Source of the DNA: Acidobacteriota bacterium
GTDB taxonomy: Bacteria > Acidobacteriota > Thermoanaerobaculia > Gp7-AA8
Length of the DNA: 64,000 nt
NCBI GenBank assembly: GCA_003223645.1
Contig: QHVT01000007.1
Location: 1-64,000, forward strand
Direction: 5' to 3'
Shown: positions 1 through 64,000 of the stretch, in pieces
Position numbering within the stretch: position 1 is the stretch's first letter
How the letters are laid out: the number at the start of each line of letters is the position of its first letter
Position numbers and translations under genes: made by a program
The notes under the pieces: generated by a model
Databases searched by the model: none
What the model was told of the DNA's origin: nothing
The model's input: the letters and a program-made list of their open reading frames with translations, nothing else

Positions 1-162
1 ATGCTCGTCGCGATCTACCACATGATTCGTGACAACAAGCCCTACCGTGAGCTCGGAGGGGACTGGCTCGACAAGCGTTCCGCGGAATCAAAAAGCAAAG
101 CGCTCGTGAACCAACTCGAGCGTCTCGGCTACCGTGTCGAGCTCCTTCCAGCGCAAGCGTAG
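1..162 (+). CDS. IS110-family transposase, C-terminal fragment
   Basis: The 53 visible residues (beginning LVAIYHMIRDNKPYREL, ending in a Leu-Gly-Tyr-Arg-Val-Glu stretch) match the extreme C-terminus of IS110/IS116/IS902-type transposases, which typically end in an AxxHxLxxxxPYxxLG segment followed by a short helix. The ATG at position 1 is probably an internal Met, so the gene is cut by the window edge rather than short. No catalytic region is visible, so whether the element is intact cannot be judged. No terminal inverted repeats are expected for this family and none is seen downstream. Confidence 0.6.
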   Translation: MLVAIYHMIRDNKPYRELGGDWLDKRSAESKSKALVNQLERLGYRVELLPAQA

Positions 163-313
163 CCGCATGCGCTGAACATTCGCGTCGCGCTCGCCCCGCA
201 CGCATCTCTGCTGGCGGACCGACTTCGCGCCCGCCCGTTCGACGTGTATCTTTTCGCCCGGATGCTGTTTCGCAGCAGAAGTTAGAAACCCGCCCGCCGG
301 GTGTGATTCTCAA

Positions 314-337
314 TTCTGCCTTCTGCCTTCTGCCTTC
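314..337. repeat. TTCTGCC heptad array
   Basis: Three exact TTCTGCC units plus a partial one lie in the 234-base gap between the transposase fragment and the next gene. The same heptad recurs in degenerate form at 931-965 and as an inverted pair at 7175-7276. Nothing else is recognisable in 163-396. Confidence 0.85.
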
Positions 338-396
338 CCTGCTGGTGCGCGATGATCGTGCGACTCGTCGGCTAACGTGTACGACACGGAAACGTC

Positions 397-927
397 ATGA
401 AATCAATCCTCTGGCAATGGGTCGATCGCCCCGGACACGAAGCCGCGCGCATAACGGCGCGGCTGCTCGCCGGTACATCCGTGTTTGCGCATGACGCAAA
501 TCCCGTCAGCCTCGATTACGAGATTGCGTTCGATGCGGAGTGGCGCACGACCGAGGCGCGGGTGCGCGGTTGGGTGGGGGAGCGGCGGATCGATGTCGAC
601 ATTCGCGTCGATGGCGCTACGTGGACGATGAACGGCGCCGAAGTCGACGCGGTGCGCGAGTGTGTCGACATCGATCTCAACTTCAGTCCGGTCACGAACC
701 TTCTTCCCATCTGCCGCCTCGATTTGAAGGCCGGCGATGCGCAGCTCGTCACCGCCGCGTGGCTTCGCTTCCCGTCGTTCGCGCTCGAGCCGCTCGCGCA
801 GCGATACACGCGCGTCGACGAAACGCATGTCCTGTATCAATCGCTGGCCAGCGGATTTGAGGCGCTTTTGACCGTCGATGAGTCCGGTCTCGTCACCGAC
901 TATCCGGGCGTGTGGTTTCGCGTCTAA
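397..927 (+). CDS. putative glycolipid-binding protein (DUF1089/PF06475-like)
   Basis: A 176-residue soluble protein with no signal peptide or membrane segment. The pattern fits the putative glycolipid-binding family throughout: an early Trp/Gly-His-Glu segment (WVDRPGHEAAR), a central D-E-WRTTEARV strand, the hallmark DIDLNFSPVTNLLPI block (residues about 98-112), and a C-terminal GLVTDYPGVWFRV. Its length matches the family. The biochemical role of the family is poorly defined, and its name derives from one structure. The gene is followed by a heptad repeat and then two membrane-protein genes on the same strand, possibly co-transcribed. Confidence 0.75.
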   Translation: MKSILWQWVDRPGHEAARITARLLAGTSVFAHDANPVSLDYEIAFDAEWRTTEARVRGWVGERRIDVDIRVDGATWTMNGAEVDAVRECVDIDLNFSPVTNLLPICRLDLKAGDAQLVTAAWLRFPSFALEPLAQRYTRVDETHVLYQSLASGFEALLTVDESGLVTDYPGVWFRV

Positions 928-930
928 CCC

Positions 931-965
931 TTTTGCTTTCTGCTTTTTGCCTTCTGCTTTCTTCT
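931..965. repeat. degenerate TTYTGCY heptad array
   Basis: Five consecutive 7-base units (TTTTGCT, TTCTGCT, TTTTGCC, TTCTGCT, TTCTTCT) directly follow the stop of the upstream gene and precede the ribosome binding site of the next. This is the same heptad family as 314-337 and 7175-7276. Confidence 0.75.
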
Positions 966-1003
966 GGCTCTCTCGTTGCACTTTTCCAAGCCGGAGGTTA
1001 GAC

Positions 1004-1507
1004 ATGGAAAGCAGAGCCAAACTCTTCGGGCATCCGATTCATCAGATGCTCATCGTCTTTCCGCTGGGCCTCTTGGCGACATCGCTTTTTTTCGACGTGA
1101 TCGGTCTGACGACTGATCATCCGGGACTGCTTCAGGCAGCGTGGTACATGATCGCGGCGGGCGTGATCAGCGGCCTCGTCGCGGCGGTGTTTGGTCTCAT
1201 CGACTTTCTCGCCATCCCCAGCGGCACACGCGCAAAACGCATCGGACTGTTGCACGGCGTCGGCAACGTCATCGTCGTCGCACTCTTCGCGGCCAGCTGG
1301 TGGCTGCGGCGCGATCATCCGGCGAATCCCGGCAGTCTGCCGGTGATTCTCTCCGCGGTCGCGACGGGCCTCGGCGGCATCACCGGCTGGCTCGGTGGTG
1401 AGCTCGTCGACCGCCTTGGCGTCGGCGTCGATGACGGCGCGCATCTCGATGCACCGAGCTCGCTCTCGCACGAGACGACGGCGGTGCGCGAAACGGTGCG
1501 GCGATGA
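1004..1507 (+). CDS. DUF2231 inner-membrane protein
   Basis: 167 residues with four predicted membrane segments (about 14-33, 45-67, 83-101, 110-130). The N-terminus carries FGHPIHQMLIVFPLGL, the diagnostic His-Pro-Ile-His motif of DUF2231 (COG4244) proteins. ATG 1004 was chosen because GGAGG sits seven bases upstream; longer in-frame extensions begin inside the heptad repeat. Homologues are often found with haem or redox membrane proteins, but no function can be assigned here. It overlaps the next gene by four bases (ATGA), implying translational coupling. Confidence 0.8.
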   Translation: MESRAKLFGHPIHQMLIVFPLGLLATSLFFDVIGLTTDHPGLLQAAWYMIAAGVISGLVAAVFGLIDFLAIPSGTRAKRIGLLHGVGNVIVVALFAASWWLRRDHPANPGSLPVILSAVATGLGGITGWLGGELVDRLGVGVDDGAHLDAPSSLSHETTAVRETVRR

Positions 1508-1956
1508 AACACGATTCTCTCTTCCTTCGCCTGGTTCGCGGAGCGGGTGCCGGCATCGCCGGCACCTTCGCGATTCAGAACGCGATGAAAGTGCAGGGCA
1601 AGCTGCTGCCGGCGACGAAGCCGCCGATGCGCCAGGATCCCGCCGACTTCATGCTCGAGCACGCGCCGATCGACATTCCGGAGAAGGCCGTGCCGGTCGC
1701 GAAGAAGGTGATGCAGCTCGGATACGGGATCACTTTCGGCGCATTGTACGGAGCGCTGCGCAAGCGTCCGCACAACGTGATGCTCGAAGGCGCGCTCCTC
1801 GGACTCGGCACCTGGGCCGCCGGCTATCTCGGCTGGCTTCCGAAGGCGGGCCTACTGCCGTCGCCGAAAGAGCAATCGGCCGCGCAAATCAGCGGACCAA
1901 TCGCGACCCACCTCGTGTTCGGCCTCGCGACCGTCGGCGCCTATTCGCGAACGTGA
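1504..1956 (+). CDS. hypothetical membrane protein coupled to the DUF2231 gene
   Basis: 150 residues and not recognised with confidence. The N-terminus has a weak Gly/Ala-rich hydrophobic stretch (about 11-25), and two Gly-rich hydrophobic segments lie near 75-92 and 102-125, so it is probably membrane-embedded or membrane-associated. Its start overlaps the DUF2231 stop (ATGA), indicating joint function. A diverged copy of its last 45 bases (GTGTTCGG to GCGAACG) recurs at 2072-2118 beyond a palindrome, so its present C-terminus lies at the edge of a duplication. Confidence 0.6.
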   Translation: MKHDSLFLRLVRGAGAGIAGTFAIQNAMKVQGKLLPATKPPMRQDPADFMLEHAPIDIPEKAVPVAKKVMQLGYGITFGALYGALRKRPHNVMLEGALLGLGTWAAGYLGWLPKAGLLPSPKEQSAAQISGPIATHLVFGLATVGAYSRT

Positions 1957-1958
1957 TC

Positions 1959-2023
1959 GGGTGTAGCACAGGCTTTCCAGCCTGTGCTCCGGGGCGCAGG
2001 CTGGAAAGCCTACGCTACACCCG
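1959..2023. repeat. REP-like palindrome, family A copy 1
   Basis: The arms GTGTAGCACAGGCTTTCCAG and GCTGGAAAGCCTACGCTACAC are inverted complements around an inner GCCTGTGCTCC/GGCGCAGG pair. It lies three bases after the stop of the preceding gene. The same element recurs at 2119-2179 and 14019-14090. Confidence 0.9.
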
Positions 2024-2025
2024 GT

Positions 2026-2071
2026 GGAGCGGCGGCCGCTTCGGCCGCCAACCTCTCGCGAGAATCCGGCC
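2026..2071. repeat. partial family B palindrome
   Basis: GGAGCGGCGGCCGCTTCGGCCGCC followed by CTCTCGCGAGAATCCGG. This is the left half of the element that is complete at 14146-14219 and 38086-38156; the right arm is missing here, so the copy looks truncated. Confidence 0.8.
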
Positions 2072-2118
2072 TCGTGTTCGGCATCGCGACTGTCGGCGCA
2101 TATTCGCGAACGTAATCG
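2072..2118 (+). repeat. diverged copy of the preceding gene's 3' end
   Basis: Aligns with 1912-1959 (the end of the 1504-1956 gene) with only a few substitutions: CTCGTGTTCGGC, then TCGCGAC, GTCGGCGC and TATTCGCGAACGT are shared. It is non-coding in this position and sits between two family A palindromes. Confidence 0.85.
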
Positions 2119-2179
2119 GTGTAGCACAGGCTTTCCAGCCTGTGCTCCGGGAGGCAGGCTGGAAAGCCTGCCCCACACC
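2119..2179. repeat. REP-like palindrome, family A copy 2
   Basis: The same arms as 1959-2023 (GTGTAGCACAGGCTTTCCAG ... GGCAGGCTGGAAAGCCTGCC). The right arm reads CCCCACACC, as in the copy at 14019-14090. It lies about 20 bases upstream of the GTG start of the ligase-methyltransferase gene, so it could influence that gene's leader. Confidence 0.9.
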
Positions 2180-2201
2180 TGGGTGATGCGATGATGCCCG
2201 C

Positions 2202-4163
2202 GTGAACCTCCTGCATCTCTTCGACCTCTCGCTCCGCGCGCGGCGCGACGCGCCGGCGCTGGAGTGGGAGGGAACGACCTACACGTTTGGCGAGATCGAC
2301 GCGCGCAGCAATCGCGTCGCGAACGCGCTCATCGCGCGCGGATTCGCGAAAGGCGACCGGCTCTGCGTCTACCTCGCGAACCGCATCGAGCTGATCGATC
2401 TCTTCCTCGCCTGCGTGAAGCTCGGCGTTATCTTCGTCCCGATCAACATCCTCTATCGCGAGCGCGAGATCGCGCACATCACAAACGACGCCGAGCCGCG
2501 CGATGTCATCACCGCGGACAATCTCTTCACCTCCGACGACGATCGCCGGCCCGACGTCATGCTCGACGGCGACACGCCCGCCGCGATCATCTACACCTCG
2601 GGCACGACCGGCGCGTCGAAGGGCGCGGTGCTGACGCACGACAACTTCCTCTCCAACGCCGTGAACCTCACGACGTGCTGGCAGATCACTGATCGCGATC
2701 GCTTCCTCCTGCCGCTCCCGCTCTTCCACATCCACGCCCTCGGCAACGGACTGCACGCGTGGCTGGCAAGCGGCTGCCGCATGCGCCTCCTCGAGCGCTT
2801 CGACCACCGCACGGCCGTTGATCAACTTATTGACTTTCAGCCGACGCTCTTCTTCGGCGTGCCGACCGTCTACGTGCGTCTTCTCGAAACGCCGCCCGAT
2901 GCCGCGCGCGCGATCGGCGAGAAGATGCGCCTCTTCGTCTCCGGCTCCGCGCCGCTGCCCGCGCACGTTCTCGAACAATTCCGCGCCCTCTTCGGCCACA
3001 CGATCCTCGAGCGCTACGGCATGACCGAGACGTTCATGAACACGAGCAACCCGTACGCCGGCGAGCGACGCGCCGGAACCGTCGGCGTTCCGCTGCCGGG
3101 CATTTCCGTGCGCATCGTCGACGGCGAGCTGCAGGTGCGCGGATCGAACGTCTTCGCCGGCTATTGGCGACGTCCCGACCCCACCGCCGCGGCGTTCACG
3201 AGCGATGGATACTTTCGCACCGGCGATCTCGCCGAAGTTTCAGACGACGGCTACTACACGCTGCTTGGCCGGAAGAGCGATCTGATCATCTCCGGCGGCT
3301 TCAACATCTATCCGCGCGAGATCGAAGAGATGCTGCTCGAACATGTCCGCGAAGCAGCAGTCGTCGGAGAGCCGGACGAGATCCGCGGCGAAGTCCCGGT
3401 CGCGTACATCACCGGCGATTTCGACGCCGCTCAACTCGAGCGCATCTGCCGCGAACAACTCGCGTCGTTCAAAGTGCCGCGCCGCTTCGTACGCGTCGAC
3501 GCGATCCCGCGCACCGCACTGGGGAAGGTGCAGAAGCACCTGATCCGTTTCCAGTACCGCCCTCCAACGAGTCACGAGCGAATGACCGGACTGCCGTGGG
3601 ATGCGTCGTATCGAGACGGCCCCGCACCGTGGGACATCGGCGGGCCGCAGCCGGCGGTCGTGCGTTTGGCGGCCGCAGGCGCATTCGCGGGAACCGTGCT
3701 CGATGCGGGATGCGGCACGGGCGAGAACGCGCTTCACATCGCGTCGCTGGGATTGTCTGTTGCGGGCGTCGACGTCGCGGAAACCGCACTGGCGATCGCG
3801 CGAGAGAAAGCGCGCGACCGCAACATCGAGATCGAATTCGCTGCAGCCGACGCACTCCAATTACAACATTTGAAGCGCACGTTCGACACGGTGCTCGACT
3901 GCGGACTGTTCCACACCTTCGACCATGAAGAGCGGCCGCGATACGTCGCGAGCCTCGCGTCCGTGACCGCGCGCGATGGAACGCTGTACGTGTTGTGTTT
4001 CAGCGACGAGGGTGCGGACCTCGGTCCGCACCCCGTCAGTCAGGAAGCGCTGCGAGCTGCATTCAGTGGATGGAACATCATCGCCATCGAGCCGGAACGG
4101 CTGCAGACGAGGTTCCACAACAACGGCGTCGCGGCGTGGCTCGCGACGATCAAGCGGATCTAA
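2202..4163 (+). CDS. acyl-CoA synthetase / SAM methyltransferase fusion
   Basis: 653 residues with two complete domains. Residues 1 to about 445 form an ANL-superfamily AMP-forming ligase, with the P-loop IIYTSGTTGASKGAVLTHDN, ERYGMTETFMNTSNPYAG, the TGDLAE motif, GRKSDLIISGGFNIYPREIE and the adenylation lysine in PRTALGKVQKHL. The overall pattern is nearest malonyl-CoA synthetase (MatB-like) or short acyl ligases. Residues 461-653 form a class I methyltransferase with motif I VLDAGCGTGENALHIASLG, similar to TPMT/type-11 enzymes. The domains are joined by only about 15 residues, and an internal ATG (3582) sits exactly where a free methyltransferase would start. The start is GTG with a poor ribosome site. 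The substrate is unknown. Confidence 0.85.
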   Translation: MNLLHLFDLSLRARRDAPALEWEGTTYTFGEIDARSNRVANALIARGFAKGDRLCVYLANRIELIDLFLACVKLGVIFVPINILYREREIAHITNDAEPRDVITADNLFTSDDDRRPDVMLDGDTPAAIIYTSGTTGASKGAVLTHDNFLSNAVNLTTCWQITDRDRFLLPLPLFHIHALGNGLHAWLASGCRMRLLERFDHRTAVDQLIDFQPTLFFGVPTVYVRLLETPPDAARAIGEKMRLFVSGSAPLPAHVLEQFRALFGHTILERYGMTETFMNTSNPYAGERRAGTVGVPLPGISVRIVDGELQVRGSNVFAGYWRRPDPTAAAFTSDGYFRTGDLAEVSDDGYYTLLGRKSDLIISGGFNIYPREIEEMLLEHVREAAVVGEPDEIRGEVPVAYITGDFDAAQLERICREQLASFKVPRRFVRVDAIPRTALGKVQKHLIRFQYRPPTSHERMTGLPWDASYRDGPAPWDIGGPQPAVVRLAAAGAFAGTVLDAGCGTGENALHIASLGLSVAGVDVAETALAIAREKARDRNIEIEFAAADALQLQHLKRTFDTVLDCGLFHTFDHEERPRYVASLASVTARDGTLYVLCFSDEGADLGPHPVSQEALRAAFSGWNIIAIEPERLQTRFHNNGVAAWLATIKRI

Positions 4164-4202
4164 AGGACGACGCGCGTCGCTACGACGCACCGTGCTTTCT
4201 GC

Positions 4203-5237
4203 TTATCCCAGAAACCGCCAGCGTGGCCCCGCATGTTTTCTGCGGCCGGGGATGCTTATGGTCATCAGCTGTTCGGCTTCCAATCGAAGTGCGTACATGA
4301 GGCCGATCGCCGTATCGAGCTTTTTCGGCTCGCCGTTGACGGCGGCGTGCAGGGAGTTGAGGAGGGAGGTGTAGGTCTCGTCGAATTGATCGGCGTAGCG
4401 CGCGACGAGCGAGTTGCGCGGCAGCGGGGCTTCGGTCGGGTTGTCGATCATCGGATAGACGCCGTCGGGATCGAACGGGATTTTCAGTCCGCTGTACGAG
4501 TATCCCTTCGGAATCCTCGGGTCGACGACGAGGTGCCTGCCTTCGACGACCTGCGAGAAACGGTAGTAGTGCGCGTATTGGCCGTCCATGTCGACCGGCT
4601 TCGTGCTCGTTCCCTCGCCCTGCTCGATGATGACGTCGATGGCGCGCGACGCGCGCTCGACGTTGGTCACGGGAAACAACTGGTCCGGTGGGAACCAGCC
4701 GGCCACCTGCAGCTTCTCGTCGCCGGTGAAGATCGAGTTGCCGAGCTTTTGGATCGCTTCCTTGATGGCGATGTAGAACTGGCCGATGGTGCGATAGTCG
4801 ACGACGCTGCTGGTCGTCGGTCCTTCGGGCGTCGTCGTCGGAAAGCGCAGAGGATCTTCGGGCTCTTCGATGACCATGAACGTGTCCCGGATCAATTCGA
4901 TCGAGCACTTCTTCAGGCCGACGATGAACTTATGTCCCGGCTCGTCGCCGATGCCCATCGGCAGCTCGCTCGGATAGTGGAGCGGGAAGCCGGGCGCGTT
5001 GACGGGCGGTCGGCCGCCGACGGCGTTGAGGATGTTGCACGCGATGCACATGTGCAGCATCTCCTCGAGGACGATGCTCTTGATGATCTTCGCGATCTCG
5101 ACGTTTTTTCCGGGGACGATGGAGTAGAGCGCGGTGAGGTAGGGGGGGAGCGTGCTGAGCTCGAGGCGGATCGCGCCGATGAGCGCGGCGCGCACCTGCG
5201 CGACGGATTCGATCTTGCGTTTTTCAATCAGCAGCAT
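4203..5237 (-). CDS. ferritin-like protein, VioB C-terminal (iminophenyl-pyruvate dimer synthase) domain
   Basis: 344 residues. The N-terminal 130 match the ferritin-like domain at the C-terminus of VioB/RebD: ALIGAIRLELSTLPPYLTAL, then VLEEMLHMCIACNILNAVGG, giving Glu, Glu and His ligands of a likely metal site. FYIAIKEAIQKLG and a VDMDGQYAHYYRF segment follow. In violacein and rebeccamycin synthesis this domain couples two imine-form indole-pyruvate units. The gene begins nine bases after the upstream 631-residue gene, which resembles the VioB N-terminal half. The C-terminus (SIPGRRKHAGPRWRFLG) is basic. The true substrate is not inferable; a general ferritin-like oxidase is the alternative. 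Confidence 0.75.
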   Translation of the reverse strand: MLLIEKRKIESVAQVRAALIGAIRLELSTLPPYLTALYSIVPGKNVEIAKIIKSIVLEEMLHMCIACNILNAVGGRPPVNAPGFPLHYPSELPMGIGDEPGHKFIVGLKKCSIELIRDTFMVIEEPEDPLRFPTTTPEGPTTSSVVDYRTIGQFYIAIKEAIQKLGNSIFTGDEKLQVAGWFPPDQLFPVTNVERASRAIDVIIEQGEGTSTKPVDMDGQYAHYYRFSQVVEGRHLVVDPRIPKGYSYSGLKIPFDPDGVYPMIDNPTEAPLPRNSLVARYADQFDETYTSLLNSLHAAVNGEPKKLDTAIGLMYALRLEAEQLMTISIPGRRKHAGPRWRFLG

Positions 5238-5246
5238 CGTCTTGCC

Positions 5247-7142
5247 TCAGTCGAGATCGTCGGGAAGGTGGATGCCCATGCGCGTGTGGATCGCGAACGA
5301 CTTCGCGCCGGCCTGCGGCGTCGCGCCGACGGAGATCGCGTGCTCGGCCAGCTCGGCCGCATGCTCGGCGAACTCCCACGGAAGCGTCGCGATCTCCGGC
5401 GGCGCTCCGGTGCCGGGGAGCGGCTTGCCGTCCGCGCCGGGAGTCGTGAGCCACGAGAGGATCGCCTTCGTTTTGTCGCGGGAGAGATCGCGCGTGACGG
5501 GCATGTGGTTCGGGTCCTCGACGGGCAATCCGAACGCGAAGGCGAGGAGGTGCGCGTTCGCGACGACGCTGTCGTACGACGTGAAGTCGATGATGCCGTC
5601 CATGATCGGATAGAGATTTCCGTACTGCTGGAAGATCGGCACGAGGTTCGTCCACGTGACCGGCGGCTCGGGCCTGAAGGTGTCGTAGACGAGGACGCTG
5701 AGGAAGTCGGACGGATTGAATCCGAAGGCGGGATTGTCTTTCACCGCCTTCGCGACGTCGGTGATGAGGTAGCGGATGCCGTAGACCTGGCCGTCGATGT
5801 AGCCGCGCGGACTTTTCGGACTGAATGCGCTCAAGGTGAGGGTGGCCCGCCCGTCGGCGCCGGTCTTGATGATGCGGTCGAACTTCAGCGCCGACTCGGG
5901 AATGCCGAATTTCGGAGGGATGCCCATGCCGTCTTTGGCGTTGCCGCCCGGCTGCAGTCCGCTGGAGTCGAAGAAGATGAGGAGCTTTGCGCCGGCAAGC
6001 GCTTTGCCGTACTGCGTCGCCCAGAAGTGGACGTCCGTTTTCTCGTCCGGATTGAGCCGGAACACGAACTGGTCGGCGCGCTGGTACCAGCCGTTCGTGT
6101 TTTCCTGGACGATCACTTCTTCGTTCTGCGTCACGGCGACGCGGTATTTCTTCAGCGCCGCCATTTCAGCGCGCGAGAGTTTTCGATTGCGCGGGAACTT
6201 CTGGATTCCGGCGGTCGTCGGGTACCAGTCGCGCTGCCGGTAGTCCACCTTACCGATGGAGTGGAAGTTGTTGTGGCGGTCGAGATAGCCGAGGTCCAGC
6301 GTGCCGATCGGCATCAGCGGGCCGCCCGGCGTCGTCGTCGGCAGCGCGTTGCCGAAGTCGGCGTAGATCCGCTTGGTCTTCTCGTCGACGACGGCCTGCA
6401 TGAAATTCATCGAGCCCGCGGGCGTGTGGTTCGCGATCTGCGGCAACAGCTGCCGCCCGATGACGAAGTGCTTCGGCTCGTTCGCCGACCACGGACCGAT
6501 CGTGCCGACGAGCCGTCCCATCGTGAACGAAGCGGAATCCGGACTCATGTTGTAGCCGTCGAGGTTGAACTTGATGGAGAGGAAGCCGTCGGGTGCGGCG
6601 GCGCGCAGTTCGCGGAGGAATCGCGAGCGCTTCGTGTCACCCCATGCGATCGGGCCGATCACTGACTGGTACATCGAGCCCGCGCCGGTGTCGCCCTGCG
6701 ATCCCGATTTCTTCGCGCGGCCCCACCAGATGTCGGTGAACGGCGCCTTGGCGTAGGCGCCGGAAAAGTACTCGTGCTTCCGGTCGGTGAGGCGGACGAT
6801 CATTCCCCAGATCTGCGAGACGAGCTGCTGCTGCGGATCGAGGTCGACCAGCTTTCCCGCGACGCGCTGGTTCGCGTCGATGATCCACATCCCGACGGCC
6901 GGATCGCGCTTCGATGTTTTTCCGTCCGCGTACGACACCATGGTCACGCGGCAGCCGACGAGCCGGAAGTTCCCCATCCCGTCGGGGTTCCACCACCCGT
7001 TCGCCAATTCGTCGTCCTGCGGCTCCTGAAAGCGCGGCTCGAACGTCGCGTTGTTGTAATGACGAACGTCGTTGTTCACCGTCGACGGATCGGTCTGAAA
7101 GCGACCGGAGAAATGCAGGCGCAGCGGACCGAGATAGCTCAT
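5247..7142 (-). CDS. VioB N-terminal-like protein
   Basis: 631 residues, no signal peptide. The opening SYLGPLRLHFSGRFQTDPST resembles the start of VioB (a Pro-Arg-Ile-His-Phe-Arg-Gly-type motif followed by NxD), and YNNATFEP, VGMWIIDAN and SPDSASFTMGRLVGTIGPWS follow a similar order of strand-rich blocks. Here the N-terminal and ferritin-like halves are separate genes in tandem rather than one protein of about 1000 residues. No tryptophan oxidase (VioA/RebO-like) lies in the window. Function as a partner of the downstream ferritin-like protein is inferred from order and nine-base spacing. Confidence 0.6.
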   Translation of the reverse strand: MSYLGPLRLHFSGRFQTDPSTVNNDVRHYNNATFEPRFQEPQDDELANGWWNPDGMGNFRLVGCRVTMVSYADGKTSKRDPAVGMWIIDANQRVAGKLVDLDPQQQLVSQIWGMIVRLTDRKHEYFSGAYAKAPFTDIWWGRAKKSGSQGDTGAGSMYQSVIGPIAWGDTKRSRFLRELRAAAPDGFLSIKFNLDGYNMSPDSASFTMGRLVGTIGPWSANEPKHFVIGRQLLPQIANHTPAGSMNFMQAVVDEKTKRIYADFGNALPTTTPGGPLMPIGTLDLGYLDRHNNFHSIGKVDYRQRDWYPTTAGIQKFPRNRKLSRAEMAALKKYRVAVTQNEEVIVQENTNGWYQRADQFVFRLNPDEKTDVHFWATQYGKALAGAKLLIFFDSSGLQPGGNAKDGMGIPPKFGIPESALKFDRIIKTGADGRATLTLSAFSPKSPRGYIDGQVYGIRYLITDVAKAVKDNPAFGFNPSDFLSVLVYDTFRPEPPVTWTNLVPIFQQYGNLYPIMDGIIDFTSYDSVVANAHLLAFAFGLPVEDPNHMPVTRDLSRDKTKAILSWLTTPGADGKPLPGTGAPPEIATLPWEFAEHAAELAEHAISVGATPQAGAKSFAIHTRMGIHLPDDLD

Positions 7143-7174
7143 GGGGGGAGGACCCTCTCGATCGGTATTAAATC

Positions 7175-7276
7175 AGAAAGCAGAAGGCAGAAGGCAGAAG
7201 GCAGAAGTGAGAAGCCCACCCGCCCAACGTATCGGAGTGCTTTCTCAATTCTGCCTTCTGCCTTCTGCCTTCTGCC
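7175..7276. repeat. inverted pair of AGAAGGC/TTCTGCC heptad arrays
   Basis: Six AGAAGGC-type units (7175-7216) face four TTCTGCC units (7249-7276), so the transcript or single strand can fold into a long hairpin with a 32-base loop. It fills most of the space between the divergent starts of the VioB-like gene and the methyltransferase gene. Confidence 0.9.
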
Positions 7277-7358
7277 TTCCCGGCCGGTGCACGAACGAAC
7301 GGGCGACTGGCGACAAACGCGCACCACCAATCAACGTGCTGGTACCCTCCCCGAAAAC

Positions 7359-8231
7359 ATGGTCTGTCCTCACTGCAGGGTTGCTCTCGACGTCGTTCGC
7401 TGCTGTCCGAACTGCGCGCGCTGTTATCCCGTCGATCACGGCATCGTCGATTTCGCCGAGGGGGCGTATTACGACCGGTTTGATGAGTCGACTGCGCTGA
7501 CGTGCGAGCATCTGGAAGGGTTGCAGCTCGAAGTCGAGGGGACGCGGCGGCGGATTCTCGATTTCTATTTGCCGAAGTTGCAGGCGGGTGCGCGGGTGCT
7601 CGATTGCGGGTGCGGGAACGGCGTGTCGGTCGATCTGCTGAACGAGCGCGGGCTCGATGCGTGGGGGAACGATCTCTCGCAGTTGCGCAAGTGGCAGTGG
7701 CGGGAGCGGGAGCATCGGGACCGGCTCGTGGTGGCGAGCGCGCTGTCGCTGCCGTTCGCGGACGACTTCTTCGACGTCGTGATCTCGTCCGGCGTGATCG
7801 AGCACATCGGCGTCGACGAGACGTCGGTCCCGCGCTACGGCGTCGCGCCGCGCGCGGATCGCGACGAGCTGCGCGCGCGTTTCTTACGCGAGCTGCTGCG
7901 CGTCGGCAGGACGATCTACATCGACTGTCCGAACGGCGCGTTTCCGATCGACTTCTGGCACGGCGACGCCCCCGGATCCGCGCGCTTCCATTCGCTGCGC
8001 GAAGGATTTTTGCCGACGTTTCGTGAGATCGCGTCGCTTGCGCCGGACGCGCGCGTCGAGGCGCTGTCGCCGTACAAGCGCCTGCAGTTTCGCCAGGCGG
8101 CACGGCATTGGTACGGGCGAGCGTTCGGCGGAGTGGGGGAGTTGTATTTCCGGCTGATGCCGCGCGCGATTGCGCGGAGCGCGTTGAATCCGTTTTTGGT
8201 GGTTGAAATTCGGAAGGTTAGCGAACGATAG
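7359..8231 (+). CDS. SAM-dependent methyltransferase with N-terminal zinc ribbon
   Basis: 290 residues. The N-terminus has four cysteines in Cys-x2-Cys pairs (MVCPHC and CCPNCARC) resembling a Trm112-like zinc ribbon. It is followed by a class I methyltransferase fold with motif I VLDCGCGNGVSVDLL and the type-11 motif SLPFADDFFDVVISSGVIEH. ATG 7359 was chosen because it begins the zinc-ribbon module; the upstream extension runs through the heptad array. The substrate is unknown. It is divergent from the VioB-like gene, so it may belong to the same pathway region. Confidence 0.8.
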   Translation: MVCPHCRVALDVVRCCPNCARCYPVDHGIVDFAEGAYYDRFDESTALTCEHLEGLQLEVEGTRRRILDFYLPKLQAGARVLDCGCGNGVSVDLLNERGLDAWGNDLSQLRKWQWREREHRDRLVVASALSLPFADDFFDVVISSGVIEHIGVDETSVPRYGVAPRADRDELRARFLRELLRVGRTIYIDCPNGAFPIDFWHGDAPGSARFHSLREGFLPTFREIASLAPDARVEALSPYKRLQFRQAARHWYGRAFGGVGELYFRLMPRAIARSALNPFLVVEIRKVSER

Positions 8232-8277
8232 GACAGATAGGATGGATAGGACGAATAGGACAGATAGGACGAACAGG
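8231..8277. repeat. 9-base minisatellite
   Basis: Five 9-base units (GGACAGATA, GGATGGATA, GGACGAATA, GGACAGATA, GGACGAACA) begin exactly at the stop codon of the methyltransferase gene. Confidence 0.85.
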
Positions 8278-8278
8278 T

Positions 8279-8322
8279 CCCGCCCGCCCTTCCCCGGAGG
8301 CGGGCAAGATGCCCGCTCTCCT
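8279..8322. repeat. family E palindrome, copy 2 (partial)
   Basis: CCGCCCGCCC ... GGAGGCGGGCAAGATGCCCGCTCTCCT; this matches the right part of the complete element at 24557-24616. It runs up to the stop codon of the metalloprotease gene on the minus strand. Confidence 0.75.
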
Positions 8323-10630
8323 AGATTGGTGGGCCTGGGGGGATCTCCGGCAGCTTCGGCGCTTGCCACGCTTCGGCCGGGCGCTCGAGGAAGCGCTTGA
8401 TGTCGTCGCGGGTCATCGCGCGATGCGCGTTTTCTGCGCTGTCGCTGACCGGTGTCAGGCGCGCGCTGAGCCGTCGCAGCGCTTCGCCGGCCTCGGCGCG
8501 CACTTGCGGGTCGGCGTCGCGATTCGCGGCGAGCTCGGCGAGGCGGACGAAGATCAGTGTGCGCGTCGCGCGGGTGATGCGGCCTTCGCGCGATGCGATG
8601 TCGATGAGCGAGTCGAGGACTTCGCGCAGCGGCAATTCGTTTTGCTGGGTGAGGCGCGCGCAGCGCGCGGGGTCGAGGAGTGCGGAGACGGTGATGTCGG
8701 CGCTCGTCGTCGCCGCGGCGACCGGATCGAAGGCGGGATCGGTGCGGCGGGGGAAGCGTTCGGTGTTTGCTTCGCCGTAGCCGTACGTCGGCGGCGGGAT
8801 GAGATCGATGAGGCGCTGCGGAATCGTGAGGAACGACGGCTGCAGCGTTTCGAGAATCGCGCTGAGTGCCTCGCGCTGTTGTTTCGCGGGGACGACGCGC
8901 GGCGGGTTCATGTCGTAGGTGAAGTAGACGCCGCCGACGGATTTCGCCGCGGCTTCGAGTTGGTAGCGGTGGTGGAGGAAGAGCGGGACGAGTTTCACTT
9001 CGAGCGCGGAGAGTGGCTCGCCTTTGTCGAGGTTGTCGAGTCCGAATTGATCGAGGGCGATGCGGCGCACTTCGATTTCGTGGCGCAGCGTCGCGATCGG
9101 ATCGGCGCCGCTGTCCCATACCGACCCGAGGGGATGCGCGCCGCTGACGGGACGCGAGTGCGGATCGGAGACGAAGAGCGGCACCGCCTTCGCGAGCGCC
9201 TCGAGCTCCTCGTCGCTCTTCACCGGCTGATAGGCGTACTTGATCGCGGCGATGTCGTACGGACCGACTCCTTTTGCATACGCGTCGGATAGATCGAGCT
9301 TGCCGTCCGTGATCTTGATGTTCGGCGAGGGATAGTCCATCACCGACGCGCGGCCGTACGTCGACGCGGCCATGTTGTGATCGAGGCCGAGGGTGTGACC
9401 GACTTCGTGCACGGAGAGCTGGCGGATGCGCGCCAGCGCCATGAGCGACGGCGATGTTTTCGGGTCGAGCTCGTCGTATACCGGCATGAGGCCGCGCGCG
9501 ATGAGTACGTCCTGGCGGATGCGCAGCGATCCGAGCAGCACGTTGCCTTTGATGATCTCGCCGGTGCGCGGATCGATCACGCCGCCGCCGTACGACCAGC
9601 CGCGCGTGGAGCGATGCACCCAGTTGATCATGTTGTAGCGGATGTCGAGCGGATCGGCGTCGGGCGGCAGCACCTTGACGACGAATCCGTTCGGGAATCC
9701 CGCGGCCTCGAAGGCCTGGTTCCACCACGACGCGCCTTCGACGAGCGCGCTGCGGATCGGCTCGGGCACGCCGTTGTCGACGTAATAGACGATCGACTGC
9801 CCCGGTTCGAGGCGATGCCGCGCGATCCAGTGCTTCGAGATCGGACCGGTGAAGGGCGACGCGTAGTCGTAGAAGTCGACACCAAAGAGTCCGACGCGCG
9901 AGTCGGCGCGGCGCGGCGTGAAGCCGGGCGGCGGCGACTGCACGAAGGAGTGATGCTCGCGCACGGTCACGATGTCCGCGGTGGGCGTGACGTCGCGTAC
10001 CAGATTGCCGGGACGATCGGTGGTCGCGAACGTCAGCGTCGCTTCGACTTCAGTGTTGCGCGGGAACGCTTTCGTGTGCGGCAAATAGAGCGCGCTGCGA
10101 TTCTTGTCGAGCGAGTACGAGCCTTGTTGCGCCTCGCGCAAACGACGCGCGACGCCATGCGCGTCGCTGAGAAAAAAATCAGTCGCGTCGACGAGGACGC
10201 CGTTCGGTGTCGTCGACTCGACTTTAAACGACGCGAGCACCGACTGCGCAAACGATTCTTCGACCGCGCGACGCTCGGAAGCGTCGTCCGACAGCGCGCG
10301 ATACGTGTAGTTCGGCTCAATCATGAGCACGCGCGGGCCGATGCGCTCGAAGCGGATGACGTGCGTCGCGCCGAGCTGATGGCGATCGAGTCCGATCGGG
10401 TTCGAGCCGACGCCTGACGCCAGCGACACCTGCCAGATCAGCTCTTCGTTGAAGTGCGTGATCTCTATCATCAGCTTGCCGTTGTCGGCGTCCCAGCGGA
10501 GGGGGATGAAGCCGTCGAAACTTTGGACCGCGGCGGCCGGAGCCGCCGCTTTGGCAGGTGGAGGTGGAGCCGGCTTCGGTGCGGTTGCGCACGCGGACAC
10601 CAACAACAAACCGACCAGCAGTCGCTTCAT
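8321..10630 (-). CDS. secreted zinc metalloprotease lipoprotein (DUF5117/DUF5118 type)
   Basis: 769 residues. The N-terminus MKRLLVGLLLVSACA has a lipobox (Val-Ser-Ala-Cys15), so it is probably an envelope lipoprotein, followed by a Pro/Ala-rich linker. The DUF5118/DUF5117-like region (about 35-370) precedes the metzincin zinc motif HEVGHTLGLDHN (HExxHxxGxxH) and a following Met-containing VMDYPSP turn; the C-terminal portion is DUF4953-like. Two adjacent Met codons (10633, 10630) could start it, and GGGAGAG lies just upstream. It begins a few bases after the M49-like peptidase gene, so the two are translationally linked. Confidence 0.85.
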   Translation of the reverse strand: MKRLLVGLLLVSACATAPKPAPPPPAKAAAPAAAVQSFDGFIPLRWDADNGKLMIEITHFNEELIWQVSLASGVGSNPIGLDRHQLGATHVIRFERIGPRVLMIEPNYTYRALSDDASERRAVEESFAQSVLASFKVESTTPNGVLVDATDFFLSDAHGVARRLREAQQGSYSLDKNRSALYLPHTKAFPRNTEVEATLTFATTDRPGNLVRDVTPTADIVTVREHHSFVQSPPPGFTPRRADSRVGLFGVDFYDYASPFTGPISKHWIARHRLEPGQSIVYYVDNGVPEPIRSALVEGASWWNQAFEAAGFPNGFVVKVLPPDADPLDIRYNMINWVHRSTRGWSYGGGVIDPRTGEIIKGNVLLGSLRIRQDVLIARGLMPVYDELDPKTSPSLMALARIRQLSVHEVGHTLGLDHNMAASTYGRASVMDYPSPNIKITDGKLDLSDAYAKGVGPYDIAAIKYAYQPVKSDEELEALAKAVPLFVSDPHSRPVSGAHPLGSVWDSGADPIATLRHEIEVRRIALDQFGLDNLDKGEPLSALEVKLVPLFLHHRYQLEAAAKSVGGVYFTYDMNPPRVVPAKQQREALSAILETLQPSFLTIPQRLIDLIPPPTYGYGEANTERFPRRTDPAFDPVAAATTSADITVSALLDPARCARLTQQNELPLREVLDSLIDIASREGRITRATRTLIFVRLAELAANRDADPQVRAEAGEALRRLSARLTPVSDSAENAHRAMTRDDIKRFLERPAEAWQAPKLPEIPPGPPI

Positions 10631-10637
10631 CATTCGA

Positions 10638-12398
10638 TCACTCTCCCAACGCCGCGTAGGTGACGAGGCGGAATCGCGTCGCTCCCTGGGCGGTGCGCAC
10701 CTTGGCGGCGATCTTGTCGTGCAGCTCCGGCGTCCACGCCGTCCAGCGCTGGAAGAACGCGGCCGCCGCATCCTTGCTGCCGTCCTTCTGCAGCTTGAGC
10801 ACTTCGGTCAGCAGCGAATTCACGGCGTCGTTGTAGCGGTCGTAGTGAATCGACAGCTGCGCGGTTTTCGGATCGAACGTCAGCAGTCCTTTGTCGAGGA
10901 ACCAGTTGAACTGGATCAGCTGCATCGTGCCGTACGGCTCGTCGCTGCGCGGCTTCGTATTGAGGAGCGTGCGGCGGATCCCCGACGCTTCGATCGCGCG
11001 CAGCGCCGGATGATTCATCTTGTGCAACGCGAAGAGCGAGACGAGATCCGCTTTCATCTCTTCCGTGGAGTCCGAATATTCGGCGAGCGCCTCGCCGTCG
11101 GGACCGAGGTAGTGACCGATCTCGTGCCACAACGTGCGCTGGATCGATCCCTCGGGGTCGTAGTCGTTCGCATGTGCGCTCGCCGTCACCGCGCGCCACA
11201 CGCGCTGGTCGGCGGCGACGATCTCCGGGTGGCGCATGATGTTTTCGCGCAGGAGAATCGTCCGTCCATAGCGACGCGCCATGAGCGGATCGTTCGGCAG
11301 GATTGTCGCCGTGTTCGTGCCGCGCGCCTGCCCGAAGTCGGCGATCACCTCGTACACGCCGATCGGGATGTCTTCCTTCACGCGCTTGTGCGGCGCGTAC
11401 GGCAGCGCGTCTTCGATCGACTGCAATCCGCTGAGCGCCTTCACCAGATCAGCGGTCGCCTTCTCGTTCTTGATGAGGATGCTCATGCTGTGGAACGCCT
11501 TCACGCCGTACAGCGCGTCGTCGTACGTCTCGTACGCGCCGAGCTGGAAGTTGAGGCGCTGGAAGCGGCCGGTCACCCACGACGCGTCGCCGCTCTCGTA
11601 GTCGTTCGACAGCAGATCGCGCGCGCGGTTCCACGTGTAGCGCGCGAGCTCGGGATCCGTGTCTTCGAATCGGATCGCGGCCTCGATCAGCTGGTTGTAC
11701 AGGCCGATCATGTCGTCGGCGTACGCGAGCGCGTACGGCACGGCGTAGAAGTTCTTGCCGTCGGCATCGTGCTGGCGCGAGCGCAGTCCTTCGAGCGCGT
11801 ACGGATGCATCGTGCGCATGATCGGATAGACCTGCAGTCCGTTGATGTCGAGGCCGAGGTTGGACTTCGTCTCGCGGCGCACGACGGTGCGCGAGTCGAG
11901 AATGCCGCTCTTCATTTCAGGATGCGCCGCGAGAAACGCGTCGAGCTCCTCCTTCGTGGCGTCGAGCGGATAGACGTTCTTGCCGGGACGCGGCGGCGCG
12001 ACGTCGAGGAAGGGCTCGCGTTTGTTGTCGAGCGTCGTCGCGATCGGTCCCTGGAAGAGGCGATAGAGCGTGCGCAGGTTCTTCGTGCGCGGCGGGCTGC
12101 CGAGGCGGGCGTCGATGTTGCGCAGCTTCTCGTAGGCGGTGAGCGCTTCGGGATGCCGCTCGGATTCATACAGCCGCTGCATGATCGAGCCGACTTCGAA
12201 CAGATACTTCAGCGCTGCTTTTTCGTTCTCCGGCAGCGCCGACAAATCGGGCGCAAGCCGGATGGTCACGGTCTTGTCGAGGATCTCCTTCGACTTCGCC
12301 TCGGGCCAGTACGCGGCGGGAATCGCCGGCGGCGGAGGAGGGGCTTCCTGTGCTGCAAGGGTGGCGGCGAGGAGGAAAACAACGGGGAGCATTTTCAT
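10638..12398 (-). CDS. M49-like (dipeptidyl-peptidase III related) secreted metallopeptidase
   Basis: 586 residues. A signal peptide (MKMLPVVFLLAATLAAQ) is followed by a Pro-rich stretch. The zinc-binding motif is TLWHEIGHYLGPDG with a downstream Glu/Asp ligand region STEEMKADLVSL, which resembles the EExxAD of peptidase family M49. Classical M49 enzymes have a hexapeptide HELLGH; here the shorter HEIGH pentapeptide is present, as in divergent bacterial members. The length fits. It lies between the response-regulator gene and the second metallopeptidase, suggesting a three-gene operon. Confidence 0.75.
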   Translation of the reverse strand: MKMLPVVFLLAATLAAQEAPPPPPAIPAAYWPEAKSKEILDKTVTIRLAPDLSALPENEKAALKYLFEVGSIMQRLYESERHPEALTAYEKLRNIDARLGSPPRTKNLRTLYRLFQGPIATTLDNKREPFLDVAPPRPGKNVYPLDATKEELDAFLAAHPEMKSGILDSRTVVRRETKSNLGLDINGLQVYPIMRTMHPYALEGLRSRQHDADGKNFYAVPYALAYADDMIGLYNQLIEAAIRFEDTDPELARYTWNRARDLLSNDYESGDASWVTGRFQRLNFQLGAYETYDDALYGVKAFHSMSILIKNEKATADLVKALSGLQSIEDALPYAPHKRVKEDIPIGVYEVIADFGQARGTNTATILPNDPLMARRYGRTILLRENIMRHPEIVAADQRVWRAVTASAHANDYDPEGSIQRTLWHEIGHYLGPDGEALAEYSDSTEEMKADLVSLFALHKMNHPALRAIEASGIRRTLLNTKPRSDEPYGTMQLIQFNWFLDKGLLTFDPKTAQLSIHYDRYNDAVNSLLTEVLKLQKDGSKDAAAAFFQRWTAWTPELHDKIAAKVRTAQGATRFRLVTYAALGE

Positions 12399-12415
12399 CG
12401 GCGGCGAACGTTACC

Positions 12416-12506
12416 ACGCGGTTGCGTGGTCGCGCAGTCGCGCGGTTGCGCGGCGATTGGCTGGCGCTTTTGCCGCGCGACCGCGTAACCGAGCGACCGC
12501 GCAACT
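12416..12506. repeat. family C palindrome (GGTTGCGCGG/AACCGCG type), copy 1
   Basis: Arms GCGGTTGCGTGGTCGCGCAG and GCGACCGCGCAAC flank a 25-base centre. It occupies the whole gap between the response regulator and the peptidase gene and touches the regulator's stop codon. Related copies are at 30148-30223, 43605-43690, 46478-46556 and, as a half, 50944-50975. Confidence 0.9.
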
Positions 12507-13278
12507 ACCGTTTCGCAATCGACGCGACGATGTCCGACAGCGCCGCGATCGCGAACGGCTTGCGCAGGATGCCGCCGACCGTCGCGGAATCGATGAACTG
12601 CAGCGACTCGTCCGCCGCGGCCGTCATGATCACCGTCGCCTTCAGCAACTCCGGCTTGCGGATCATCAGATAACGCAGGACGTCGAAGCCGGAAAGGCGC
12701 GGCAGCGCGAGATCGAGCAGCACGCAGTCGTACTGTCCATGCGTGAGCCGTTCGATCGCGATGTCGCCCTCGGAAACCAGCGTGACGGACGCGATACTGT
12801 CGAGCACCGACTCGATGCGTGCGGCGATGACGTGCTCGTCTTCGATGACGAGCACGCGATACGGCTTGTCGCTCGTCGCCGGTGCGGGCTCGGCCGCGCG
12901 CGACGGCTGCGCCTCTTCGGGTTGCTTGGTCGCGAAGCGCGTGACGGCGGCGATGAGCTTGTCGCGCGTGAGCGGCTTGAGGATCCAGCCGTCCGCGTCG
13001 GAGGCTTCGAAGAGACGGCGCACGCGCTCTTCGCTGAGCGCGGAGACGAGGACGATCGGAACATGGCGGCGCGCGCGGATGAGCGAGCCGAGGCGGTGGC
13101 CGGGGATTTGAGGGAGCTCGATGTCGATGAGCACGAGATCGGGAGTGGAACTGGCGAGCGCCTGCATCAGCTCGGCGATGTTGCCGGCGGTGACGGTGCC
13201 GAATCCCTCGCGCTCGCACAGACGCGCGGCCTGCATGCGGAACGACGGGTTGTCGTCGACGATGAGGATGGTGAACAT
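12505..13278 (-). CDS. response regulator with two receiver domains and no output domain
   Basis: 257 residues. REC1 (1-115) has acidic pair Asp8/Asp9, phosphoacceptor Asp52 (VLIDIELP) and Lys101 (ILKPL). A linker rich in Ala, Pro and Glu (118-137) leads to REC2 (140-257), with Glu146/Asp147, Asp189 (VLLDLALP) and Lys240 (LRKPF). All catalytic positions of both receivers are present. No DNA-binding, GGDEF or other output follows, so signalling must pass to a partner protein. No histidine kinase is in the window. The start at 13278 is the first Met before MFTILIVDD; the start of the NRDE gene lies 42 bases away on the other strand. Confidence 0.9.
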   Translation of the reverse strand: MFTILIVDDNPSFRMQAARLCEREGFGTVTAGNIAELMQALASSTPDLVLIDIELPQIPGHRLGSLIRARRHVPIVLVSALSEERVRRLFEASDADGWILKPLTRDKLIAAVTRFATKQPEEAQPSRAAEPAPATSDKPYRVLVIEDEHVIAARIESVLDSIASVTLVSEGDIAIERLTHGQYDCVLLDLALPRLSGFDVLRYLMIRKPELLKATVIMTAAADESLQFIDSATVGGILRKPFAIAALSDIVASIAKR

Positions 13279-13320
13279 CGGATCCGCCTGAACTTTAGCA
13301 TCACGGATACACTCCGCGCG

Positions 13321-14025
13321 ATGTGCCTGATCGCGCTCGCGCATCGCGCTTCGGAGAAGTATCCGTTCGTCCTGGCGGCGAATCGCGACGAGGACTACGA
13401 GCGCGACACGCGCGTCGCGCAGGTCTGGGAGGATGCGCCGGAGGTCGTCGGCGGACGCGACGCGCTGTACGGCGGCTCGTGGCTGGCGATCGCGCGCAAC
13501 GGCCGATTCGCGGCGGTGACGAATCTGCGCGGCGCGATGCCGAAGGGACGTTCGCGCGGATTGCTGGTGCGATCCTTCGTGACCGGCAACGAAACGCCGG
13601 AGGCATTCGCGGCGTCGATCGAATTCGAGCATTACGCCGGATTTCATTTGATTGCAGGCGAAGCCGGCGGGACGGTGGTGTATGTGGCGAGCGACGATGC
13701 GCCGCGCGTGCTCGATCCCGGCATTTACGGATTCAGCAATGCGCCGTCGAATGAACAGTGGCCGAAGACGGCGATTGCAGTCGATGCGATGTCTACAATG
13801 CTCGCGAGCTCCGCCGATCTCACAATGGATCTGCTGCAATTCCTGAGAACACCTCGCAATACCTGCCGCATCGAAGAGGAAGTGTTCATTGCCGGCAATC
13901 GCTACGGCACGCGCGCGTCGACAGTCGTGATTGTGTCGAGGGATGAGATTCTGTTCAGTGAACAGAATTACACGCGCGGAGGAAGCCCGGTCGGCGCAGT
14001 GTCGCAATTCCGCCTTCCGGTGTAG
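13321..14025 (+). CDS. NRDE family (TANGO2-like) protein
   Basis: 234 residues beginning MCLIALAH, with Cys2 as the potential N-terminal nucleophile, followed by FVLAANRDEDYERDT containing the Asn-Arg-Asp-Glu signature and GGSWLAIARNGRFAAVTNLR. These are diagnostic of NRDE/TANGO2 proteins, linked in eukaryotes to Golgi organisation and haem trafficking; the bacterial role is unclear. The final Val codon and stop (GTGTAG) coincide with the first bases of a family A palindrome, so the element appears to define the present C-terminus. Confidence 0.9.
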   Translation: MCLIALAHRASEKYPFVLAANRDEDYERDTRVAQVWEDAPEVVGGRDALYGGSWLAIARNGRFAAVTNLRGAMPKGRSRGLLVRSFVTGNETPEAFAASIEFEHYAGFHLIAGEAGGTVVYVASDDAPRVLDPGIYGFSNAPSNEQWPKTAIAVDAMSTMLASSADLTMDLLQFLRTPRNTCRIEEEVFIAGNRYGTRASTVVIVSRDEILFSEQNYTRGGSPVGAVSQFRLPV

Positions 14026-14090
14026 CGCAGGCTTTCCAGCCTGCGCCCCAGGGGGAGCGGGAGGGCAGGCTGGAAAGCCTGCCCCACACC
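14019..14090. repeat. REP-like palindrome, family A copy 3
   Basis: GGTGTAGCGCAGGCTTTCCA ... GGCAGGCTGGAAAGCCTGCC, ending in CCCACACC. It overlaps the last two codons of the NRDE gene. Confidence 0.9.
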
Positions 14091-14093
14091 AGA

Positions 14094-14131
14094 GTCACTA
14101 CTCGCTCGCTTTTCCCACTGCCGTTTCCCGG
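14094..14131. repeat. diverged copy of the BON gene's 3' end
   Basis: TACTCGCTCGCTTTTCCCAC followed by a CGTTTCCCGG block matches 14228-14262, the end of the BON gene on the minus strand, with two mismatches over about 35 bases. The two copies flank the family B palindrome at 14146-14219. Confidence 0.85.
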
Positions 14132-14145
14132 CTTCCGCGGTGATT

Positions 14146-14219
14146 GTGGAGCGGCGGCCGCTCTCGGCCGCCGGCCCCTCGCGAGAATCCGGCGGCCGAG
14201 GGCGGCCGCCGCTCCACAG
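14146..14219. repeat. family B palindrome, copy 2 (complete)
   Basis: TGTGGAGCGGCGGCCGC ... GCGGCCGCCGCTCCACA, with the internal CTCGCGAGAATCCGG block. Inverted arms of about 30 bases; probably a strong hairpin that could also act as a terminator between convergent genes. Confidence 0.9.
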
Positions 14220-14226
14220 GAACGAA

Positions 14227-14640
14227 TTACTCGCTCGCTTTTCCCACCGGCGTTTCCCGGTCTGCAATCGTCAGCCGGTTGTGTACGTCGTGTACGCCGC
14301 GGCACCGCATCGCCACATCCTCGGCCAGCCGTTTTTCATACCGGCTGTTGACCGTGCCGTTGAGCGTCACTTCGCCGTTCGCCACTTCGACCTCGACGTC
14401 CGTCGCGTCGACCGCGTCGTGATCGGTCAGCCAGTCGTTGATCGCCTCGCGGATCCGCTCGTCCATGTTCCAGTTCTTCGGTCCGCGTCCGCGGAAGCTG
14501 ATGCGCCGCGGGTGCACGTCGCGCACGACGTCCTCCGCGCGGCCGCCGCCGCTCCATCCGCGGTCGCGCGCATATTCGTCGCCCAGTCCGCCGAAGTGAT
14601 CGTCGCGCGCGTAAGGGCCGCCGAATCCGTGGTTGGCCAT
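14227..14640 (-). CDS. BON-domain protein
   Basis: 137 residues. The first 50 are Gly/Arg/Asp-rich and low complexity (GFGGPYARDDHFGGLGDEY). The BON domain covers roughly 60-128, with MDERIREAINDWLTDHD, VEVANGEVTLNGTV and a CRGVHDVHNRL end strand. BON modules typically bind membranes or are found in osmotic-stress proteins; no signal peptide is visible. ATG 14640 has a strong GGAGG upstream. The gene faces a divergent lipoprotein gene across 51 bases. Its 3' end has been duplicated (14094-14131). Confidence 0.85.
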   Translation of the reverse strand: MANHGFGGPYARDDHFGGLGDEYARDRGWSGGGRAEDVVRDVHPRRISFRGRGPKNWNMDERIREAINDWLTDHDAVDATDVEVEVANGEVTLNGTVNSRYEKRLAEDVAMRCRGVHDVHNRLTIADRETPVGKASE

Positions 14641-14691
14641 GTTTGATCCTCCGTCACCGAAGTGTGCAATGGACGTGCGAAAATCGGGGAC

Positions 14692-15180
14692 ATGAAACGG
14701 CTCGCCCTGCTTCCGCTCGTCCTTCTCGCCGCGGCCGCCTGCTCGACCAATCCGAAAGACCAGTTCGGCATCCCGGTCGACAACACGATCAACGACTGCC
14801 AGCACGGCGGCGTCGAGATCATGGTCGGGCTCAGCGGCTGGGGCACGACCGGCGAAGACATGAACGACCGGCTGACGTTCATCGTGAACGTCGCGAACGA
14901 CTCGCGGAAGGAAATCACCGTGAGCAACATTCGCGTCGAGCCGCAGAAGACGGAGCTCGTTCCGTATCGCCTCGATCCGACCTATCGAAAATTCAACGTG
15001 ACGATCCCGGAGGACGAGGACCACGACTTCGAGCTTCCGGTTTCGGGGCACGGGATGCAGCAGGACCCGAACGCACAGAGGATGGGGAACGGGGCGAACG
15101 AGCTGCCGGTGCTGGTGTCGGTGCAGTTGCAGAGCGGCGACGTGTACCAGTGCCGCTACGGGATTGCGGCGCCGCATTAG
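14692..15180 (+). CDS. small periplasmic lipoprotein, unknown function
   Basis: 162 residues. MKRLALLPLVLLAAAACST carries a lipobox (Ala-Ala-Ala-Cys17). The mature part contains an immunoglobulin-like strand pattern (RLTFIVNVANDSRKEITVSN) and two further Cys residues (CQHGG and YQCRYG) that could pair. No family is recognised. It is expressed divergently from the BON gene. Its last 188 bases overlap the convergent nuclease-like gene on the other strand. Confidence 0.7.
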   Translation: MKRLALLPLVLLAAAACSTNPKDQFGIPVDNTINDCQHGGVEIMVGLSGWGTTGEDMNDRLTFIVNVANDSRKEITVSNIRVEPQKTELVPYRLDPTYRKFNVTIPEDEDHDFELPVSGHGMQQDPNAQRMGNGANELPVLVSVQLQSGDVYQCRYGIAAPH

Positions 15181-15559
15181 ATCCGGGATTCACTTCGCCG
15201 AGGTACGTGACGTCGAGTCGATGCTCCGGCTCGATGCCGGCGAGCGTCGCGCGCGCGAAGCCGCGCACCACGAGCTCGCGATTGATGAACAGCGCGTCGG
15301 GCGAGCGATAGACGAGCACGTCGTCGCCGTTGCGCTCGAGCATGACCCACGCGTCGCCGATCGTCCAGCGAAGCATCTCGCGCGCGTGCAGTTCATCGGT
15401 GATCGTGACGCCGGCCAGCCGCACGGTCGTGCGCGTGCCGTGGTCGTCGATCGTGATCGTGCGTCCGTTGTCGATGGAGACCACGCGGACCATAGCCGCA
15501 TTCGCAGGCAGACAGAGTGCGGACAAAGCAAGAGTAATGATGAGGATGATTCGTTTCAT
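14993..15559 (-). CDS. degenerate SNase-like (thermonuclease fold) exported protein
   Basis: 188 residues with a signal peptide (MKRIILIITLALSALCLPANA). Residues 22-118 follow the staphylococcal-nuclease OB-fold pattern (VVSIDNGRTITIDD, TTVRLAGVTI, FINRELVVRGFARATL), but the Asp/Glu and second Arg of the active site are not evident, so it may be inactive. Beyond residue 118 the sequence turns into Arg/Pro/Ser-rich reading opposite the lipoprotein gene. The real stop may have been lost, or a frameshift may extend it. Only the first part is convincing. Confidence 0.5.
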   Translation of the reverse strand: MKRIILIITLALSALCLPANAAMVRVVSIDNGRTITIDDHGTRTTVRLAGVTITDELHAREMLRWTIGDAWVMLERNGDDVLVYRSPDALFINRELVVRGFARATLAGIEPEHRLDVTYLGEVNPGSNAAPQSRSGTGTRRRSATAPTPAPAARSPRSPSSVRSGPAASRAPKPEARSRGPRPPGSSR

Positions 15560-15656
15560 AGCGTCGTTTTGGGTTGCAGAGGAGGGACGACGCGCCCGGT
15601 GCGTGTGGAGGGCGCAGGATAAGCGCTCCGGCACTTTCCTCGCAACTACTTTCTGC

Positions 15657-15806
15657 ATGAACGTAGACCAAACCATCCGCAGCAATCCGTGGAAATGGAC
15701 CGGCATCGCCACCGCCGCCGGCCTGCTCCTCGGCCTGACCGGACGCATCCTGCGCATCCGCGCGAAGCACGCGAAGCCGGAGCTGGTGATCATCGACGCG
15801 ACGTAG
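15657..15806 (+). CDS. short membrane protein resembling the DUF883/ElaB C-terminus
   Basis: 49 residues: MNVDQTIRSNPWKWTG is followed by one membrane helix (IATAAGLLLGLTGRIL) and a basic tail. The Ile-Arg-x-Asn-Pro-Trp-Lys segment before a glycine-rich helix is the C-terminal signature of DUF883/YqjD/ElaB-type membrane-anchored proteins, here without the helical N-terminal part. No good ribosome site is visible, so expression is uncertain. Confidence 0.5.
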   Translation: MNVDQTIRSNPWKWTGIATAAGLLLGLTGRILRIRAKHAKPELVIIDAT

Positions 15807-15808
15807 GT

Positions 15809-15912
15809 GTGTCATTCCGAGCCGCGTAGACGGCGAGGAATCCCCCGCCGAAGCACGACCAGCGCTCCGTTCGCGGGGGATCCTTCGCCGTCTCCGCGGC
15901 TCAGGATGACAC
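15809..15912. repeat. long palindrome, family F (GTGTCATTCCGAGC type)
   Basis: GTGTCATTCCGAGCCGCG ... CGCGGCTCAGGATGACAC, with inner arms GGCGAGGAATCCCCCGC / GCGGGGGATCCTTCGCC. About 104 bases, forming a nearly complete stem between the short membrane protein and the TetR gene. Confidence 0.9.
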
Positions 15913-15925
15913 TGCAGCGATGGTC

Positions 15926-15940
15926 GTTAACGGTGTTAAC
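15926..15940. promoter_or_regulatory. probable TetR operator
   Basis: GTTAACGGTGTTAAC is two GTTAAC palindromes separated by three bases. It ends 11 bases before the TetR ATG, a typical position for autoregulation. An imperfect relative, GTTGACTAAC (16526-16535), lies upstream of the next gene. The assignment is inferred from position and symmetry. Confidence 0.5.
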
Positions 15941-15951
15941 ATTCGTCGCCC

Positions 15952-16509
15952 ATGGCGCAGCAGCACACGAGCGAGCGGATCCTCGACGCGGCGGAGAAGA
16001 TCTACCGCACCGAAGGCGCGGACGCGCTGTCGATGCGGCGGATGGCCGACGAGCTGGGCATCAGTGCGACCGCGCTCTATCGTCACTACAACGGCAAGGA
16101 TGAACTGCTCGACGCCGTCGCCAACCGCGGCTTCGAAAAGCTCGCCGCCGAATTTCGCGACGCGGCGAAGAAGCGTACGCCGCGCACGCGTGTCCTCGCG
16201 GTCTTCGAGTCGTTTCGTGCATTCGCGCTCGAGCGGCCCGCGCTCTTCGATCTCATGTTCTTCCATCGGCGTCCCGGCGCGCGCCGTTTTCCCGGTGACA
16301 TCGCCGGCGGCGCGTCGCCGACCGCGAACGTCGTCGTCGAATTGCTGACGCAGATGAAGGTCGAAGATCCGCTCGACGTCTCGCTCTTGTTGTGGGCCGA
16401 GGCGCAGGGACTCGTTTCACTGCATCGGGCTGGACGATTCGAGAGCGACAGCGTCTTTCAGCGTGCCTGGGACCGCCTGTTTGCGCGGCTTCTCGATCAC
16501 CTCGCGTGA
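15952..16509 (+). CDS. TetR family transcriptional regulator
   Basis: 185 residues. The N-terminal helix-turn-helix (about 8-52) includes RILDAAEKIYRTEGADALSM and ADELGISATALYRHYNGKDE, the canonical TetR DNA-binding segment. The C-terminal domain resembles TetR_C_33/WHG types, with LFDLMFF and LLLWAEAQGLVSLH. No Shine-Dalgarno sequence is visible before ATG 15952, so the mRNA may be leaderless. Likely targets are its own gene and the downstream DUF5916 gene. Confidence 0.9.
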   Translation: MAQQHTSERILDAAEKIYRTEGADALSMRRMADELGISATALYRHYNGKDELLDAVANRGFEKLAAEFRDAAKKRTPRTRVLAVFESFRAFALERPALFDLMFFHRRPGARRFPGDIAGGASPTANVVVELLTQMKVEDPLDVSLLLWAEAQGLVSLHRAGRFESDSVFQRAWDRLFARLLDHLA

Positions 16510-16602
16510 CGGTTGTTCACAGTTCGTTGACTAACTTCTTTGCAACCCCGGCGTCCAGTTTACGAATATCTTCGTACAACACGCGTTGAAGGGGAGTTTT
16601 CG

Positions 16603-18822
16603 ATGAAGGCATTAGTCACCCCGGCAGCAGTCCTGCTCCTGTCCGCCGCCGCAGCATTTGCGGAGTTGCCGCCCCCCGTCGCAGTCCAACGCACCGACAC
16701 CCCGGTCGTCGTCGACGGCGATCTCTCCGACGCCGCGTGGCAGCACGCGTCGAAATACGAAACGTGGTACGAGACGAATCCCGGCGACAACGTCGAGCCG
16801 AAGGTGAAGACGGTCGGCTGGGTGACGTACGACTCGAAGTTTCTCTACGTCGCGATCGAGTCGTATGACAACAAACCGTCGGACATCATCGCGCCCTACG
16901 CAGACCACGACAACATCAGCGGCAACACCGACGACTACGCCGGCATCATCGTCGACACGCGCAACGACGGAAAGTCCGCATACCTCTTCCTCGTGACCGC
17001 GCGCGGCGTGCAATACGACGCGATCACCGACGACGCCGGCAACGGCGAGGACAACTCGCCCGATTTCTTCTGGGACTCGGCCGCGAAGGTGAACGATCAC
17101 GGCTGGACGATGGAGATGCGCGTGCCGTTTTCCGCGGTGCGCTACGACAATCCGAACCCCGAGGCGTGGGGACTCACGCTCTATCGCAACTGGCCGCGCG
17201 ACCGCCGCTATCAGATGTTCACCAGCAAGCTGCCGCGCGACGTGAATTGTTTCGTCTGCAACTTCGGCAAGATCACGAACCTGCACGGACTTCCGTCCGG
17301 CGATCACTTCGTGGCCGCGCCGTACGTGACCACTCACCAGTTCAGCGAGCCGCGCAACGGACTCGGAAGTGACCTCGTGAATCACCAGGTCGGCACCGAC
17401 GCCGGCATGGATTTCAAGTGGAACCCGACCGCCGACATGGCCGTCGACGCGACGATCAACCCCGACTTCTCGCAGATCGAGTCGGACGTCGCAGTGATCT
17501 CGACGAACGAGCGCTTCGCGATCTTCCTCCCCGAGAAGCGCCCGTTCTTCCTCGAAGGAGTCGAGCTTTTCACGACGCCGATTCAGGCCGTGTACACGCG
17601 CACGCTGACGGCGCCGCGATGGGGCGCGCGGACGACGGGCAAGACCGGACAGTACGCGTACACCGCGCTCGTCGCGCAGGACCGCGGCGGCGGATCGATC
17701 ATCATTCCGTCCGCATTCGGATCGGATTTCGCGCCGCAGGATTTCTCTTCGCTCGTCGCGATCGGGCGCGTGCGCCGCGATTTCGGACGCTCGTTCATCA
17801 GCTTCCTCGGCACCACGCGCGAGTCCGAAGGCGGCGCGCACAACCGCGTGTTCGGCCCCGACTTCCAGTGGCGCCTCGGCGAGCATCACACCTTCACCGG
17901 CCAGTTCCTCATGAGCAATACCGTCACGCCCGATCGTCCCGAGCTCTCCAGCGAATGGGACGGACGGAAACTCAACGGACACGGCGGGTACGGCTGGTAT
18001 CAGTTCTCCAGCGCGAAGAACGACTTCTACGTCAACTACAACGACTACAGCAACGACTTCCGCGCCGACAACGGCTTCGTGCCGCAAGTCGGATGGCGCG
18101 GCAGCTACTCGGAGTACGGACATACGTTCCGGCCGAAAGGATTCTTCAGCCGCATCCGCACCTTCGCGATGGGCGAATACGACAACACGCAAAGCGGAGA
18201 CCTGCTGTTCCGCCTCGTGGCGGCCGGCTTCGGTGCCGACGGCAAGCATCGCTCCTTCACGCGCATCCGCCTCGCGCACGAACAAGTCGCGAACGGCCCG
18301 GCGGTCTTCGATCGCGATCGCGTCTACTACAACGTGCAGTTCGGCGTGAGCCGCATCATCAGCTACATCAGCTTCGACGGCTGGGTCGGCGATGAAGTCG
18401 ATTTCACGAACAACCGTCTCGGCCGCGGCGCGAGCACCAACTTCAACGCGACGCTGCGTCCCACGAATCACCTGCAACTCGGCCTCACCACGAGCCTCCG
18501 CTGGCTCAACATCCACGACGACCGCCTCTTCACGTCCCAGGTCGAGCGCCTCCGCGCGTCCTACACCTTCAACGCGCGCATGTTCCTCCGCGCGATCATC
18601 CAGAACGAGCGGACGAATCGTGACGTAAACCTTTACGGCTTCCCGACCCACCAACACAGCGGCGATCTCGCGACCCAGCTCCTGTTCGCCTACAAACTCA
18701 ACTGGCAGACCGTCTTCTACGTCGGCGTCGGCGACCTCAACGAAGTCGCCGGCCCTAACGGCGACTTCGAGCAGAGCAACCGGCAGGCGTTCGCGAAAGT
18801 CAGCTACGCGTTCCAGAGATAG
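16603..18822 (+). CDS. DUF5916 outer-membrane protein with CBM9-like N-terminal domain
   Basis: 739 residues. The signal peptide (MKALVTPAAVLLLSAAAAFA) is cleaved before ELPPP. Residues 25-235 form a carbohydrate-binding-family-9-like beta domain (VVDGDLSDAAWQHASKYETW, FLYVAIESYD, WTMEMRVPFSAVRY). The rest is DUF5916, with NPDFSQIESDVAVI, FAIFLPEKRPFFLEG and many alternating strands ending in aromatic FAKVSYAFQR, the profile of an outer-membrane barrel. ATG 16603 was chosen for the signal peptide and an upstream AGGGGAG. The function of the family is unknown; a sugar or surface role is only suggested by the CBM9 part. Confidence 0.9.
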   Translation: MKALVTPAAVLLLSAAAAFAELPPPVAVQRTDTPVVVDGDLSDAAWQHASKYETWYETNPGDNVEPKVKTVGWVTYDSKFLYVAIESYDNKPSDIIAPYADHDNISGNTDDYAGIIVDTRNDGKSAYLFLVTARGVQYDAITDDAGNGEDNSPDFFWDSAAKVNDHGWTMEMRVPFSAVRYDNPNPEAWGLTLYRNWPRDRRYQMFTSKLPRDVNCFVCNFGKITNLHGLPSGDHFVAAPYVTTHQFSEPRNGLGSDLVNHQVGTDAGMDFKWNPTADMAVDATINPDFSQIESDVAVISTNERFAIFLPEKRPFFLEGVELFTTPIQAVYTRTLTAPRWGARTTGKTGQYAYTALVAQDRGGGSIIIPSAFGSDFAPQDFSSLVAIGRVRRDFGRSFISFLGTTRESEGGAHNRVFGPDFQWRLGEHHTFTGQFLMSNTVTPDRPELSSEWDGRKLNGHGGYGWYQFSSAKNDFYVNYNDYSNDFRADNGFVPQVGWRGSYSEYGHTFRPKGFFSRIRTFAMGEYDNTQSGDLLFRLVAAGFGADGKHRSFTRIRLAHEQVANGPAVFDRDRVYYNVQFGVSRIISYISFDGWVGDEVDFTNNRLGRGASTNFNATLRPTNHLQLGLTTSLRWLNIHDDRLFTSQVERLRASYTFNARMFLRAIIQNERTNRDVNLYGFPTHQHSGDLATQLLFAYKLNWQTVFYVGVGDLNEVAGPNGDFEQSNRQAFAKVSYAFQR

Positions 18823-18843
18823 GGCGAACGTTTACGTTCGCCC
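18822..18843 (+). terminator. hairpin directly after the DUF5916 gene
   Basis: GGGCGAACG, TTTA loop, CGTTCGCCC, starting at the last base of the stop codon. No U-tract follows (CCCGCG instead), so it may be a Rho-independent-like pause or simply a repeat. GC-rich GCGCCCG repeats fill 18846-18885. Confidence 0.5.
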
Positions 18844-18907
18844 TCCCGCGCCCGCGCCCGAGCCCGGGGGGGGCGGGCGTCGGCGATTGATGTGTTAGCG
18901 TCTCTCC

Positions 18908-19543
18908 ATGTCATCCATCAACTTCCGCGTCGTCGATCTGTTCCATCTCGACACCGTGAACAGCTTCCAGCAGGCCGCGAACGCCGGCCTCTGGGGCGTG
19001 ATTCACAAGGCGACCACGGGTGCGACGGGATCCGACTCCGCGTACGCCAGCCGCCGGCAGCCCGCGCTCGACGCGGGGTTGCTGTGGGGCGCGTATCACT
19101 TCGGCTCGAACGCGGACGTCACGCAACAGGTGGACAACTTCTTGACCATCGCGCAACCCGATGCGAACACGCTCGTCGCGCTCGACTTCGAGCCGTACTC
19201 GGGCGATCAGATGACGCTCGATCAGGCGCAGCAGTTTCTCGAGTTGATCGAGCAGCAGCTCGGCCGCAAGGCGGTCTTGTACAGCGGCAGTCTGATCAAG
19301 CAGGACCTCGGCAGCACGATCAATTCGTACTTCGGCTCGCACCGCCTCTGGCTCGCCGACTATTCGTCGTCGCCGTCCGTGCAGGCCAGCTGGTCGACGT
19401 ACTGGCTGTGGCAATACACCGACGGCTCGGTCGATCTCACGCCGAACAGCATCGCCGGCATCCCCGGCGACTCGAGCGGCAATCTCGATTGCAATTCGTT
19501 TTCCGGAACACTCGCGGATCTGACGTCGGAGTGGGCTTCGTGA
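18908..19543 (+). CDS. glycoside hydrolase family 25 (lysozyme-type) protein
   Basis: 211 residues without a signal peptide. The GH25 pattern is clear: VVDLFH at the start (Asp10), WGVIHKATTGATGSDSAY, LLWGAYHFGS, VALDFEPYSGD with the catalytic Asp93/Glu95 pair, WLADYSSSP and YWLWQYTDGS. The enzyme would cleave peptidoglycan N-acetylmuramyl bonds; with no export signal it may use a non-classical route or serve at lysis. No phage genes are nearby. Confidence 0.85.
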   Translation: MSSINFRVVDLFHLDTVNSFQQAANAGLWGVIHKATTGATGSDSAYASRRQPALDAGLLWGAYHFGSNADVTQQVDNFLTIAQPDANTLVALDFEPYSGDQMTLDQAQQFLELIEQQLGRKAVLYSGSLIKQDLGSTINSYFGSHRLWLADYSSSPSVQASWSTYWLWQYTDGSVDLTPNSIAGIPGDSSGNLDCNSFSGTLADLTSEWAS

Positions 19544-19601
19544 GGCAGGGTAGGGAAATCGTTTAGGCCGTCACTCCTGAAGGCAGGAGGGGCTGATCCT
19601 C

Positions 19602-20330
19602 ATGACGACTCCCGCAACAGGGGAACCGAAAAAGAGCTCGCCGCGCCGAAAGGACGCCATCATCGCCGCCATTGCGACGGTGCTCGCGGCGGTCATTCTC
19701 GCCAGCGGAACGATCATCGCGGCGGGCAAACGGGATCGCGATTCATTGCGCGACGAAGCGGAGGCGCTCCGGCAGGAAATGAAGCTCAAGATCGGCCGGA
19801 TCACGCAACTGGAAACGGACGTGGCGGTGCGCGACCGCCAGCTCCAGCAACTGCGGCAAACGCGTGCCGGCGTCATCGTGCCGTCGACCACCGATGTTCC
19901 GGTTTCTTCGACGTCAGAAGTGGACCCGTGGCCGGAGGCAGCCCGGGGGCATGCGGACGCCGATGGTTTCGGGATCGACTTTTTCGGCTGCGTCCGCGTC
20001 AGCGGCAACGTCGAATGCCGCTTCAAGGTGACGAACACGAAGCAGGAACGCGACTTCCGATTGCAGGCCGCCGGTTACAACGGCGACTCCATCAACTCGC
20101 GGGGAATCGATCCACACGGACAGCAGGTCGGCGCGCAGCGCGGGACGTTGGGAGGCGGCGACGAGGACACGAATCCGAGGATCACGATCCCGAACGGGAT
20201 CACGATTCGCGGCACGGTGCTCCTCCCGGACGTATCGGCCGCGATGACGGAGTACGTCGTATTCCAGCTCGGCTTCGACGGTGACAACCGGCATCGCGTC
20301 GACTTTCGCAACGTGAAGCTGGGCGCATAG
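19602..20330 (+). CDS. membrane-anchored coiled-coil protein, unknown function
   Basis: 242 residues: a basic N-terminus, one membrane helix (about 19-41), then a coiled coil (about 45-88, KRDRDSLRDEAEALRQEMKL and following heptads), a Ser/Thr-rich linker and a C-terminal beta-rich domain (110-242). The two Cys in FFGCVRVSGNVECRF look set to pair, implying an extracytoplasmic domain. AGGAGG lies 11 bases upstream of ATG. No family recognised. Confidence 0.65.
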   Translation: MTTPATGEPKKSSPRRKDAIIAAIATVLAAVILASGTIIAAGKRDRDSLRDEAEALRQEMKLKIGRITQLETDVAVRDRQLQQLRQTRAGVIVPSTTDVPVSSTSEVDPWPEAARGHADADGFGIDFFGCVRVSGNVECRFKVTNTKQERDFRLQAAGYNGDSINSRGIDPHGQQVGAQRGTLGGGDEDTNPRITIPNGITIRGTVLLPDVSAAMTEYVVFQLGFDGDNRHRVDFRNVKLGA

Positions 20331-20390
20331 GAGGACATGATGGAACCGGGTCATCCCGCAGAAATGCGAGGGGTGACGCCCTCGCGGCCA

Positions 20391-21065
20391 TCAAAAGATG
20401 GAGGCGAGGATGATCTTGGTAAGCCAGCCCGTCGCCAGCAGGATGACGGGCACACCGACTGCTGCGAGAGGAGACGAGACTTTGAGGACGTCACGGCATC
20501 CGGCGTAGAGCAGCAGGATCGTGTAGCACAACGCGAACACCGCCACGATCGCGATCACTTCGCCGTTCGACGCGCCGAGGATGCCGGCGGTGATGTTGAA
20601 AAAAGCGACCGGCAGCAGCGCTGCTCCGCCCGCGAAAATCGCGCGCAGCAGATCGTTCTTCTTCAACAACAGCATCTCGAACCCGAACAGGATCGCCACG
20701 ATGCAGATGACGGGGACCGCGGCCGCGAGCGTCATCTGCAGGATCTGTTTCAAGCCGATCGAGAAGAAGCCACCGAAGTAACGCGCGACGAGCCGGATCG
20801 CGATGAGACACGACACGACGAAGAGGACGCAGAACGCGATGCCGACGTCGCGCGCCTGTCCGGCCGTCAATGCCTCGTACGCGGCGCCGATCGAGCCGAC
20901 CGGATCGCTGAGCAGCAGTTTCACGGCGCGCGCCGCATCTTTGGATGCCGCCACGGCGCGATCGGCGTTCAACGCCGGACGCGCTGCCGGCTGAAACGCG
21001 AGACCGCACTGAACGCAGGCCGCGGCGCCACCATCTGCGGCTGTGCCGCATTGTGAGCAGAACAT
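20391..21065 (-). CDS. zinc-ribbon membrane protein (YIP1-like)
   Basis: 224 residues. The N-terminal zinc ribbon has Cys3, Cys6, Cys17 and Cys20 (MFCSQCG ... CVQCGLAF). After a linker there are five or so hydrophobic segments from about residue 70 to the end, in a Yip1/DUF-type arrangement common in zinc-ribbon membrane proteins. AGGAGG precedes ATG 21065. It lies 10 bases downstream of the pseudopilin remnant. Confidence 0.75.
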   Translation of the reverse strand: MFCSQCGTAADGGAAACVQCGLAFQPAARPALNADRAVAASKDAARAVKLLLSDPVGSIGAAYEALTAGQARDVGIAFCVLFVVSCLIAIRLVARYFGGFFSIGLKQILQMTLAAAVPVICIVAILFGFEMLLLKKNDLLRAIFAGGAALLPVAFFNITAGILGASNGEVIAIVAVFALCYTILLLYAGCRDVLKVSSPLAAVGVPVILLATGWLTKIILASIF

Positions 21066-21075
21066 GACATTCCTC

Positions 21076-21312
21076 CTATTGCGTCTGGATACCTTTGGGC
21101 GACTGCGTAAATGCGCCGTCGCGAAACACGATGTCATCCGCGTCGGGAGCAGCGAGCCCCGGCGACGTCCGGTTCGGCCCGGCCGATCCGACCGCGTAGC
21201 CGTTGCCGCCGCGGTGTACTTCGAACAGCAGCGGTGTCGACCAGCCATCGGTGCGCGGCAGCGTTCTGATGTACGTCGGCGACAGGACGCCCGCCATGAG
21301 ATCGGCGTCCAA
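21076..21312 (-). pseudogene. remnant of a GspG-like (type II secretion pseudopilin) gene, 3' end
   Basis: The frame reads LSPTYIRTLPRTDGWSTPLL, then YAVGSAGPNR and DADDIVFRDGAFTQSPKGIQ. This is the C-terminal domain pattern of GspG-type proteins (Tyr-Ile-x-x-Leu-Pro-x-x-Asp-Gly-Trp, Ser-x-Gly, Asp-Ile-Val-Phe-x-x-Gly). The N-terminal methylation helix and the rest are missing: upstream lies only 50 bases of spacer before the divergent amidohydrolase. It could be translated from TTG 21312 as a 78-residue piece, but a broken gene is the simpler reading. Confidence 0.5.
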
Positions 21313-21365
21313 GGTGGCAAATTGAATGAGGTAGGGAGTTTGCGGTCTTTCGGCTCTCCTCCAAC

Positions 21366-22769
21366 ATGGAACGCATCGATCTGCACACGCACGTCTTCAA
21401 CGTCCGCTACCTTCCCATCGCCGGAGTGCTGCATCAGCGCGGGCACTTGCCGAAGATCATCGCCCGCGGGATCGCCAAGCTCCTGAACTGGCGCACCGGC
21501 GATCAGATCGGACACGCACCTGCCGCGCTGCAGTCGCCGAAAGATCTCGCGCTGCTGTCGCCGGAGTCGCTCGCGGTGGCCGAGGCGAATCCGGCGGCTG
21601 CGCTGGCGATGGCAACGCCGCCCGAGCTGATCGATGATCCCGACGTGCGCGAAGCGCTGGCGATGCTCGGTCCCGGCTCGTTGAAATCGATCAAAGAAAC
21701 GACGACGGGCGATCTCGATGACGCGGCCGCGCAGGCGCAGTTCGAGCGGCTCTTCGCGCAGGTGGAGAAGGCGGAACGCGACAGCATCTTCGCGACGGGG
21801 CGCGACTATCTCAACTGGCTGCGCTTCCTTACGCACAGCGAGCAGGTGATTGTCGATCGCCTTCTGGGGACGTACGGGAAAGACGTGCATCTCTTCGTCC
21901 ATCACATGATGGACATGCAGCACTACTACGATCCCGGCGACTGTTACTACGACTTCGTCGGCGAGCAACTCGATCGGATGAAGCGGCTCGTCGACGCGAA
22001 CAAGGGACGCCTTCTCACGTTCGTCGCGTGGAGTCCGAAGCGGCCGAACGACATCAACATCGTGCGGCGTGCGATCGACAACGGCATCGCGGCGGGCGTG
22101 AAGATCTATCCGCCGAGCGGATATCAGGCCGACGAGGCGATGAACGATCCGCTGTATGACTTCGCGAGCACCGATCGCGGCGTTCCGCTCTTCGCGCATT
22201 GCACCCCCGAGGGGATGGAGGCGCGGCCGGGATATGGACGGCGCGCCGATCCGGCGTACTGGCGCAACGTGCTGCATCGCGCGGACAGGAATTGGAAGAC
22301 GCTGCGCCTCTGTCTCGCGCACGCGGGCGGCGATGGGCCGTGGTTTGATCCGGCGCTCTGGCCGAATTCATTCGCCGAGCGCGCGGTCGCGCTGGCGGGC
22401 GATCCCGAAACGCCGAACGTCTATCTCGAATTCGGATTTCATCCCGACATCCTCGACGTGAAAAAACGCAACGCGTTCATCAGCCGGATGGCGCAGGAGA
22501 TCGATCGCTCGCAGGGACGGCTCGCGAACCGGATCGTGTACGGAACCGACTGGCACATGATCGAGCGGCTGCGCAATCACCAGCGCTATTTCGAAGCGTT
22601 CGCGCAGGCGTTCAGCAAACCGCCGCTCGCTCAGTACAGCGAACGGTTCTTCTACAAGAATGCAGTCGAGTATCTGAATCTCCCGCGGTTCGCAGCGCGG
22701 CGCAGCGCCGGCGATCCGGTGCGGAAGCACGTCGAGAAGGTGATTCGGATCGCGGCGAAGAAGCGCTAG
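21366..22769 (+). CDS. amidohydrolase (Amidohydro_2 family)
   Basis: 467 residues, cytoplasmic. Metal-binding motifs in order: Asp5-Leu-His7-Thr-His9 (DLHTHVF), FVHHMMDM, AAGVKIYPPSGYQ with the bridging Lys position, VPLFAHCTPEGM, CLAHAGGDGPWFD and YGTDWHM near the C-terminus. These indicate a TIM-barrel metal-dependent hydrolase of the amidohydrolase-2 group. An Ala-rich stretch (about 55-130) is family-atypical and may be a lid insertion. The substrate is unknown. The last four bases overlap the convergent ammonia-lyase gene. Confidence 0.85.
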   Translation: MERIDLHTHVFNVRYLPIAGVLHQRGHLPKIIARGIAKLLNWRTGDQIGHAPAALQSPKDLALLSPESLAVAEANPAAALAMATPPELIDDPDVREALAMLGPGSLKSIKETTTGDLDDAAAQAQFERLFAQVEKAERDSIFATGRDYLNWLRFLTHSEQVIVDRLLGTYGKDVHLFVHHMMDMQHYYDPGDCYYDFVGEQLDRMKRLVDANKGRLLTFVAWSPKRPNDINIVRRAIDNGIAAGVKIYPPSGYQADEAMNDPLYDFASTDRGVPLFAHCTPEGMEARPGYGRRADPAYWRNVLHRADRNWKTLRLCLAHAGGDGPWFDPALWPNSFAERAVALAGDPETPNVYLEFGFHPDILDVKKRNAFISRMAQEIDRSQGRLANRIVYGTDWHMIERLRNHQRYFEAFAQAFSKPPLAQYSERFFYKNAVEYLNLPRFAARRSAGDPVRKHVEKVIRIAAKKR

Positions 22770-24526
22770 AACATCGCGCGCCGCACCGCGCGAATGTCGC
22801 CGTCCAGCGGGCGGTCGCGGAACACCGGACGCGCGGCGCTGCGGACGCGCAGGTACAGCTCGCGCGTGCCGCGTCCGAGTTGCGTGGCGATGTTGTGCGC
22901 GCGATCGCTGACCGCTTCCTCGAACTGCCGCGCCTGTGCCTCGGCGTGCTCGAGGTCGAGGAGCTGCGGCGTGGTTCGATTCGGGTCGTACTGAAAGACG
23001 ACGCGCCATTCGATCGCCTGCGCGGCGGTGAGCAGCTCGATCGCGATCACGGCCTGCGCGTTGGAGATCACGGTTCGCAACTTGCGGCCGGCGTGGGTCG
23101 ACATCGACACGTGATCTTCCGCGTTCGCGCCGGTGGGGATGGAGTCGACCGATGCAGGATGCGCGAGGACTTTGTTCTCCGACACGATCGACGCGGCGGT
23201 GTACTGCAGGATCATCAGTCCGGAGTTCACGCCGGGTCGCGTCGTCAGATTCTGCGGCAGGCCGCGATTGTGCGCGCCGTCGAGCATCATTTGCGTGCGG
23301 CGCTCGCTGATGTTTGCAAGCTCGCAGACCGCGATCGTCAAGAAGTCGGCTGCGAGTGCGAGCGGCTGTCCGTGAAAGTTTCCGGCGGAGTACGCGATGC
23401 GCTGATCGCCGCGATACCACTCCGGCCAGTTCGCGCGGAACTGCATGTCGAACGGATCGTCATCCTCGGGAAAGAATAGGGGATTGTCGGTCGCGGCGTT
23501 GAGCTCGCGACTTGCGATCGTCGACACGAAGCGGATCGTGTCGCGCGTCGCGCCGTGCACCTGCGGCGCGCAACGCAGCGAATACGCGTCCTGCACCGCG
23601 CCGGCGCGCTCGACGAGACGGCTGCCGATGATCATGTCGCGCATTCGTTCCGCGCTCTCGATCTGTCCGTCGTGTCCGCGCTCGTGATGCACTTTCGCGT
23701 CGAGCGCGCGCGTGCAGCCGGCCATCGCCTCGAGTGTGAGCGACGCCGTTTCGTCCGCGAGATCGGCGAGCCGCTGCGCGTCGTATGCCGCGAGGGCGAG
23801 CATCGCCGCGGAGAAATTCGCACCGTTGACGAGCGCGAGTCCTTCCTTGAACGTCGGCTTCATTTCCTCGGCGTCGATGCCGAGAAGCGCAGGGAGATCG
23901 CTCGCGTCGTGGAATGTTGGAGTGGTGCGCGCCTCCGGCGCGCTTCCCGGGGGCGCGCCAGAGGCGCGCACCACTCCATCGATGTAGAAACGGCCCTCGC
24001 CGAGGAGCGTGACGAAGAGGTGAGAGAGCGGGCAGAGATCGCCGCTCGCGCCGACGGAGCCGCGCAGCGGCACGAGCGGAATCACGCCGCGATTGAGCAT
24101 CGCTTCGACGACTTCGACGAGCTTCGCGCGGACGCCGCTGTGTCCTTTGAGAAATGCATTGAGCCGCGTCGCCAGCGCACCGCGCACGACCTCGGCGGGA
24201 AAGTAATTCGCGAGGTCGTCGGGATCCGTGTTCTCGCCGACGCCGACCGAATGCGACAGCAGCAGATTGCGCTGCAGTTGCACGAGATCTTCCGGCGCGA
24301 TCGCTTTGTTCTTGAATTCGCCGAATCCCGTCGTGATGCCGTAGTCGTGCGGAACGGACTGTCCGGCCTCCCACGCGCGGCGATAGTTCTCGACCACGCG
24401 CGCGATCAGCGCTTCGCTCTTCGCGACGCGCTCGCGCGTCGACGGATCGCACGCGACCTCTTCGCCGTGCCGCGCGATGCGCACGAGCTGCTCGATCGTG
24501 AGCGAGTTGCCGTCGAGCGCGATCAT
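22766..24526 (-). CDS. hutH: histidine ammonia-lyase family enzyme
   Basis: 586 residues, longer than the usual 510 or so. It forms the MIO cofactor from Ala160-Ser161-Gly162 (GSVGASGDLCPLSH), with catalytic Tyr62 (HDYGITTGFG), the NLLLSHSVGVGE segment and GNFHGQPLALAADF, SVDSIPTGANAEDHVSM and KLRTVISNAQAVIAIELLTA. It would deaminate histidine to urocanate; other aromatic substrates are possible, as hutU, hutI and hutG are absent here. Residues 183-203 are encoded by a 61-base palindrome absent from ordinary homologues. It ends convergently against the amidohydrolase and is followed upstream by hisS. Confidence 0.85.
   Translation of the reverse strand: MIALDGNSLTIEQLVRIARHGEEVACDPSTRERVAKSEALIARVVENYRRAWEAGQSVPHDYGITTGFGEFKNKAIAPEDLVQLQRNLLLSHSVGVGENTDPDDLANYFPAEVVRGALATRLNAFLKGHSGVRAKLVEVVEAMLNRGVIPLVPLRGSVGASGDLCPLSHLFVTLLGEGRFYIDGVVRASGAPPGSAPEARTTPTFHDASDLPALLGIDAEEMKPTFKEGLALVNGANFSAAMLALAAYDAQRLADLADETASLTLEAMAGCTRALDAKVHHERGHDGQIESAERMRDMIIGSRLVERAGAVQDAYSLRCAPQVHGATRDTIRFVSTIASRELNAATDNPLFFPEDDDPFDMQFRANWPEWYRGDQRIAYSAGNFHGQPLALAADFLTIAVCELANISERRTQMMLDGAHNRGLPQNLTTRPGVNSGLMILQYTAASIVSENKVLAHPASVDSIPTGANAEDHVSMSTHAGRKLRTVISNAQAVIAIELLTAAQAIEWRVVFQYDPNRTTPQLLDLEHAEAQARQFEEAVSDRAHNIATQLGRGTRELYLRVRSAARPVFRDRPLDGDIRAVRRAMF
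23918..23978. repeat. palindromic element inside the hutH reading frame
   Basis: TGGAGTGGTGCGCGCCTCCG ... AGAGGCGCGCACCACTCCA is a near-perfect inverted repeat with a CCCGGGGG centre. It is open in frame and encodes VVRASGAPPGSAPEARTTPT, a low-complexity loop between the MIO region and the substrate-binding helices. Confidence 0.9.
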
Positions 24527-24556
24527 TTGACGCCTTCAGCTACGTTGTTCACGCAC

Positions 24557-24616
24557 CGAGGAGAGCGGGCGTGCCGCCCGCCCCCGGGAGGCGGGCAGGA
24601 TGCCCGCTCTCCTCGG
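24557..24616. repeat. family E palindrome, copy 1 (complete)
   Basis: CCGAGGAGAGCGGGCGTGCC ... GGATGCCCGCTCTCCTCGG around CGCCCCCGGGAGGCG. It lies in the hutH-hisS gap; a partial relative is at 8279-8322. Confidence 0.9.
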
Positions 24617-24645
24617 CGCGTGGCGAGAAGCGCTACTGACCGTGT

Positions 24646-24700
24646 TGCCCCTCGCCCCGCTCGCGGGGAGAGGGTGGCGCCGAGCGCCGGGTGAGGGGTC
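24646..24700. repeat. family D repeat (CCCTCACCCGGCGC type), copy 1
   Basis: GCCCCTCGCCCCGCTCGCGG with AGAGGGTGGCGCCGAGCGCC and GGGTGAGGGG. Related full copies lie at 32662-32800, and a fragment at 38027-38048. Confidence 0.85.
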
Positions 24701-24704
24701 GTGA

Positions 24705-26129
24705 TCACGCGAGCAAGTCCCGCACGGCGTCGATCAGCTTCGTGCGATCGACCACCTGCTGTCCTGCGCGCTGAGCGAGCCATTCCTTGCGGTCGGCTGC
24801 CGGCTTCGCGCGCTCGCGTCCGGCGATCATGTCCTTGATCGTGACGGTGCCCTGTTCTTTTTCGTTCGAGCCGTAAAGCACGACGAGCGGGATCTCGCAC
24901 TGATCGGCGTATTTGAGCTGCTTGCCGACGCTCTTCGCGGTGCCGAGGTAGAGCTCCGTCGGAATGCCGGCGCGCCGCAGCTCCCACGTCATGGCAATGT
25001 AATCACCGGCGAGACTCGGATCCATGTTTGCGACGAGCACGTTCGCTGTCGACTTGCGTTCGGAGATGCGATCGAGCGCGATGAGCGCGGCGAGCAAGCG
25101 ATCGACGCCGATCGATGCGCCGACCGCGGGGATCGGCTCGCCGAGAAAACGCATGACGAGATTGTCGTAGCGGCCGCCGCCGAAGACGGAGCCGAACTGC
25201 GGCGCGTCGGGAAGGATCGCCTCGAAGACGGGACCGGTGTAGTACGCGAGTCCGCGCGCGATCGAGAGATCGAGCGAGACCTGATCGTCGCCGTAGCCGA
25301 GGGCGTAGAGGTGATTCGAGATTCGGTCGACGACATCGATTTTCTCGGACGAGCCTTCGACGCTCGCGAACAACTCGCGCACGCGCGCGATCACGTCGCG
25401 ACGCTCCGTCGCCTGGATCGCGAGGAAGCGCTCGATGCGATCGACCTGATCGCGCGAAATGCCGACGCCGCGAATGATGTCGCCCGACTCGTCTTTGTAG
25501 CCTTCCATCAGCTCGAGCCGCACTTTCTCGACGCCGACTTTGTCGAGCTTGTCGAGGACGCGGAACACATCGACGCCCTGCTCGTGCGAAATGCTCGCGA
25601 AGTCGAGGACGAGATTGAGCAGCGCGCGGCTGGAGAAGCGGACGAGATAACGTCCGACTCCGAGCTCTTTCAGCGTGTCGCACATGCCGGCGAGGATCTC
25701 GGTGTCGGCGATTTCGCTCTCGACGCCGACGGAGTCGAGATCGAATTGCGTGAACTCGCGGAAGCGTCCTTTGTCCGGCTTGTCCGCGCGCCACACCGAC
25801 GCGACCTGGTAGCGGCGGAACGGGCGCGGAAGCTCGCGATACTGCGCGATCACGCGCGCGAGCGGCACGGTGAGATCGAATCGGAGTCCGAGCTCTTCGC
25901 GTTCGGGATTCGTCACGCGGAAGATCGACTGCTGCGCTTCCTGTCCGGCGCTGCCGGAGAGGACGTCGAGGAATTCGATCGCGGGCGTGCTGAGCGGCAC
26001 GAAGCCGTACAGCTCGTAGACGCGGCGGATCGTGTCGACCATCTGCTGCCGCGCAAGCATCTCGTTCGGCAGGAGGTCGCGCAGACCACGGCTCAAACGA
26101 GGCTCGACGCTGTTTGCGGTGTTTGACAT
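24705..26129 (-). CDS. hisS: histidyl-tRNA synthetase, alphaproteobacterial-type motif 2
   Basis: 474 residues, class II synthetase. Motif 1 lies near the N-terminus (LLPNEMLARQQMVDTIRRVY). Motif 2 reads RYQVASVWRADKPDKGRFRE followed by FTQFDLDSVG. The His-A-like SIARGLAYYTGPVFE and motif 3 (GASIGVDRLLAAL) follow, then a C-terminal anticodon-binding domain (from about 385). The Phe-Asp-x-Asp-x-Val-Gly ending of motif 2 is that of the alphaproteobacterial HisRS group rather than the E. coli group. ATG 26129 has no Shine-Dalgarno sequence; the tRNA-His gene lies just 12 bases upstream, so mRNA and tRNA are probably co-transcribed. Confidence 0.95.
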   Translation of the reverse strand: MSNTANSVEPRLSRGLRDLLPNEMLARQQMVDTIRRVYELYGFVPLSTPAIEFLDVLSGSAGQEAQQSIFRVTNPEREELGLRFDLTVPLARVIAQYRELPRPFRRYQVASVWRADKPDKGRFREFTQFDLDSVGVESEIADTEILAGMCDTLKELGVGRYLVRFSSRALLNLVLDFASISHEQGVDVFRVLDKLDKVGVEKVRLELMEGYKDESGDIIRGVGISRDQVDRIERFLAIQATERRDVIARVRELFASVEGSSEKIDVVDRISNHLYALGYGDDQVSLDLSIARGLAYYTGPVFEAILPDAPQFGSVFGGGRYDNLVMRFLGEPIPAVGASIGVDRLLAALIALDRISERKSTANVLVANMDPSLAGDYIAMTWELRRAGIPTELYLGTAKSVGKQLKYADQCEIPLVVLYGSNEKEQGTVTIKDMIAGRERAKPAADRKEWLAQRAGQQVVDRTKLIDAVRDLLA

Positions 26130-26141
26130 CAGGAGGGGGTT

Positions 26142-26218
26142 TGGTACCGAGGGCCGGTTTCGAACCGGCGACCCCCAGATCCACAATCTGGTGCTCTAAC
26201 CAACTGAGCTACCTCGGC
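26142..26218 (-). tRNA. tRNA-His (anticodon GTG)
   Basis: 77 bases including an encoded CCA. Acceptor GCCGAGG/CCTCGGT, D-arm GCTCAGTTGGTTAGAGC, anticodon stem CCAGA/TCTGG with loop TTGTGGA (GTG), T-arm GCCGG TTCGAAA CCGGC. The discriminator base is A73 and the base before G1 is T, so the universal encoded G-1 and C73 of tRNA-His are missing; G1 faces T72 as a wobble pair. The gene sits immediately upstream of hisS on the same strand. Confidence 0.95.
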
Positions 26219-26275
26219 ACAAGAGGTGGCGAATGATAACCGGCGATGGAAACAGCGTCCAGCGCCGCTGCATTC

Positions 26276-26545
26276 TCAGGCGAAGACGTAGCGCTGTCGC
26301 GGCACCGTGGCGTCATGATCGAGCACCACGTTGGCGAAGCGGCGCGCGCGTTTCCCGCCGTCGACGGCCGAGATCGTAAACGTGCTCGCGCGACTCGCGA
26401 ACAGCGTGCGGGGCGGATGAGAGGAAGGGCGGATGACGATGCGCCCCGAGTCGATGATCGCGTTTCCCGCCCGCCACTCGACGCCCGACTGGTCGTTCAC
26501 CACCACGAGGTCGTGCAGACGAGTGGCGGGGGAAACGCGATTCAT
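26276..26545 (-). CDS. hypothetical protein, 89 residues
   Basis: From ATG 26545 the frame encodes VSPATRLHDLVVVNDQSGVE and continues with a strand-rich pattern (WRAGNAIIDSGRIVIRPS, STFTISAVDGG) ending RQRYVFA. Codon use in this frame resembles neighbouring genes. No family is recognised and there is no signal peptide or membrane segment. It lies between the tRNA-His and the GC-rich repeat block. Real expression is uncertain. Confidence 0.45.
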   Translation of the reverse strand: MNRVSPATRLHDLVVVNDQSGVEWRAGNAIIDSGRIVIRPSSHPPRTLFASRASTFTISAVDGGKRARRFANVVLDHDATVPRQRYVFA

Positions 26546-26910
26546 GGTGAGGGGACAGCTTTTCCGAAGCGGTGCGAGGATACGTAAGCGGGGGGTGGGG
26601 CGCGGTTCAGAAGTGGACATGTTTGGCTGCTTTGCGCCCGCCCACCCCGTTGGTTTGCGCCCGCCGACCTCTTTGCTTTTGCGCCCACCCACCCCGGGCG
26701 CGGGAGCGGGAAGCGGGAGCGGGCGCGGGTGCGGCACCAACACCGGGACGCGGGGGCGCGTACCGTCCAGCCGCCGAGGACGGCGGCGGTCCCGATGCGC
26801 TGGAAACGCCGGCGTCCACGCTGGCTGATCAGGCGGCGTCCCCGCCGCCTCCACCCGCCCGCGCCCGCTCCCGCTCCCGCGCCCGCGCCCGGGGTGGGGC
26901 GGGTAGCAAG
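26546..26910. repeat. GC-rich inverted repeat block without a gene
   Basis: Arms of GGGCGCGGGAGCGGG-type repeats (26690-26735) and CCCGCGCCCGCTCCCGCTCC (26855-26895) are inverted relative to each other and enclose a second palindrome (26765-26850) built on GGCGGCGTCCCCGCCGCC. A relative of the inner palindrome occurs at 61163-61237. 26546-26680 shows nothing recognisable. The block separates two minus-strand genes. Confidence 0.8.
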
Positions 26911-27582
26911 TCACTCCTGCTCCAAAAACTCCCTTACCTTCTCCCGGTCCACCACGATCGCGCGCTTGCCTTGGATCAATCCCGCCTTGCGGAAGCCCTG
27001 CATGAACTTGGTGATGCGCGGGCGGGTGGTGCCGACGATCTGGGAGAGGTCTTCGTGGGAGATGCGCTCCTGCATCCGGAGGTACGGGCCGTCGGGTGCG
27101 CCGAGCTTTTCGGCGAAGGCGAGGAGGACTTTCGCGAGTCGGCGCTCGGCGTCCATCGTCACGAGGTCGAAGATCGCGGTCTGTCGCTCGGCGAGTCTCG
27201 CCGCGAGGTGGCGGATCAGCGATTCGTACGCATTGGACCGATAGACCTCGGCCAGGAACTCGCGGCGCGAGACGCGTCGCACGACCGTGGCCTGCATCGC
27301 CGACGCGGTTTCGTTGCGCTTGCCGGTGCCCTGGAGGCACGACTCGCCGAAGACGTCGCCGGCGGTGTAGATCGCGACCAGGCACTCCTGCCCTGCCGCG
27401 GAGGACATGAGGAGTTTCACCTGACCCGATTCGATCAGGTACAACGCGTCATCCTCGTCGCCTGTCGCGTAGATCGATCGCTGTGCTTCGACTCGCACGC
27501 GAACCGGCGATAGCGAGTCACGGTCGAACAGTTCTCTCAGGAACGGGGATGTCGCTTCGGCGCGCGTGTCTGAGGTGGGCAT
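26911..27582 (-). CDS. Crp/Fnr family transcriptional regulator
   Basis: 223 residues. The cyclic-nucleotide-binding-like beta barrel spans about 25-120 (IYATGDEDDALYLIESGQVK, YTAGDVFGESCLQG). A long dimer helix follows, then a C-terminal winged helix (about 160-222, RISHEDLSQIVGTTRPRITK). There is no N-terminal Cys cluster of the Fnr iron-sulfur type, and only one Cys is present in the GESCLQG loop, so oxygen sensing by a 4Fe-4S cluster is unlikely. The effector is unknown. Target genes may include the divergent or neighbouring egtD region. Confidence 0.9.
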   Translation of the reverse strand: MPTSDTRAEATSPFLRELFDRDSLSPVRVRVEAQRSIYATGDEDDALYLIESGQVKLLMSSAAGQECLVAIYTAGDVFGESCLQGTGKRNETASAMQATVVRRVSRREFLAEVYRSNAYESLIRHLAARLAERQTAIFDLVTMDAERRLAKVLLAFAEKLGAPDGPYLRMQERISHEDLSQIVGTTRPRITKFMQGFRKAGLIQGKRAIVVDREKVREFLEQE

Positions 27583-27881
27583 TTGCTCTAAAGCGCAGCG
27601 ATTGTCTGTTCCACTGAATGCTGCGTCTGTTCAGTATTGAACATGCATTTCGGCGCATCGCGAAGGCTGGCTACCACGCGCAGAAAACGGCGCAATCGAG
27701 TGCGCAACGCGGTTGCGCAATCGACTGTTCGCGCGCTGTTTTCAAGCGCGCACAAGCGATTGATGGTGCACAGTGCGGCGCGTGCGGATGCCGAAACGAA
27801 CGCCAGCCGACCTATTCTGCGCAGTGCATTGACACCGATCGATGGAAGGGTAGTTCTACGGATTGTGGCGTCCCATTTTTT
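27583..27881. other. 299-base intergenic region
   Basis: No convincing gene: an 82-codon plus-strand frame here is Arg-rich and lacks a ribosome site. It holds the upstream region of the Crp/Fnr gene, with an inverted repeat GTTCAGTATTGAAC at 27629-27642 about 50 bases from the start codon (possible operator, low confidence), and short TGCGCAA/TTGCGCA-type inverted repeats around 27700-27730. Confidence 0.5.
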
Positions 27882-28889
27882 CTAGGACGCGATCATCAAC
27901 ACGTCTGCAAAGCGGCGCTGCGCGTCGGTCCACGTGTTCGTGATCGTGAATCCGCTCTCTCTCGCGAGCGTCCGGAGCGTCGCCTCGTCGTGTTTGTAGG
28001 AGTTCTCGGTGTGAATCGTCTCGCCGTCTGCAAAGGCGATCTCAATGTCAAGAGCATCGATGCGGACGCGCTGTGCGCGCCGGCTGACGAGATGCATTTC
28101 GATGCGGCCGCGCACTTCGTCATAGAACGCGCGATGCTTGAAGGACGCGAGCTCGAAGTGTCCGCCGAGCTCGCGATTGATGCGCTGCAGCAGATTGAGA
28201 TTGAACGATGCGGTGACGCCGAGCGGATCGTCGTATGCCGCTTCCAGCGTCGCGCGGTCTTTGCGCAGGTCGGCGCCGAGGAACAGCGCGTCGTTCGGAC
28301 GTAATGCGGAGCGCAAATCGCGAAGCATCGCGATTGCGGCATCGGGATCGAGATTGCCGATGGTTGATCCGAGGAACAGGACAATTGTGCGCGCACGCGA
28401 GGGCGCGAAGGCGGAAAGCGGGATCGACGGCCGCGAGAAATCGGAACAGAGCGCGCGAATGTGCAGCGCCGGATATTCGCTCAACAGATCGTGGCCGCTG
28501 CGCTCGAGGATCGCCGCATCGACGTCGACCGGCACATATTCGATGTCGCCCTGACGCGCTGCAAGGACGTCGAGAAGGATGCGCGTCTTTCGCGCCATGC
28601 CGCTGCCCAGCTCGACCAGCCGGACTTGCGGACCGAAGGAAACCGCGATCTCGTTGCGAAAGGAGGTGAGCACCTCGGTCTCCGCGCGCGTGACGTAATA
28701 CTCGGGCAGGAAGCAGATGGCGTCGAAGAGTGTTGAACCGAGATCGTCGTAAAACCAGCGAGGAGGCAGCGATTTTGGCGTGGCGGTGAGCCCGGCGCGG
28801 ACGTCGGACGCAAAGTCGTCGGTCGGCGACTCGATGCGCGAGAGCGCAAAACGCGCATCGGGGGAGAACGGAACGAGGGCCGCGGTCAT
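27882..28889 (-). CDS. egtD: L-histidine N-alpha-methyltransferase
   Basis: 335 residues matching EgtD/DUF2260 along their length: LPPRWFYDDLGSTLFDAICF, LPEYYVTRAETEVL, LVELGSGMARKTRILLD (SAM site), SDFSRPS, FLGSTIGNLDP, LFLGADLRKDRATLEAAYDD, and ENSYKHDEATLRTLA with the histidine-binding positions. It would trimethylate histidine to hercynine, the first step of ergothioneine synthesis. EgtB, which normally follows, is not in the window. The divergent promoter region of 65 bases is shared with the HlyD operon. Confidence 0.93.
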   Translation of the reverse strand: MTAALVPFSPDARFALSRIESPTDDFASDVRAGLTATPKSLPPRWFYDDLGSTLFDAICFLPEYYVTRAETEVLTSFRNEIAVSFGPQVRLVELGSGMARKTRILLDVLAARQGDIEYVPVDVDAAILERSGHDLLSEYPALHIRALCSDFSRPSIPLSAFAPSRARTIVLFLGSTIGNLDPDAAIAMLRDLRSALRPNDALFLGADLRKDRATLEAAYDDPLGVTASFNLNLLQRINRELGGHFELASFKHRAFYDEVRGRIEMHLVSRRAQRVRIDALDIEIAFADGETIHTENSYKHDEATLRTLARESGFTITNTWTDAQRRFADVLMIAS

Positions 28890-28954
28890 CAGAGGTGACG
28901 AATTGTAACGAACCGTGACAAACCTCCAAGCCTAAGATTCGTCTGAGTGAATAA

Positions 28955-30142
28955 ATGAAACATTGGTCGATCGCGGTTCTTCTGATCGCCGGCTGTTTCT
29001 CCGGGTATTCGGAGAAAGAGAACACCGCGCGCGAGCTCCGCGTTCGCCGCGGCCCGTTCGTGAGCGAGCTGGTACTGTCCGGCGAGCTGGAGGCGGCGCG
29101 CGGCGACACGCTCGCGGTGCCGCCGCTGCCGTCGTGGCAGACGGCGATCAAGTGGATGGTCGATGACGGCTCCGCTGTCAAAGCGGGCGACCGCGTCGCG
29201 GAGCTCGACAACAGCGAGCTGACCGCCGATCTCGATCAAAAACGACAGACGCTGACGCAGACGCTGCAGGAGATGCAGCAGAGCGAGGCGCAATGGTCCG
29301 CCGACGTCGAGGAGAAACAGCTCGACGCCGAGAAGAAGAAATCGGATTTGGACAAAGCGAAGCTGCAGGCCTCGGTACCGCGCGACCTGCTGTCCGGCCG
29401 CCAGTTCGAAGAGAACCAGACCGCGCTGTTGCGCACGAAGACGGAGTACGACAAATCGCTCGACGTGGTGCGCTCGAAACGGACGCAAGTCGCATCCGAC
29501 CGGCAGAACATTCTCCTGCGCATCGAGAAGGCGCGGCGCGAGATCGCGCGCGCGGAAGAGGGCATCGGCGCGCTCGTGTTGCGCGCGCCGCGCGACGGCA
29601 TCGTCGTCATCCGCGATCATCCGTGGGAAGGACGCAAGCTGCAGTCGGGCGATCCGGTGTTCGTAGGATTTCCGATCGCACTGCTGCCCGATCTCTCCAC
29701 CATTCGCGTGAACGCCGCGCTCCCGGACGTCGACGACGGAAAAATCGCGAACGGAATGCCCGTCACCGTCACGCTCGACGGCTATCCGTCGATTGCCTAT
29801 CACGGACACATCAGCGCGATCTCCGCGGTCGCGCAGGAAAGCAGAAGGATGTCGCTGCGCCGGCAGTTCGAAGTGCTGATCGCGCTCGATCGCCTCGACG
29901 CCTCGCGCATGCGTCCCGGTCTCTCCGCGCGCGTCGTCGTGCAGCGCGAGTCGAAGCGCGGCGCGTTGCTCGTGCCGCGCGCCGCAATCGATTTCTCCGG
30001 CAGCGAACCGGTCGTCCACTTCACCAACGGAAAGACGCAGAGCGTGAAGCTCGGACCGTGCAACGGGCAGGACTGCATCGCGATTGGCGGCATCGAAGAA
30101 GGGCGCGAGCTCGCGCCGGTCGTGGAGGCGAAACGTGGTTGA
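28955..30142 (+). CDS. HlyD-type periplasmic adaptor lipoprotein (first of three)
   Basis: 395 residues. The signal MKHWSIAVLLIAGC carries a lipobox with Cys14. The order is N-terminal barrel strand (FVSELVLSGELEAARGDTL), lipoyl half (IKWMVDDGSAVKAGDRVAEL), an alpha-helical hairpin (about 85-205, many Lys/Glu/Gln), second lipoyl half (VLRAPRDGIVVIRDHPWEG), and barrel and membrane-proximal domains (RMRPGLSARVVVQ). It heads a four-gene operon; the next gene starts eight bases before its stop. The role is to link an inner-membrane permease to an outer-membrane channel. Confidence 0.85.
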   Translation: MKHWSIAVLLIAGCFSGYSEKENTARELRVRRGPFVSELVLSGELEAARGDTLAVPPLPSWQTAIKWMVDDGSAVKAGDRVAELDNSELTADLDQKRQTLTQTLQEMQQSEAQWSADVEEKQLDAEKKKSDLDKAKLQASVPRDLLSGRQFEENQTALLRTKTEYDKSLDVVRSKRTQVASDRQNILLRIEKARREIARAEEGIGALVLRAPRDGIVVIRDHPWEGRKLQSGDPVFVGFPIALLPDLSTIRVNAALPDVDDGKIANGMPVTVTLDGYPSIAYHGHISAISAVAQESRRMSLRRQFEVLIALDRLDASRMRPGLSARVVVQRESKRGALLVPRAAIDFSGSEPVVHFTNGKTQSVKLGPCNGQDCIAIGGIEEGRELAPVVEAKRG

Positions 30143-31451
30143 AAAATCGGTTGCGCAGTCGCGCGGTCTCGCAGTTGGGTGGTGGCGCCGCGTGACCGCG
30201 AGACCGCGTAACGGCGCAACCGGTCGTTTACGCATCGCGATCCCAGTCGCGCTCGTCGCGGCATTCCTCTTCGGCGGCTGGACGCTGCGCAACAAGCTCG
30301 CCGCCGATCGTCAGGGGACGTGGGTGCACGCGACGCGCGGCGATCTCGTGACCGGCTTCGAAGTGACGGGCACGCTCGCATCCGAAGCGACGCAGGCCCT
30401 CGGCCCTCCGCCGCTGACCGACGTCTGGCAGTTCAAGATCGCATTCCTCGCGCCCGAAGGCGCCGACGTGAAGCAGGGAATGCCGGTGCTCGGCTTCGAC
30501 ACGACGGAGCTGCAACGCCGCTTCGACGAAAAGAGCGCGGAAGCCGACGAAGCGCGCAAGCAGATCGACAAAGAACGCAACGATCTCTCCCTCGGCACCA
30601 AAGACGAGCGCCTCAAGCTCGCCGAAGCCGAGGCGCGGTTGCGCAAAGCGCAATTGAAACTCGAAGGGCCGCCCGACGTGGTCGGTATCAACGATCGCAA
30701 GACCGCGGAGATCGAGTTTGCAATCGCAAAGCGCGAATCGTCCGCGATCAAGTCGCGCCTCGGCGACCTGGAGCGCGCCGCCACCGCACGCATCGCGCTG
30801 CTCGAAAGCAAACAGGCGGACGCGCGCGCGATCGTCGATCGCACGCGTCAGTCGATTGAGCAGATGTCCGTCAAAGCGCCGCGCGGCGGCACGGTGATCT
30901 ACACGACCAACTGGCGCGGCGAGAAAAAGAAAGTCGGCGACAACTGCTGGAAGGCCGAGCGCGTGATGGAGATCCCCGATCTGACGCGGATGAAAGGCGA
31001 AGGCGAAGTGGATGAAGTCGATGCCGGACGCGTCGTCGTCGGACAGCGCGTGGCGCTGCGGCTCGACACGCATCCGGACGAAGAATTTCACGGCACGATC
31101 GTCACCGCCGGCCGCACCGTGCAGCAAAAGAAAGCCACGCAGGATCCGCTGAAAGTGCTGCGCGTCGACATCAAGCTGGACAAGACCGATGCCGCGAAGA
31201 TGCGTCCCGGCATGCGCTTCACCGGCACGATCGAGCTGACGCGCGCGCGCAACGCCGTGCTCGTGCCGCGCGAGGCGATCGTCGTTTCGTCGAACGGTCC
31301 TTCGGTCTATCGCCGCGGCGCATTCTCCGTCAGCCTCGTCCCGCTTCGACTGGGACGCGAGAACGACAAGTTCGTCGAAGTGCTCAGCGGTCTGCAGCCG
31401 AACGATCGCGTGCTCGTCTCGAAGGCGAACGACGAAGAGGGGCAGTCGTGA
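30135..31451 (+). CDS. HlyD-type adaptor, membrane-anchored (second of three)
   Basis: 438 residues from GTG 30135, chosen because GGAGG lies six bases upstream and the start overlaps the previous stop. Residues 5-30 are encoded by a palindromic family C repeat and are Arg/Gly-rich; a membrane anchor follows (IAIPVALVAAFLFGGW). Then come the lipoyl halves (FLAPEGADVKQGMPVLGFDT, SVKAPRGGTVIYTTNWRGEK) around a coiled-coil hairpin rich in KxxxER repeats, and barrel domains ending VLVPREAIVV. It overlaps the next gene by four bases. Confidence 0.85.
   Translation: MVEKSVAQSRGLAVGWWRRVTARPRNGATGRLRIAIPVALVAAFLFGGWTLRNKLAADRQGTWVHATRGDLVTGFEVTGTLASEATQALGPPPLTDVWQFKIAFLAPEGADVKQGMPVLGFDTTELQRRFDEKSAEADEARKQIDKERNDLSLGTKDERLKLAEAEARLRKAQLKLEGPPDVVGINDRKTAEIEFAIAKRESSAIKSRLGDLERAATARIALLESKQADARAIVDRTRQSIEQMSVKAPRGGTVIYTTNWRGEKKKVGDNCWKAERVMEIPDLTRMKGEGEVDEVDAGRVVVGQRVALRLDTHPDEEFHGTIVTAGRTVQQKKATQDPLKVLRVDIKLDKTDAAKMRPGMRFTGTIELTRARNAVLVPREAIVVSSNGPSVYRRGAFSVSLVPLRLGRENDKFVEVLSGLQPNDRVLVSKANDEEGQS
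30148..30223. repeat. family C palindrome encoding the N-terminus of an HlyD protein
   Basis: CGGTTGCGCAGTCGCGCGGT ... ACCGCGTAACGGCGCAACCG. It is open in frame and provides roughly 25 N-terminal residues upstream of the membrane helix. Confidence 0.9.
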
Positions 31452-32659
31452 GGCGATTGCTCGTCGTCGCTATGTTCCTCGTGGGATGCGGACGCGCGTC
31501 CAACGACATCGCCACCTTTCGTGTGCACCGCATGGAGTTCAAGCGCTTCGTGACGGCGGAAGGAACGCTCAAAGCCGTGAAGGCGACGCCGCTCGGCGCG
31601 CCGCTCAACGCCAGTGCGCCGATGAAAGTCGCGTGGATCGCGAACGATGGCACGCTCCTGCACAAAGGCGACGTGATCGTCCGCTTCGACGCGACCGATT
31701 TCGAGAACCTGCTGCTGAACGGAAACGAGGATCGGAAGACCGCCGGCAACAAGCTGACGTCGACGAATGCGGACGCGAAGGCGACGCATACGAATCTGCG
31801 CCGCGACGCGAGCCTCGCCCAGAGCGAGTTGGAAGCAGCGAAGCGATTCACATTCGATGACGCCGAGGTGTTCTCACGTTATGCGCGCATCGAATCGGAG
31901 CTCGATCAGGACCTCGCGTCGAATCGCAAGCTGCACGCGGAAGAAGTGCTCACGGTGCGCGACAACCTCGCCGGCATCGCACGCGATCTCATCGCCATCG
32001 AAGATCGCAAGGCAGGACTGAAGATCAAACAGGCCGAGGACGGATTGCAGGCGCTGCAGGTCGTCGCGCCGCATGACGGCATTCTCGTGCTGACGCGCAA
32101 TTGGCGCGGCGACATGGCGCGCGTCGGCGACTCGATGTGGCGCGGCCAGCCGATCGGCGAGATCCCGGACATGAACACGATGAAAGCCGAAGTGTTCGTG
32201 CTCGAAGCCGACGCCGCGGGACTCGCGGTCGGCGAGATCGCGAAGGTGACGCTCGAATCCAATGCGTCGGCGACGTTCACCGGCAAAGTGAGCTCGGTCG
32301 ACAAAGTCGCGCGGCCGCGCATCCCGCGCCAGCCGGTGCAGTACTTCGGCGTCACCGTCGATCTCGATCGCAGCGATCCGAAATCGATGAAGCCCGGCAC
32401 GCGCGTGCGCTCGGTCCTCGAAGTCGAGAATCAGGCCAGCGCGTTCGCGATTCCGCGGCAGGCGCTGTTCGAGAAGGAAGGGAAGAAGCTCGTCTATCGC
32501 AAGAAGGACGGCAAGTTCGAGCCGGTGCCGGTGACGATCGGCTCGTCGAGCGCCGGCCGCGTGGTGGTGACGAAGGGGATCATCGACGGCGACGAGATCG
32601 CGCTCGAGGATCCGGAGAAGCAGGACGACGAGCGGGCGACGGTGACGGATGCGCGCTAG
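31448..32659 (+). CDS. HlyD-type adaptor lipoprotein (third of three)
   Basis: 403 residues. MRRLLVVAMFLVGC has a lipobox (Val-Gly-Cys14). Lipoyl halves (VAWIANDGTLLHKGDVIVRF, VVAPHDGILVLTRNWRGDMA) flank a coiled-coil segment (about 80-190), and a barrel (EVFVLEADAAGLAVGEIAKV) and a C-terminal domain follow. The GTG start overlaps the previous stop. It is most like its upstream neighbour (shared TRNWRGxMxRVGD/TNWRGEKKKVGD motif), suggesting duplication within the operon. A block of family D repeats separates it from the permease. Confidence 0.85.
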   Translation: MRRLLVVAMFLVGCGRASNDIATFRVHRMEFKRFVTAEGTLKAVKATPLGAPLNASAPMKVAWIANDGTLLHKGDVIVRFDATDFENLLLNGNEDRKTAGNKLTSTNADAKATHTNLRRDASLAQSELEAAKRFTFDDAEVFSRYARIESELDQDLASNRKLHAEEVLTVRDNLAGIARDLIAIEDRKAGLKIKQAEDGLQALQVVAPHDGILVLTRNWRGDMARVGDSMWRGQPIGEIPDMNTMKAEVFVLEADAAGLAVGEIAKVTLESNASATFTGKVSSVDKVARPRIPRQPVQYFGVTVDLDRSDPKSMKPGTRVRSVLEVENQASAFAIPRQALFEKEGKKLVYRKKDGKFEPVPVTIGSSSAGRVVVTKGIIDGDEIALEDPEKQDDERATVTDAR

Positions 32660-32661
32660 TG

Positions 32662-32800
32662 ATCGCCCCTCACCCGGCGCTACGCGCCACCCTCTCCCCG
32701 AAAGCGGGGCGAGGGGCAACAACGCACGCGTTTGTCGCCCTTCTCCCCGCCTGCGGGGAGAAGGTGGCCGAAGGCCGGATGAGGGGTCGCGCATACGCGC
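32662..32800. repeat. family D repeats, two inverted copies within the operon
   Basis: CCCCTCACCCGGCGCTACGC ... CCCCGAAAGCGGGGCGAGGGG, then a second CTTCTCCCCGCCTGCGGGGA GAAGG copy ending in GCCGGATGAGGGG. It sits in the only gap of the adaptor-permease operon and could attenuate permease expression. Confidence 0.85.
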
Positions 32801-32811
32801 AGAGGTGACCG

Positions 32812-34038
32812 ATGCGCGATGAAACCTTCGCCACCGCGATCGGCAATCTCGCCGTCCACAAGTTGCGCACGACGCTGACCATGCTCGGCATGATCTTCGG
32901 CGTCGGCGCCGTGATCGCGATGCTGTCGATCGGCGCGGGCGCGGAACAGAAAGCGCTCGACGCAATCGGACGACTCGGCCTTCGCAACGTGCTCGTGCGC
33001 GCGAAGGAAGTGAAGCCGGAGGAGCGCGCGGAGCTGCGCAAGAAATCGCTGGGCGTCTCGCTGCGCGACGGCGAGGCGATCATGGAAGCGGTGCCGAATG
33101 TCGAGCGCGTGATGCCGCGCGTCGAAGTGAAACCGTACAAGATCATGGCGCCGGGCGCGAAGACGAAGGGAAAAGTGTTCGGCATCTCGTCGCGCTATCG
33201 CGACGTCGCGGACGTCGGACTCGCCGAGGGACGGTTCTTCGATGCGAAGGACGAGCGCGAGCATGCACAGGTCGCGGTCATTGGTCAGGAGATCCGCCGC
33301 TCGCTCTTCGGCTACGGCGCAGTCCTCGGCAAGCAGCTCAAAGTGAATGATGTCTGGCTCGAAGTGATCGGCGTGCTCGCGAATGATCCCGAGCCGGCGG
33401 CGAAAGGTACGGCATCGCGCTCGACGTCGAAAGAGATTTGGATCCCGGTCACGACCGCGATGCGAAAGTTCGACCGCGATCCGCTCGACGCGCCGGTCGA
33501 CGAGCTGCTCGTGACGGTGAAGGAGGGTGTCTCCACGCGCGCGACCGCGGAGATCATCGAGCCGCTCCTGCAGCGCCTGCACGGCGGCGCGGACGACTAC
33601 GAGATCGTCGTTCCCGAAGAACTGCTCGCGCAAAGCAGAAAGACGCAGCAGATCTTCAACATCGTCATGGGCTCGATCGCCGGCATCTCCCTCCTCGTCG
33701 GCGGCATCGGCATCATGAACATCATGCTCGCGAGTGTGCTCGAGCGCACGCGCGAGATCGGCGTCCGCCGCGCCATCGGTGCCACGCGCAAAGACATCCG
33801 CTCGCAATTCGTCGTCGAATCCTTCGCGATCAGCCTCATCGGCGGCATCGCCGGCATCATCATCGGCATCGTCTTGGCGCGTATCGTCGCCGCCTACGCC
33901 GGCTGGCCGACGGTGATCACCGTCTCGTCGCTGGCTCTCTCGACCGGCGTGTCCGTCGCGGTCGGCCTCGTGTCCGGAATCTACCCGGCGGCGCGGGCGG
34001 CGGAGATGAATCCGGTGGAAGCGTTGCGCTACGAGTGA
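32812..34038 (+). CDS. MacB-type ABC transporter permease
   Basis: 408 residues. The first membrane helix (LGMIFGVGAVIAMLSIGAGA) is followed by a large periplasmic MacB_PCD domain (about 45-275) and three C-terminal helices of the FtsX domain (about 285-400), with REIGVRRAIGATRKDIRSQF and ending AARAAEMNPVEALRYE. This is the mechanotransmission type that normally needs a separate LolD/MacB-like ATPase, but none is encoded in this operon or window. Possible partners are an unlinked ATPase or, less likely, the degenerate ATPase at 43696-44763. Confidence 0.9.
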   Translation: MRDETFATAIGNLAVHKLRTTLTMLGMIFGVGAVIAMLSIGAGAEQKALDAIGRLGLRNVLVRAKEVKPEERAELRKKSLGVSLRDGEAIMEAVPNVERVMPRVEVKPYKIMAPGAKTKGKVFGISSRYRDVADVGLAEGRFFDAKDEREHAQVAVIGQEIRRSLFGYGAVLGKQLKVNDVWLEVIGVLANDPEPAAKGTASRSTSKEIWIPVTTAMRKFDRDPLDAPVDELLVTVKEGVSTRATAEIIEPLLQRLHGGADDYEIVVPEELLAQSRKTQQIFNIVMGSIAGISLLVGGIGIMNIMLASVLERTREIGVRRAIGATRKDIRSQFVVESFAISLIGGIAGIIIGIVLARIVAAYAGWPTVITVSSLALSTGVSVAVGLVSGIYPAARAAEMNPVEALRYE

Positions 34039-34280
34039 GTTCGCTTCCAGGGCTCGCCGTTCGACCACTGGATCGTCTGCAAGTCGCTCGTGATCACGCC
34101 CGTCGGATAGCCAGGTTGGTTCTCGGCGATGATCGCGCTGCCATCGACTCGCGCATCGAACTCCTTTCCCCATTCGTCGCGCACATGCAGGCGCGTCGCA
34201 CTCGCCAGCCGAATCGTGCACGGCTTCGCCGGGTATCCGCGGAAGTACCACGTCCCCACGAAATCAGCGGTCGTCGCCAT
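34029..34280 (-). CDS. hypothetical 83-residue protein
   Basis: Begins MATTADFVGTWYFRGYPAKP, with a GTWYF motif like the first strand of lipocalin-type or DUF small barrels, then strand-rich sequence to WSNGEPWKRTHS. ATG has GGGAG seven bases upstream, and codon use is normal. No export signal. The last ten bases overlap the convergent permease gene. Function unknown. Confidence 0.65.
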   Translation of the reverse strand: MATTADFVGTWYFRGYPAKPCTIRLASATRLHVRDEWGKEFDARVDGSAIIAENQPGYPTGVITSDLQTIQWSNGEPWKRTHS

Positions 34281-34336
34281 GTTTGTCTCCCTCGAATGGA
34301 ATCGGCAGATGATATCAAGCCGTCGCGATTGCTTCG

Positions 34337-34522
34337 TTACGAGTAACGCGAGGCCAGCGCTCGCTCGATTGCGCGCTCGACCCAGGCCGTGGTCGTGATC
34401 CCCTCGGCCTTAGCGACGGCGTCGACGAGCACCACGAGATTTGCCGGGAGACGCCATGTCACGGATAACCGACGGACTGTGCGGATCGGGCGTCCTCGTT
34501 TTCGTTTCGGTGGTTCGGTCAT
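34337..34522 (-). CDS. ribbon-helix-helix (CopG-like) small protein
   Basis: 61 residues: a basic N-terminus (EPPKRKRGRPIRTVRR), then SVTWRLPANLVVLVDAVAKA and TTAWVERAIERALASRY, the beta-helix-helix spacing of RHH DNA-binding proteins that often act as antitoxins. GAGG lies five bases before ATG 34522. The start lies inside the 3' part of the next upstream gene (113-base overlap). No standard toxin (RelE, PIN, MazF) is adjacent. Confidence 0.65.
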   Translation of the reverse strand: MTEPPKRKRGRPIRTVRRLSVTWRLPANLVVLVDAVAKAEGITTTAWVERAIERALASRYS

Positions 34523-34793
34523 GGGAGCCTCGCGGTGCGATGAAGCCCTGATTGATGCCGAGCTGAAGCCACATGTCCTGCAACGCCTCGAACAGCGGAT
34601 CGTTGACGACCTCGGCTCGGTTGCGGACGCCGTGGAAGAGGGGAGAGTAAAACGAGAATGCCATCTGCTCGAACGCGAACCAGCTCGCGTTGCTGCGGAA
34701 CAGCTTTAGCGCGCGCTCGAAGAACTGTTTGCGCTCGGGACTGAGCTCGCCGAGAGTAATGAACGCGCCGGATTCGGGATTTTTGTATCGCAT
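34410..34793 (-). CDS. hypothetical protein, middle gene of an overlapping trio
   Basis: 127 residues starting at ATG 34793, which overlaps the previous stop (TGATG). Residues 1-85 look like a folded helical domain (SPERKQFFERALKLFRSNAS, FYSPLFHGVRNRAEVVND, LQDMWLQLGINQGFI). The last 40 residues are Arg/Thr-rich and read through the N-terminus of the RHH gene, so they may be the result of a lost stop. No family recognised. Likely coupled to its neighbours. Confidence 0.6.
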   Translation of the reverse strand: MRYKNPESGAFITLGELSPERKQFFERALKLFRSNASWFAFEQMAFSFYSPLFHGVRNRAEVVNDPLFEALQDMWLQLGINQGFIAPRGSHDRTTETKTRTPDPHSPSVIRDMASPGKSRGARRRRR

Positions 34794-35098
34794 CAGACTA
34801 ACTGGAAGTAGACGTTTGCCGCCTCGAGATACATGACTTGCTGCCCGAACTTTTCGCGCGCTTCCCGCAAGAACGCCTCCACCTGCTCGAACTGCTGGTC
34901 GCTCTCGAGAATCATCGTCACGCAGCGGTGATGCTCGAACTGACCTTCCCACTCTCCTCGGGTGAAGAATTCGTGGTAGGCGCCGATCGCAATAATGCTA
35001 CGGGACCACCACTTCCACGTTTCGAGCGGGAAGGGAGCGCGGTCGTTTGCGAACAAGGGAAAGAGCATTGTGATCTTTACGGAGTTGGGTTGCAGCAT
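34793..35098 (-). CDS. hypothetical protein, first gene of an overlapping trio
   Basis: 101 residues: LFANDRAPFPLETWKWWSRS, GAYHEFFTRGEWEGQFEHHR, then a C-terminal helix and strand region (FEQVEAFLREAREKFGQQVM). It is unusually rich in Trp, Phe and His. A good AGGAG lies seven bases before ATG 35098. It opens a minus-strand run of four tiny genes. Upstream, a TTGACA hexamer (reverse strand, about 35175-35180) could be a -35 box. Function unknown. Confidence 0.6.
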   Translation of the reverse strand: MLQPNSVKITMLFPLFANDRAPFPLETWKWWSRSIIAIGAYHEFFTRGEWEGQFEHHRCVTMILESDQQFEQVEAFLREAREKFGQQVMYLEAANVYFQLV

Positions 35099-35247
35099 TT
35101 GGTGCTCCTCGTATCTCGACGCTGCTGTTCGTCATAGATCACCCCGATCAACAGTTTGGATCCGATCCCTGAATTTTGTCAATACAAAACTCAATCGTTG
35201 CCAACATGAAGCAATCACAACGACTTTCGGCGCGATACCATCCGCGT

Positions 35248-36570
35248 ATGCGTCGCCTCACACTTCTATTCTTGTTCGTCGCCGCCACCTCGCGTGCGGC
35301 AACTTCCATCCCGCCGATCGAATATCGCCACCGCACGCTTCCGAACGGGCTCGAGGTCTACGCGATTCAGGATCGTTCGACGCCGACCGTCGCGATTCAG
35401 GTTTGGTATCGCGTCGGGTCGAAGGACGATCCGGAGCATCGCAGCGGGTTCGCGCATCTCTTCGAGCACATGATGTTCAAGTCCACGAAGAACATGCCGT
35501 CGGAGATGATGGATCGCATCACCGAGGATGTCGGCGGCGCGAACAACGCGACGACGCTGGATGACGCGACGGTTTATTACGAAGTCGTACCATCGAATTA
35601 TCTCGAGACGCTGCTGTGGGCCGAGGGCGAGCGGATGGGATCGCTCGACGTCAACGAGGCCAACTTCAAGTCCGAGCGCGACGTCGTGAAGGAGGAGTAT
35701 CGCTATCGCGTGCTCGCGCCGCCGTACGGAATGCTCTTCAACGTTCTGCCGGCCGACACGTTCGTGAAGCATCCGTATCGACGTCCGGGCATCGGCAACA
35801 TCGAGGAGCTCGACGCGGCGACGCTCGACGACGTGCGCTCGTTTCATGCGACGTATTACCGTCCCGACGACGCGATCCTGATCGTCGCCGGCGACTTCGA
35901 TTCGCAGCAGCTCGATGGATGGGTCGATCGATATCTCGGCGCCGTACCGAAACCTTCGACGCCGATGCCGGACGTAAATGTGCCGGAGCCGCCGCGCACG
36001 GAAGAGAAGCGCGTCGCCGAACACGGCGCCAATGTTCCGCTGCCTGCAGTCGCGTTCACGTGGCTGACGCCCGCGGCTTCGAACGAAGACGCGGTGCCGC
36101 TGACGGTCATCAACACGCTGCTGACCGAGGGAGACTCGTCGCGGCTGGAGCAGAAATTGGTGCGCGGCGAGATCGCTGCCGAAGTCTTTTCGCAAGCGGA
36201 TTTACGCGAAGACCTCGGCATGTTCGCTGTCGGGGCAATCATGGCCAGCGGACATCAGCCGGTCGAAGCGGAGAAGATCATTCGCGAGCAGATCGCGTCG
36301 CTTGCATCGCAGCCGATTCCTGCCGCGGAGTTGCAGAAGGCAAAGAATCTGATGCTCACCTCGGAGCTGCGCGAGCGCGAGACCAGCGAAGGGAAAGCAT
36401 TCGACCTCGGCGAGGCGATCGCGATCGACCACGACGCGAACGCGGTGAACACGAGCCTCACGCGACTGCAGTCGCTGACCGCGGAGGACGTGCAGCGTGT
36501 GGCGAAGAAATATTTGGTGGATGGAAAACCAGTCGTGATCACGTACACGGATCAGGGAGAGAAGAAGTGA
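35248..36570 (+). CDS. M16 zinc peptidase, catalytic subunit type
   Basis: 440 residues. A signal-like N-terminus (MRRLTLLFLFVAATSRAA) determines ATG 35248 over the in-frame ATG 35206. The inverted zinc motif HLFEHMMF (HxxEH) is followed about 76 residues later by the third ligand region (ERDVVKEEYRYR). The second M16_C half begins near residue 190 (FHATYYRPDDAILIVAGDFD). It is secreted to the periplasm or the cell surface. The next gene starts in its stop codon (GTGA), forming a catalytic/regulatory pair. Confidence 0.9.
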   Translation: MRRLTLLFLFVAATSRAATSIPPIEYRHRTLPNGLEVYAIQDRSTPTVAIQVWYRVGSKDDPEHRSGFAHLFEHMMFKSTKNMPSEMMDRITEDVGGANNATTLDDATVYYEVVPSNYLETLLWAEGERMGSLDVNEANFKSERDVVKEEYRYRVLAPPYGMLFNVLPADTFVKHPYRRPGIGNIEELDAATLDDVRSFHATYYRPDDAILIVAGDFDSQQLDGWVDRYLGAVPKPSTPMPDVNVPEPPRTEEKRVAEHGANVPLPAVAFTWLTPAASNEDAVPLTVINTLLTEGDSSRLEQKLVRGEIAAEVFSQADLREDLGMFAVGAIMASGHQPVEAEKIIREQIASLASQPIPAAELQKAKNLMLTSELRERETSEGKAFDLGEAIAIDHDANAVNTSLTRLQSLTAEDVQRVAKKYLVDGKPVVITYTDQGEKK

Positions 36571-38015
36571 TTTCCGCACTGCTTTTCGCTGTGCTCATGG
36601 AAAGCGGCAGCGCAGCTGCCGCAGTCCAAAGCCCGCCGCCGCCCGCCGCCCCGCGCGAAACGAAAGTGCCGCAGCCGGTGGAGAAAACGCTCGCGAACGG
36701 ACTGCGCGTGATCGTCGTGCCGAAGCCGGGCATTCCGCTCGTCGCGGCGCGGCTGGTGGTGAAAGCCGGCGCAGCCGCGGATCCGAAAGGACGCGACGGA
36801 CTCGCGCAATTGACCGCGGACGTGCTGACGAAAGGGACGACGACGCGCACCGCGGAACAGATCGCGCAAGGCGTCGAAGCCCTCGGCGCGACGATGAGCG
36901 CGAACGCGGGATGGGACAGCTCGTCGATCGACGTCAGCGTGATGTCGTCGAACCTCGAGAAGGCGATGGAGTTCGTCTCCGACGTCGCGCGCAACGCGAC
37001 GTTCAAGCAGAAGGAGCTCGATCGCGAGCGCGCGCGAACGCTCGACTCGCTGCAAGTCACGCTCGAACAGCCGGACGAGATCGCGTCGCTCGTCGCCGCA
37101 CGCCTCGTCTACGGCGACGCGCCGTACGGACACAACCTCGCCGGCCTCCCGTCGACGCTCGAGAAAATCAAACGCGAAGATCTCGTGAAGTTCCACCGCA
37201 CGAACTACCATCCCGATAACGCACTCCTCGTCTTCGCCGGCGACGTCAAACCTGAAAGTGCATTCACACTCGCCCAAAAGTTGTTCGGCTCGTGGAAAAG
37301 TGGAGCGGCGGGCTCTCAGCCCGCCGAAAAGAGCGCCAGCGACACATCGAAACCGCGCGTCGTCGTCATCGACATGCCCGAAGCCGGCAACTCCGCCGTC
37401 GTCATCGCAGGCCGCGGCATCCGCCGCGCCGACGCCGACTACGCGAAGGCCGTCGTCACGAACATGGTCCTCGGCGGCGGCTACTCGTCGCGCCTGAATC
37501 AGGAAGTGCGCATCAAGCGCGGGCTCAGCTACGGCGCGACCAGTTCGTTCGACATGCGCGCGGACGTCGGTCCGTTCATCGCCGCCGCGCAGACGAAACA
37601 TGAGTCGGCCGCGCAGCTCGCCGATTTGATGCGCGTCGAGATCGATCGCCTCGCGTCGACCGATGTTCCGGCGACGGAGCTCGTGCCGCGCAAAGCGGCG
37701 GTGATCGGCTCGTTCGCGTTCTCGCTCGAGACGACGAGCGGCATCGTGAATCGCGTCGCCGCGCTGGCGCTGTACGGCCAGCCGCTCAGCGATATCAATC
37801 AATACGTGCCGCGCGCGCAGGCGGTGACGGCGGAGGACGTGAAGTCGTTCGCGACGTCGCACCTCGCGTCGAAAAACTTCAACGTCGTGATCGCCGGCAA
37901 CGCGAAGGAATTCATCGAGCCGCTGAAAAAAGAATTCAGCGACGTCGAAGTCATTTCGAAAGCCGATCTCGATCTGACGTCCGCGACGCTGCGGGTGCGG
38001 AAGAAGAAGGAATGA
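36567..38015 (+). CDS. M16 peptidase-like protein lacking the zinc motif
   Basis: 482 residues from GTG 36567. A short signal-like N-terminus leads into KTLANGLRVIVVPKPGIPLV. The position of HxxEH reads GRDGLAQLTADV, so zinc and catalysis are lost, as in the regulatory member of M16 heterodimers. FHRTNYHPDNALLVFAGDVK and NMVLGGGYSSRLNQEVRIKR with LSYGA identify the C-terminal half, the Arg/Tyr pair being retained. A linker near residues 246-256 is encoded by a palindrome (37300-37330). Confidence 0.9.
   Translation: MISALLFAVLMESGSAAAAVQSPPPPAAPRETKVPQPVEKTLANGLRVIVVPKPGIPLVAARLVVKAGAAADPKGRDGLAQLTADVLTKGTTTRTAEQIAQGVEALGATMSANAGWDSSSIDVSVMSSNLEKAMEFVSDVARNATFKQKELDRERARTLDSLQVTLEQPDEIASLVAARLVYGDAPYGHNLAGLPSTLEKIKREDLVKFHRTNYHPDNALLVFAGDVKPESAFTLAQKLFGSWKSGAAGSQPAEKSASDTSKPRVVVIDMPEAGNSAVVIAGRGIRRADADYAKAVVTNMVLGGGYSSRLNQEVRIKRGLSYGATSSFDMRADVGPFIAAAQTKHESAAQLADLMRVEIDRLASTDVPATELVPRKAAVIGSFAFSLETTSGIVNRVAALALYGQPLSDINQYVPRAQAVTAEDVKSFATSHLASKNFNVVIAGNAKEFIEPLKKEFSDVEVISKADLDLTSATLRVRKKKE
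37300..37330. repeat. short palindrome inside the M16-like gene
   Basis: GTGGAGCGGCGGGCTCTCAG followed by CCCGCCG: inverted arms GGCGGGCT/AGCCCGCC. The GTGGAGCGGCG start is shared with family B. It encodes KSGAAGSQPAEK. Confidence 0.8.
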
Positions 38016-38085
38016 CTCTGTTGCGTCGCCCCTCATCCGGCCTTCGGGTGTGTAACAAAACAATGATCGTGCCCTCGCCCGATCC

Positions 38086-38156
38086 AGTGGAGCGGCGCCC
38101 GCTTCGGGCGCCGGCTCTCGCGACAATCGGCGGCCGAAGCGGCCGCCGCTCCACAG
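38086..38156. repeat. family B palindrome, copy 3
   Basis: GTGGAGCGGCGCCCGCTTCG ... AGCGGCCGCCGCTCCAC with CTCTCGCGACAATCGG in the middle. A fragment of family D (CCCCTCATCCGGCCTTCGGG) is at 38027-38048 in the same gap. Confidence 0.9.
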
Positions 38157-38200
38157 GTTCTGAGGTTAGGACAGGTTCCGCGCCGGGTTAACGGGCGCCA

Positions 38201-39211
38201 TTACCGAATCCCCCGCTTCGTGACGAGATATACCGCGAAGCTGCCGAGCCAGTGCCCGCCTTCGTAATGTTCGCCGGTGACGGACGCGAGTCCGGCATTC
38301 GCGTGCGCCTTCGATGACGCGAGGAGCGTCGCGACGCGGGCGTCGTTCTTCGGCAATCCCGACGCGATTCCTTCGAGCATCCACGCGCGGCTGAGATTGA
38401 GTCCGTCGAGATGCGCGAGCTTCGGATCGCTCGGATCGGTGACGATCGCGGGAACGAGCGTCATCTTCGGCATGAAGCGCGTCAGCCACTTCGCGTATTC
38501 GCCCGGTGCCATCACGCGCCGCAACAAATCCGCTTCGGCCAGACACGGCGACAGAAAATCCTCGCCGGACGGCTCGTAGTCGAGCGGGCAGTTGCGATCG
38601 TTGGCGTAGAAGGCGCGTGCGCGCGAGCGAATGAGACTCGCGAACTCACTGTCCGTCGTCGAGTCGAGCATCAGTCCCAATGCGAACGCGGTTTGACTGT
38701 GCTCTCCCGAGCGAATCGGAGTCGATAGTTTGGGCAGCCACGTCTTCAATCGTTCGACCGCGGCGGATTCGAGCGGCTTCAGAATCGGATACAGCGGATC
38801 GTTCGCCTCGCGCAATTCGCCGCCGAGCTGCAGCAGCCACGCGAGTCCGTACGGACGCTCGAAGCTCGCTTGGCCGGAACGATTCAGGTACGCGACTTCG
38901 CGCGCGATGTTCTCGGCGGTGATGCTCTGTTCGAGCGCCGCGCGCGCGGTTTTCGAGAACGATGCATCAGGCGAGAGGCGCGATAAACGCGCGAGCAGCC
39001 AATGCCCGTGCACGGACGAATGCCAGTCGTAGCATCCGTAAAACGCCGGCGTGAGCTCGCGCGGCGGCGCGACGCCTTTGTCGGAGTTGAGGACATGCGC
39101 GATCTTGTTCGGATACTCCTTGTGCACGCACGCGAGCGCGAGGTTCGCGAAGCGCTCCGCGGCGCGCGGATCGAGCGATAAGGTGGCCGCGAGTACGAAT
39201 GCGTTCAGCAT
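38201..39211 (-). CDS. DUF2891 family protein
   Basis: 336 residues with a short signal-like N-terminus (MLNAFVLAATLSL). Diagnostic segments are ELTPAFYGCYDWHSSVHGHW, FERPYGLAWLLQLGGEL, IRSGEHSQTAFALGLML, YEPSGEDFLSPCLAEADLLR and LDGLNLSRAWMLEGIAS, an alpha/alpha-barrel-like pattern with conserved His, Asp and Glu. DUF2891 is uncharacterised; a glycosidase-like fold is suspected. Likely monocistronic. Confidence 0.85.
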   Translation of the reverse strand: MLNAFVLAATLSLDPRAAERFANLALACVHKEYPNKIAHVLNSDKGVAPPRELTPAFYGCYDWHSSVHGHWLLARLSRLSPDASFSKTARAALEQSITAENIAREVAYLNRSGQASFERPYGLAWLLQLGGELREANDPLYPILKPLESAAVERLKTWLPKLSTPIRSGEHSQTAFALGLMLDSTTDSEFASLIRSRARAFYANDRNCPLDYEPSGEDFLSPCLAEADLLRRVMAPGEYAKWLTRFMPKMTLVPAIVTDPSDPKLAHLDGLNLSRAWMLEGIASGLPKNDARVATLLASSKAHANAGLASVTGEHYEGGHWLGSFAVYLVTKRGIR

Positions 39212-39231
39212 GCGCGGATTCTAACGGTGCA

Positions 39232-39346
39232 TGAGTGCTGAGTACCGGGTGCTGAGTGCCGGGTGCTGAGTGCTGAGTGCTGAGCCGTAACGCTTCTGCT
39301 CAGCACCCAGCACCCAGCACTCGGCACCCGGCACCCGGCACCCAGG
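39232..39346. repeat. inverted heptad arrays TGCTGAG / CCCAGCA
   Basis: About eight 7-base units (TGCTGAG, TACCGGG, TGCCGGG variants) are followed after a 12-base centre by about seven complementary units (CCCAGCA, CTCGGCA, CCCGGCA). The arms can pair into a stem of about 50 bp. It fills the gap between DUF2891 and the short membrane protein. Confidence 0.9.
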
Positions 39347-39362
39347 CCCGCATCTCTCCGCG

Positions 39363-39521
39363 TCAACGCATCTGCATCACGACCCAGACGATCAGCGCGA
39401 TCGCGATCACGGCGATGATCACGAACGTCACCGCGTTCGAACGCGTCGACGTCGAGCTGACGGTCTCGTAGACCACGCGACGCTCCATGTGCTCGTCGTT
39501 TTCTTTCTCAGGTTCCGGCAT
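39363..39521 (-). CDS. small single-pass membrane protein
   Basis: 52 residues: an acidic/basic N-terminus (MPEPEKENDEHMERRVVYET) and a C-terminal membrane helix (VTFVIIAVIAIALIVWVVM), ending MR. Its start overlaps the upstream MFS gene by 14 bases. Function unknown; it could be a tail-anchored accessory of the transporter. Confidence 0.6.
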   Translation of the reverse strand: MPEPEKENDEHMERRVVYETVSSTSTRSNAVTFVIIAVIAIALIVWVVMQMR

Positions 39522-40692
39522 CGCTGACGTTCTCAGCAACGCCGATGCCACGCATGAAACGGCGCGTGGTGAGGAGGAAGATCGGGATCGAGAGGCAGCT
39601 CAGCGCCGCGGCGATGGTGAAGGCGGTGCCGAGGCCGCGATGCTGGCCGATCGCGCCGATGGCGAGAGAGCCGATGCCGATGCCGGTGTCGAACGCCCAG
39701 ATCGCGCTGCCGAACGTGCGGCCGCGGTTCTGTTCATCGGTCGCGCCGACGAGCAGCGTCATGAACGCGGGAAACGAAGCGCCCATGCCGATGCCGAAGA
39801 ACACCGCCGCGGTGATCATCTGCGGACGCGTGAATGCGCGCGCCAGCAGCGCCAGTCCGATCGGCATCAGCACGAGCGCCGGATAGAGCAGCACGCGCGG
39901 ACCGAAGCGATCGCCGAGGCGCGAGGTGAAGACGCGCGTGATCACGACGGCGATCGCGAAGACCGTGAAGAAGAGCGACTCCGGCTGGATGTGCCGTTCA
40001 TTCGCGAGGATCGCGACATAGCTCGTGATCCCGCCGTAGCCGAAAGAGATGACGGTGAATGACAGCGACACGCGCACGACCTGCCAATCCCAAAGATTCC
40101 TGAGGTGGAGCGACGGCCTCTCCGCCCGCCGTCCCTGTTCATGCGGAAGCCGCATCGCCCAAATCGAAGTGAACGTGGAGATCGCCGCGAGATCGAGACA
40201 GAGCGCGAGCCATCCAATTTTGTAAACGAACAATCCCGCCATCGGCGCGAGCGCGATCGCCGCGGTCGGCGCGAGTCCCCAATACGCCAATCCTTCCGTC
40301 CGTCGGGACGGCGGAATGTAGTCCGTCATGATCGCGCCGGCCGACGACAGGATGCCGGACCACAGCGAGCCGTGCACCACGCCGACGATCAGCACGAGCG
40401 GCAGCCACTGCACGACCGCGTACAGCAGCGAGAAGACGATGAACAGCAGCGACACGACGACGAGCATTCGCTTGCGACCGAAGTGATCGGCGATCGCGCC
40501 CATGATCGGTGCGGCCGTGGCGCTGGCGAGCGTGTAGACGAAGAGGAACGATCCGGCCTCCGCTTTCGTCCCGCCGAGCGCGAGAATGCGGAAGGGGATG
40601 ACGGGGAAGAGCTGGAACGCCGCGAAGAACGTTGCGAATTGGAAAAACCAGAGCGCGGCGAACCGCGGAGTGAAGAGCCTTTCCGTGGACAC
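39508..40692 (-). CDS. MFS transporter
   Basis: 394 residues, 12 predicted helices in two halves. The A-motif is GAIADHFGRKRMLV between helices 2 and 3, with a second one SRLGDRFGPRVL in the C-terminal half. Basic central loop (MRLPHEQGRRAERP). Closest in style to multidrug or small-molecule exporters, but the substrate cannot be told. Divergent from ispH with a 42-base gap. Confidence 0.9.
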   Translation of the reverse strand: MSTERLFTPRFAALWFFQFATFFAAFQLFPVIPFRILALGGTKAEAGSFLFVYTLASATAAPIMGAIADHFGRKRMLVVVSLLFIVFSLLYAVVQWLPLVLIVGVVHGSLWSGILSSAGAIMTDYIPPSRRTEGLAYWGLAPTAAIALAPMAGLFVYKIGWLALCLDLAAISTFTSIWAMRLPHEQGRRAERPSLHLRNLWDWQVVRVSLSFTVISFGYGGITSYVAILANERHIQPESLFFTVFAIAVVITRVFTSRLGDRFGPRVLLYPALVLMPIGLALLARAFTRPQMITAAVFFGIGMGASFPAFMTLLVGATDEQNRGRTFGSAIWAFDTGIGIGSLAIGAIGQHRGLGTAFTIAAALSCLSIPIFLLTTRRFMRGIGVAENVSDAGT

Positions 40693-40734
40693 GCGCGGGC
40701 ATTGTAGAGTCTCGGCGGCTGTTCACCTTCGACG

Positions 40735-41577
40735 ATGAGAGTGAAACGAGCGGCGAAGTACGGTTTCTGCAGCGGCGTGCGCATCGCCGATCTGAAGGTG
40801 AAGCGTTTCGCCGCCGCCGGCGGCCGCGGCGCAATCCTCGGGCAGGTCGTCCACAACGAGCGCGTCGTCCAGGAGATGGAAAACCTCGGCGTGCGGACCG
40901 TCGACGACATCGTCGCCGTCGCCGAGCCGACGATCGTCTTCTCCGCGCACGGTGTGCCACCGTCGTTTCACGATCGCGCGCGCGACCACGGACTCAAGAT
41001 CCTCGACACCACGTGCAAGTTCGTCTACGACATCCACCGCGAGTCGAAGCAGGCTCTCGAGGCGGGCTATCACCTCGTCTTCATCGGAGATCCGAAGCAT
41101 CGCGAAGTGATCGGCTACACGAACGACCTCGATCCGTCGACGTATCACATCGTCTCGAAGATCGACGAGGCGGAGTCGATCGACTGGCTGGCGTACGAGA
41201 AGATCAAAATTTTCTATCAGACGACGTTGAATGCCGAGGAGTTCGAGGACGTGGTGCGCGTGATCGAGAGGCGCGCGAACCAGGTCGAGCGCGGTGACAC
41301 GATCTGCTACGCAACGAAAGAGAATCAGGACGCGGCGCGCGTCCTCGCGCAGGATCCCGACGTCGACGTCATCATCATCATCGGCGGCCGTATGAGCGCG
41401 AACACGAAGCATCTCTGGGAAATCTGCCGCGAGTCGAAGCCCGCGTATTTGATCCAGGGCGCGGACGACATCGAGAAACAGTGGCTCGACGGCGCGAAAG
41501 TCGTCGGCCTGACGGCCGGCTCGTCGACGCCTGACTACGTGATTGATGAGGTCGAGAACGCGATCGCGGCGATGTGA
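40735..41577 (+). CDS. ispH: 4-hydroxy-3-methylbut-2-enyl diphosphate reductase
   Basis: 280 residues. Iron-sulfur cysteines are Cys12 (GFCSGV), Cys94 (DTTCKFV) and Cys191 (TICYATKEN). Substrate-binding His40 (VVHNE), His72 (SAHGV) and His122/Glu124 (KHREVIGY) are in place, with GGRMSANTKHL and AGSSTPDYVIDEV at the end. It makes IPP and DMAPP, the last step of the MEP pathway. The second cysteine motif (TCKFVYD) deviates from the common TCPxV form. The prenyl synthase at 50991 could use its product. Confidence 0.93.
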   Translation: MRVKRAAKYGFCSGVRIADLKVKRFAAAGGRGAILGQVVHNERVVQEMENLGVRTVDDIVAVAEPTIVFSAHGVPPSFHDRARDHGLKILDTTCKFVYDIHRESKQALEAGYHLVFIGDPKHREVIGYTNDLDPSTYHIVSKIDEAESIDWLAYEKIKIFYQTTLNAEEFEDVVRVIERRANQVERGDTICYATKENQDAARVLAQDPDVDVIIIIGGRMSANTKHLWEICRESKPAYLIQGADDIEKQWLDGAKVVGLTAGSSTPDYVIDEVENAIAAM

Positions 41578-41621
41578 GCCGTGAATATCAATCGGGGACC
41601 TTTTGTTTTCACACGCGTCCA

Positions 41622-42422
41622 ATGATCAAGATGACCCGACGCCTCATCCTTGTGTTCGCGCTCGTGCTCGCGTCTGCTTCGGCATTTGCCGCCGACAGAA
41701 CGTGCAATGACACGAACGTGGAAGAGCTGCGCTACTCGTGGCGCCTCAAGGGCGGCATCCGCTTCCTGGCCGGCATCTTTTTCCCGACCAGCGGCGTCGG
41801 CAGTTTCCGCAACACCTACCCGCAGGGCGAAGACCACGCGATTCACAGCGAGCTCCTGATCACCGCGCCGGACGGGAAGAAGGGCGGCTTCTATTCGTAC
41901 GAGTCGCAGATCGATGATCGCGACACGAAAACGCTGATGACGTATCACGGCTACGAATGGGGCAAGAAGTCGCGCAACGAGCGGACGATCTTCGACTACG
42001 TGAAGCGGCTCGCGCGCATCCGCAAGCAGACGCCTGAGGAAGTCGAGAACCGCGTGAAGCTGCTGCCGAAAGACCAGCAGGAAACGCGCGACATCCTGAC
42101 GGCGATCTACTTCCTGCGCCAGCACGCGCACACGCTCAACGCGCCGATGCAGACCAACATCTACACCGACGGTCGCGAGTATCCCGTCATCTTCAAGCCG
42201 GGCGCGCAGAACACGACGCTGACGATCGAAGGCAAGCGCGTCATCGTACGCGAGTTCGCGATCGTCGACGCGCCGGGTGGCAAGAAGTGGCAGGGCGGAG
42301 TGAGAGTGTGGCTGTCCGCCGACGAGCGCCGCATTCCCGTGCGCATCGAGATCTCGCAGAGCATCGCGTCGATGCAGCTCGACCTGCAGTCGATCGAGAG
42401 CTGCGCGTATCCGCAGAGCTAG
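41622..42422 (+). CDS. exported DUF3108-like protein
   Basis: 266 residues with a signal peptide (MTRRLILVFALVLASASAFA; a second in-frame ATG lies at 41631). The mature protein is strand-rich (EELRYSWRLKGGIRFL, HSELLITAPDGKK) with a C-terminal GGVRVWLSADERRIPVRIEI, the signature of DUF3108, which is thought to be a periplasmic lipid- or polymer-related barrel. Two Cys (DRTCNDT and ESCAYPQS) could join the termini. Confidence 0.75.
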   Translation: MIKMTRRLILVFALVLASASAFAADRTCNDTNVEELRYSWRLKGGIRFLAGIFFPTSGVGSFRNTYPQGEDHAIHSELLITAPDGKKGGFYSYESQIDDRDTKTLMTYHGYEWGKKSRNERTIFDYVKRLARIRKQTPEEVENRVKLLPKDQQETRDILTAIYFLRQHAHTLNAPMQTNIYTDGREYPVIFKPGAQNTTLTIEGKRVIVREFAIVDAPGGKKWQGGVRVWLSADERRIPVRIEISQSIASMQLDLQSIESCAYPQS

Positions 42423-42542
42423 CCGCCACGGGCGGCTGCGTGATTGCTCCGCCTTGCGGGCCTGCTTGCCGCCACGTCACGAATGCGGCTTCGAGCGGCG
42501 CAACGCGCCTGAGATCGTCGCTTCTGCTGCGCGAACTCCCAG

Positions 42543-42625
42543 CGCCGCGCCGGATGGCGGCTACGCTGATGGCAGATGGCGGCTGCGCCGCTTGGTCATC
42601 CGCCGTCGGCGCAGCTGCAGTCGGC
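42543..42625. repeat. GATGGCGGCT-type repeat region
   Basis: GATGGCGGCTACGCTGATGG CAGATGGCGGCTGCGCC and complementary GGCGCAGCTGCAGTCGGCG. The same words occur at 44776-44884. It lies between convergent genes. Confidence 0.7.
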
Positions 42626-42626
42626 G

Positions 42627-43085
42627 TTAGCCTCCTAACTCCTCTTTCCTCATTTCGATCCGCTCGCCGAGCTCGCGCAGCTCATCGCGGTCGAGCGCCT
42701 TGCGTGCGCGCGGAAACATTTCTTTTTCTTCTTCGCCCGCGTGATGCTCGACGAGATCCTTCAGCACCTTCGCTTTTGCCTTCAGCTCTTCCGGCGTGTC
42801 GCCGTCGTTCATCTCCGGCATCACCAGATCGACGACGTGGTGTTCCTGGACGGCCTCGAAGTACAGCTTCTTGTCTTCTTTCTTGCGAGCCGCTTCGCGA
42901 TAGGCGGGATAGAAAATCTCCTCTTCGACCTGCGTGTGGATCTTGAGCTCCTGCTCCACCTGGGTGAGGAGCTTCGCGCGGCGCGCGCCGGACGCGGACT
43001 CGAGTTGGCCGAGAAGTCCACGTACTTTCTCGTGGTCCTGCTTCAACAACGCGATCGCGTCAGTCGGTTTCTTTTTGGCAGCCAT
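42627..43085 (-). CDS. hemerythrin HHE-domain protein
   Basis: 152 residues, all helical. Di-iron ligand candidates are in LLKQDHEKVRGLL, KIHTQVEEEIFYP, QEHHVVDLVMPEM and LVEHHAGEEEKEMFP, the HHE cation-binding pattern. It probably binds oxygen, nitric oxide or iron in the cytoplasm. A basic N-terminus (AAKKKPTD) is typical. Followed downstream by repeats. Confidence 0.92.
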   Translation of the reverse strand: MAAKKKPTDAIALLKQDHEKVRGLLGQLESASGARRAKLLTQVEQELKIHTQVEEEIFYPAYREAARKKEDKKLYFEAVQEHHVVDLVMPEMNDGDTPEELKAKAKVLKDLVEHHAGEEEKEMFPRARKALDRDELRELGERIEMRKEELGG

Positions 43086-43115
43086 GATTCCTCCGAATCA
43101 CGGCTACATCACGAG

Positions 43116-43535
43116 TCATGCCGTGATGTCTCTCGGCGTCGCGATCGGCGTTCCCAATCCGCAGAACAATCCCACGAGGTCGAGTAGCTCCGCGACGTGG
43201 AACGGTTTCTCGAGCACGACCGACGGCTTGAGGTCTTCATCCGCCGGCTCGAGCTTGTAGCCGGTGATGACGATGACCGGCGACTCTTTGCTCTTCGTGC
43301 GGAACCAGCGCAGCCATTGACGGCCGTCCATGCGCGGCATGGAGAGATCGAGGATGACGAGCATGATGTCGGGATTCGTCTCGACGAGCGGGATGGCCTG
43401 TTCGCCGTCGAAGGCGACGAGCACTTCGAAGCCATACGGCGTCAACAGTTCCCGGTAGTAGCCGATGAGCTTCTGGTCGTCGTCGATGACGAGCAGCTTG
43501 CGGAGCTTGAACGGCGTTCTGCGCGCACGGATCAA
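43116..43535 (-). CDS. single-domain response regulator
   Basis: 139 residues from TTG 43535, selected because GGAG lies nine bases upstream and longer versions read into a family C palindrome. Receiver residues: acidic triplet in LLVIDDDQK, phosphoacceptor in VILDLSMPRMDG, Thr in IVITGY and Lys in VLEKPFHVAELLD. No output domain and no kinase nearby. Confidence 0.88.
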   Translation of the reverse strand: MIRARRTPFKLRKLLVIDDDQKLIGYYRELLTPYGFEVLVAFDGEQAIPLVETNPDIMLVILDLSMPRMDGRQWLRWFRTKSKESPVIVITGYKLEPADEDLKPSVVLEKPFHVAELLDLVGLFCGLGTPIATPRDITA

Positions 43536-43604
43536 TTCGGATACTCCTACGGGGACTGCAAAATGCGGCGTCCCAGCGGGCGCTGCAAATGGCGCGCCGG
43601 AGAT

Positions 43605-43690
43605 GCGGTTGCGCGGTCGCGCAGTCGCGCGGTTGCCTGGCCCGCGGGGGGCGGGCGGGACCGCGTAACCGCGCAACCGCGCAACTGCGC
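43605..43690. repeat. family C palindrome, copy 3
   Basis: GCGGTTGCGCGGTCGCGCAG ... ACCGCGTAACCGCGCAACCG around a CCCGCGGGGGGCGGG centre, between the ABC-like gene and the receiver gene. Confidence 0.9.
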
Positions 43691-43695
43691 ATCGA

Positions 43696-44763
43696 TTACC
43701 GCGTTTCGCTCAGCGGCGGCACCACATCCGTGGGAACCGTGGCCTGCAACGGAGCCATTTCCCGAGGCAAAAGCGTGAACCGCAACGGGTCGTAGCGCAA
43801 CGCGAGGAGGCGGCCCTTGTGGACATTGGCGCCGGCCGGCAGCTCGACGCGCAGCGTGACGTTGCCGCTGAGAACGCCGTGCGCGATCCAGCGTCCGCCC
43901 GCGAAGCCGGCTTCTTCGACGCCGAAGATGAGATCGGAGTCTTCTCCTTTTTCCGCGAGCGCGAAATCGGACGGGCGCACGATCGCGATGCCGCTGCCTT
44001 GAAACGGCGGACTCGCGAGCTCCCACGCGCCGATCACCGACTCGACGACGTTGCCGCGAATCGTGACCGGCACCACGTCGGCTTCGCCTGTCGCAATCGC
44101 GGCAGCCTCGCTGACAGGATGCGCGAACACTTCCGCGGCCATGCCGGTCTGCACGACGCGTCCTTCGTCGAGCACGACGATCTGATCGCTGAACGCCAGC
44201 TCCGCGTGCGTTGACGGCGCGGAGATGACAGTCGAGCCGATCACGCGCAGCGTGCGATACAGCATGTCGGCGAGCTCGCCGGATGTTCGTTCGAGCCAGC
44301 GGTCGGCGACGACGATCGCGGGCCGCAGCAATTCGACGCGCGCGAAATGCACGCGCGCGACTTCCGTCGACGACAGCGAGTCGATGCGCCGCTCCAGCAG
44401 CGACGCGAGCTCCCATTTTTCCGCCGTGAGCGCGTATTCGCGATGACGATCTTCGCGGTCGAGCGTGCGCGCGCGGACGGCCGCGACGAGCGCATGCTGC
44501 ACGCTCCAGCGTCCCGCGACGTCGATGTCGGACGTGACATACAACAGCGGACGCCGCGAAGCTTTCACATCGGTAACGGCGCGCGTGCCGATGAGGACGT
44601 CGCCGCGCGAAGGACGAAGCGCACCAGCGACGATGCGCAGCAGCGTAGACGCGCCGGAGGAGGGAGGCCCGGTGATCGCGGTGTGTTTGCTGGCGGGAAA
44701 CGTCAGCGTGACGTCGCGGAGGATGTTCGAAAACGAGACGTTGCGCAGCGCGACATCGAGCAC
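43696..44763 (-). CDS. degenerate ABC ATPase-like protein with C-terminal TOBE-like region
   Basis: 355 residues with the layout of an importer ATPase (PotA/ModC type): nucleotide-binding domain (1-230) and an OB/TOBE-like C-terminal part (240-345). However, the Walker A reads GPPSSGAST, with Ala38 in place of the essential Lys; the Q-loop glutamine is not evident; the signature is LSSTEVARVHFAR instead of LSGGQ; and Walker B is PAIVVADRW, with Arg155 instead of the catalytic Glu. The H-loop His and DEGRVVQTG D-loop region are kept. Probably a non-hydrolysing or regulatory protein. No permease is adjacent. Confidence 0.8.
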   Translation of the reverse strand: MLDVALRNVSFSNILRDVTLTFPASKHTAITGPPSSGASTLLRIVAGALRPSRGDVLIGTRAVTDVKASRRPLLYVTSDIDVAGRWSVQHALVAAVRARTLDREDRHREYALTAEKWELASLLERRIDSLSSTEVARVHFARVELLRPAIVVADRWLERTSGELADMLYRTLRVIGSTVISAPSTHAELAFSDQIVVLDEGRVVQTGMAAEVFAHPVSEAAAIATGEADVVPVTIRGNVVESVIGAWELASPPFQGSGIAIVRPSDFALAEKGEDSDLIFGVEEAGFAGGRWIAHGVLSGNVTLRVELPAGANVHKGRLLALRYDPLRFTLLPREMAPLQATVPTDVVPPLSETR

Positions 44764-44775
44764 GGTTGCATTTTA

Positions 44776-44884
44776 GCTGCGCTTGATGGCGGCTTCGCTG
44801 ATGGCGGTGGGCAGCTTCGCTGATGGCAGATGGCGAAGCGGCGTAGCCGCAATCCCGCCATGCGCAGCCGCAAACGAGCGCAGC
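44776..44884. repeat. GATGGCGGCTTCGCTGATGG repeat region
   Basis: Repeats of TGATGGCGG and GCTTCGCTGATGGC with complementary GCGGCGTAGCCGC and GCAGCCGC words. It is related to 42543-42625 and fills the gap between the ABC-like gene and the periplasmic sensor gene. Confidence 0.7.
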
Positions 44885-44885
44885 C

Positions 44886-45341
44886 CTAAGGCCGCATCTT
44901 CGGCCGCTGTTGCTGTCGCTGCTGGAGCCGCTCGCGCATCGCATCGCGCGGGCGATCGAGGGCGTTGCGCATCTTGGCCCACTGCTGATCGTTCAGCACC
45001 GCACGCATGTCGACGAGCATCGCGATCTCCTGCTCGAACAGGCGGCCGCGCGCTTCGTTGAGTTGTTTCGCGATGCGCAGCACGGCCGCGCGCTGGATCT
45101 GCGGTTTGTCCAACTCGCCGCGCAACGCGATCTGCAGTTTCTCGACTTCGCCCTTCGCGTCGATCAGTCCGTTCGCGGCCGTGCGGAAAATGTCGTCGAG
45201 CTTGTCCTGCTGCTCATTCGACAGCTGCAGCTCGCGAACGATCTCCGGCCGCTGCCACCATTTTCCGGGCGGCAGATTCTGCGGGCTTGCGAACGACGCC
45301 GCGACGATCAACAGCGCAGCAAACAAGACCCGTCGCGTCAT
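44886..45341 (-). CDS. Spy/CpxP-like periplasmic sensor protein
   Basis: 151 residues with a signal peptide (MTRRVLFAALLIVAASFASP). The mature part is helical, with WWQRPEIVRELQLSNEQQDK and VLNDQQWAKMRNAL matching LTxxQ motifs of the Spy/CpxP/CnrX-ZraP fold, and a Gln/Arg-rich tail. In such systems it senses metal or misfolded proteins and adjusts the anti-sigma factor. The start overlaps the anti-sigma gene by four bases (ATGA). Confidence 0.8.
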   Translation of the reverse strand: MTRRVLFAALLIVAASFASPQNLPPGKWWQRPEIVRELQLSNEQQDKLDDIFRTAANGLIDAKGEVEKLQIALRGELDKPQIQRAAVLRIAKQLNEARGRLFEQEIAMLVDMRAVLNDQQWAKMRNALDRPRDAMRERLQQRQQQRPKMRP

Positions 45342-45817
45342 GAATGATCTCCGCTCTTCGTCTCGGCGTCGACCCACGACTCCCACGCGACGACCGGCTG
45401 GTAATCCTTCAACTCCTCCGACTGCCACGGATCCGAGCTCATCGAAGGCTGTTCATATTCCATCGCCGCCGTCACCGTCGGCCCCTCGGAGGCCGGGAGG
45501 CTGGGAGGCTTGGAGGCTTCCTTCCACGTCACCAATCCGCCGAGCATCAGCGTCAACACCGCCGCCGCCGCGTAGCGCATCACCGGCACCGACCGCCGTC
45601 CTTCCACCCGCCGCATGATCGAGATGCGCTGGCGCGCCCAGAACGTCTCCGGCTTCTCGTGCTCGCACGCCGTGAGGCCGCGCACTTTTTTCTCCAACCG
45701 CTCGTAGCGCGACGCGCACTCGCCGCACTCGGCGAGATGCATCATCACCGGCATCGAGTCGCCCGGCTGCGTGTAATACGTCTCGAGCAGATCGGCTTCA
45801 CTGTAATGCTGCTTCAT
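45338..45817 (-). CDS. anti-sigma factor with zinc-binding ZAS motif
   Basis: 159 residues. The N-terminal His-x3-Cys-x2-Cys motif (MHLAECGECASRYERL) precedes a membrane helix (VMRYAAAAVLTLMLGGLVT, about 85-105) and a periplasmic tail. GGGAGG lies upstream of ATG 45817. An 8-base tandem repeat (GGAGGCTT type, 45488-45519) encodes a Pro/Ser-rich stretch after the membrane helix. It should hold the upstream sigma factor at the membrane; the gene overlaps the sigma gene by 20 bases. Confidence 0.85.
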   Translation of the reverse strand: MKQHYSEADLLETYYTQPGDSMPVMMHLAECGECASRYERLEKKVRGLTACEHEKPETFWARQRISIMRRVEGRRSVPVMRYAAAAVLTLMLGGLVTWKEASKPPSLPASEGPTVTAAMEYEQPSMSSDPWQSEELKDYQPVVAWESWVDAETKSGDHS

Positions 45818-46430
45818 CGCTACCTCCCTGGGACCGCCATGCCGCAAGCTCTCTGCGTACCTTGTGGATGGCGCGAAACAAATGAGCGCGAACCGTGCCC
45901 GCGCGAAGGCCGAGGTGCTCGGCGATCTCTTCGAGCGACAGATTCTCATAATGACGCAATCGGAAAATCACTTTTTGCTGCGACGACAACAATTTTTCCG
46001 CGCGCAGAATCGCCGCGCGCAGCTGCACCGACAGAATCTGCCGCTCCGGATCGGGACGGTCGTCGACCGGCTCGATCATCGTCTCGACGTCATCCTCGTC
46101 GCGCGTGAAGAGACTGACGAACTTGCGGCGGCGCAGCGCATCTCTCGAACGGTTGATCGCGATCCGTGTCAGCCACGTCTCCAGCTCCGAGCGCCCCTGA
46201 AAACGCGCGAGGTGCGTGTAGGCCTGCACGAACGTGTCCTGCGTGACCGTGTCGGCCTCGACTTCATCGCGCACGATGGCGAACGCGACGCGGTAGATGC
46301 GCCGCTGGAAACGCTCGACGATGGTCCCGTAAGCATTGCCGTCGCCGGCGAGCGTCCGGTCGATCAGCTCGCGGTCGGTAGGTGCACTGCCGGGATCGTT
46401 CAATCGGAACGCTGCCACGTTGCTTCTCAC
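45798..46430 (-). CDS. ECF RNA polymerase sigma factor
   Basis: 210 residues. Region 2 (about 28-95) with FQRRIYRVAFAIVRDEVEAD and QDTFVQAYTHLARFQG; region 4 (about 145-200) with LLSSQQKVIFRLRHYENLSL and EEIAEHLGLRAGTVRAHLFR. RpoE-like. Co-transcribed with the anti-sigma factor and periplasmic sensor, so it probably governs an envelope or metal stress response. The target promoter is unknown; autoregulation is likely. Confidence 0.92.
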   Translation of the reverse strand: MRSNVAAFRLNDPGSAPTDRELIDRTLAGDGNAYGTIVERFQRRIYRVAFAIVRDEVEADTVTQDTFVQAYTHLARFQGRSELETWLTRIAINRSRDALRRRKFVSLFTRDEDDVETMIEPVDDRPDPERQILSVQLRAAILRAEKLLSSQQKVIFRLRHYENLSLEEIAEHLGLRAGTVRAHLFRAIHKVRRELAAWRSQGGSDEAALQ

Positions 46431-46474
46431 GTGATTTCGACGGACGGAAGCGGATTTCGTTTACGCGATGGGTA

Positions 46475-47434
46475 CTAGCGGTTGCTCGGTTCCTCGGTCG
46501 CGCAGTTACGCGGTTGATTCTGCTGTGTAACCGCGCGACTGCGCAACCGCGCAACCCCCGTAAGTCCCGCCAGCCACACTCCCATGAAGATCAGCACCGC
46601 GGCGAGCACGACGATGAGGCGGATGTGCTCGCCCAGAAAAATCGCGCCGAGGAACGACGCCAGGACCGGCTGGACATAGGTGTACGCGGCGACCGACGAG
46701 CTGTCCGCGTGCCGTAACGCCCACGCCTGCAACAGATAGGCGACGACAGTCGGTCCGGCGACAACGATCGCCAGCACGATCCACGCACGCGGCGAGATTG
46801 CGGACCAGCGCTCGTGGACCAGCGAATATCCTGCAACCGGCAGGAGCAGAATACTGCCCACGAGAAACATCCGCGCGACCACGCGCCGTGCGGATAACCG
46901 CGCCATGTGCGGCTTCGAGATCACGAGATAGAGCGCGTACGAAAAGCAATTCAGCACGATGAGCAGCGATCCAATGAACGACGTGCGCGAGCCGTGCAGA
47001 CTCTCGCCTCCGACAACGAGCAGCGCGCCTGCCGCGGCGAGCGCGATGCCGGCGATGCGTGTGAGCGTCGGAGGCTCGTAGCGAAGCAGAATCGCCAGCG
47101 CCAGCGTGAACACCGGAATCGCGGTGATCAGCACCGCCGCGACCTGCACGCTCGTCATCGACAGTCCGACGAGAAACAGCGTCGCATTGACCGCGACGCC
47201 GAGGACGGCGTAGACGAACACGCGTCCCGAGTCCTCGCGCGCGAGCGGCTCCGCATCGCGAACGACGACCGCCATCACGATCGCGCCCGCCGCGATGCGC
47301 AGCCACGCGAACGACAGCGGCGAAAACTCGCGCATGCCGAATTTCGCGAGGATGTAGTTTGCGGAGAAAAGGAGCGCCACCGTGAGCAGCGCGAGATGAG
47401 TTCTCAGTTTCAAGTCGTATAGTCTAGGAGACAT
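46475..47434 (-). CDS. DMT/EamA family transporter
   Basis: 319 residues with ten predicted helices in two EamA repeats (about 12-140 and 152-290). Typical motifs are NYILAKFGMREFSPLSFAWL and YTYVQPVLASFLGAIFLGEH. The C-terminal 25 residues (RLRSRAVTQQNQPRNCATEE and following) are encoded by a family C palindrome rather than by conserved sequence. Substrate unknown, possibly a metabolite exporter. Divergent, with only 18 bases, from the small gene at 47453. Confidence 0.88.
   Translation of the reverse strand: MSPRLYDLKLRTHLALLTVALLFSANYILAKFGMREFSPLSFAWLRIAAGAIVMAVVVRDAEPLAREDSGRVFVYAVLGVAVNATLFLVGLSMTSVQVAAVLITAIPVFTLALAILLRYEPPTLTRIAGIALAAAGALLVVGGESLHGSRTSFIGSLLIVLNCFSYALYLVISKPHMARLSARRVVARMFLVGSILLLPVAGYSLVHERWSAISPRAWIVLAIVVAGPTVVAYLLQAWALRHADSSSVAAYTYVQPVLASFLGAIFLGEHIRLIVVLAAVLIFMGVWLAGLTGVARLRSRAVTQQNQPRNCATEEPSNR
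46478..46556. repeat. family C palindrome encoding the C-terminus of the DMT transporter
   Basis: GCGGTTGCTCGGTTCCTCGG ... AACCGCGCGACTGCGCAACC. It reaches one base from the stop codon. Confidence 0.9.
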
Positions 47435-47452
47435 CTGGAAAGGAGGGGCTCA

Positions 47453-47659
47453 ATGAAGACAGCGAAGCCGCGTGTGGAAAAGGGCGAGCGAACCTCCGCG
47501 CGACGCCGCAGAGCGTCCGGAACGGTTGTTGCCATTCCTGCCGATGCCCGGCGCTCGACCGCGGCCGCTCTGCTCAAGCACGCTCCGGGTTGGACCGGCG
47601 ATGATCTCCAGGACGTGATCGCGACTGTCACGAAAACGCGGGCGAAAACTCGGTTCTGA
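47453..47659 (+). CDS. small basic protein, antitoxin-like
   Basis: 68 residues preceded by a strong AAAGGAGGGG ribosome site. The N-terminus is basic (KPRVEKGERTSARRRRASGT), followed by VVAIPADARRSTAAALLKHA and GDDLQDVIATVTKTRAKTRF. The combination of a basic tail with short helices resembles small VapB-like antitoxins, but no toxin gene follows; 47660-47721 holds nothing recognisable. It could be an orphan or degraded module. Confidence 0.5.
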   Translation: MKTAKPRVEKGERTSARRRRASGTVVAIPADARRSTAAALLKHAPGWTGDDLQDVIATVTKTRAKTRF

Positions 47660-47721
47660 TGGCGTATCTCCTTACGAGCTGAGTTCTAAGGCGCAGCTAC
47701 TTTACCTTTTCCCTTTCGCCC

Positions 47722-50700
47722 TTACCCCTCTTCCCGCCACACGTCGTAATACCGCGCCGGCGGCGGCACGAGCGACGTCCGTACGCCGCGCAGCTCCGGT
47801 TTGTGCAGCACGAACAGGCGCTCGTGGAACAGCGGCGCGAGCGGCGCTTCCTTCACTACCATTTCGTTCAGGCCGCGATAAATCGCACCGCGTTTCTCGA
47901 CGTCGTTCGATCGCCGCGCCTCCATGATCTTCGCGTCCAGCTCGTTGCTGTGGAAGTACAGCCCGCGAACCGCCGATGTCGCCTCGGAGTGAAAGAAGAT
48001 GTAGAAGAAATTGTCCGAGTCCGGAAAGTCCGCGTACCAGTTCGCGCAGTAGATCTGTCCATGCCCGCGTTGATTGATCGGCGCGCGCGCCTCGGTCGCG
48101 GAGTGAGGCGTGACGTTCACTTTGATCCCGATCGCGGCAAGGTCCTCGACGATCAGCGGCACCATCCCGGAGTTGTTGAATTCGTCCGTGTCCCACGTCC
48201 GATACTCCACCGTGAATCCCGATCCGTATCCGGCCGCGCGCATCAACGCCCGCGCGCGATCGGGATCGTAGGGGAGGCCGAGCAGCCGCTCGTCATATCC
48301 GAGGAGACCGGGAGGCAGCAGCGACTCCGCGACGACCGCGAGTCCGGTGTACACGCGCTCGTTGATGCGCTCGCGATTGATCGCGTGATTCACCGCCTGC
48401 CGCACTTCGACGCGATTGAACGGCGGCGCCGACGTGTCGTATCCGAGGTAATTCGTGTGCAGTTGAACGGTCGTGAGTAAGTAGGGCGCATAGCGCGGAT
48501 CATTGCGTACGTCGTTCACGATCTTCGGCGGAATCCCGTGCGCGACGTCCAGCTCTCCGCGCAAAAACGCCTCGGCCATGTCGCGGAAGCTGCGCAGATC
48601 GAGACGGAACGTCAGCTCGTCGAGATACGGCATGTCCGGCACGTAGTAGTCGCGATGCCTCACGAACTTCACGTGACTGCCTTCGACCGCCTCGGCGACT
48701 TTGAACGGACCGGCGCCCGTGCCGAGGAGGCGATAGCGCTCCGGATCGCGCGCGTCGTCGATGCAGACGACGCCGCTCTCGTGCATCGTCATCAGCGACA
48801 GGAAAAATGCCATCGGCTCGTCGAGATGAAACTCGATCGTGTGCGCGTCGGGCACGACGAGTCCTGCCAGCGTACGCGTCTTTCCATCAAGCACGTCTTT
48901 CGCGCCGCGTACGTTGCGCATGATCCACGCACCGGTTGATTTCATCTCCGGCAGCAGCAGCCGCAGGAACGACTCGTACACATCGCGCGCCTCGATCACG
49001 CGTCCGTTGTGGAAGCGCGCGCCGCGGCGGAGATGGAAGCGATAGACGTATCCCTGGTCGAGCACTTCCCAGCGCTCCGCGAGGTCGGGCATCAGCTCCG
49101 CGCCGTCGCCATACTTCACGAGGTGCGCGTGAATCGCCCTCGAGAGATAGCCGAGGGCGGACGCGGACGTGCGCGCGGGATCGAGCGTGAGCTGTTGCCA
49201 CAGGACCGTCGCCGCGGTGATCGCGCCGCCGCGATTCGGCGCCGGCAGCGTGAAGCGCGCGAGCTCCTGCTTGAGCAATGTCGACTCGTGGCTCAGCGTG
49301 TTCGCCATCTGATTGAGGTCGGACACCCCGAAGCTCGACTCGCGCGAGCCTTGCTTGATCACATCCATCGACTTCACGATCGCGGAGCTTTCCGTCGCGA
49401 GGATCGACGACGACTCGAGCACGTTCTGCACGAGCCCCATGATGTTTTCCATCGCGCGGCTGATCGCGCGCGAGCCGGTTTCCTGTTCGCTCATCGCGCG
49501 CTTGAGGTGCTTCGTGTAGTCGCTGACCATCGACGCCTGCATGCCGATCTTGCGCGACGTCTGCGACTGCTGCTGCGACGCAGTCGCGGTCTGCTGCACC
49601 ATCTTTGTCACTTCTTCGATCGCCGCCGTCGCCGCAGCGCTGCCGCGCGCCTGTTCCTCGGTCGCGCGCGCGATCTCCGAGATCGAGCTCGTCGAGCGAT
49701 CGGTCAGCTCGAGAATCTTGTCGAGGACTTGCGCAGCGCGCGCGGTGAGGCTGACGCCGTCGCCGACGCGATCCGCGCTGATCGTCATCTGCTCGGCCGC
49801 GCGCCCGACGCCTTTCTGCACGTTCTGAATCAGCGTCCGGATCTCTTCCGTCGACACCGACGTGCGCTCGGAGAGATCGCGGATCTCGTCGGCGACGACG
49901 GCGAATCCGCGTCCGCGCTCGCCGGCCTGCGCGGCTATGATCGCGGCGTTCAGCGCGAGGAGGTTCGTCTGTCCGGCGATCTCGTCGATGACGCGCACGA
50001 TGTCGCCGATCTCCTGCGAGCGCTCGGCGAGATCGGTCAGCGCGCCTTTCGCTTCCTCGACCGCGACCTGGATCTTGCGCATGCCGCCGACCGTTCCTTC
50101 GACGGCGCTGCGTCCTTCGTTCGCCGCGTCCTTCACGTAGCGCGCGAGCTCCGACGATTGCTTCGCCGAGTTGCGGATCTCCTCGGTCGTCGCATTCATC
50201 TCCACCATGGATGATGCGGTCTGCGTGGCGAACGAAGAGAACGACTCCGTGTTCGTCGCGACTTCGTTGATCGACGTGATCATCTCTTCGATCGCGGACG
50301 ACGTCTGCTCGACGAATTCCGCCAGCGTGTCGGCGATGCGGCTCACTTCTTCGATCGACGCCGACATCTCCAGGATCGACGTCGACGTCTCCTCGGCGTT
50401 CGCGGAGAGCTCTTCCATGCTCGTGCGCACGTTGTTGATCGACTGATGGATCTGCGTCACGGAAGAGGAGGTCGTTTCAGTCGACGACAACTGATCGGAC
50501 GCGCTGCGCGCGAGGATGCGCGAGCGGTTGCTGATCTGCGCGCTCGCCTTCGACACGTCGGCGGCGAGCTGGCCGAAGCGGCGGATCGTGCGCTCGAGAG
50601 TTGCCACGAGCGCGCGCATCGCGTTCGCCATTTTCGCGGACTGCGTTTCGTCGACGATGTCGCGCGCGGTGAGCGAGAGATCGCCCGTCGTCACGCGGTC

Positions 50701-50922
50701 GATCAGCTTGATCATCCCCTCGCGGCGCACGAGGATGCGGCGAAACCAAAGCGAAAAAATGACGATGCAGAAGAGGCTTGCGCCCAGCCCGGCGAGCATC
50801 GCCTGCCACCACAGATGCCAGCTCATGGCAGGGATGAACCAGAGAAAAATGCCGAAGAGAGCGATGCAGGCAACAAGGAGGACCCACATCTGCTGAGTCC
50901 GTCCGAAGTATCGCCGTTTCAT
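47722..50922 (-). CDS. methyl-accepting chemotaxis protein fused to a family 5 solute-binding protein
   Basis: 1066 residues. Two membrane helices (about 12-31 and 39-62) with a tiny periplasmic loop, a HAMP-like segment (60-115), then a chemoreceptor signalling domain whose hairpin tip is IVRVIDEIAGQTNLLALNAA with GERGRGFAVVADEIRDL (about 309-350). Without any further membrane helix, residues 565-1066 are a complete SBP_bac_5 (peptide/nickel) domain: ELMPDLAERWEVLDQGYVYR, RRGARFHNGRVIEARDVYES and GYDERLLGLPYDPDRARALM. ATG 50922 was chosen over upstream codons in a palindrome. The binding domain is therefore predicted to be cytoplasmic. No other chemotaxis or transporter gene is adjacent. Confidence 0.9.
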   Translation of the reverse strand: MKRRYFGRTQQMWVLLVACIALFGIFLWFIPAMSWHLWWQAMLAGLGASLFCIVIFSLWFRRILVRREGMIKLIDRVTTGDLSLTARDIVDETQSAKMANAMRALVATLERTIRRFGQLAADVSKASAQISNRSRILARSASDQLSSTETTSSSVTQIHQSINNVRTSMEELSANAEETSTSILEMSASIEEVSRIADTLAEFVEQTSSAIEEMITSINEVATNTESFSSFATQTASSMVEMNATTEEIRNSAKQSSELARYVKDAANEGRSAVEGTVGGMRKIQVAVEEAKGALTDLAERSQEIGDIVRVIDEIAGQTNLLALNAAIIAAQAGERGRGFAVVADEIRDLSERTSVSTEEIRTLIQNVQKGVGRAAEQMTISADRVGDGVSLTARAAQVLDKILELTDRSTSSISEIARATEEQARGSAAATAAIEEVTKMVQQTATASQQQSQTSRKIGMQASMVSDYTKHLKRAMSEQETGSRAISRAMENIMGLVQNVLESSSILATESSAIVKSMDVIKQGSRESSFGVSDLNQMANTLSHESTLLKQELARFTLPAPNRGGAITAATVLWQQLTLDPARTSASALGYLSRAIHAHLVKYGDGAELMPDLAERWEVLDQGYVYRFHLRRGARFHNGRVIEARDVYESFLRLLLPEMKSTGAWIMRNVRGAKDVLDGKTRTLAGLVVPDAHTIEFHLDEPMAFFLSLMTMHESGVVCIDDARDPERYRLLGTGAGPFKVAEAVEGSHVKFVRHRDYYVPDMPYLDELTFRLDLRSFRDMAEAFLRGELDVAHGIPPKIVNDVRNDPRYAPYLLTTVQLHTNYLGYDTSAPPFNRVEVRQAVNHAINRERINERVYTGLAVVAESLLPPGLLGYDERLLGLPYDPDRARALMRAAGYGSGFTVEYRTWDTDEFNNSGMVPLIVEDLAAIGIKVNVTPHSATEARAPINQRGHGQIYCANWYADFPDSDNFFYIFFHSEATSAVRGLYFHSNELDAKIMEARRSNDVEKRGAIYRGLNEMVVKEAPLAPLFHERLFVLHKPELRGVRTSLVPPPARYYDVWREEG

Positions 50923-50943
50923 AGACTTCTCGATGATACATGA

Positions 50944-50975
50944 CGCAACCGCGTGACCGCGCAACCGCGTAACCG
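50944..50975. repeat. half of a family C element
   Basis: GCAACCGCGTGACCGCGCAA CCGCGTAACCGG, one arm only, in the divergent promoter region between the chemoreceptor fusion and the prenyl synthase. Confidence 0.8.
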
Positions 50976-50990
50976 GTACCATGCGCCCCG

Positions 50991-51866
50991 GTGAACGACT
51001 ACTTTTCGGAGCGTCGCGCGATCATTGACCATTATCTACAAGATCTCGCGTCGCGGACGAGCGCGCCGTTACCGCTCGACGCACCGCTCCGCCGCGCCCT
51101 CGGCGCCGCCGGAAAGCGCGTTCGCGGCGTGCTCACGATCGCGGTGGGGGAGACGTTCGGCTGCCGCGCGGAGAAACTTGTCGCCGCGGCGGCGGCCCTG
51201 GAGATGATCCACGCGTCATCGCTGATTCTCGACGACCTCCCATCGATGGACGACGCGCTCTTGCGTCGCGGCGCGCCGGCACTCCATCGCGAGTTCGGCG
51301 AAGACCTCGCCATCCTCTCCTCGGTCGCGCTGCTCAATCACGCCTACGGCTTGATCGCGCAGACCCACGCCGAGTTGTCGCCGCGACGCTGGCCGATGCA
51401 GCAAGTCGTGCAGCGCGTCGTCGACGCGGTCGGATGGAACGGGACGATTGCAGGCGAAGCCGTCGACCTGCACAGTGAAGGATCAAGCCTCGATTTCGAC
51501 ACCCTCGAATTCATCCATTCGCGAAAAACCGGCGCGCTGTTCGTCGCCGCGGCGGCAGTCGGGGCCATGCTCGCGAACGTCCACCCCGCGCCACTACAGC
51601 GAATCGAAGTCTTCGCCAAAAACCTCGGCCTCGCCTTCCAGATTACCGACGACGTCCTGGACGTCACCTCGGTCCCGGAAGTCCTGGGCAAAGACGTCGG
51701 CAAAGACGAACAACGCCTGACCTTCGTAAAACTCGCCGGCATCGAGGGCTCGCGCAAATTAAGCACAGAGCTGGTCGAGACCTCTCTCTGCGCAATCGAG
51801 CCCTTAGGCAAAGACGCGAAACCGCTGCGCGACCTGGCGATCCTAGTGCGTGACCGCGTCGCGTAA
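50991..51866 (+). CDS. polyprenyl diphosphate synthase (FPP/GGPP-type)
   Basis: 291 residues from GTG 50991. The first aspartate-rich motif is LILDDLPSMDDALLRRG (DDxxxxD, bacterial FPP/GGPP type) and the second is ITDDVLDVTS; GAAGKRVRGVLTIAVGE carries the IPP-binding Lys/Arg. The chain-length region upstream of the first motif has EMIHASSLI without bulky aromatic residues, so the product length is not obvious. It supplies quinone or carotenoid precursors. The last 24 bases overlap the convergent methyltransferase gene. Confidence 0.9.
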   Translation: MNDYFSERRAIIDHYLQDLASRTSAPLPLDAPLRRALGAAGKRVRGVLTIAVGETFGCRAEKLVAAAAALEMIHASSLILDDLPSMDDALLRRGAPALHREFGEDLAILSSVALLNHAYGLIAQTHAELSPRRWPMQQVVQRVVDAVGWNGTIAGEAVDLHSEGSSLDFDTLEFIHSRKTGALFVAAAAVGAMLANVHPAPLQRIEVFAKNLGLAFQITDDVLDVTSVPEVLGKDVGKDEQRLTFVKLAGIEGSRKLSTELVETSLCAIEPLGKDAKPLRDLAILVRDRVA

Positions 51867-52439
51867 ATACGGTTGCAGGATTTGCTCGAATTCGCCGTCG
51901 CTCTCGCGATGTCCTGTCGCCTCGATTACCAGCACGGACGGCGCACCCGGCAAATCGCGATGCCGCTCATGCTTCTCGAGATCGCGCAATTCGTCAATAT
52001 CGCTCTCGCCATACGCCTTCGATTGAACCGTCGCGAAACCCGCCGTTTGCAACGCGCGCGTCAACGTGTGCAGATTGTAGAGAAATTGATGTCCCCACCC
52101 GTGAAACGCGCGGTTGATCTCGAGACAGCCGAACAATTCCTCCTCCGGCGTCATCTCCGAAGGAGGCTTGTAATGCGTCAGCCAAACCCAATCGAGATTC
52201 GGCGTCGATAATCGCAATACGCCCGCTCTTGCTAACGCGCGCCGGCACTCTTTGAGAAACTGCAATCCGTCGGCGAGCGTCAGGTGCTCAATGAAATGTT
52301 CGGCGAAAATGAAATCGACGTTTGTGAAGGGAAGCCCATTGCGCACATCGCTCAGCACGGCGACGCCGTCGTAAGGAACGTTGTCGACATTGATCCAGCC
52401 GAACAATTCGACCGGTCCCGATCCGATGTGCAGCTTCAA
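51843..52439 (-). CDS. SAM-dependent methyltransferase-like protein
   Basis: 198 residues beginning KLHIGSGPVELFGWINVDNV, a short type-11-like methyltransferase pattern with motif I LHIGSG, then VDFIFAEHFIEHLTLADGLQ and LARAGVLRLSTPNLDWV. It resembles proteins found in surface-polysaccharide clusters. No glycosyltransferases are near. The start overlaps the hydrolase gene by four bases. Confidence 0.8.
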   Translation of the reverse strand: MKLHIGSGPVELFGWINVDNVPYDGVAVLSDVRNGLPFTNVDFIFAEHFIEHLTLADGLQFLKECRRALARAGVLRLSTPNLDWVWLTHYKPPSEMTPEEELFGCLEINRAFHGWGHQFLYNLHTLTRALQTAGFATVQSKAYGESDIDELRDLEKHERHRDLPGAPSVLVIEATGHRESDGEFEQILQPYLRDAVTH

Positions 52440-53200
52440 TGGCGCAGCTCCGCTTTCCTGAGAAACGTATCGATCGCGACATTCACCTCGTCCGGCTTAT
52501 CGAGCATCACCCAATGCCCGGCCCCTGAGACCCGCACCGTCTCGATCTCGGGAAATTGATTCTGAAACGAAGCCGGCGTTTCCAGATCGCTGGCGACAAT
52601 CGCCAACCGCGGACCGCGATACGCGTCAATGAGCGCCTTCGCGTCGAATACGGTGAGGCTCATGAACGCTCCGATGAAGGCCTCGGTCGGTGTGCGCTCG
52701 ACCGAACTGTAAACCTCTTCCTTTACGGTGGATGACGATGGCTTCAGCATCGGCTCGAACCACGCATGAACGAAGCGCATTTTGTCCGCGCGGATGCGCG
52801 TGGCGATCGTTTCCTTTTGCTTGTCCGTCAATGGCAGTTTTCCGGCCGCCGAGTCGACATAAATCACGCCCGCGATCTTCTCCGGATGCGCGGCCACATA
52901 CGTCGCCACTACTGCCCCGCCATAACTGTGACCGGCGATGAAGAATCGCTTCCAGGGCACGGCCCGATCGATCGATCCAGCCATCGCCGCAAGGGAGAGA
53001 TTCCCGTCCGGCGGCGGCACCAGATCGATCGCCATCGCCGGCCGCCCTTGCTTTTGGAAATAGGCGACCTGTGCCCGCCATTGTGCGGAATTTCCGCCGT
53101 TGCCGTGCACGAAAACGATGGGAGTCTTCGATGCGGGCGCCGTCGTGCAGGCGGCGCCCGTGATTAGGATTGCGAGGAAGAATTTCTTCAGAATTTCCAA
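52436..53200 (-). CDS. alpha/beta hydrolase lipoprotein
   Basis: 254 residues. The signal MEILKKFFLAILITGAAC has a lipobox (Gly-Ala-Ala-Cys18). The oxyanion segment is PIVFVHGNGGNSAQW, the nucleophile elbow GHSYGGAV, and the catalytic His lies in VSGAGHWVMLDKPDEV. Probably an envelope esterase or amidase. Overlaps the upstream beta-barrel gene by 13 bases. Confidence 0.9.
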   Translation of the reverse strand: MEILKKFFLAILITGAACTTAPASKTPIVFVHGNGGNSAQWRAQVAYFQKQGRPAMAIDLVPPPDGNLSLAAMAGSIDRAVPWKRFFIAGHSYGGAVVATYVAAHPEKIAGVIYVDSAAGKLPLTDKQKETIATRIRADKMRFVHAWFEPMLKPSSSTVKEEVYSSVERTPTEAFIGAFMSLTVFDAKALIDAYRGPRLAIVASDLETPASFQNQFPEIETVRVSGAGHWVMLDKPDEVNVAIDTFLRKAELRH

Positions 53201-53823
53201 CTGACGCCGGCAGCATACCGCGTCAGCGGGTCGAAATCCGTTCCCTCGGAGCGAAGTAACCGATTCGCTTCCATGCGCAACGCCGTCCGCTCCGTCAATC
53301 GAACGCGGAGGCCTGCACCGGCCTGCGCGCTCGCCCGATCACGAAATCCGAAGCCTTCCGTGATGGTGAACGGGACTGTGAGCGCCCCGCCTGGAAATGG
53401 TGCGATTACGGAGGTTAGCCGTGGATCGTTCGGAGCGTCCACGTAGCGCAAGCCGGCGCGGACATAAGGCATGACGGCCTGTCCCGCCAGAAAATAACGC
53501 GCCACCGTGAGATCCACGGGCCGCACGCGATAGCGGCGAAACTCGGTGACGGGCACAGGGAAACCACTGAACGGAGCAACGAGGAAACGCGTATACGGCG
53601 AAACGTGCGACTGCGAGCCCGCCGTCAGCTCGACATCCCACTGTGGCGCCGGCGCATAAGCGAGCCCGACGGAAATCCCCGCATGCGGGTCCTCCGACCA
53701 CGGCTGATTTCCGCCCTGCGAGATTTCAGAAGCGAGAATGCTCATCCGCCAACGACCGGCGTCGGCGGCCCACAATGAACTGCAGCAGAAGAGGAGAGTG
53801 CAGAGTGTAAGAGTTCGTCGCAT
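53188..53823 (-). CDS. outer-membrane beta-barrel protein (OmpW-like)
   Basis: 211 residues with a signal peptide (MRRTLTLCTLLFCCSSLWA). Alternating strands (GISVGLAYAPAPQWDVELTA, ARYFLAGQAVMPYVRAGLRY) and the terminal RYAAGVSWKF, with a C-terminal Phe, fit an eight-stranded barrel of the OmpW/OMP_b-brl type. Lead gene of a three-gene overlapping run with the hydrolase and methyltransferase. Confidence 0.8.
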   Translation of the reverse strand: MRRTLTLCTLLFCCSSLWAADAGRWRMSILASEISQGGNQPWSEDPHAGISVGLAYAPAPQWDVELTAGSQSHVSPYTRFLVAPFSGFPVPVTEFRRYRVRPVDLTVARYFLAGQAVMPYVRAGLRYVDAPNDPRLTSVIAPFPGGALTVPFTITEGFGFRDRASAQAGAGLRVRLTERTALRMEANRLLRSEGTDFDPLTRYAAGVSWKF

Positions 53824-53873
53824 TGGTCATCGTCCTTGCAACCTCAGACGCGACCGGGCGGCGGAAGGTTCTG

Positions 53874-56800
53874 TTAATTGACTCCGAGCCGCAGGTCCCG
53901 AACGTTTGCCCCCTTGATGATCGTGACGCCGGGCGTCAACTGTGGATCGGTGATGTAGCCGACGACGGGAAGGCCGAGGACAATGCGGGCTTCGTCCAAT
54001 AGATTCCTCAGTTCCATCTGGTGGTTGGCTTTGATCCTGACGCCGGCCGTCACCGTCTCCGCGAACGTTGCCGGTGGCAAACCTGCGGTAGCGCGCACCG
54101 CATTGATCGCCGCTCGCAGCTCGGTGATGTGGGCCGCTTTGATGGGCACGTTCGAGCCGATCGGATCGTCGGTGAACATGATGGTCGTGGCCAGTTCCGG
54201 ATTACTGAACGGCGTAACCGTGGCGCCGTTGACCGCGCGGACTTTGTATACGTATGCCGTATTCTTGGCTACGATCCCGTCCTGCAGCTGAAACCCTTGA
54301 CTGGCGCCCGCCGGTACCTCCGCCACGAGAGTGTAGGGACTGCCATTCGAGCTTCGATAGACTTGAAATCCTGTCGCATAGGCGATCCAACTCCATGTGA
54401 CGCGGATTTCATTCACGGAGACGGCTCGAGCTTCGATGCCGACGGGAGTTGCAAGAATCGCGGTGAAGTCGTTGACGAAGTTGTTGAAATAGCTGCCGTC
54501 GGAGTTGTTGGACGACACGCCTGCGCCGTTATTCGCAGGGAAGCCGTTGTAGCCGACGTTCACCGTAACAGTGATTGGGGGATAGGAGCTGCCGGCGCTC
54601 AATGAATCGGAGCGCGTGCAGGTTGCCTGCGAGAGAACACACGACCAACCCGCTCCGGTCATGCCGGTGATCGACATCCCGTAATACGGAGGAGTGTCCG
54701 TGACGGATACGGTTCCGCTCGTTGCGGCATTGCCGACATTGCTGACCGTGATGGTGTAAGTCCTGCCGGTATCGCCCTGCGCCCAAACACCGGGGGTATG
54801 GCTCATCGCGATGGCGAGGTCCGGGCTCGGCAGGATGGTGGTCGGATCGCTGGCGCTGTTGTTCGCGGAATTGCTGTCGCCGCCGCCCGAAATCGTTGCG
54901 ACATTCGTAACGCTGGCCGGTGCGGAGCTCAAGACAGTGACGAAGACGCTGATATCGTAATAGTAGTTAGGGCCGGCGGACAAAGAATCACTTCGCGTGC
55001 ACGTCAACGTTTCGAGCGTGCATGTCCAGCCGTACCCGTAGATGTTCGTTGCAGTGAGACCGGCCGGGAGATTGTCCGTGACCGTGATTTTGCCATGGCT
55101 GGAGCCTCCGGAATTGGACACCCGAAGCGTGTAAATGAAATTGGTCTGGCCGCCGATGGCATTGCCGTAATGGCTCTTCGTGATCGTGAGATCGGGGCAG
55201 GCGCTCATCAGAATCGCCACTTTGCCTGAATAGTACGCGGTTGCAGCGATGTCGGCTTTTCCATCGCCGTTGAAGTCGCTGATCGCGAGATTCGTCGCTG
55301 AAGAACTGACACTCGTCACGTCGGCGGACTGAAACGTGCCGTCTCCATTGCCTCGCATGGTCGCGACATAGCCGTAATAAGAGGTCACGAAGGCGAGATC
55401 GATGTTTCCGTCTCCGTTGATGTCGTCAGCCTTGACTGAAGACGCCCCATAAGGAGTGGCCATGGTGAGCGGTGACTGAAACGTACCGTTTCCGTTGCCC
55501 AGGACAATTGCGGAATCGCCGACATACGAACCGGCGAGCGCCAAATCGAGTTTGCCGTCGCGATTGAGATCCGCGATTGCGAGTGCGGCGCCGTATCCGC
55601 CGCTGTAAGCCGCCGGGCTTTGGAATGTGCCGTCGCCGTTTCCGATCAGGATGGCACCGCCGGAGCCGTAGTACGACGCCACGAGGTCCGGATTGCCGTC
55701 GCCATTGAAATCGGCGGAGCCGATTGCATGCGTGGAATTCACCTGGTAGGTCACGGCACTTCGAAGTGCACCGTTACCACTGCCGAGAAGCACTGCCACA
55801 CCCGGAGTGTTGCTGGTTCCGATCGCGACGTCGAGATTTCCGTCACGATCGAAGTCGTCGAGCACGAGCGAGTTGATGGAATACGGCGATGGAAAGAAAA
55901 TTGCGGGCTGGAATGTCCCGTCGCCGGTACCCAGGAGCACCGTCACGCCGAAGCTATAATAGCTGCCGAGGGCCAGATCCAGATTTCCGTCGTGGTTGAG
56001 ATCACCGGCGGCGATCGCGGACGTGCCGTTGCTGACCGTATAAAAATTCTCGCTTCCCATGGTGCCGTCGCCGTTTCCAAGGAAGATCGACACGCCGTTG
56101 TAAGACGCGACGGCGATGTCGTTTTTACCATCGGCGTTGAAATCGGCGACGGCGAGATTCGTGGCGCCGCTGCTCGTGCCGTAGAACGTCGGCGTCCCGA
56201 ACGTGCCGCAGGTCTGCGTGCTCCAGATCGTCGTTTGGTCGACTGCGGTGTTGTTGCCCGCATTGGTGTCGGCGCCGCCGGAAACGGTCGCCGTATTCGC
56301 AACCGATGACGGTGCATTCGAGGCGACGCTCACGATCAGAATGATCGGTGCATAGCTGGTGTACGCGGCGAGCACGTCGCTCCGCGTGCAGGTGAGCGTG
56401 GCGAGCGTGCACGACCAGCCCGCACCACTGATTGCCGTCGCCGTCAGTCCTGCCGGAAGGCTGTCCGTCACCGTCGCTGCTCCGGCTGTGGCAACGCCTC
56501 CGATGTTCGATGCGAGCAATCGATAAGTCCGACCCGTATCTCCCTGGGTAAAGCTGCCGATATGCGTCGAGCTCATCGCAAGGTCGGTCACCGGTGTAAT
56601 CGTCGTGACATCGCTTGCACTGCTGTTGACGGTGTTGAGCTCTCCGCCGCCGGAGACGGTGACGTTGTTCGTGACGCTCGCCGCCGCGCTGCCTGCGACG
56701 TTCACTGTGAGCGTAATGACGGGATAGCTCGAGCCGGCAGCCAACGCATCGTTGCGTGTGCAAGTGGTCGTGGACAATATGCAAGTCCAGCCGGTGCCGC

Positions 56801-59800
56801 CGATCGCCGTTTGGATGAGGCCTGACGGGATTGTATCGGCGACGGTCACACTGCCGTTTGTCGGCAGACTGCCGGAGTTCGTCACGGTGATGGTGTAAGT
56901 TCGCCCGGTGTTGCCCTGCGCGAACGTTCCACTATGGGTCTTTGTGATCGTGAGATCGGGAATTGGACAAGTGTCGAGCAGTACCGAGACCGTGGAGTCG
57001 CCGCTGTTCGCGCTGACCAGGTCCGGCTTCCCATCGCGATTGAAATCGCCCGCGAGCAGACCGGCTGGAGCATCGCCGGTACCGGCATTGATGGCAGGAT
57101 TGAACGTTCCCGCGCCGACCCCGGACAGGATCGAGACGTTGTCCGAGCCATTGTTGGCGACGGCCAGGTCCGGTACACCGTCGAGATTGAAATCTCGAGC
57201 CACGACGGCCGCGGGGCTGTTGCCCGCTGCATAAGAAACGGCGGATTGAAAACCAACGTCCTTGCCGAAAAGAATGGAGACGTTGTTCGAGCCGCTGTTC
57301 GCGACGGCGAGATCGTCGTAAGCGTCGCGATTGAGGTCCGCAACCACAACCGCACCAGGGGCGGTTCCGGTGTTGATGCTGACCGCCGCCTGGAACGTTC
57401 CGTCTCCGTTTCCGGTAAATATCGAGACATTGTCGGAGCCGGAGTTTGCAACGACGAGATCGATTTTTCCGTCGCGATCGAAATCGCCGGTGGCAATGGC
57501 CGCGGGATGGCTGCCGGCCGTGTAAGGAACGGCCGTTTGGAATGTGGCGTTGCCGTTGCCGAGGAGGATCGAGACGTTGCCGGAGCCGTCGTTGGCGACG
57601 GCGAGATCGATTTTTCCGTCGCGATTGAAATCGCCGGTGGCAATTCCGCGAGGGCCGCTGCCCGCGCTGTAGCTGACTGCTGTCTGGAACGTTCCGTTGC
57701 CATTACCGCGCAAAATGGAGACGTCGTTCGAGCCGCGGTTGGCAACGGCGAGATCGAGCATTCCGTCGGCGTCGAAATCAGCGGCGAGGATGGCATCGGG
57801 AGACGTGCCGGTTGCCGTAGTGGCTCCGGCAGTCAAGGACGCGGTCCCGTTGCCCGGCAATATGGAAACATCGTTCGAGCTCTTATTGGCGACGGCGAGA
57901 TCGAGATCGCCGTCGCGGTCGAAGTCGCCGGTTGCCACCGCGTCCGGCGTCGTTCCGGCGACCGAGTCGGCGGGTGGTGCCAGAGTTCCGCAGTTTGCTG
58001 TGCAGGTTCCGATGTTCAATCGGACGATGAGGTAATTGTAAGCGACTGCACCCTGTCCGGGCGCGACAAAATCCATTCTGCCATCGCGATTGAAATCGGC
58101 GAAGACCAGTTGGCTCGGCTCGTTATCGGTGGGGTGTTGGACCGCGGCCAGAAACATACCGCTTCCGGTTCCCAGGAAGATGGATGCAGTACGGGAGCCG
58201 CTATTCGCAGTTGCCAGATCCGGTATGCCGTCGCCGTTGACGTCCGCAATGGCCACGAAATACGGCCCCTGTCCCGCGGCGTAATGAACGGCCGCCTGGA
58301 ACGTGCGGTCGCCATTTCCCAGGAGCACGGCGACGTCGTCACCGCCATAATTGGACACTGCAAGATCGAGCTTGCCGTCGTGATTGAGATCGGCGGCAGC
58401 GACGCCGGACGGTCCGTTGCCGGTCGCGTAAGAGACGGCGGAGCCAAAAGTGCCGTCTCCATTTCCCGCGAGGATCGTCACGTTCGCGGCATTGAAGTTC
58501 GGAACGGCCAGATCTTGATGTCCATCGCCGTCGAAGTCGGCGACGATGACCCAGAATGGGCCGGAGCCGGTACTGTAGTTGACGGCCGGTTGGAACGTGC
58601 CGTTGCCTAAGCCGAGGAGAATCGACACATTGGCCGTACCATTGTTGGCAACGGCGAGGTCGCTTTTCCCGTCGCCATTGAAATCGCCGACCGCGACGGA
58701 GAACGGGCTACCGGCCGCCGCGTAGTTCGTTGCACTCTGAAACGAACTGTTCGTGCTGCCGAGAAGAACCGACACATTGTTCGAGCCGGCATTCGCGGTG
58801 ACGAGATCGGGTCTGCCGTCGCGGTTGAAATCCCCTGTCGCAATCGCAAGCGGCGTCGTGCCGACGGAATACGAAACTGCCGACGGAGATCTGGTGACTC
58901 CAAACACGACAGTGACGCGATTTTGCGCCGAGTCGACGCCGGCCAGGTCCGGATATCCATCCCGGTCGAAATCACCGGCCGCGCCCGCAAAATTCTGGTT
59001 TCCGCTGTAATATGCGGAGAACGGACTGAAAGACGGGCAGGGACTCTGTACCGGTGGTGAAGTCACATAGATGGATGCGGCCACCGCGCTGACTAGTGCT
59101 CCGCTGGTCCCTGTAATCGTAAACGGAGTATCGTAGTAGGTCCATGCCGATGATGGCGTCGTGACCGTCAACGTTGATGTTGTCGAGGTTTGCGTAGGAT
59201 TGAATGCAGCCGTGAAGCCGCTCGGCAATCCACTGATCGAGAGGTCCACGGAACCGGCGAAGCCGCCGATGGGATTCACGGTGATCGTGTAGGTCGTCGA
59301 ATCGCCCTGGACGACGGTTCTCGATGCCGGACTCACGGAGATCCTGAATCCGGGATCGGCAGGCAGACCGAGAGCCCGGGCGGCATTGAGCCGGCCGCCG
59401 GTCACGGATTTTCCGATCATGCTGTTGATCGGATCAGTATTGTCGAGGATCGCGCTCCTGACCTGCGCAGTCGTGAATGACGGCGAGTGCGCGAGCACGA
59501 GCGCGGCCACGCCGGCGACGTGCGGCGCCGCCATCGAGGTTCCGCTCAAATACTGATAGTTGTTGCCCGGCGTGGTCGACAGAACGCTGACGCCAGGTGC
59601 GCCAAGGTGAACGGTTCTCAAACCATAATTCGAAAAATAGGCGAGATTGTCGCGATTATCGAGGGCTGCGACGGCGATGACATTGGGTGCGGCATAGCTC
59701 GAAGGATAATGGCCGAAACTGTCGTTACTCGAGCTGTTGTTCCCGGCGGAGGCCACGAACAGGATGTCGTTCGCATTCGCTTTATTGATTTCATCCAGCA

Positions 59801-60653
59801 GGGCTTTGGAGAAGGGGAAGCCGCCCCAGCTGTTGGACAGCACACGCACGTTGACGCCGTCGATTTTCGCCTGGACGGCGAAATCGATCGCTTCGATCGC
59901 GCCGGCGAGCGTTCCGTTGCCATTGGAATCGATGAATTTCAAGCCCATGATCGAGGTCGTCCAATTGACCCCGGTCACGCCGATCCCATTGTTTCCCACT
60001 GCGCCGATCGTTCCCGCGACGTGGGTGCCGTGATAGTAGTCGTCTTGCGGATCGCACGTGTCCGTCAGGGCATTGAAGCCGTGCGTTCCCGCCGCGCAGT
60101 TGGCGTTTCCCTTGCCTCCGGGATTGCTCCAGACATTGGCCGCGAGATCGGAATGCGTATAGTCGATACCGCTATCGACGACACCCACCACGATCGATGC
60201 CGATCCGGTCGTAATGTTCCATGCGGATTCGGCGCGGATATCGGATCCGGCGATCCCGGCCGACCCAACGACCTGCCCGGTATTCTTCAGGCCCCACAAT
60301 GACCAGTATTGCGGATCGTTCGGCGTCGCCTCCAAATGGACGATGTAGTTCGGTTCCACATATTCGATGTTGGCGTCGCGATCGAGCGCGTCGACCAGCG
60401 CCTCCGCACTCCTGGAGCGCGAGTGGACCTTCCAGATGGTGCCGTCGCTCGTGCTCGCGATCGGCCTGCTCTGATCCGCGTCCGCGATATCCTGGATGTT
60501 CTTTAGTTGGGGCACAGAGATCCCGGATCGCATCTTGATGATCACCTCTCCCGGCACCGAGGAGCCCGTGGGGAGGAGTGTTGCCGCCAACGCGGAAGTG
60601 CCGGCGAGAAGGACAAAGATCGAACGTGCTACGAACGCAGCAAATGGGCGCAT
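53874..60653 (-). CDS. giant secreted subtilase (S8) with 21 FG-GAP repeats and DUF11 domains
   Basis: 2259 residues. Signal peptide 1-24; a propeptide-like inhibitor domain (35-105); S8 protease about 130-415 with Asp160 (VVDSGIDYTHSD), His211 (YYHGTHVAGTIG) and Ser373 (LSGTSMAAPHVAG); then an Ig-like domain. After this come 21 FG-GAP/VCBS units of the type GDFNRDGKPDLVxAN: seven, a short linker with two Cys (GTCTANCGT), seven, two DUF11 domains, seven, two DUF11 domains, an FN3 domain and a C-terminal helical repeat. Surface-exposed or secreted; calcium ligands in the FG-GAP loops. ATG 60653 was chosen for the signal peptide; further upstream the frame crosses the tRNA gene. Confidence 0.92.
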   Translation of the reverse strand: MRPFAAFVARSIFVLLAGTSALAATLLPTGSSVPGEVIIKMRSGISVPQLKNIQDIADADQSRPIASTSDGTIWKVHSRSRSAEALVDALDRDANIEYVEPNYIVHLEATPNDPQYWSLWGLKNTGQVVGSAGIAGSDIRAESAWNITTGSASIVVGVVDSGIDYTHSDLAANVWSNPGGKGNANCAAGTHGFNALTDTCDPQDDYYHGTHVAGTIGAVGNNGIGVTGVNWTTSIMGLKFIDSNGNGTLAGAIEAIDFAVQAKIDGVNVRVLSNSWGGFPFSKALLDEINKANANDILFVASAGNNSSSNDSFGHYPSSYAAPNVIAVAALDNRDNLAYFSNYGLRTVHLGAPGVSVLSTTPGNNYQYLSGTSMAAPHVAGVAALVLAHSPSFTTAQVRSAILDNTDPINSMIGKSVTGGRLNAARALGLPADPGFRISVSPASRTVVQGDSTTYTITVNPIGGFAGSVDLSISGLPSGFTAAFNPTQTSTTSTLTVTTPSSAWTYYDTPFTITGTSGALVSAVAASIYVTSPPVQSPCPSFSPFSAYYSGNQNFAGAAGDFDRDGYPDLAGVDSAQNRVTVVFGVTRSPSAVSYSVGTTPLAIATGDFNRDGRPDLVTANAGSNNVSVLLGSTNSSFQSATNYAAAGSPFSVAVGDFNGDGKSDLAVANNGTANVSILLGLGNGTFQPAVNYSTGSGPFWVIVADFDGDGHQDLAVPNFNAANVTILAGNGDGTFGSAVSYATGNGPSGVAAADLNHDGKLDLAVSNYGGDDVAVLLGNGDRTFQAAVHYAAGQGPYFVAIADVNGDGIPDLATANSGSRTASIFLGTGSGMFLAAVQHPTDNEPSQLVFADFNRDGRMDFVAPGQGAVAYNYLIVRLNIGTCTANCGTLAPPADSVAGTTPDAVATGDFDRDGDLDLAVANKSSNDVSILPGNGTASLTAGATTATGTSPDAILAADFDADGMLDLAVANRGSNDVSILRGNGNGTFQTAVSYSAGSGPRGIATGDFNRDGKIDLAVANDGSGNVSILLGNGNATFQTAVPYTAGSHPAAIATGDFDRDGKIDLVVANSGSDNVSIFTGNGDGTFQAAVSINTGTAPGAVVVADLNRDAYDDLAVANSGSNNVSILFGKDVGFQSAVSYAAGNSPAAVVARDFNLDGVPDLAVANNGSDNVSILSGVGAGTFNPAINAGTGDAPAGLLAGDFNRDGKPDLVSANSGDSTVSVLLDTCPIPDLTITKTHSGTFAQGNTGRTYTITVTNSGSLPTNGSVTVADTIPSGLIQTAIGGTGWTCILSTTTCTRNDALAAGSSYPVITLTVNVAGSAAASVTNNVTVSGGGELNTVNSSASDVTTITPVTDLAMSSTHIGSFTQGDTGRTYRLLASNIGGVATAGAATVTDSLPAGLTATAISGAGWSCTLATLTCTRSDVLAAYTSYAPIILIVSVASNAPSSVANTATVSGGADTNAGNNTAVDQTTIWSTQTCGTFGTPTFYGTSSGATNLAVADFNADGKNDIAVASYNGVSIFLGNGDGTMGSENFYTVSNGTSAIAAGDLNHDGNLDLALGSYYSFGVTVLLGTGDGTFQPAIFFPSPYSINSLVLDDFDRDGNLDVAIGTSNTPGVAVLLGSGNGALRSAVTYQVNSTHAIGSADFNGDGNPDLVASYYGSGGAILIGNGDGTFQSPAAYSGGYGAALAIADLNRDGKLDLALAGSYVGDSAIVLGNGNGTFQSPLTMATPYGASSVKADDINGDGNIDLAFVTSYYGYVATMRGNGDGTFQSADVTSVSSSATNLAISDFNGDGKADIAATAYYSGKVAILMSACPDLTITKSHYGNAIGGQTNFIYTLRVSNSGGSSHGKITVTDNLPAGLTATNIYGYGWTCTLETLTCTRSDSLSAGPNYYYDISVFVTVLSSAPASVTNVATISGGGDSNSANNSASDPTTILPSPDLAIAMSHTPGVWAQGDTGRTYTITVSNVGNAATSGTVSVTDTPPYYGMSITGMTGAGWSCVLSQATCTRSDSLSAGSSYPPITVTVNVGYNGFPANNGAGVSSNNSDGSYFNNFVNDFTAILATPVGIEARAVSVNEIRVTWSWIAYATGFQVYRSSNGSPYTLVAEVPAGASQGFQLQDGIVAKNTAYVYKVRAVNGATVTPFSNPELATTIMFTDDPIGSNVPIKAAHITELRAAINAVRATAGLPPATFAETVTAGVRIKANHQMELRNLLDEARIVLGLPVVGYITDPQLTPGVTIIKGANVRDLRLGVN

Positions 60654-60767
60654 GGCAGACTCTTTTTCTTCGCGTTTTCGGGGGCGCGTGGACCTACGCC
60701 TATTTGGACCGCCGACACTATAGAGGTTAGGCGGCGCCAGGACAACTGTCCGTTGGAGTGGGGAGGT

Positions 60768-60843
<76 letters not shown>

Positions 60844-61038
60844 AGGCGCGAGAGCGGCGCGGAAGATACCATAACCGCCTCTGGCAGGCCGATGTGAGAA
60901 CGTGCGGCGGGGGAAATGATTCCCTCCTCCTCAGATCGTTAACCTGCTGCGGGAGGAACGCGTTACACCTTGGGACCGCGAGGGCTTCTTTCCTCCACGG
61001 CGCACACCTCCATCGAAGGGCATCACGCTAATTTTCCT
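60844..61038. other. intergenic, no gene
   Basis: First part of a 660-base gene-free stretch. Nothing coding is recognisable; it may hold the promoter of the tRNA-Phe (minus strand) and the riboswitch transcript (plus strand). Confidence 0.5.
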
Positions 61039-61155
61039 AGGGTGAAGACCTCACCTCTCGAGGGTGCAACCCCCACTTCCCGAGGATGAAGGCCTTCACT
61101 TTCAAGGGTGTGACGGTGTGACCCTCACTTTTCAAGGGTTTGCCCTCACTTGCTG
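61039..61155 (+). repeat. 22-base degenerate tandem repeat
   Basis: Units begin at 61039, 61061, 61083, 61105 and 61135 with AGGGTG/AGGATG and contain a CCTCACTT-type core (for example AGGGTGAAGACCTCACCTCT). The period is 22 bases, with one unit of 30. It lies upstream of the riboswitch. Confidence 0.75.
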
Positions 61156-61162
61156 CCAAAGC

Positions 61163-61237
61163 CGCGGGCGGCGGGACGCCGCCTGACCGCCCATCGGCGA
61201 CGCCGGCGTTCCGCGGCGGCGCCTTCGGTCCCGCTTG
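61163..61237. repeat. GC-rich palindrome related to 26765-26850
   Basis: GGGCGGCGGGACGCCGCCTG followed by GACGCCGGCGTTCCGCGG. The inverse complement of the 26 kb element shares GGGACGCCGCCTGA and GACGCCGGCGTT in the same order. Confidence 0.7.
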
Positions 61238-61297
61238 ACTTGGCACGGGGGCGGCGTACACTTCTCTCGCCGCCCTATTGGTGGCGGCCTTGCCGCC

Positions 61298-61425
61298 TAA
61301 TCCTCGGCGCCGAGGAGCGGGGGAACCGATTTGTGACGGCTTGCCACCGTCCGGGGTGAATCCGGCCAAAAGCCGGTAGGGCTTCCAGCCCGAATCCGAC
61401 AGCTAACCTCGTAGGCAGCCGGAAG
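61298..61425 (+). promoter_or_regulatory. cyclic di-AMP riboswitch (ydaO-yuaA type)
   Basis: The conserved core words occur in order: CGCCGAGGAGCGGGGGAACC, GGGGTGAATCCGGCC, CCGGTAGGGC, CCCGAATCCGACAGCTAACC and TCGTAGGC. This is the ydaO/yuaA (c-di-AMP) aptamer consensus. Helices closing the pieces are present, for example GGCC/GGCC around AAAAGCC. It is followed by a terminator-like hairpin and the VWFA gene; in known cases ligand binding reduces expression. Confidence 0.9.
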
Positions 61426-61436
61426 GCGGGCCACGC

Positions 61437-61463
61437 AAACGCCGCGAGCGAATCGCGGCGTTT
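61437..61463 (+). terminator. riboswitch expression-platform hairpin
   Basis: AAACGCCGCGA, loop GCGAA, TCGCGGCGTTT: an 11-bp stem followed by GTCATTTCC. The U-rich tail is weak, but the position 12 bases after the aptamer suggests conditional termination. Confidence 0.65.
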
Positions 61464-61503
61464 GTCATTTCCGGCGATCGATTGGTATCTTGACGCTGAT
61501 CCC

Positions 61504-63648
61504 ATGCACAAACCTCTCGCCCTTGCTCTCGTTCTGCTCCTCGCCGCCACTCCGATCTTCAGCCAGTCTTCCGCGCGCAGTTCCTCGGCCGTCCAGGTCA
61601 CGCTCGTCGAGGTGCCGGTCAACGTTTATGACCATGCGGGCAATGCCATCCGCGGCCTGACGGCGGCCGACTTCGAGCTGACGGATGACGGCAAGAAGCG
61701 CGAGATCACGCACTTCGAGGAGATCGATCTCGCTCAACTCGCGGCGCAGAAGCAGACTCCGTCATCGGCGGCGCGGCGCAATTTCATGCTGCTGTTCGAT
61801 CTCTCGAATTCGACGCCGACCTCGATCGGGCGCTCGCGTGATGCCGCATTGCAATTCGTCAAGGGCGATCTGACGGAGGCCGACGTCGCGGCCGTTGCGA
61901 CGTACAGCGTCGAAAACGGGTTCAAGCTGATCACGAACTTCACGGCCGACCGCGGCGCGCTCACCGCCGCAATCCTGACGCTCGGCAATCCGAAGATCTT
62001 TCACACCAGCGACCCGCTGCTGCTCGCCGCGACTTCTGCAGGCGGCAATATGACGGCCGGTCCCGCCCTGGAGCGCGGCGGAACGAAATTGAACACCGGC
62101 GAATACGAATCGATCGAGCAGCGGCCGAACGCGATCATCGGGCCGGACACCAAGGACGCCATGATCGCCCCGTTCGTCGAGTCCGCCAATCGCTCCAATA
62201 CGCGTGCGGACGAAGAATACCGGCGCAATCGCGTGAGCCATGAAATCCAGACGTTCTCCAATATCGCGCGCCTTCTCAATAGCGTCAGCGGACGCAAGCA
62301 GGTCATCCTGCTCTCTGAGGGCTTCGATCCGAAATTGGTGCAGGGACGCGAAGCGGCCGGCACGGTCGCGGAAACCGTGAATGAAAATGACGTTGCCATG
62401 TCCGGTCACGCTGCGCGTCTGAATACCGACGAGCGCTATGGCAACAGTGCGGCGGCGAGTGCCCTCGGCACCATGGGCGAACTTCTGCGCCGTTCGGACG
62501 TCGTATTGCACGCGATCGACATCAAGGGACTGCGCGGCTCGAGCGATGCGGCGGAAGGGAACCAACGCGCGTCCAATGAAGGCCTCTATTTGATGACGCG
62601 GCCGACCGGCGGCGAAGTCTTCAAGAACGCCAACGACCTCTCGACGAGTTTTCACGCGCTCCTCAAGCAGCAGGAAGTCGTCTATGTCCTCGGATTCCAG
62701 GCATCCGGCGACACGCCCGGCAAATTTCATTCGCTTCAATTGGATATGAAAAAGCCGGACGCGAAGGCGAGCTACCGTTCCGGCTATTACGAGCCGAATG
62801 CGACTCCATCGGCGATGGAGACGACGCTCACGGCGGGAGAGATCCTGCTCAATGACGTCGCCATGGATGCGGTCAAGGTCAATGTCCTTGCGTCGCCCTT
62901 CCCGGTGCGCGGACAGTCGCCGCAGGTGCCGGTCATTGTGGAAATCGACGGCCCGAGTCTCATGGCCGGTGCAAACGGACTGACCGTCAACGGCGATTTG
63001 TTCATATACGCCTTCGATCGCGAGAATCACGTCAAGGACTCGCTCTTTCAGCGATTCAATCTCGATCTGATGAAGGTCGGGCCGGCATTACAACTCCGAG
63101 GACTCAAGTATTACGGCACGCTGTCGCTGCCTCCGGGAGACTATGCGATCAAGACGCTCGTCCACATTCCGTCGTCCTCGTTCGACGGATTCAAGCGTGT
63201 CGATCTCACCGTGCCTGATTTCTCGAAACCGACGGTCCTGCAGCCGGTTGCGACGGAACAGTCGGGTACATGGCTGATGGTCCGCGGCACCGCGAAACCG
63301 GGAACCACGTCCGGTTATCCGTTTCTCGTGGCGCAGGAGAGCTTCATTCCTGCGTCGACGTGGGAGATCTCGGGCGCGACGCCGCAGCATCTCGCGTTGT
63401 TCTTGTACAACGTCGATCCGAAGGATCTCGTCGTCACCGGCAAGCTGAAGATGACGGACGGCAGCACGCGCGACGTGCGGTTCGACGTCGTCAAGGCGAC
63501 GGCACCCGATGCCTCGAAGGCGTCGCAGGTGATGCTCGATCTGAAAGCCGACGGTCTTGCCGCCGGCCAGTACGCGCTCGATTTGTCCGTGCAGCCGAAA
63601 TCCGGCGCGTGGTCGAAGGCGTTCACGATCCCTGTCGCCGTTCCGTAA
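61504..63648 (+). CDS. VWFA-related (acidobacterial type) secreted protein, first paralogue
   Basis: 714 residues. Signal peptide MHKPLALALVLLLAATPIFS. The N-terminal Ig-like segment contains VTLVEVPVNVYDHAGNAIRG and LTAADFELTDDG, hallmark of the VWFA-related acidobacterial domain. The von Willebrand A domain (about 95-320) has MLLFDLSNSTPTS as a DxSxS-like MIDAS and VILLSEGFD. The remaining 330 residues are strand-rich. No membrane anchor is visible after the signal. Preceded by the c-di-AMP riboswitch and followed 48 bases later by a close paralogue. Confidence 0.88.
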   Translation: MHKPLALALVLLLAATPIFSQSSARSSSAVQVTLVEVPVNVYDHAGNAIRGLTAADFELTDDGKKREITHFEEIDLAQLAAQKQTPSSAARRNFMLLFDLSNSTPTSIGRSRDAALQFVKGDLTEADVAAVATYSVENGFKLITNFTADRGALTAAILTLGNPKIFHTSDPLLLAATSAGGNMTAGPALERGGTKLNTGEYESIEQRPNAIIGPDTKDAMIAPFVESANRSNTRADEEYRRNRVSHEIQTFSNIARLLNSVSGRKQVILLSEGFDPKLVQGREAAGTVAETVNENDVAMSGHAARLNTDERYGNSAAASALGTMGELLRRSDVVLHAIDIKGLRGSSDAAEGNQRASNEGLYLMTRPTGGEVFKNANDLSTSFHALLKQQEVVYVLGFQASGDTPGKFHSLQLDMKKPDAKASYRSGYYEPNATPSAMETTLTAGEILLNDVAMDAVKVNVLASPFPVRGQSPQVPVIVEIDGPSLMAGANGLTVNGDLFIYAFDRENHVKDSLFQRFNLDLMKVGPALQLRGLKYYGTLSLPPGDYAIKTLVHIPSSSFDGFKRVDLTVPDFSKPTVLQPVATEQSGTWLMVRGTAKPGTTSGYPFLVAQESFIPASTWEISGATPQHLALFLYNVDPKDLVVTGKLKMTDGSTRDVRFDVVKATAPDASKASQVMLDLKADGLAAGQYALDLSVQPKSGAWSKAFTIPVAVP

Positions 63649-63696
63649 CGGCAACAGGTGGGAGTCGGCAGTACCGTATCTGCAAACAGGAGAGCC

Positions 63697-64000
63697 ATGA
63701 GAAAGCCATTCGTTGTCGCGATTTGTCTGCTTCTCGCCACGTCCGGCGCGCCGTCGTTCGCGCAGTCGCGCAGCGGCGCATCGATCCAGGTCACGCTCGT
63801 CGAAGTGCCGGTCAATGTCTACGACCGCGCGGGCAACGCGATTCGAGGACTGACCGCCGCCGACTTCGAGCTGACGGATGAGGGGAAGAAGCGCGAGATC
63901 ACGCACTTCGAGGAGATCGATCTCGCGAAGGTCGCCGCGGAGAAGGGGACGCCGTCACCGGCCGCGCGCCGCAATTTCATGCTGCTGTTCGATCTCTCCA
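63697..64000 (+). CDS. VWFA-related secreted protein, second paralogue (cut by the window end)
   Basis: The first 101 residues are visible. Signal peptide MRKPFVVAICLLLATSGAPS, then VTLVEVPVNVYDRAGNAIRG, LTAADFELTDEGKK and RRNFMLLFDLS, nearly identical to the preceding gene beyond the signal peptide. CAGGAGAG precedes ATG 63697. A recent tandem duplication, probably read from the same riboswitch-controlled transcript. Confidence 0.88.
   Translation, partial: MRKPFVVAICLLLATSGAPSFAQSRSGASIQVTLVEVPVNVYDRAGNAIRGLTAADFELTDEGKKREITHFEEIDLAKVAAEKGTPSPAARRNFMLLFDLS

Follow-up and report, generated by a model that had tools for sequence, protein, structure and literature searches.

A chemoreceptor variant of Acidobacteriota with an SBP_bac_5 domain behind its signaling hairpin

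Few bacterial sensors are understood as well as chemoreceptors, and binding proteins are a textbook example of export. A gene of an Acidobacteriota bacterium in which an MCP signaling hairpin is followed by a complete SBP_bac_5 binding domain raises the question whether this order is real and, if so, on which side of the membrane the binding domain resides, what it would bind and to what it would signal. The gene lies in a window of 64,000 nucleotides (positions 1 to 64,000 of contig QHVT01000007.1), the whole stretch of DNA that was analyzed, in a genome assembly of 6.38 Mb in 51 contigs that is 97% complete. As far as domain order is concerned, the protein, with an MCP hairpin and then an intracellular SBP_bac_5 sensor, is confirmed as a genuine chemoreceptor variant. 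The best explanation, to which we assign a probability of about 0.6, is an orphan receptor with a cytoplasmic SBP_bac_5 domain that would sense an internal amino-bearing metabolite and would signal to a non-flagellar CheA; its ligand, coupling and output are the parts that we infer.

The gene and its long hairpin

The minus-strand frame 47722-50982 is open throughout, with no interruption, and the start was placed at the ATG at 50922 because most full-length homologues align from residue 1 of that start. The features of the gene and its divergent neighbor are the following.

47722..50922, minus strand: fusion receptor gene, whole (1066 residues and stop; has homologues of the same order)
50833..50889, minus strand: membrane helix 1, residues 12-30 (hydropathy; model helix 8-28, pLDDT about 70-79)
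50743..50799, minus strand: membrane helix 2, residues 42-60 (hydropathy; model helix 35-79)
50593..50742, minus strand: HAMP-like stretch, residues 61-110 (aligns from residue 70 with the HAMP region of the C41 MCP)
49246..50592, minus strand: MCP signaling hairpin, residues 111-559 (arms of 32 heptads to either side of the tip)
49885..49971, minus strand: hairpin tip, residues 318-346 (Ile329 and Gln332 at the positions of Glu and Arg in canonical tips)
47725..49230, minus strand: SBP_bac_5 sensor domain, residues 565-1066 (Pfam; sequence and fold matches in the PDB)
48028..48030, minus strand: codon of Asp965, equivalent of DppA Asp408 (Asp in 45/45 fusion rows)
50991..51866, plus strand: divergent polyprenyl synthetase gene (Pfam; a neighbor kept in near relatives, outside the receptor)

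The protein opens with two membrane helices in a tight hairpin, followed by a HAMP-like stretch, a very long MCP hairpin and a full SBP_bac_5 domain. Pfam matches are to MCPsignal (residues 257-440, 148 bits against a cut-off of 34.6) and SBP_bac_5 (residues 609-981, 257 bits against a cut-off of 32.4); at an E-value of 0.01, the scan yielded no other domain, the HAMP profile was not matched after helix 2, and an N-terminal DNA-binding domain of the SgrR type is absent by Pfam. The two N-terminal membrane helices, MCP hairpin and SBP_bac_5 domain that a first-pass annotation had read from the DNA are thus borne out by hydropathy and Pfam. Prolines are absent from residues 60-557, and 31 follow.

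The tip is centered on residue 335, from which 224 residues (32 heptads) in each direction lead to residues 111 and 559. A hydrophobic periodicity of 3.5 residues exceeds all 500 shuffles in each of four blocks of residues 111-559, and no such periodicity rises above shuffles in the blocks of the SBP domain from residue 700 on. Judged by arm length, the hairpin probably belongs to the 64H class of MCPs, which is named in a passage of the MiST 3.0 paper (PMC6943060). The source genome encodes four MCPs in all, one of which, the C41 MCP, aligns with residues 70-557 of the fusion with one single-residue gap, near residue 86, and stops four residues past the end of that alignment, so that the SBP domain was added at the natural end of such an MCP. 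The C41 MCP has an inter-helix region that would be periplasmic and that has no counterpart in the fusion receptor. Because the hairpin doubles back, which brings its C-terminal end again to the HAMP-like stretch, the SBP domain should adjoin the inner face of the membrane. Overall, the receptor resembles MCPs with long signaling domains in its hairpin, tip core, 32 heptads per arm and membrane helices but differs from them in having no periplasmic sensor domain, a C-terminal SBP_bac_5 domain and no Pfam match for HAMP. Three stretches of the receptor fit a methylation consensus and may be methylation sites.

The binding domain and its putative ligand site

The SBP part starts at Gly565-Gly566. 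Sequence matches in the PDB cover its whole length (8upi, E 4.1e-75; DppA, E 1.5e-42), and the structure predicted for residues 545-1066 (mean pLDDT 72.1, pTM 0.58) aligned with SBP_bac_5 structures at Z-scores of 23-27.5 among the 50 matches listed (8upi: Z 26.2, rmsd 6.5, 475 aligned residues); a viral fold search gave no match at an E-value of 0.001 or better. The domain shares its whole-domain sequence, its fold and the ligand-site Asp with exported SBP_bac_5 proteins such as 8upi and DppA but, unlike these, is not preceded by a signal sequence, is joined to a receptor and has no transporter genes among the scanned neighbors.

Six residues, Gly565, Gly566, Trp962, Asp965, Asp968 and Asp970, are kept in 39/39 relatives, at identities down to 24%. 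In the ligand-residue alignment, from which one locus (L027) had been dropped beforehand, the Asp965 column holds Asp in all 45 fusion rows, in 12 of the 15 kinase rows (see below) and in one of the three lipoproteins of the source genome. This column aligns with Asp408 of DppA, the residue that contacts the amino group of the ligand; its partner Arg355 binds the carboxylate. The same two residues figure, in precursor numbering with an offset of 28, in the title of 8z1z (DppA R383D+D436R). At the Arg355 position, where the alignment is gapped, Glu914 is found in 16/16 near rows, Ala or Val in 9/9 rows of family f17 and Arg in 8 of the 20 others, and the ligand chemistry therefore probably differs between families. 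For the source receptor, our guess is that the ligand might bear an amino group without being a plain dipeptide. The first-pass interpretation as a whole is supported in part, the intracellular peptides or sugars that it suggested being conceivable ligands only. The best-matching plasmid SBPs, among the matches listed, are 32-36% identical, and in all four of their loci that were read the neighboring genes include permeases, an ABC ATPase and an acetamidase/formamidase, with an annotated ANTAR gene adjacent to the SBP in three; the acetamidase/formamidase neighbors of these exported relatives are a weak hint that amides may be among the ligands.

In the mechanism that we propose, the sensor would be attached where the C-terminal arm of the hairpin ends near the membrane. 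Its two-lobed SBP domain would close on a small internal metabolite that carries an amino group (a short peptide, amino acid or amide), and this closure would alter how the hairpin packs next to the HAMP-like stretch; the altered packing would be relayed to the tip and shift the activity of the CheA from contig C25, whose output would be type IV pili or some other function unrelated to flagella. In this way, the cell would measure its own nutrient state, not its surroundings. Alternatively, the cytoplasmic SBP domain could be a scaffold or docking site for a protein partner that controls the receptor, as might be expected of a domain that does not keep the equivalent of DppA Arg355; however, the invariance of Asp965 in the fusion rows and of the six residues across distant relatives argues against such a role, which we consider unlikely.

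Signaling partners and gene neighborhood

CheA and CheW, to which (or to another output) the first-pass annotation had the receptor report, are both encoded in the source genome, as are CheR and CheB, which were likewise sought: there are two CheA (C25, C29), three CheW (C25, C29, C41), CheR in both clusters and several CheB, with CheD in addition. CheW domains were detected in 50/50 genomes with the fusion (44/44 in one set, the source genome and five more) and, within the class, in 28/28 genomes with the fusion versus 69/120 others (p 2.8e-6, kinship ignored); a CheW domain in a genome is no proof of coupling to the fusion receptor. Four genomes (G012, G017, G018, G001) combine the fusion with three CheW-domain matches each, one of which is a CheA, and this single CheA is of the C25 type (61-87% identity), which makes the C25-type CheA the likeliest partner.

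Glu and Arg make the hairpin tip of the C29 MCP canonical; in the C41 and C21 MCPs these positions are taken by Leu or Ile and by Gln. Ile or Leu with Gln is also found in 34 of the 39 relatives of the fusion receptor, and a tip of this kind common to the C41 and C21 MCPs and most relatives suggests a dedicated array. Four rows of family f30 have an altered tip that lacks Gly-Glu-x-Gly, and one genome of this family (G352) yielded one CheW match only, so that coupling to CheA is doubtful there. These f30 cases, and the fact that no che genes occur among the scanned neighbors of fusion loci, could be accommodated by an intracellular sensor with an output that bypasses CheA, i.e., a stand-alone coiled-coil regulator. 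Such an output appears improbable for the receptors at large, however, given that the tip is well kept elsewhere and that CheW domains accompany the fusion in all 50 genomes in which it was found. As to the function of the preferred CheA-coupled receptor, a flagellin gene was sought in the source genome and not found, and a motility output would therefore need type IV pili or another route; genes for PilB- and PilT-like ATPases are located some kilobases past the C41 MCP.

In neighbor clustering, from which the source locus was left out and in which the fusion gene was not called in two loci (L017, L088), the fusion is flanked in 10 of 13 near loci by a divergently oriented member of the polyprenyl synthetase cluster. 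Outside the near loci, where one example of each neighbor family was assigned by Pfam, genes for alanine dehydrogenase and CoA transferase are found upstream in 4/4 f30 loci; in 20 distant loci, an ACT protein is encoded in five, and DUF711, RidA and RelA/SpoT in six each. HPr kinase and RapZ are encoded next to the fusion in one locus (L103). The scanned neighbors of fusion loci include no transporter genes, and the adjacent genes are not peptide-transporter genes; an ABC ATPase gene of the window (43696-44763) is about 3 kb away from the fusion gene and not adjacent to it.

Side of the membrane, spread and origin of the sensor

The turn between helices 1 and 2 is too short to accommodate a periplasmic sensor domain; the full-length model, which is of low confidence (pLDDT 55.5), was used for this N-terminal hairpin only. 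Beyond residue 120, hydropathy over 19 residues peaks at 1.40, and the absence of a membrane helix between the MCP hairpin and the SBP domain, as initially claimed, was upheld when residues 540-570 were checked by hydropathy. Among the 39 aligned relatives, N-terminal helices over the threshold number two in 26, one in seven and none in six (L089, L093, L094, L095, L096 and L098), all six of which keep the SBP domain. In five of these six, the open frame upstream of the chosen start amounts to at most 21 residues; in L093, 94 residues of open frame precede the start used, which is accordingly a choice. Since a soluble member cannot hold an exported SBP domain and the domain order is constant, placing the domain in the cytoplasm is the best interpretation for every member. 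The cytoplasmic placement proposed in the first-pass annotation thus gains its support from six relatives devoid of any N-terminal membrane helix, and we regard it as strongly supported. The remaining three SBP_bac_5 proteins of the source genome start with lipoprotein-like signals, and one of their genes adjoins two permease-like genes (both by eye).

That the SBP domain reaches the periplasm and serves as an ordinary outside sensor is very improbable. SBP_bac_5 proteins are normally exported, and an over-threshold hydrophobic stretch occurs inside the SBP domain of some rows (the helix-free L089, L094 and L095, and also L049 and L050), but this stretch corresponds to residues 695-721, well within the domain, and is read as SBP core; there is, moreover, no helix ahead of the domain, and the six relatives have none at the N-terminus. 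An exported C-terminus is rejected for the helix-free relatives and unlikely for the remaining fusions. In another row (L063), an over-threshold hydrophobic stretch is found at 922-940.

Homologues of the same order were found at 59-81% identity in Acidobacteriota/Thermoanaerobaculia MAGs and at identities down to 24% elsewhere in the phylum. At least 28 of 148 genomes of the class Thermoanaerobaculia carry the fusion, a lower bound because few candidates per genome were scored: 18/18 of the source family, 1/1 of f2 and 9/14 of f17, three of the f17 cases being apparently cut at a contig end. Thirteen of the 18 are single full-length frames; the others are cut by a contig end (G011), have a broken frame (G003, G002) or are spread over two contigs (G004, G016). 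Within the phylum, one-frame fusions occur in at least 30 of 396 sampled genomes, from 11 families, again a lower bound, and G004 and G247 contribute additional partial fusions. Both domains were recognized by Pfam in L064 of f17, and the evidence for the other families is alignment. A contig scan gave 18 loci, 16 of them from Acidobacteriota/Thermoanaerobaculia MAGs; one of these 16 (L026) comprises the MCP part only, at a contig end, and the sole matches from outside Acidobacteriota (L027, L028) have no MCPsignal domain by Pfam. A tblastn search of plasmids retrieved 2048 records with a match, in none of which a single place spanned 80% of the query; phyla other than Acidobacteriota were sampled unevenly for fusions. 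A sequencing or assembly artefact, a join error that the first-pass annotation had entertained and that the different frames of the two halves in G002/L025 and the broken frame of G003 might recall, is refuted by conservation of the same junction in many genomes and 11 families. The second frame of L025 has no signal-peptide start at the junction and therefore looks like the product of a frameshift; an independent SBP gene at this locus was rejected.

The recurrence of the fusion in many Acidobacteriota suggests that intracellular nutrient sensing of this kind is conserved. A family of receptors that is widespread in one phylum and keeps a whole binding protein inside the cell would offer a testable case of signaling from the C-terminal, membrane-proximal end of a hairpin and a route by which little-studied bacteria could gauge their internal nutrient state; its members that are soluble by nature lend themselves directly to structural and binding studies.

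Several elements of this architecture are already in print. Passages of one paper list SBP_bac among the sensor domains of archaeal chemoreceptors and describe some cytoplasmic chemoreceptors with C-terminal sensor domains (PMC9680633), and a passage of another states that SBP Pfam profiles also recognize sensor domains of cytosolic and membrane signaling proteins (PMC9602780). SgrR and DsvR are described as transcription regulators with a C-terminal cytoplasmic SBP_bac_5 domain (PMC13060122), which, as in the fusion, is the presumed sensor of internal metabolites; their output is DNA binding, whereas the output part of the fusion receptor is an MCP hairpin. In the titles, abstract starts and few passages of the open-licence literature that were covered, no description of an MCP hairpin with a C-terminal SBP_bac_5 domain was recognized.

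The earlier view that the cytoplasmic domain is analogous only to SgrR did not hold, because SBP_bac_5 is also present in soluble Ser/Thr-kinase/AAA proteins of the same class. These proteins, of approximately 1900 residues and found in other genomes of the class, combine a Ser/Thr kinase, AAA_16 and SBP domains, the latter in two copies in 7/8 loci (BLAST). Pfam identified the kinase, AAA_16 and two SBP_bac_5 domains in L071, and no kinase in L073, for which the fetched stretch starts inside the frame. Hydropathy exceeds 1.8 nowhere in seven of the eight proteins and in one stretch of L076, within the SBP part. Compared with the fusion receptor, they have cytoplasmic SBPs on the same side of a branch supported at 97/94 (see below) but a kinase output, usually two SBP domains and no MCP.

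In a first tree, from which L028 and three mis-cut segments had been dropped, the MCP and kinase SBPs were joined weakly (91/76), and rows were therefore added for later trees (L144 is in no tree). An intermediate tree included 30 of the 45 MCP rows. In the final tree of 51 SBP domains, 18 MCP-fused (of 45 rows) and 11 kinase-fused domains (of 15 rows) are separated from 22 exported or transporter SBPs by a branch with support of 97/94, which is short and rests on a small sample; 12 of the 13 stand-alone SBPs added to this tree have a signal-like or anchoring N-terminus (by eye). This topology favors one recruitment of SBP_bac_5 as a cytoplasmic sensor. The MCP-fused SBPs form one group in 2% of the bootstrap trees of the intermediate set and in 10% of those of the 51-domain set, so that no single MCP fusion event is claimed. 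Combining these observations, we tentatively put forward, at somewhat below even odds, a single recruitment in Acidobacteriota that gave rise to a clade shared by MCPs and kinases, in which an internal amino-metabolite would set a non-flagellar CheA; the MCP version would sense at that end of the hairpin which lies next to the membrane, and signaling would run opposite to the usual outside-in direction.

The SBPs of family f30 fall beside or outside the kinase SBPs in the later trees. AmiC is likewise a cytoplasmic sensor with a binding-protein fold, but it belongs to another SBP family and has another output; the only link seen between AmiC and the fusion receptor is the ANTAR and acetamidase/formamidase genes beside exported relatives of the fusion SBP.

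SBP_bac_5 in kinase and permease proteins

The Ser/Thr-kinase proteins encoded at loci L071-L078 (genomes G131, G132, G012, G026, G141, G024, G020 and G004) represent a second cytoplasmic use of SBP_bac_5 within the class Thermoanaerobaculia. These are soluble proteins of approximately 1900 residues that combine a Ser/Thr kinase with AAA_16 and SBP_bac_5 domains, the latter mostly in two copies. In the Opitutae locus L028, a match from outside the Acidobacteriota, SBP_bac_5 is followed by an ABC permease domain in a single frame (5326-8889).

Family f30 receptors and a CheA cluster

The fusion receptors of family f30 (L099-L102) have altered tips at the turn of the MCP signalling hairpin, and are adjoined by genes for alanine dehydrogenase and a CoA transferase. 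Contig C25 of the window's own genome carries a CheA cluster (L034) that lacks an MCP gene; its other members encode a DUF4388/receiver protein, an AAA ATPase, a HEAT-repeat protein and a receiver protein.

Other genes of the window

53874-60653, minus strand: subtilase of 2259 residues, containing numerous FG-GAP repeats as well as four stretches of DUF11
61504-63648 and 63697 onward, plus strand: adjacent gene pair

The protein starts of this pair are nearly identical, and the two genes are apparently tandem paralogues.
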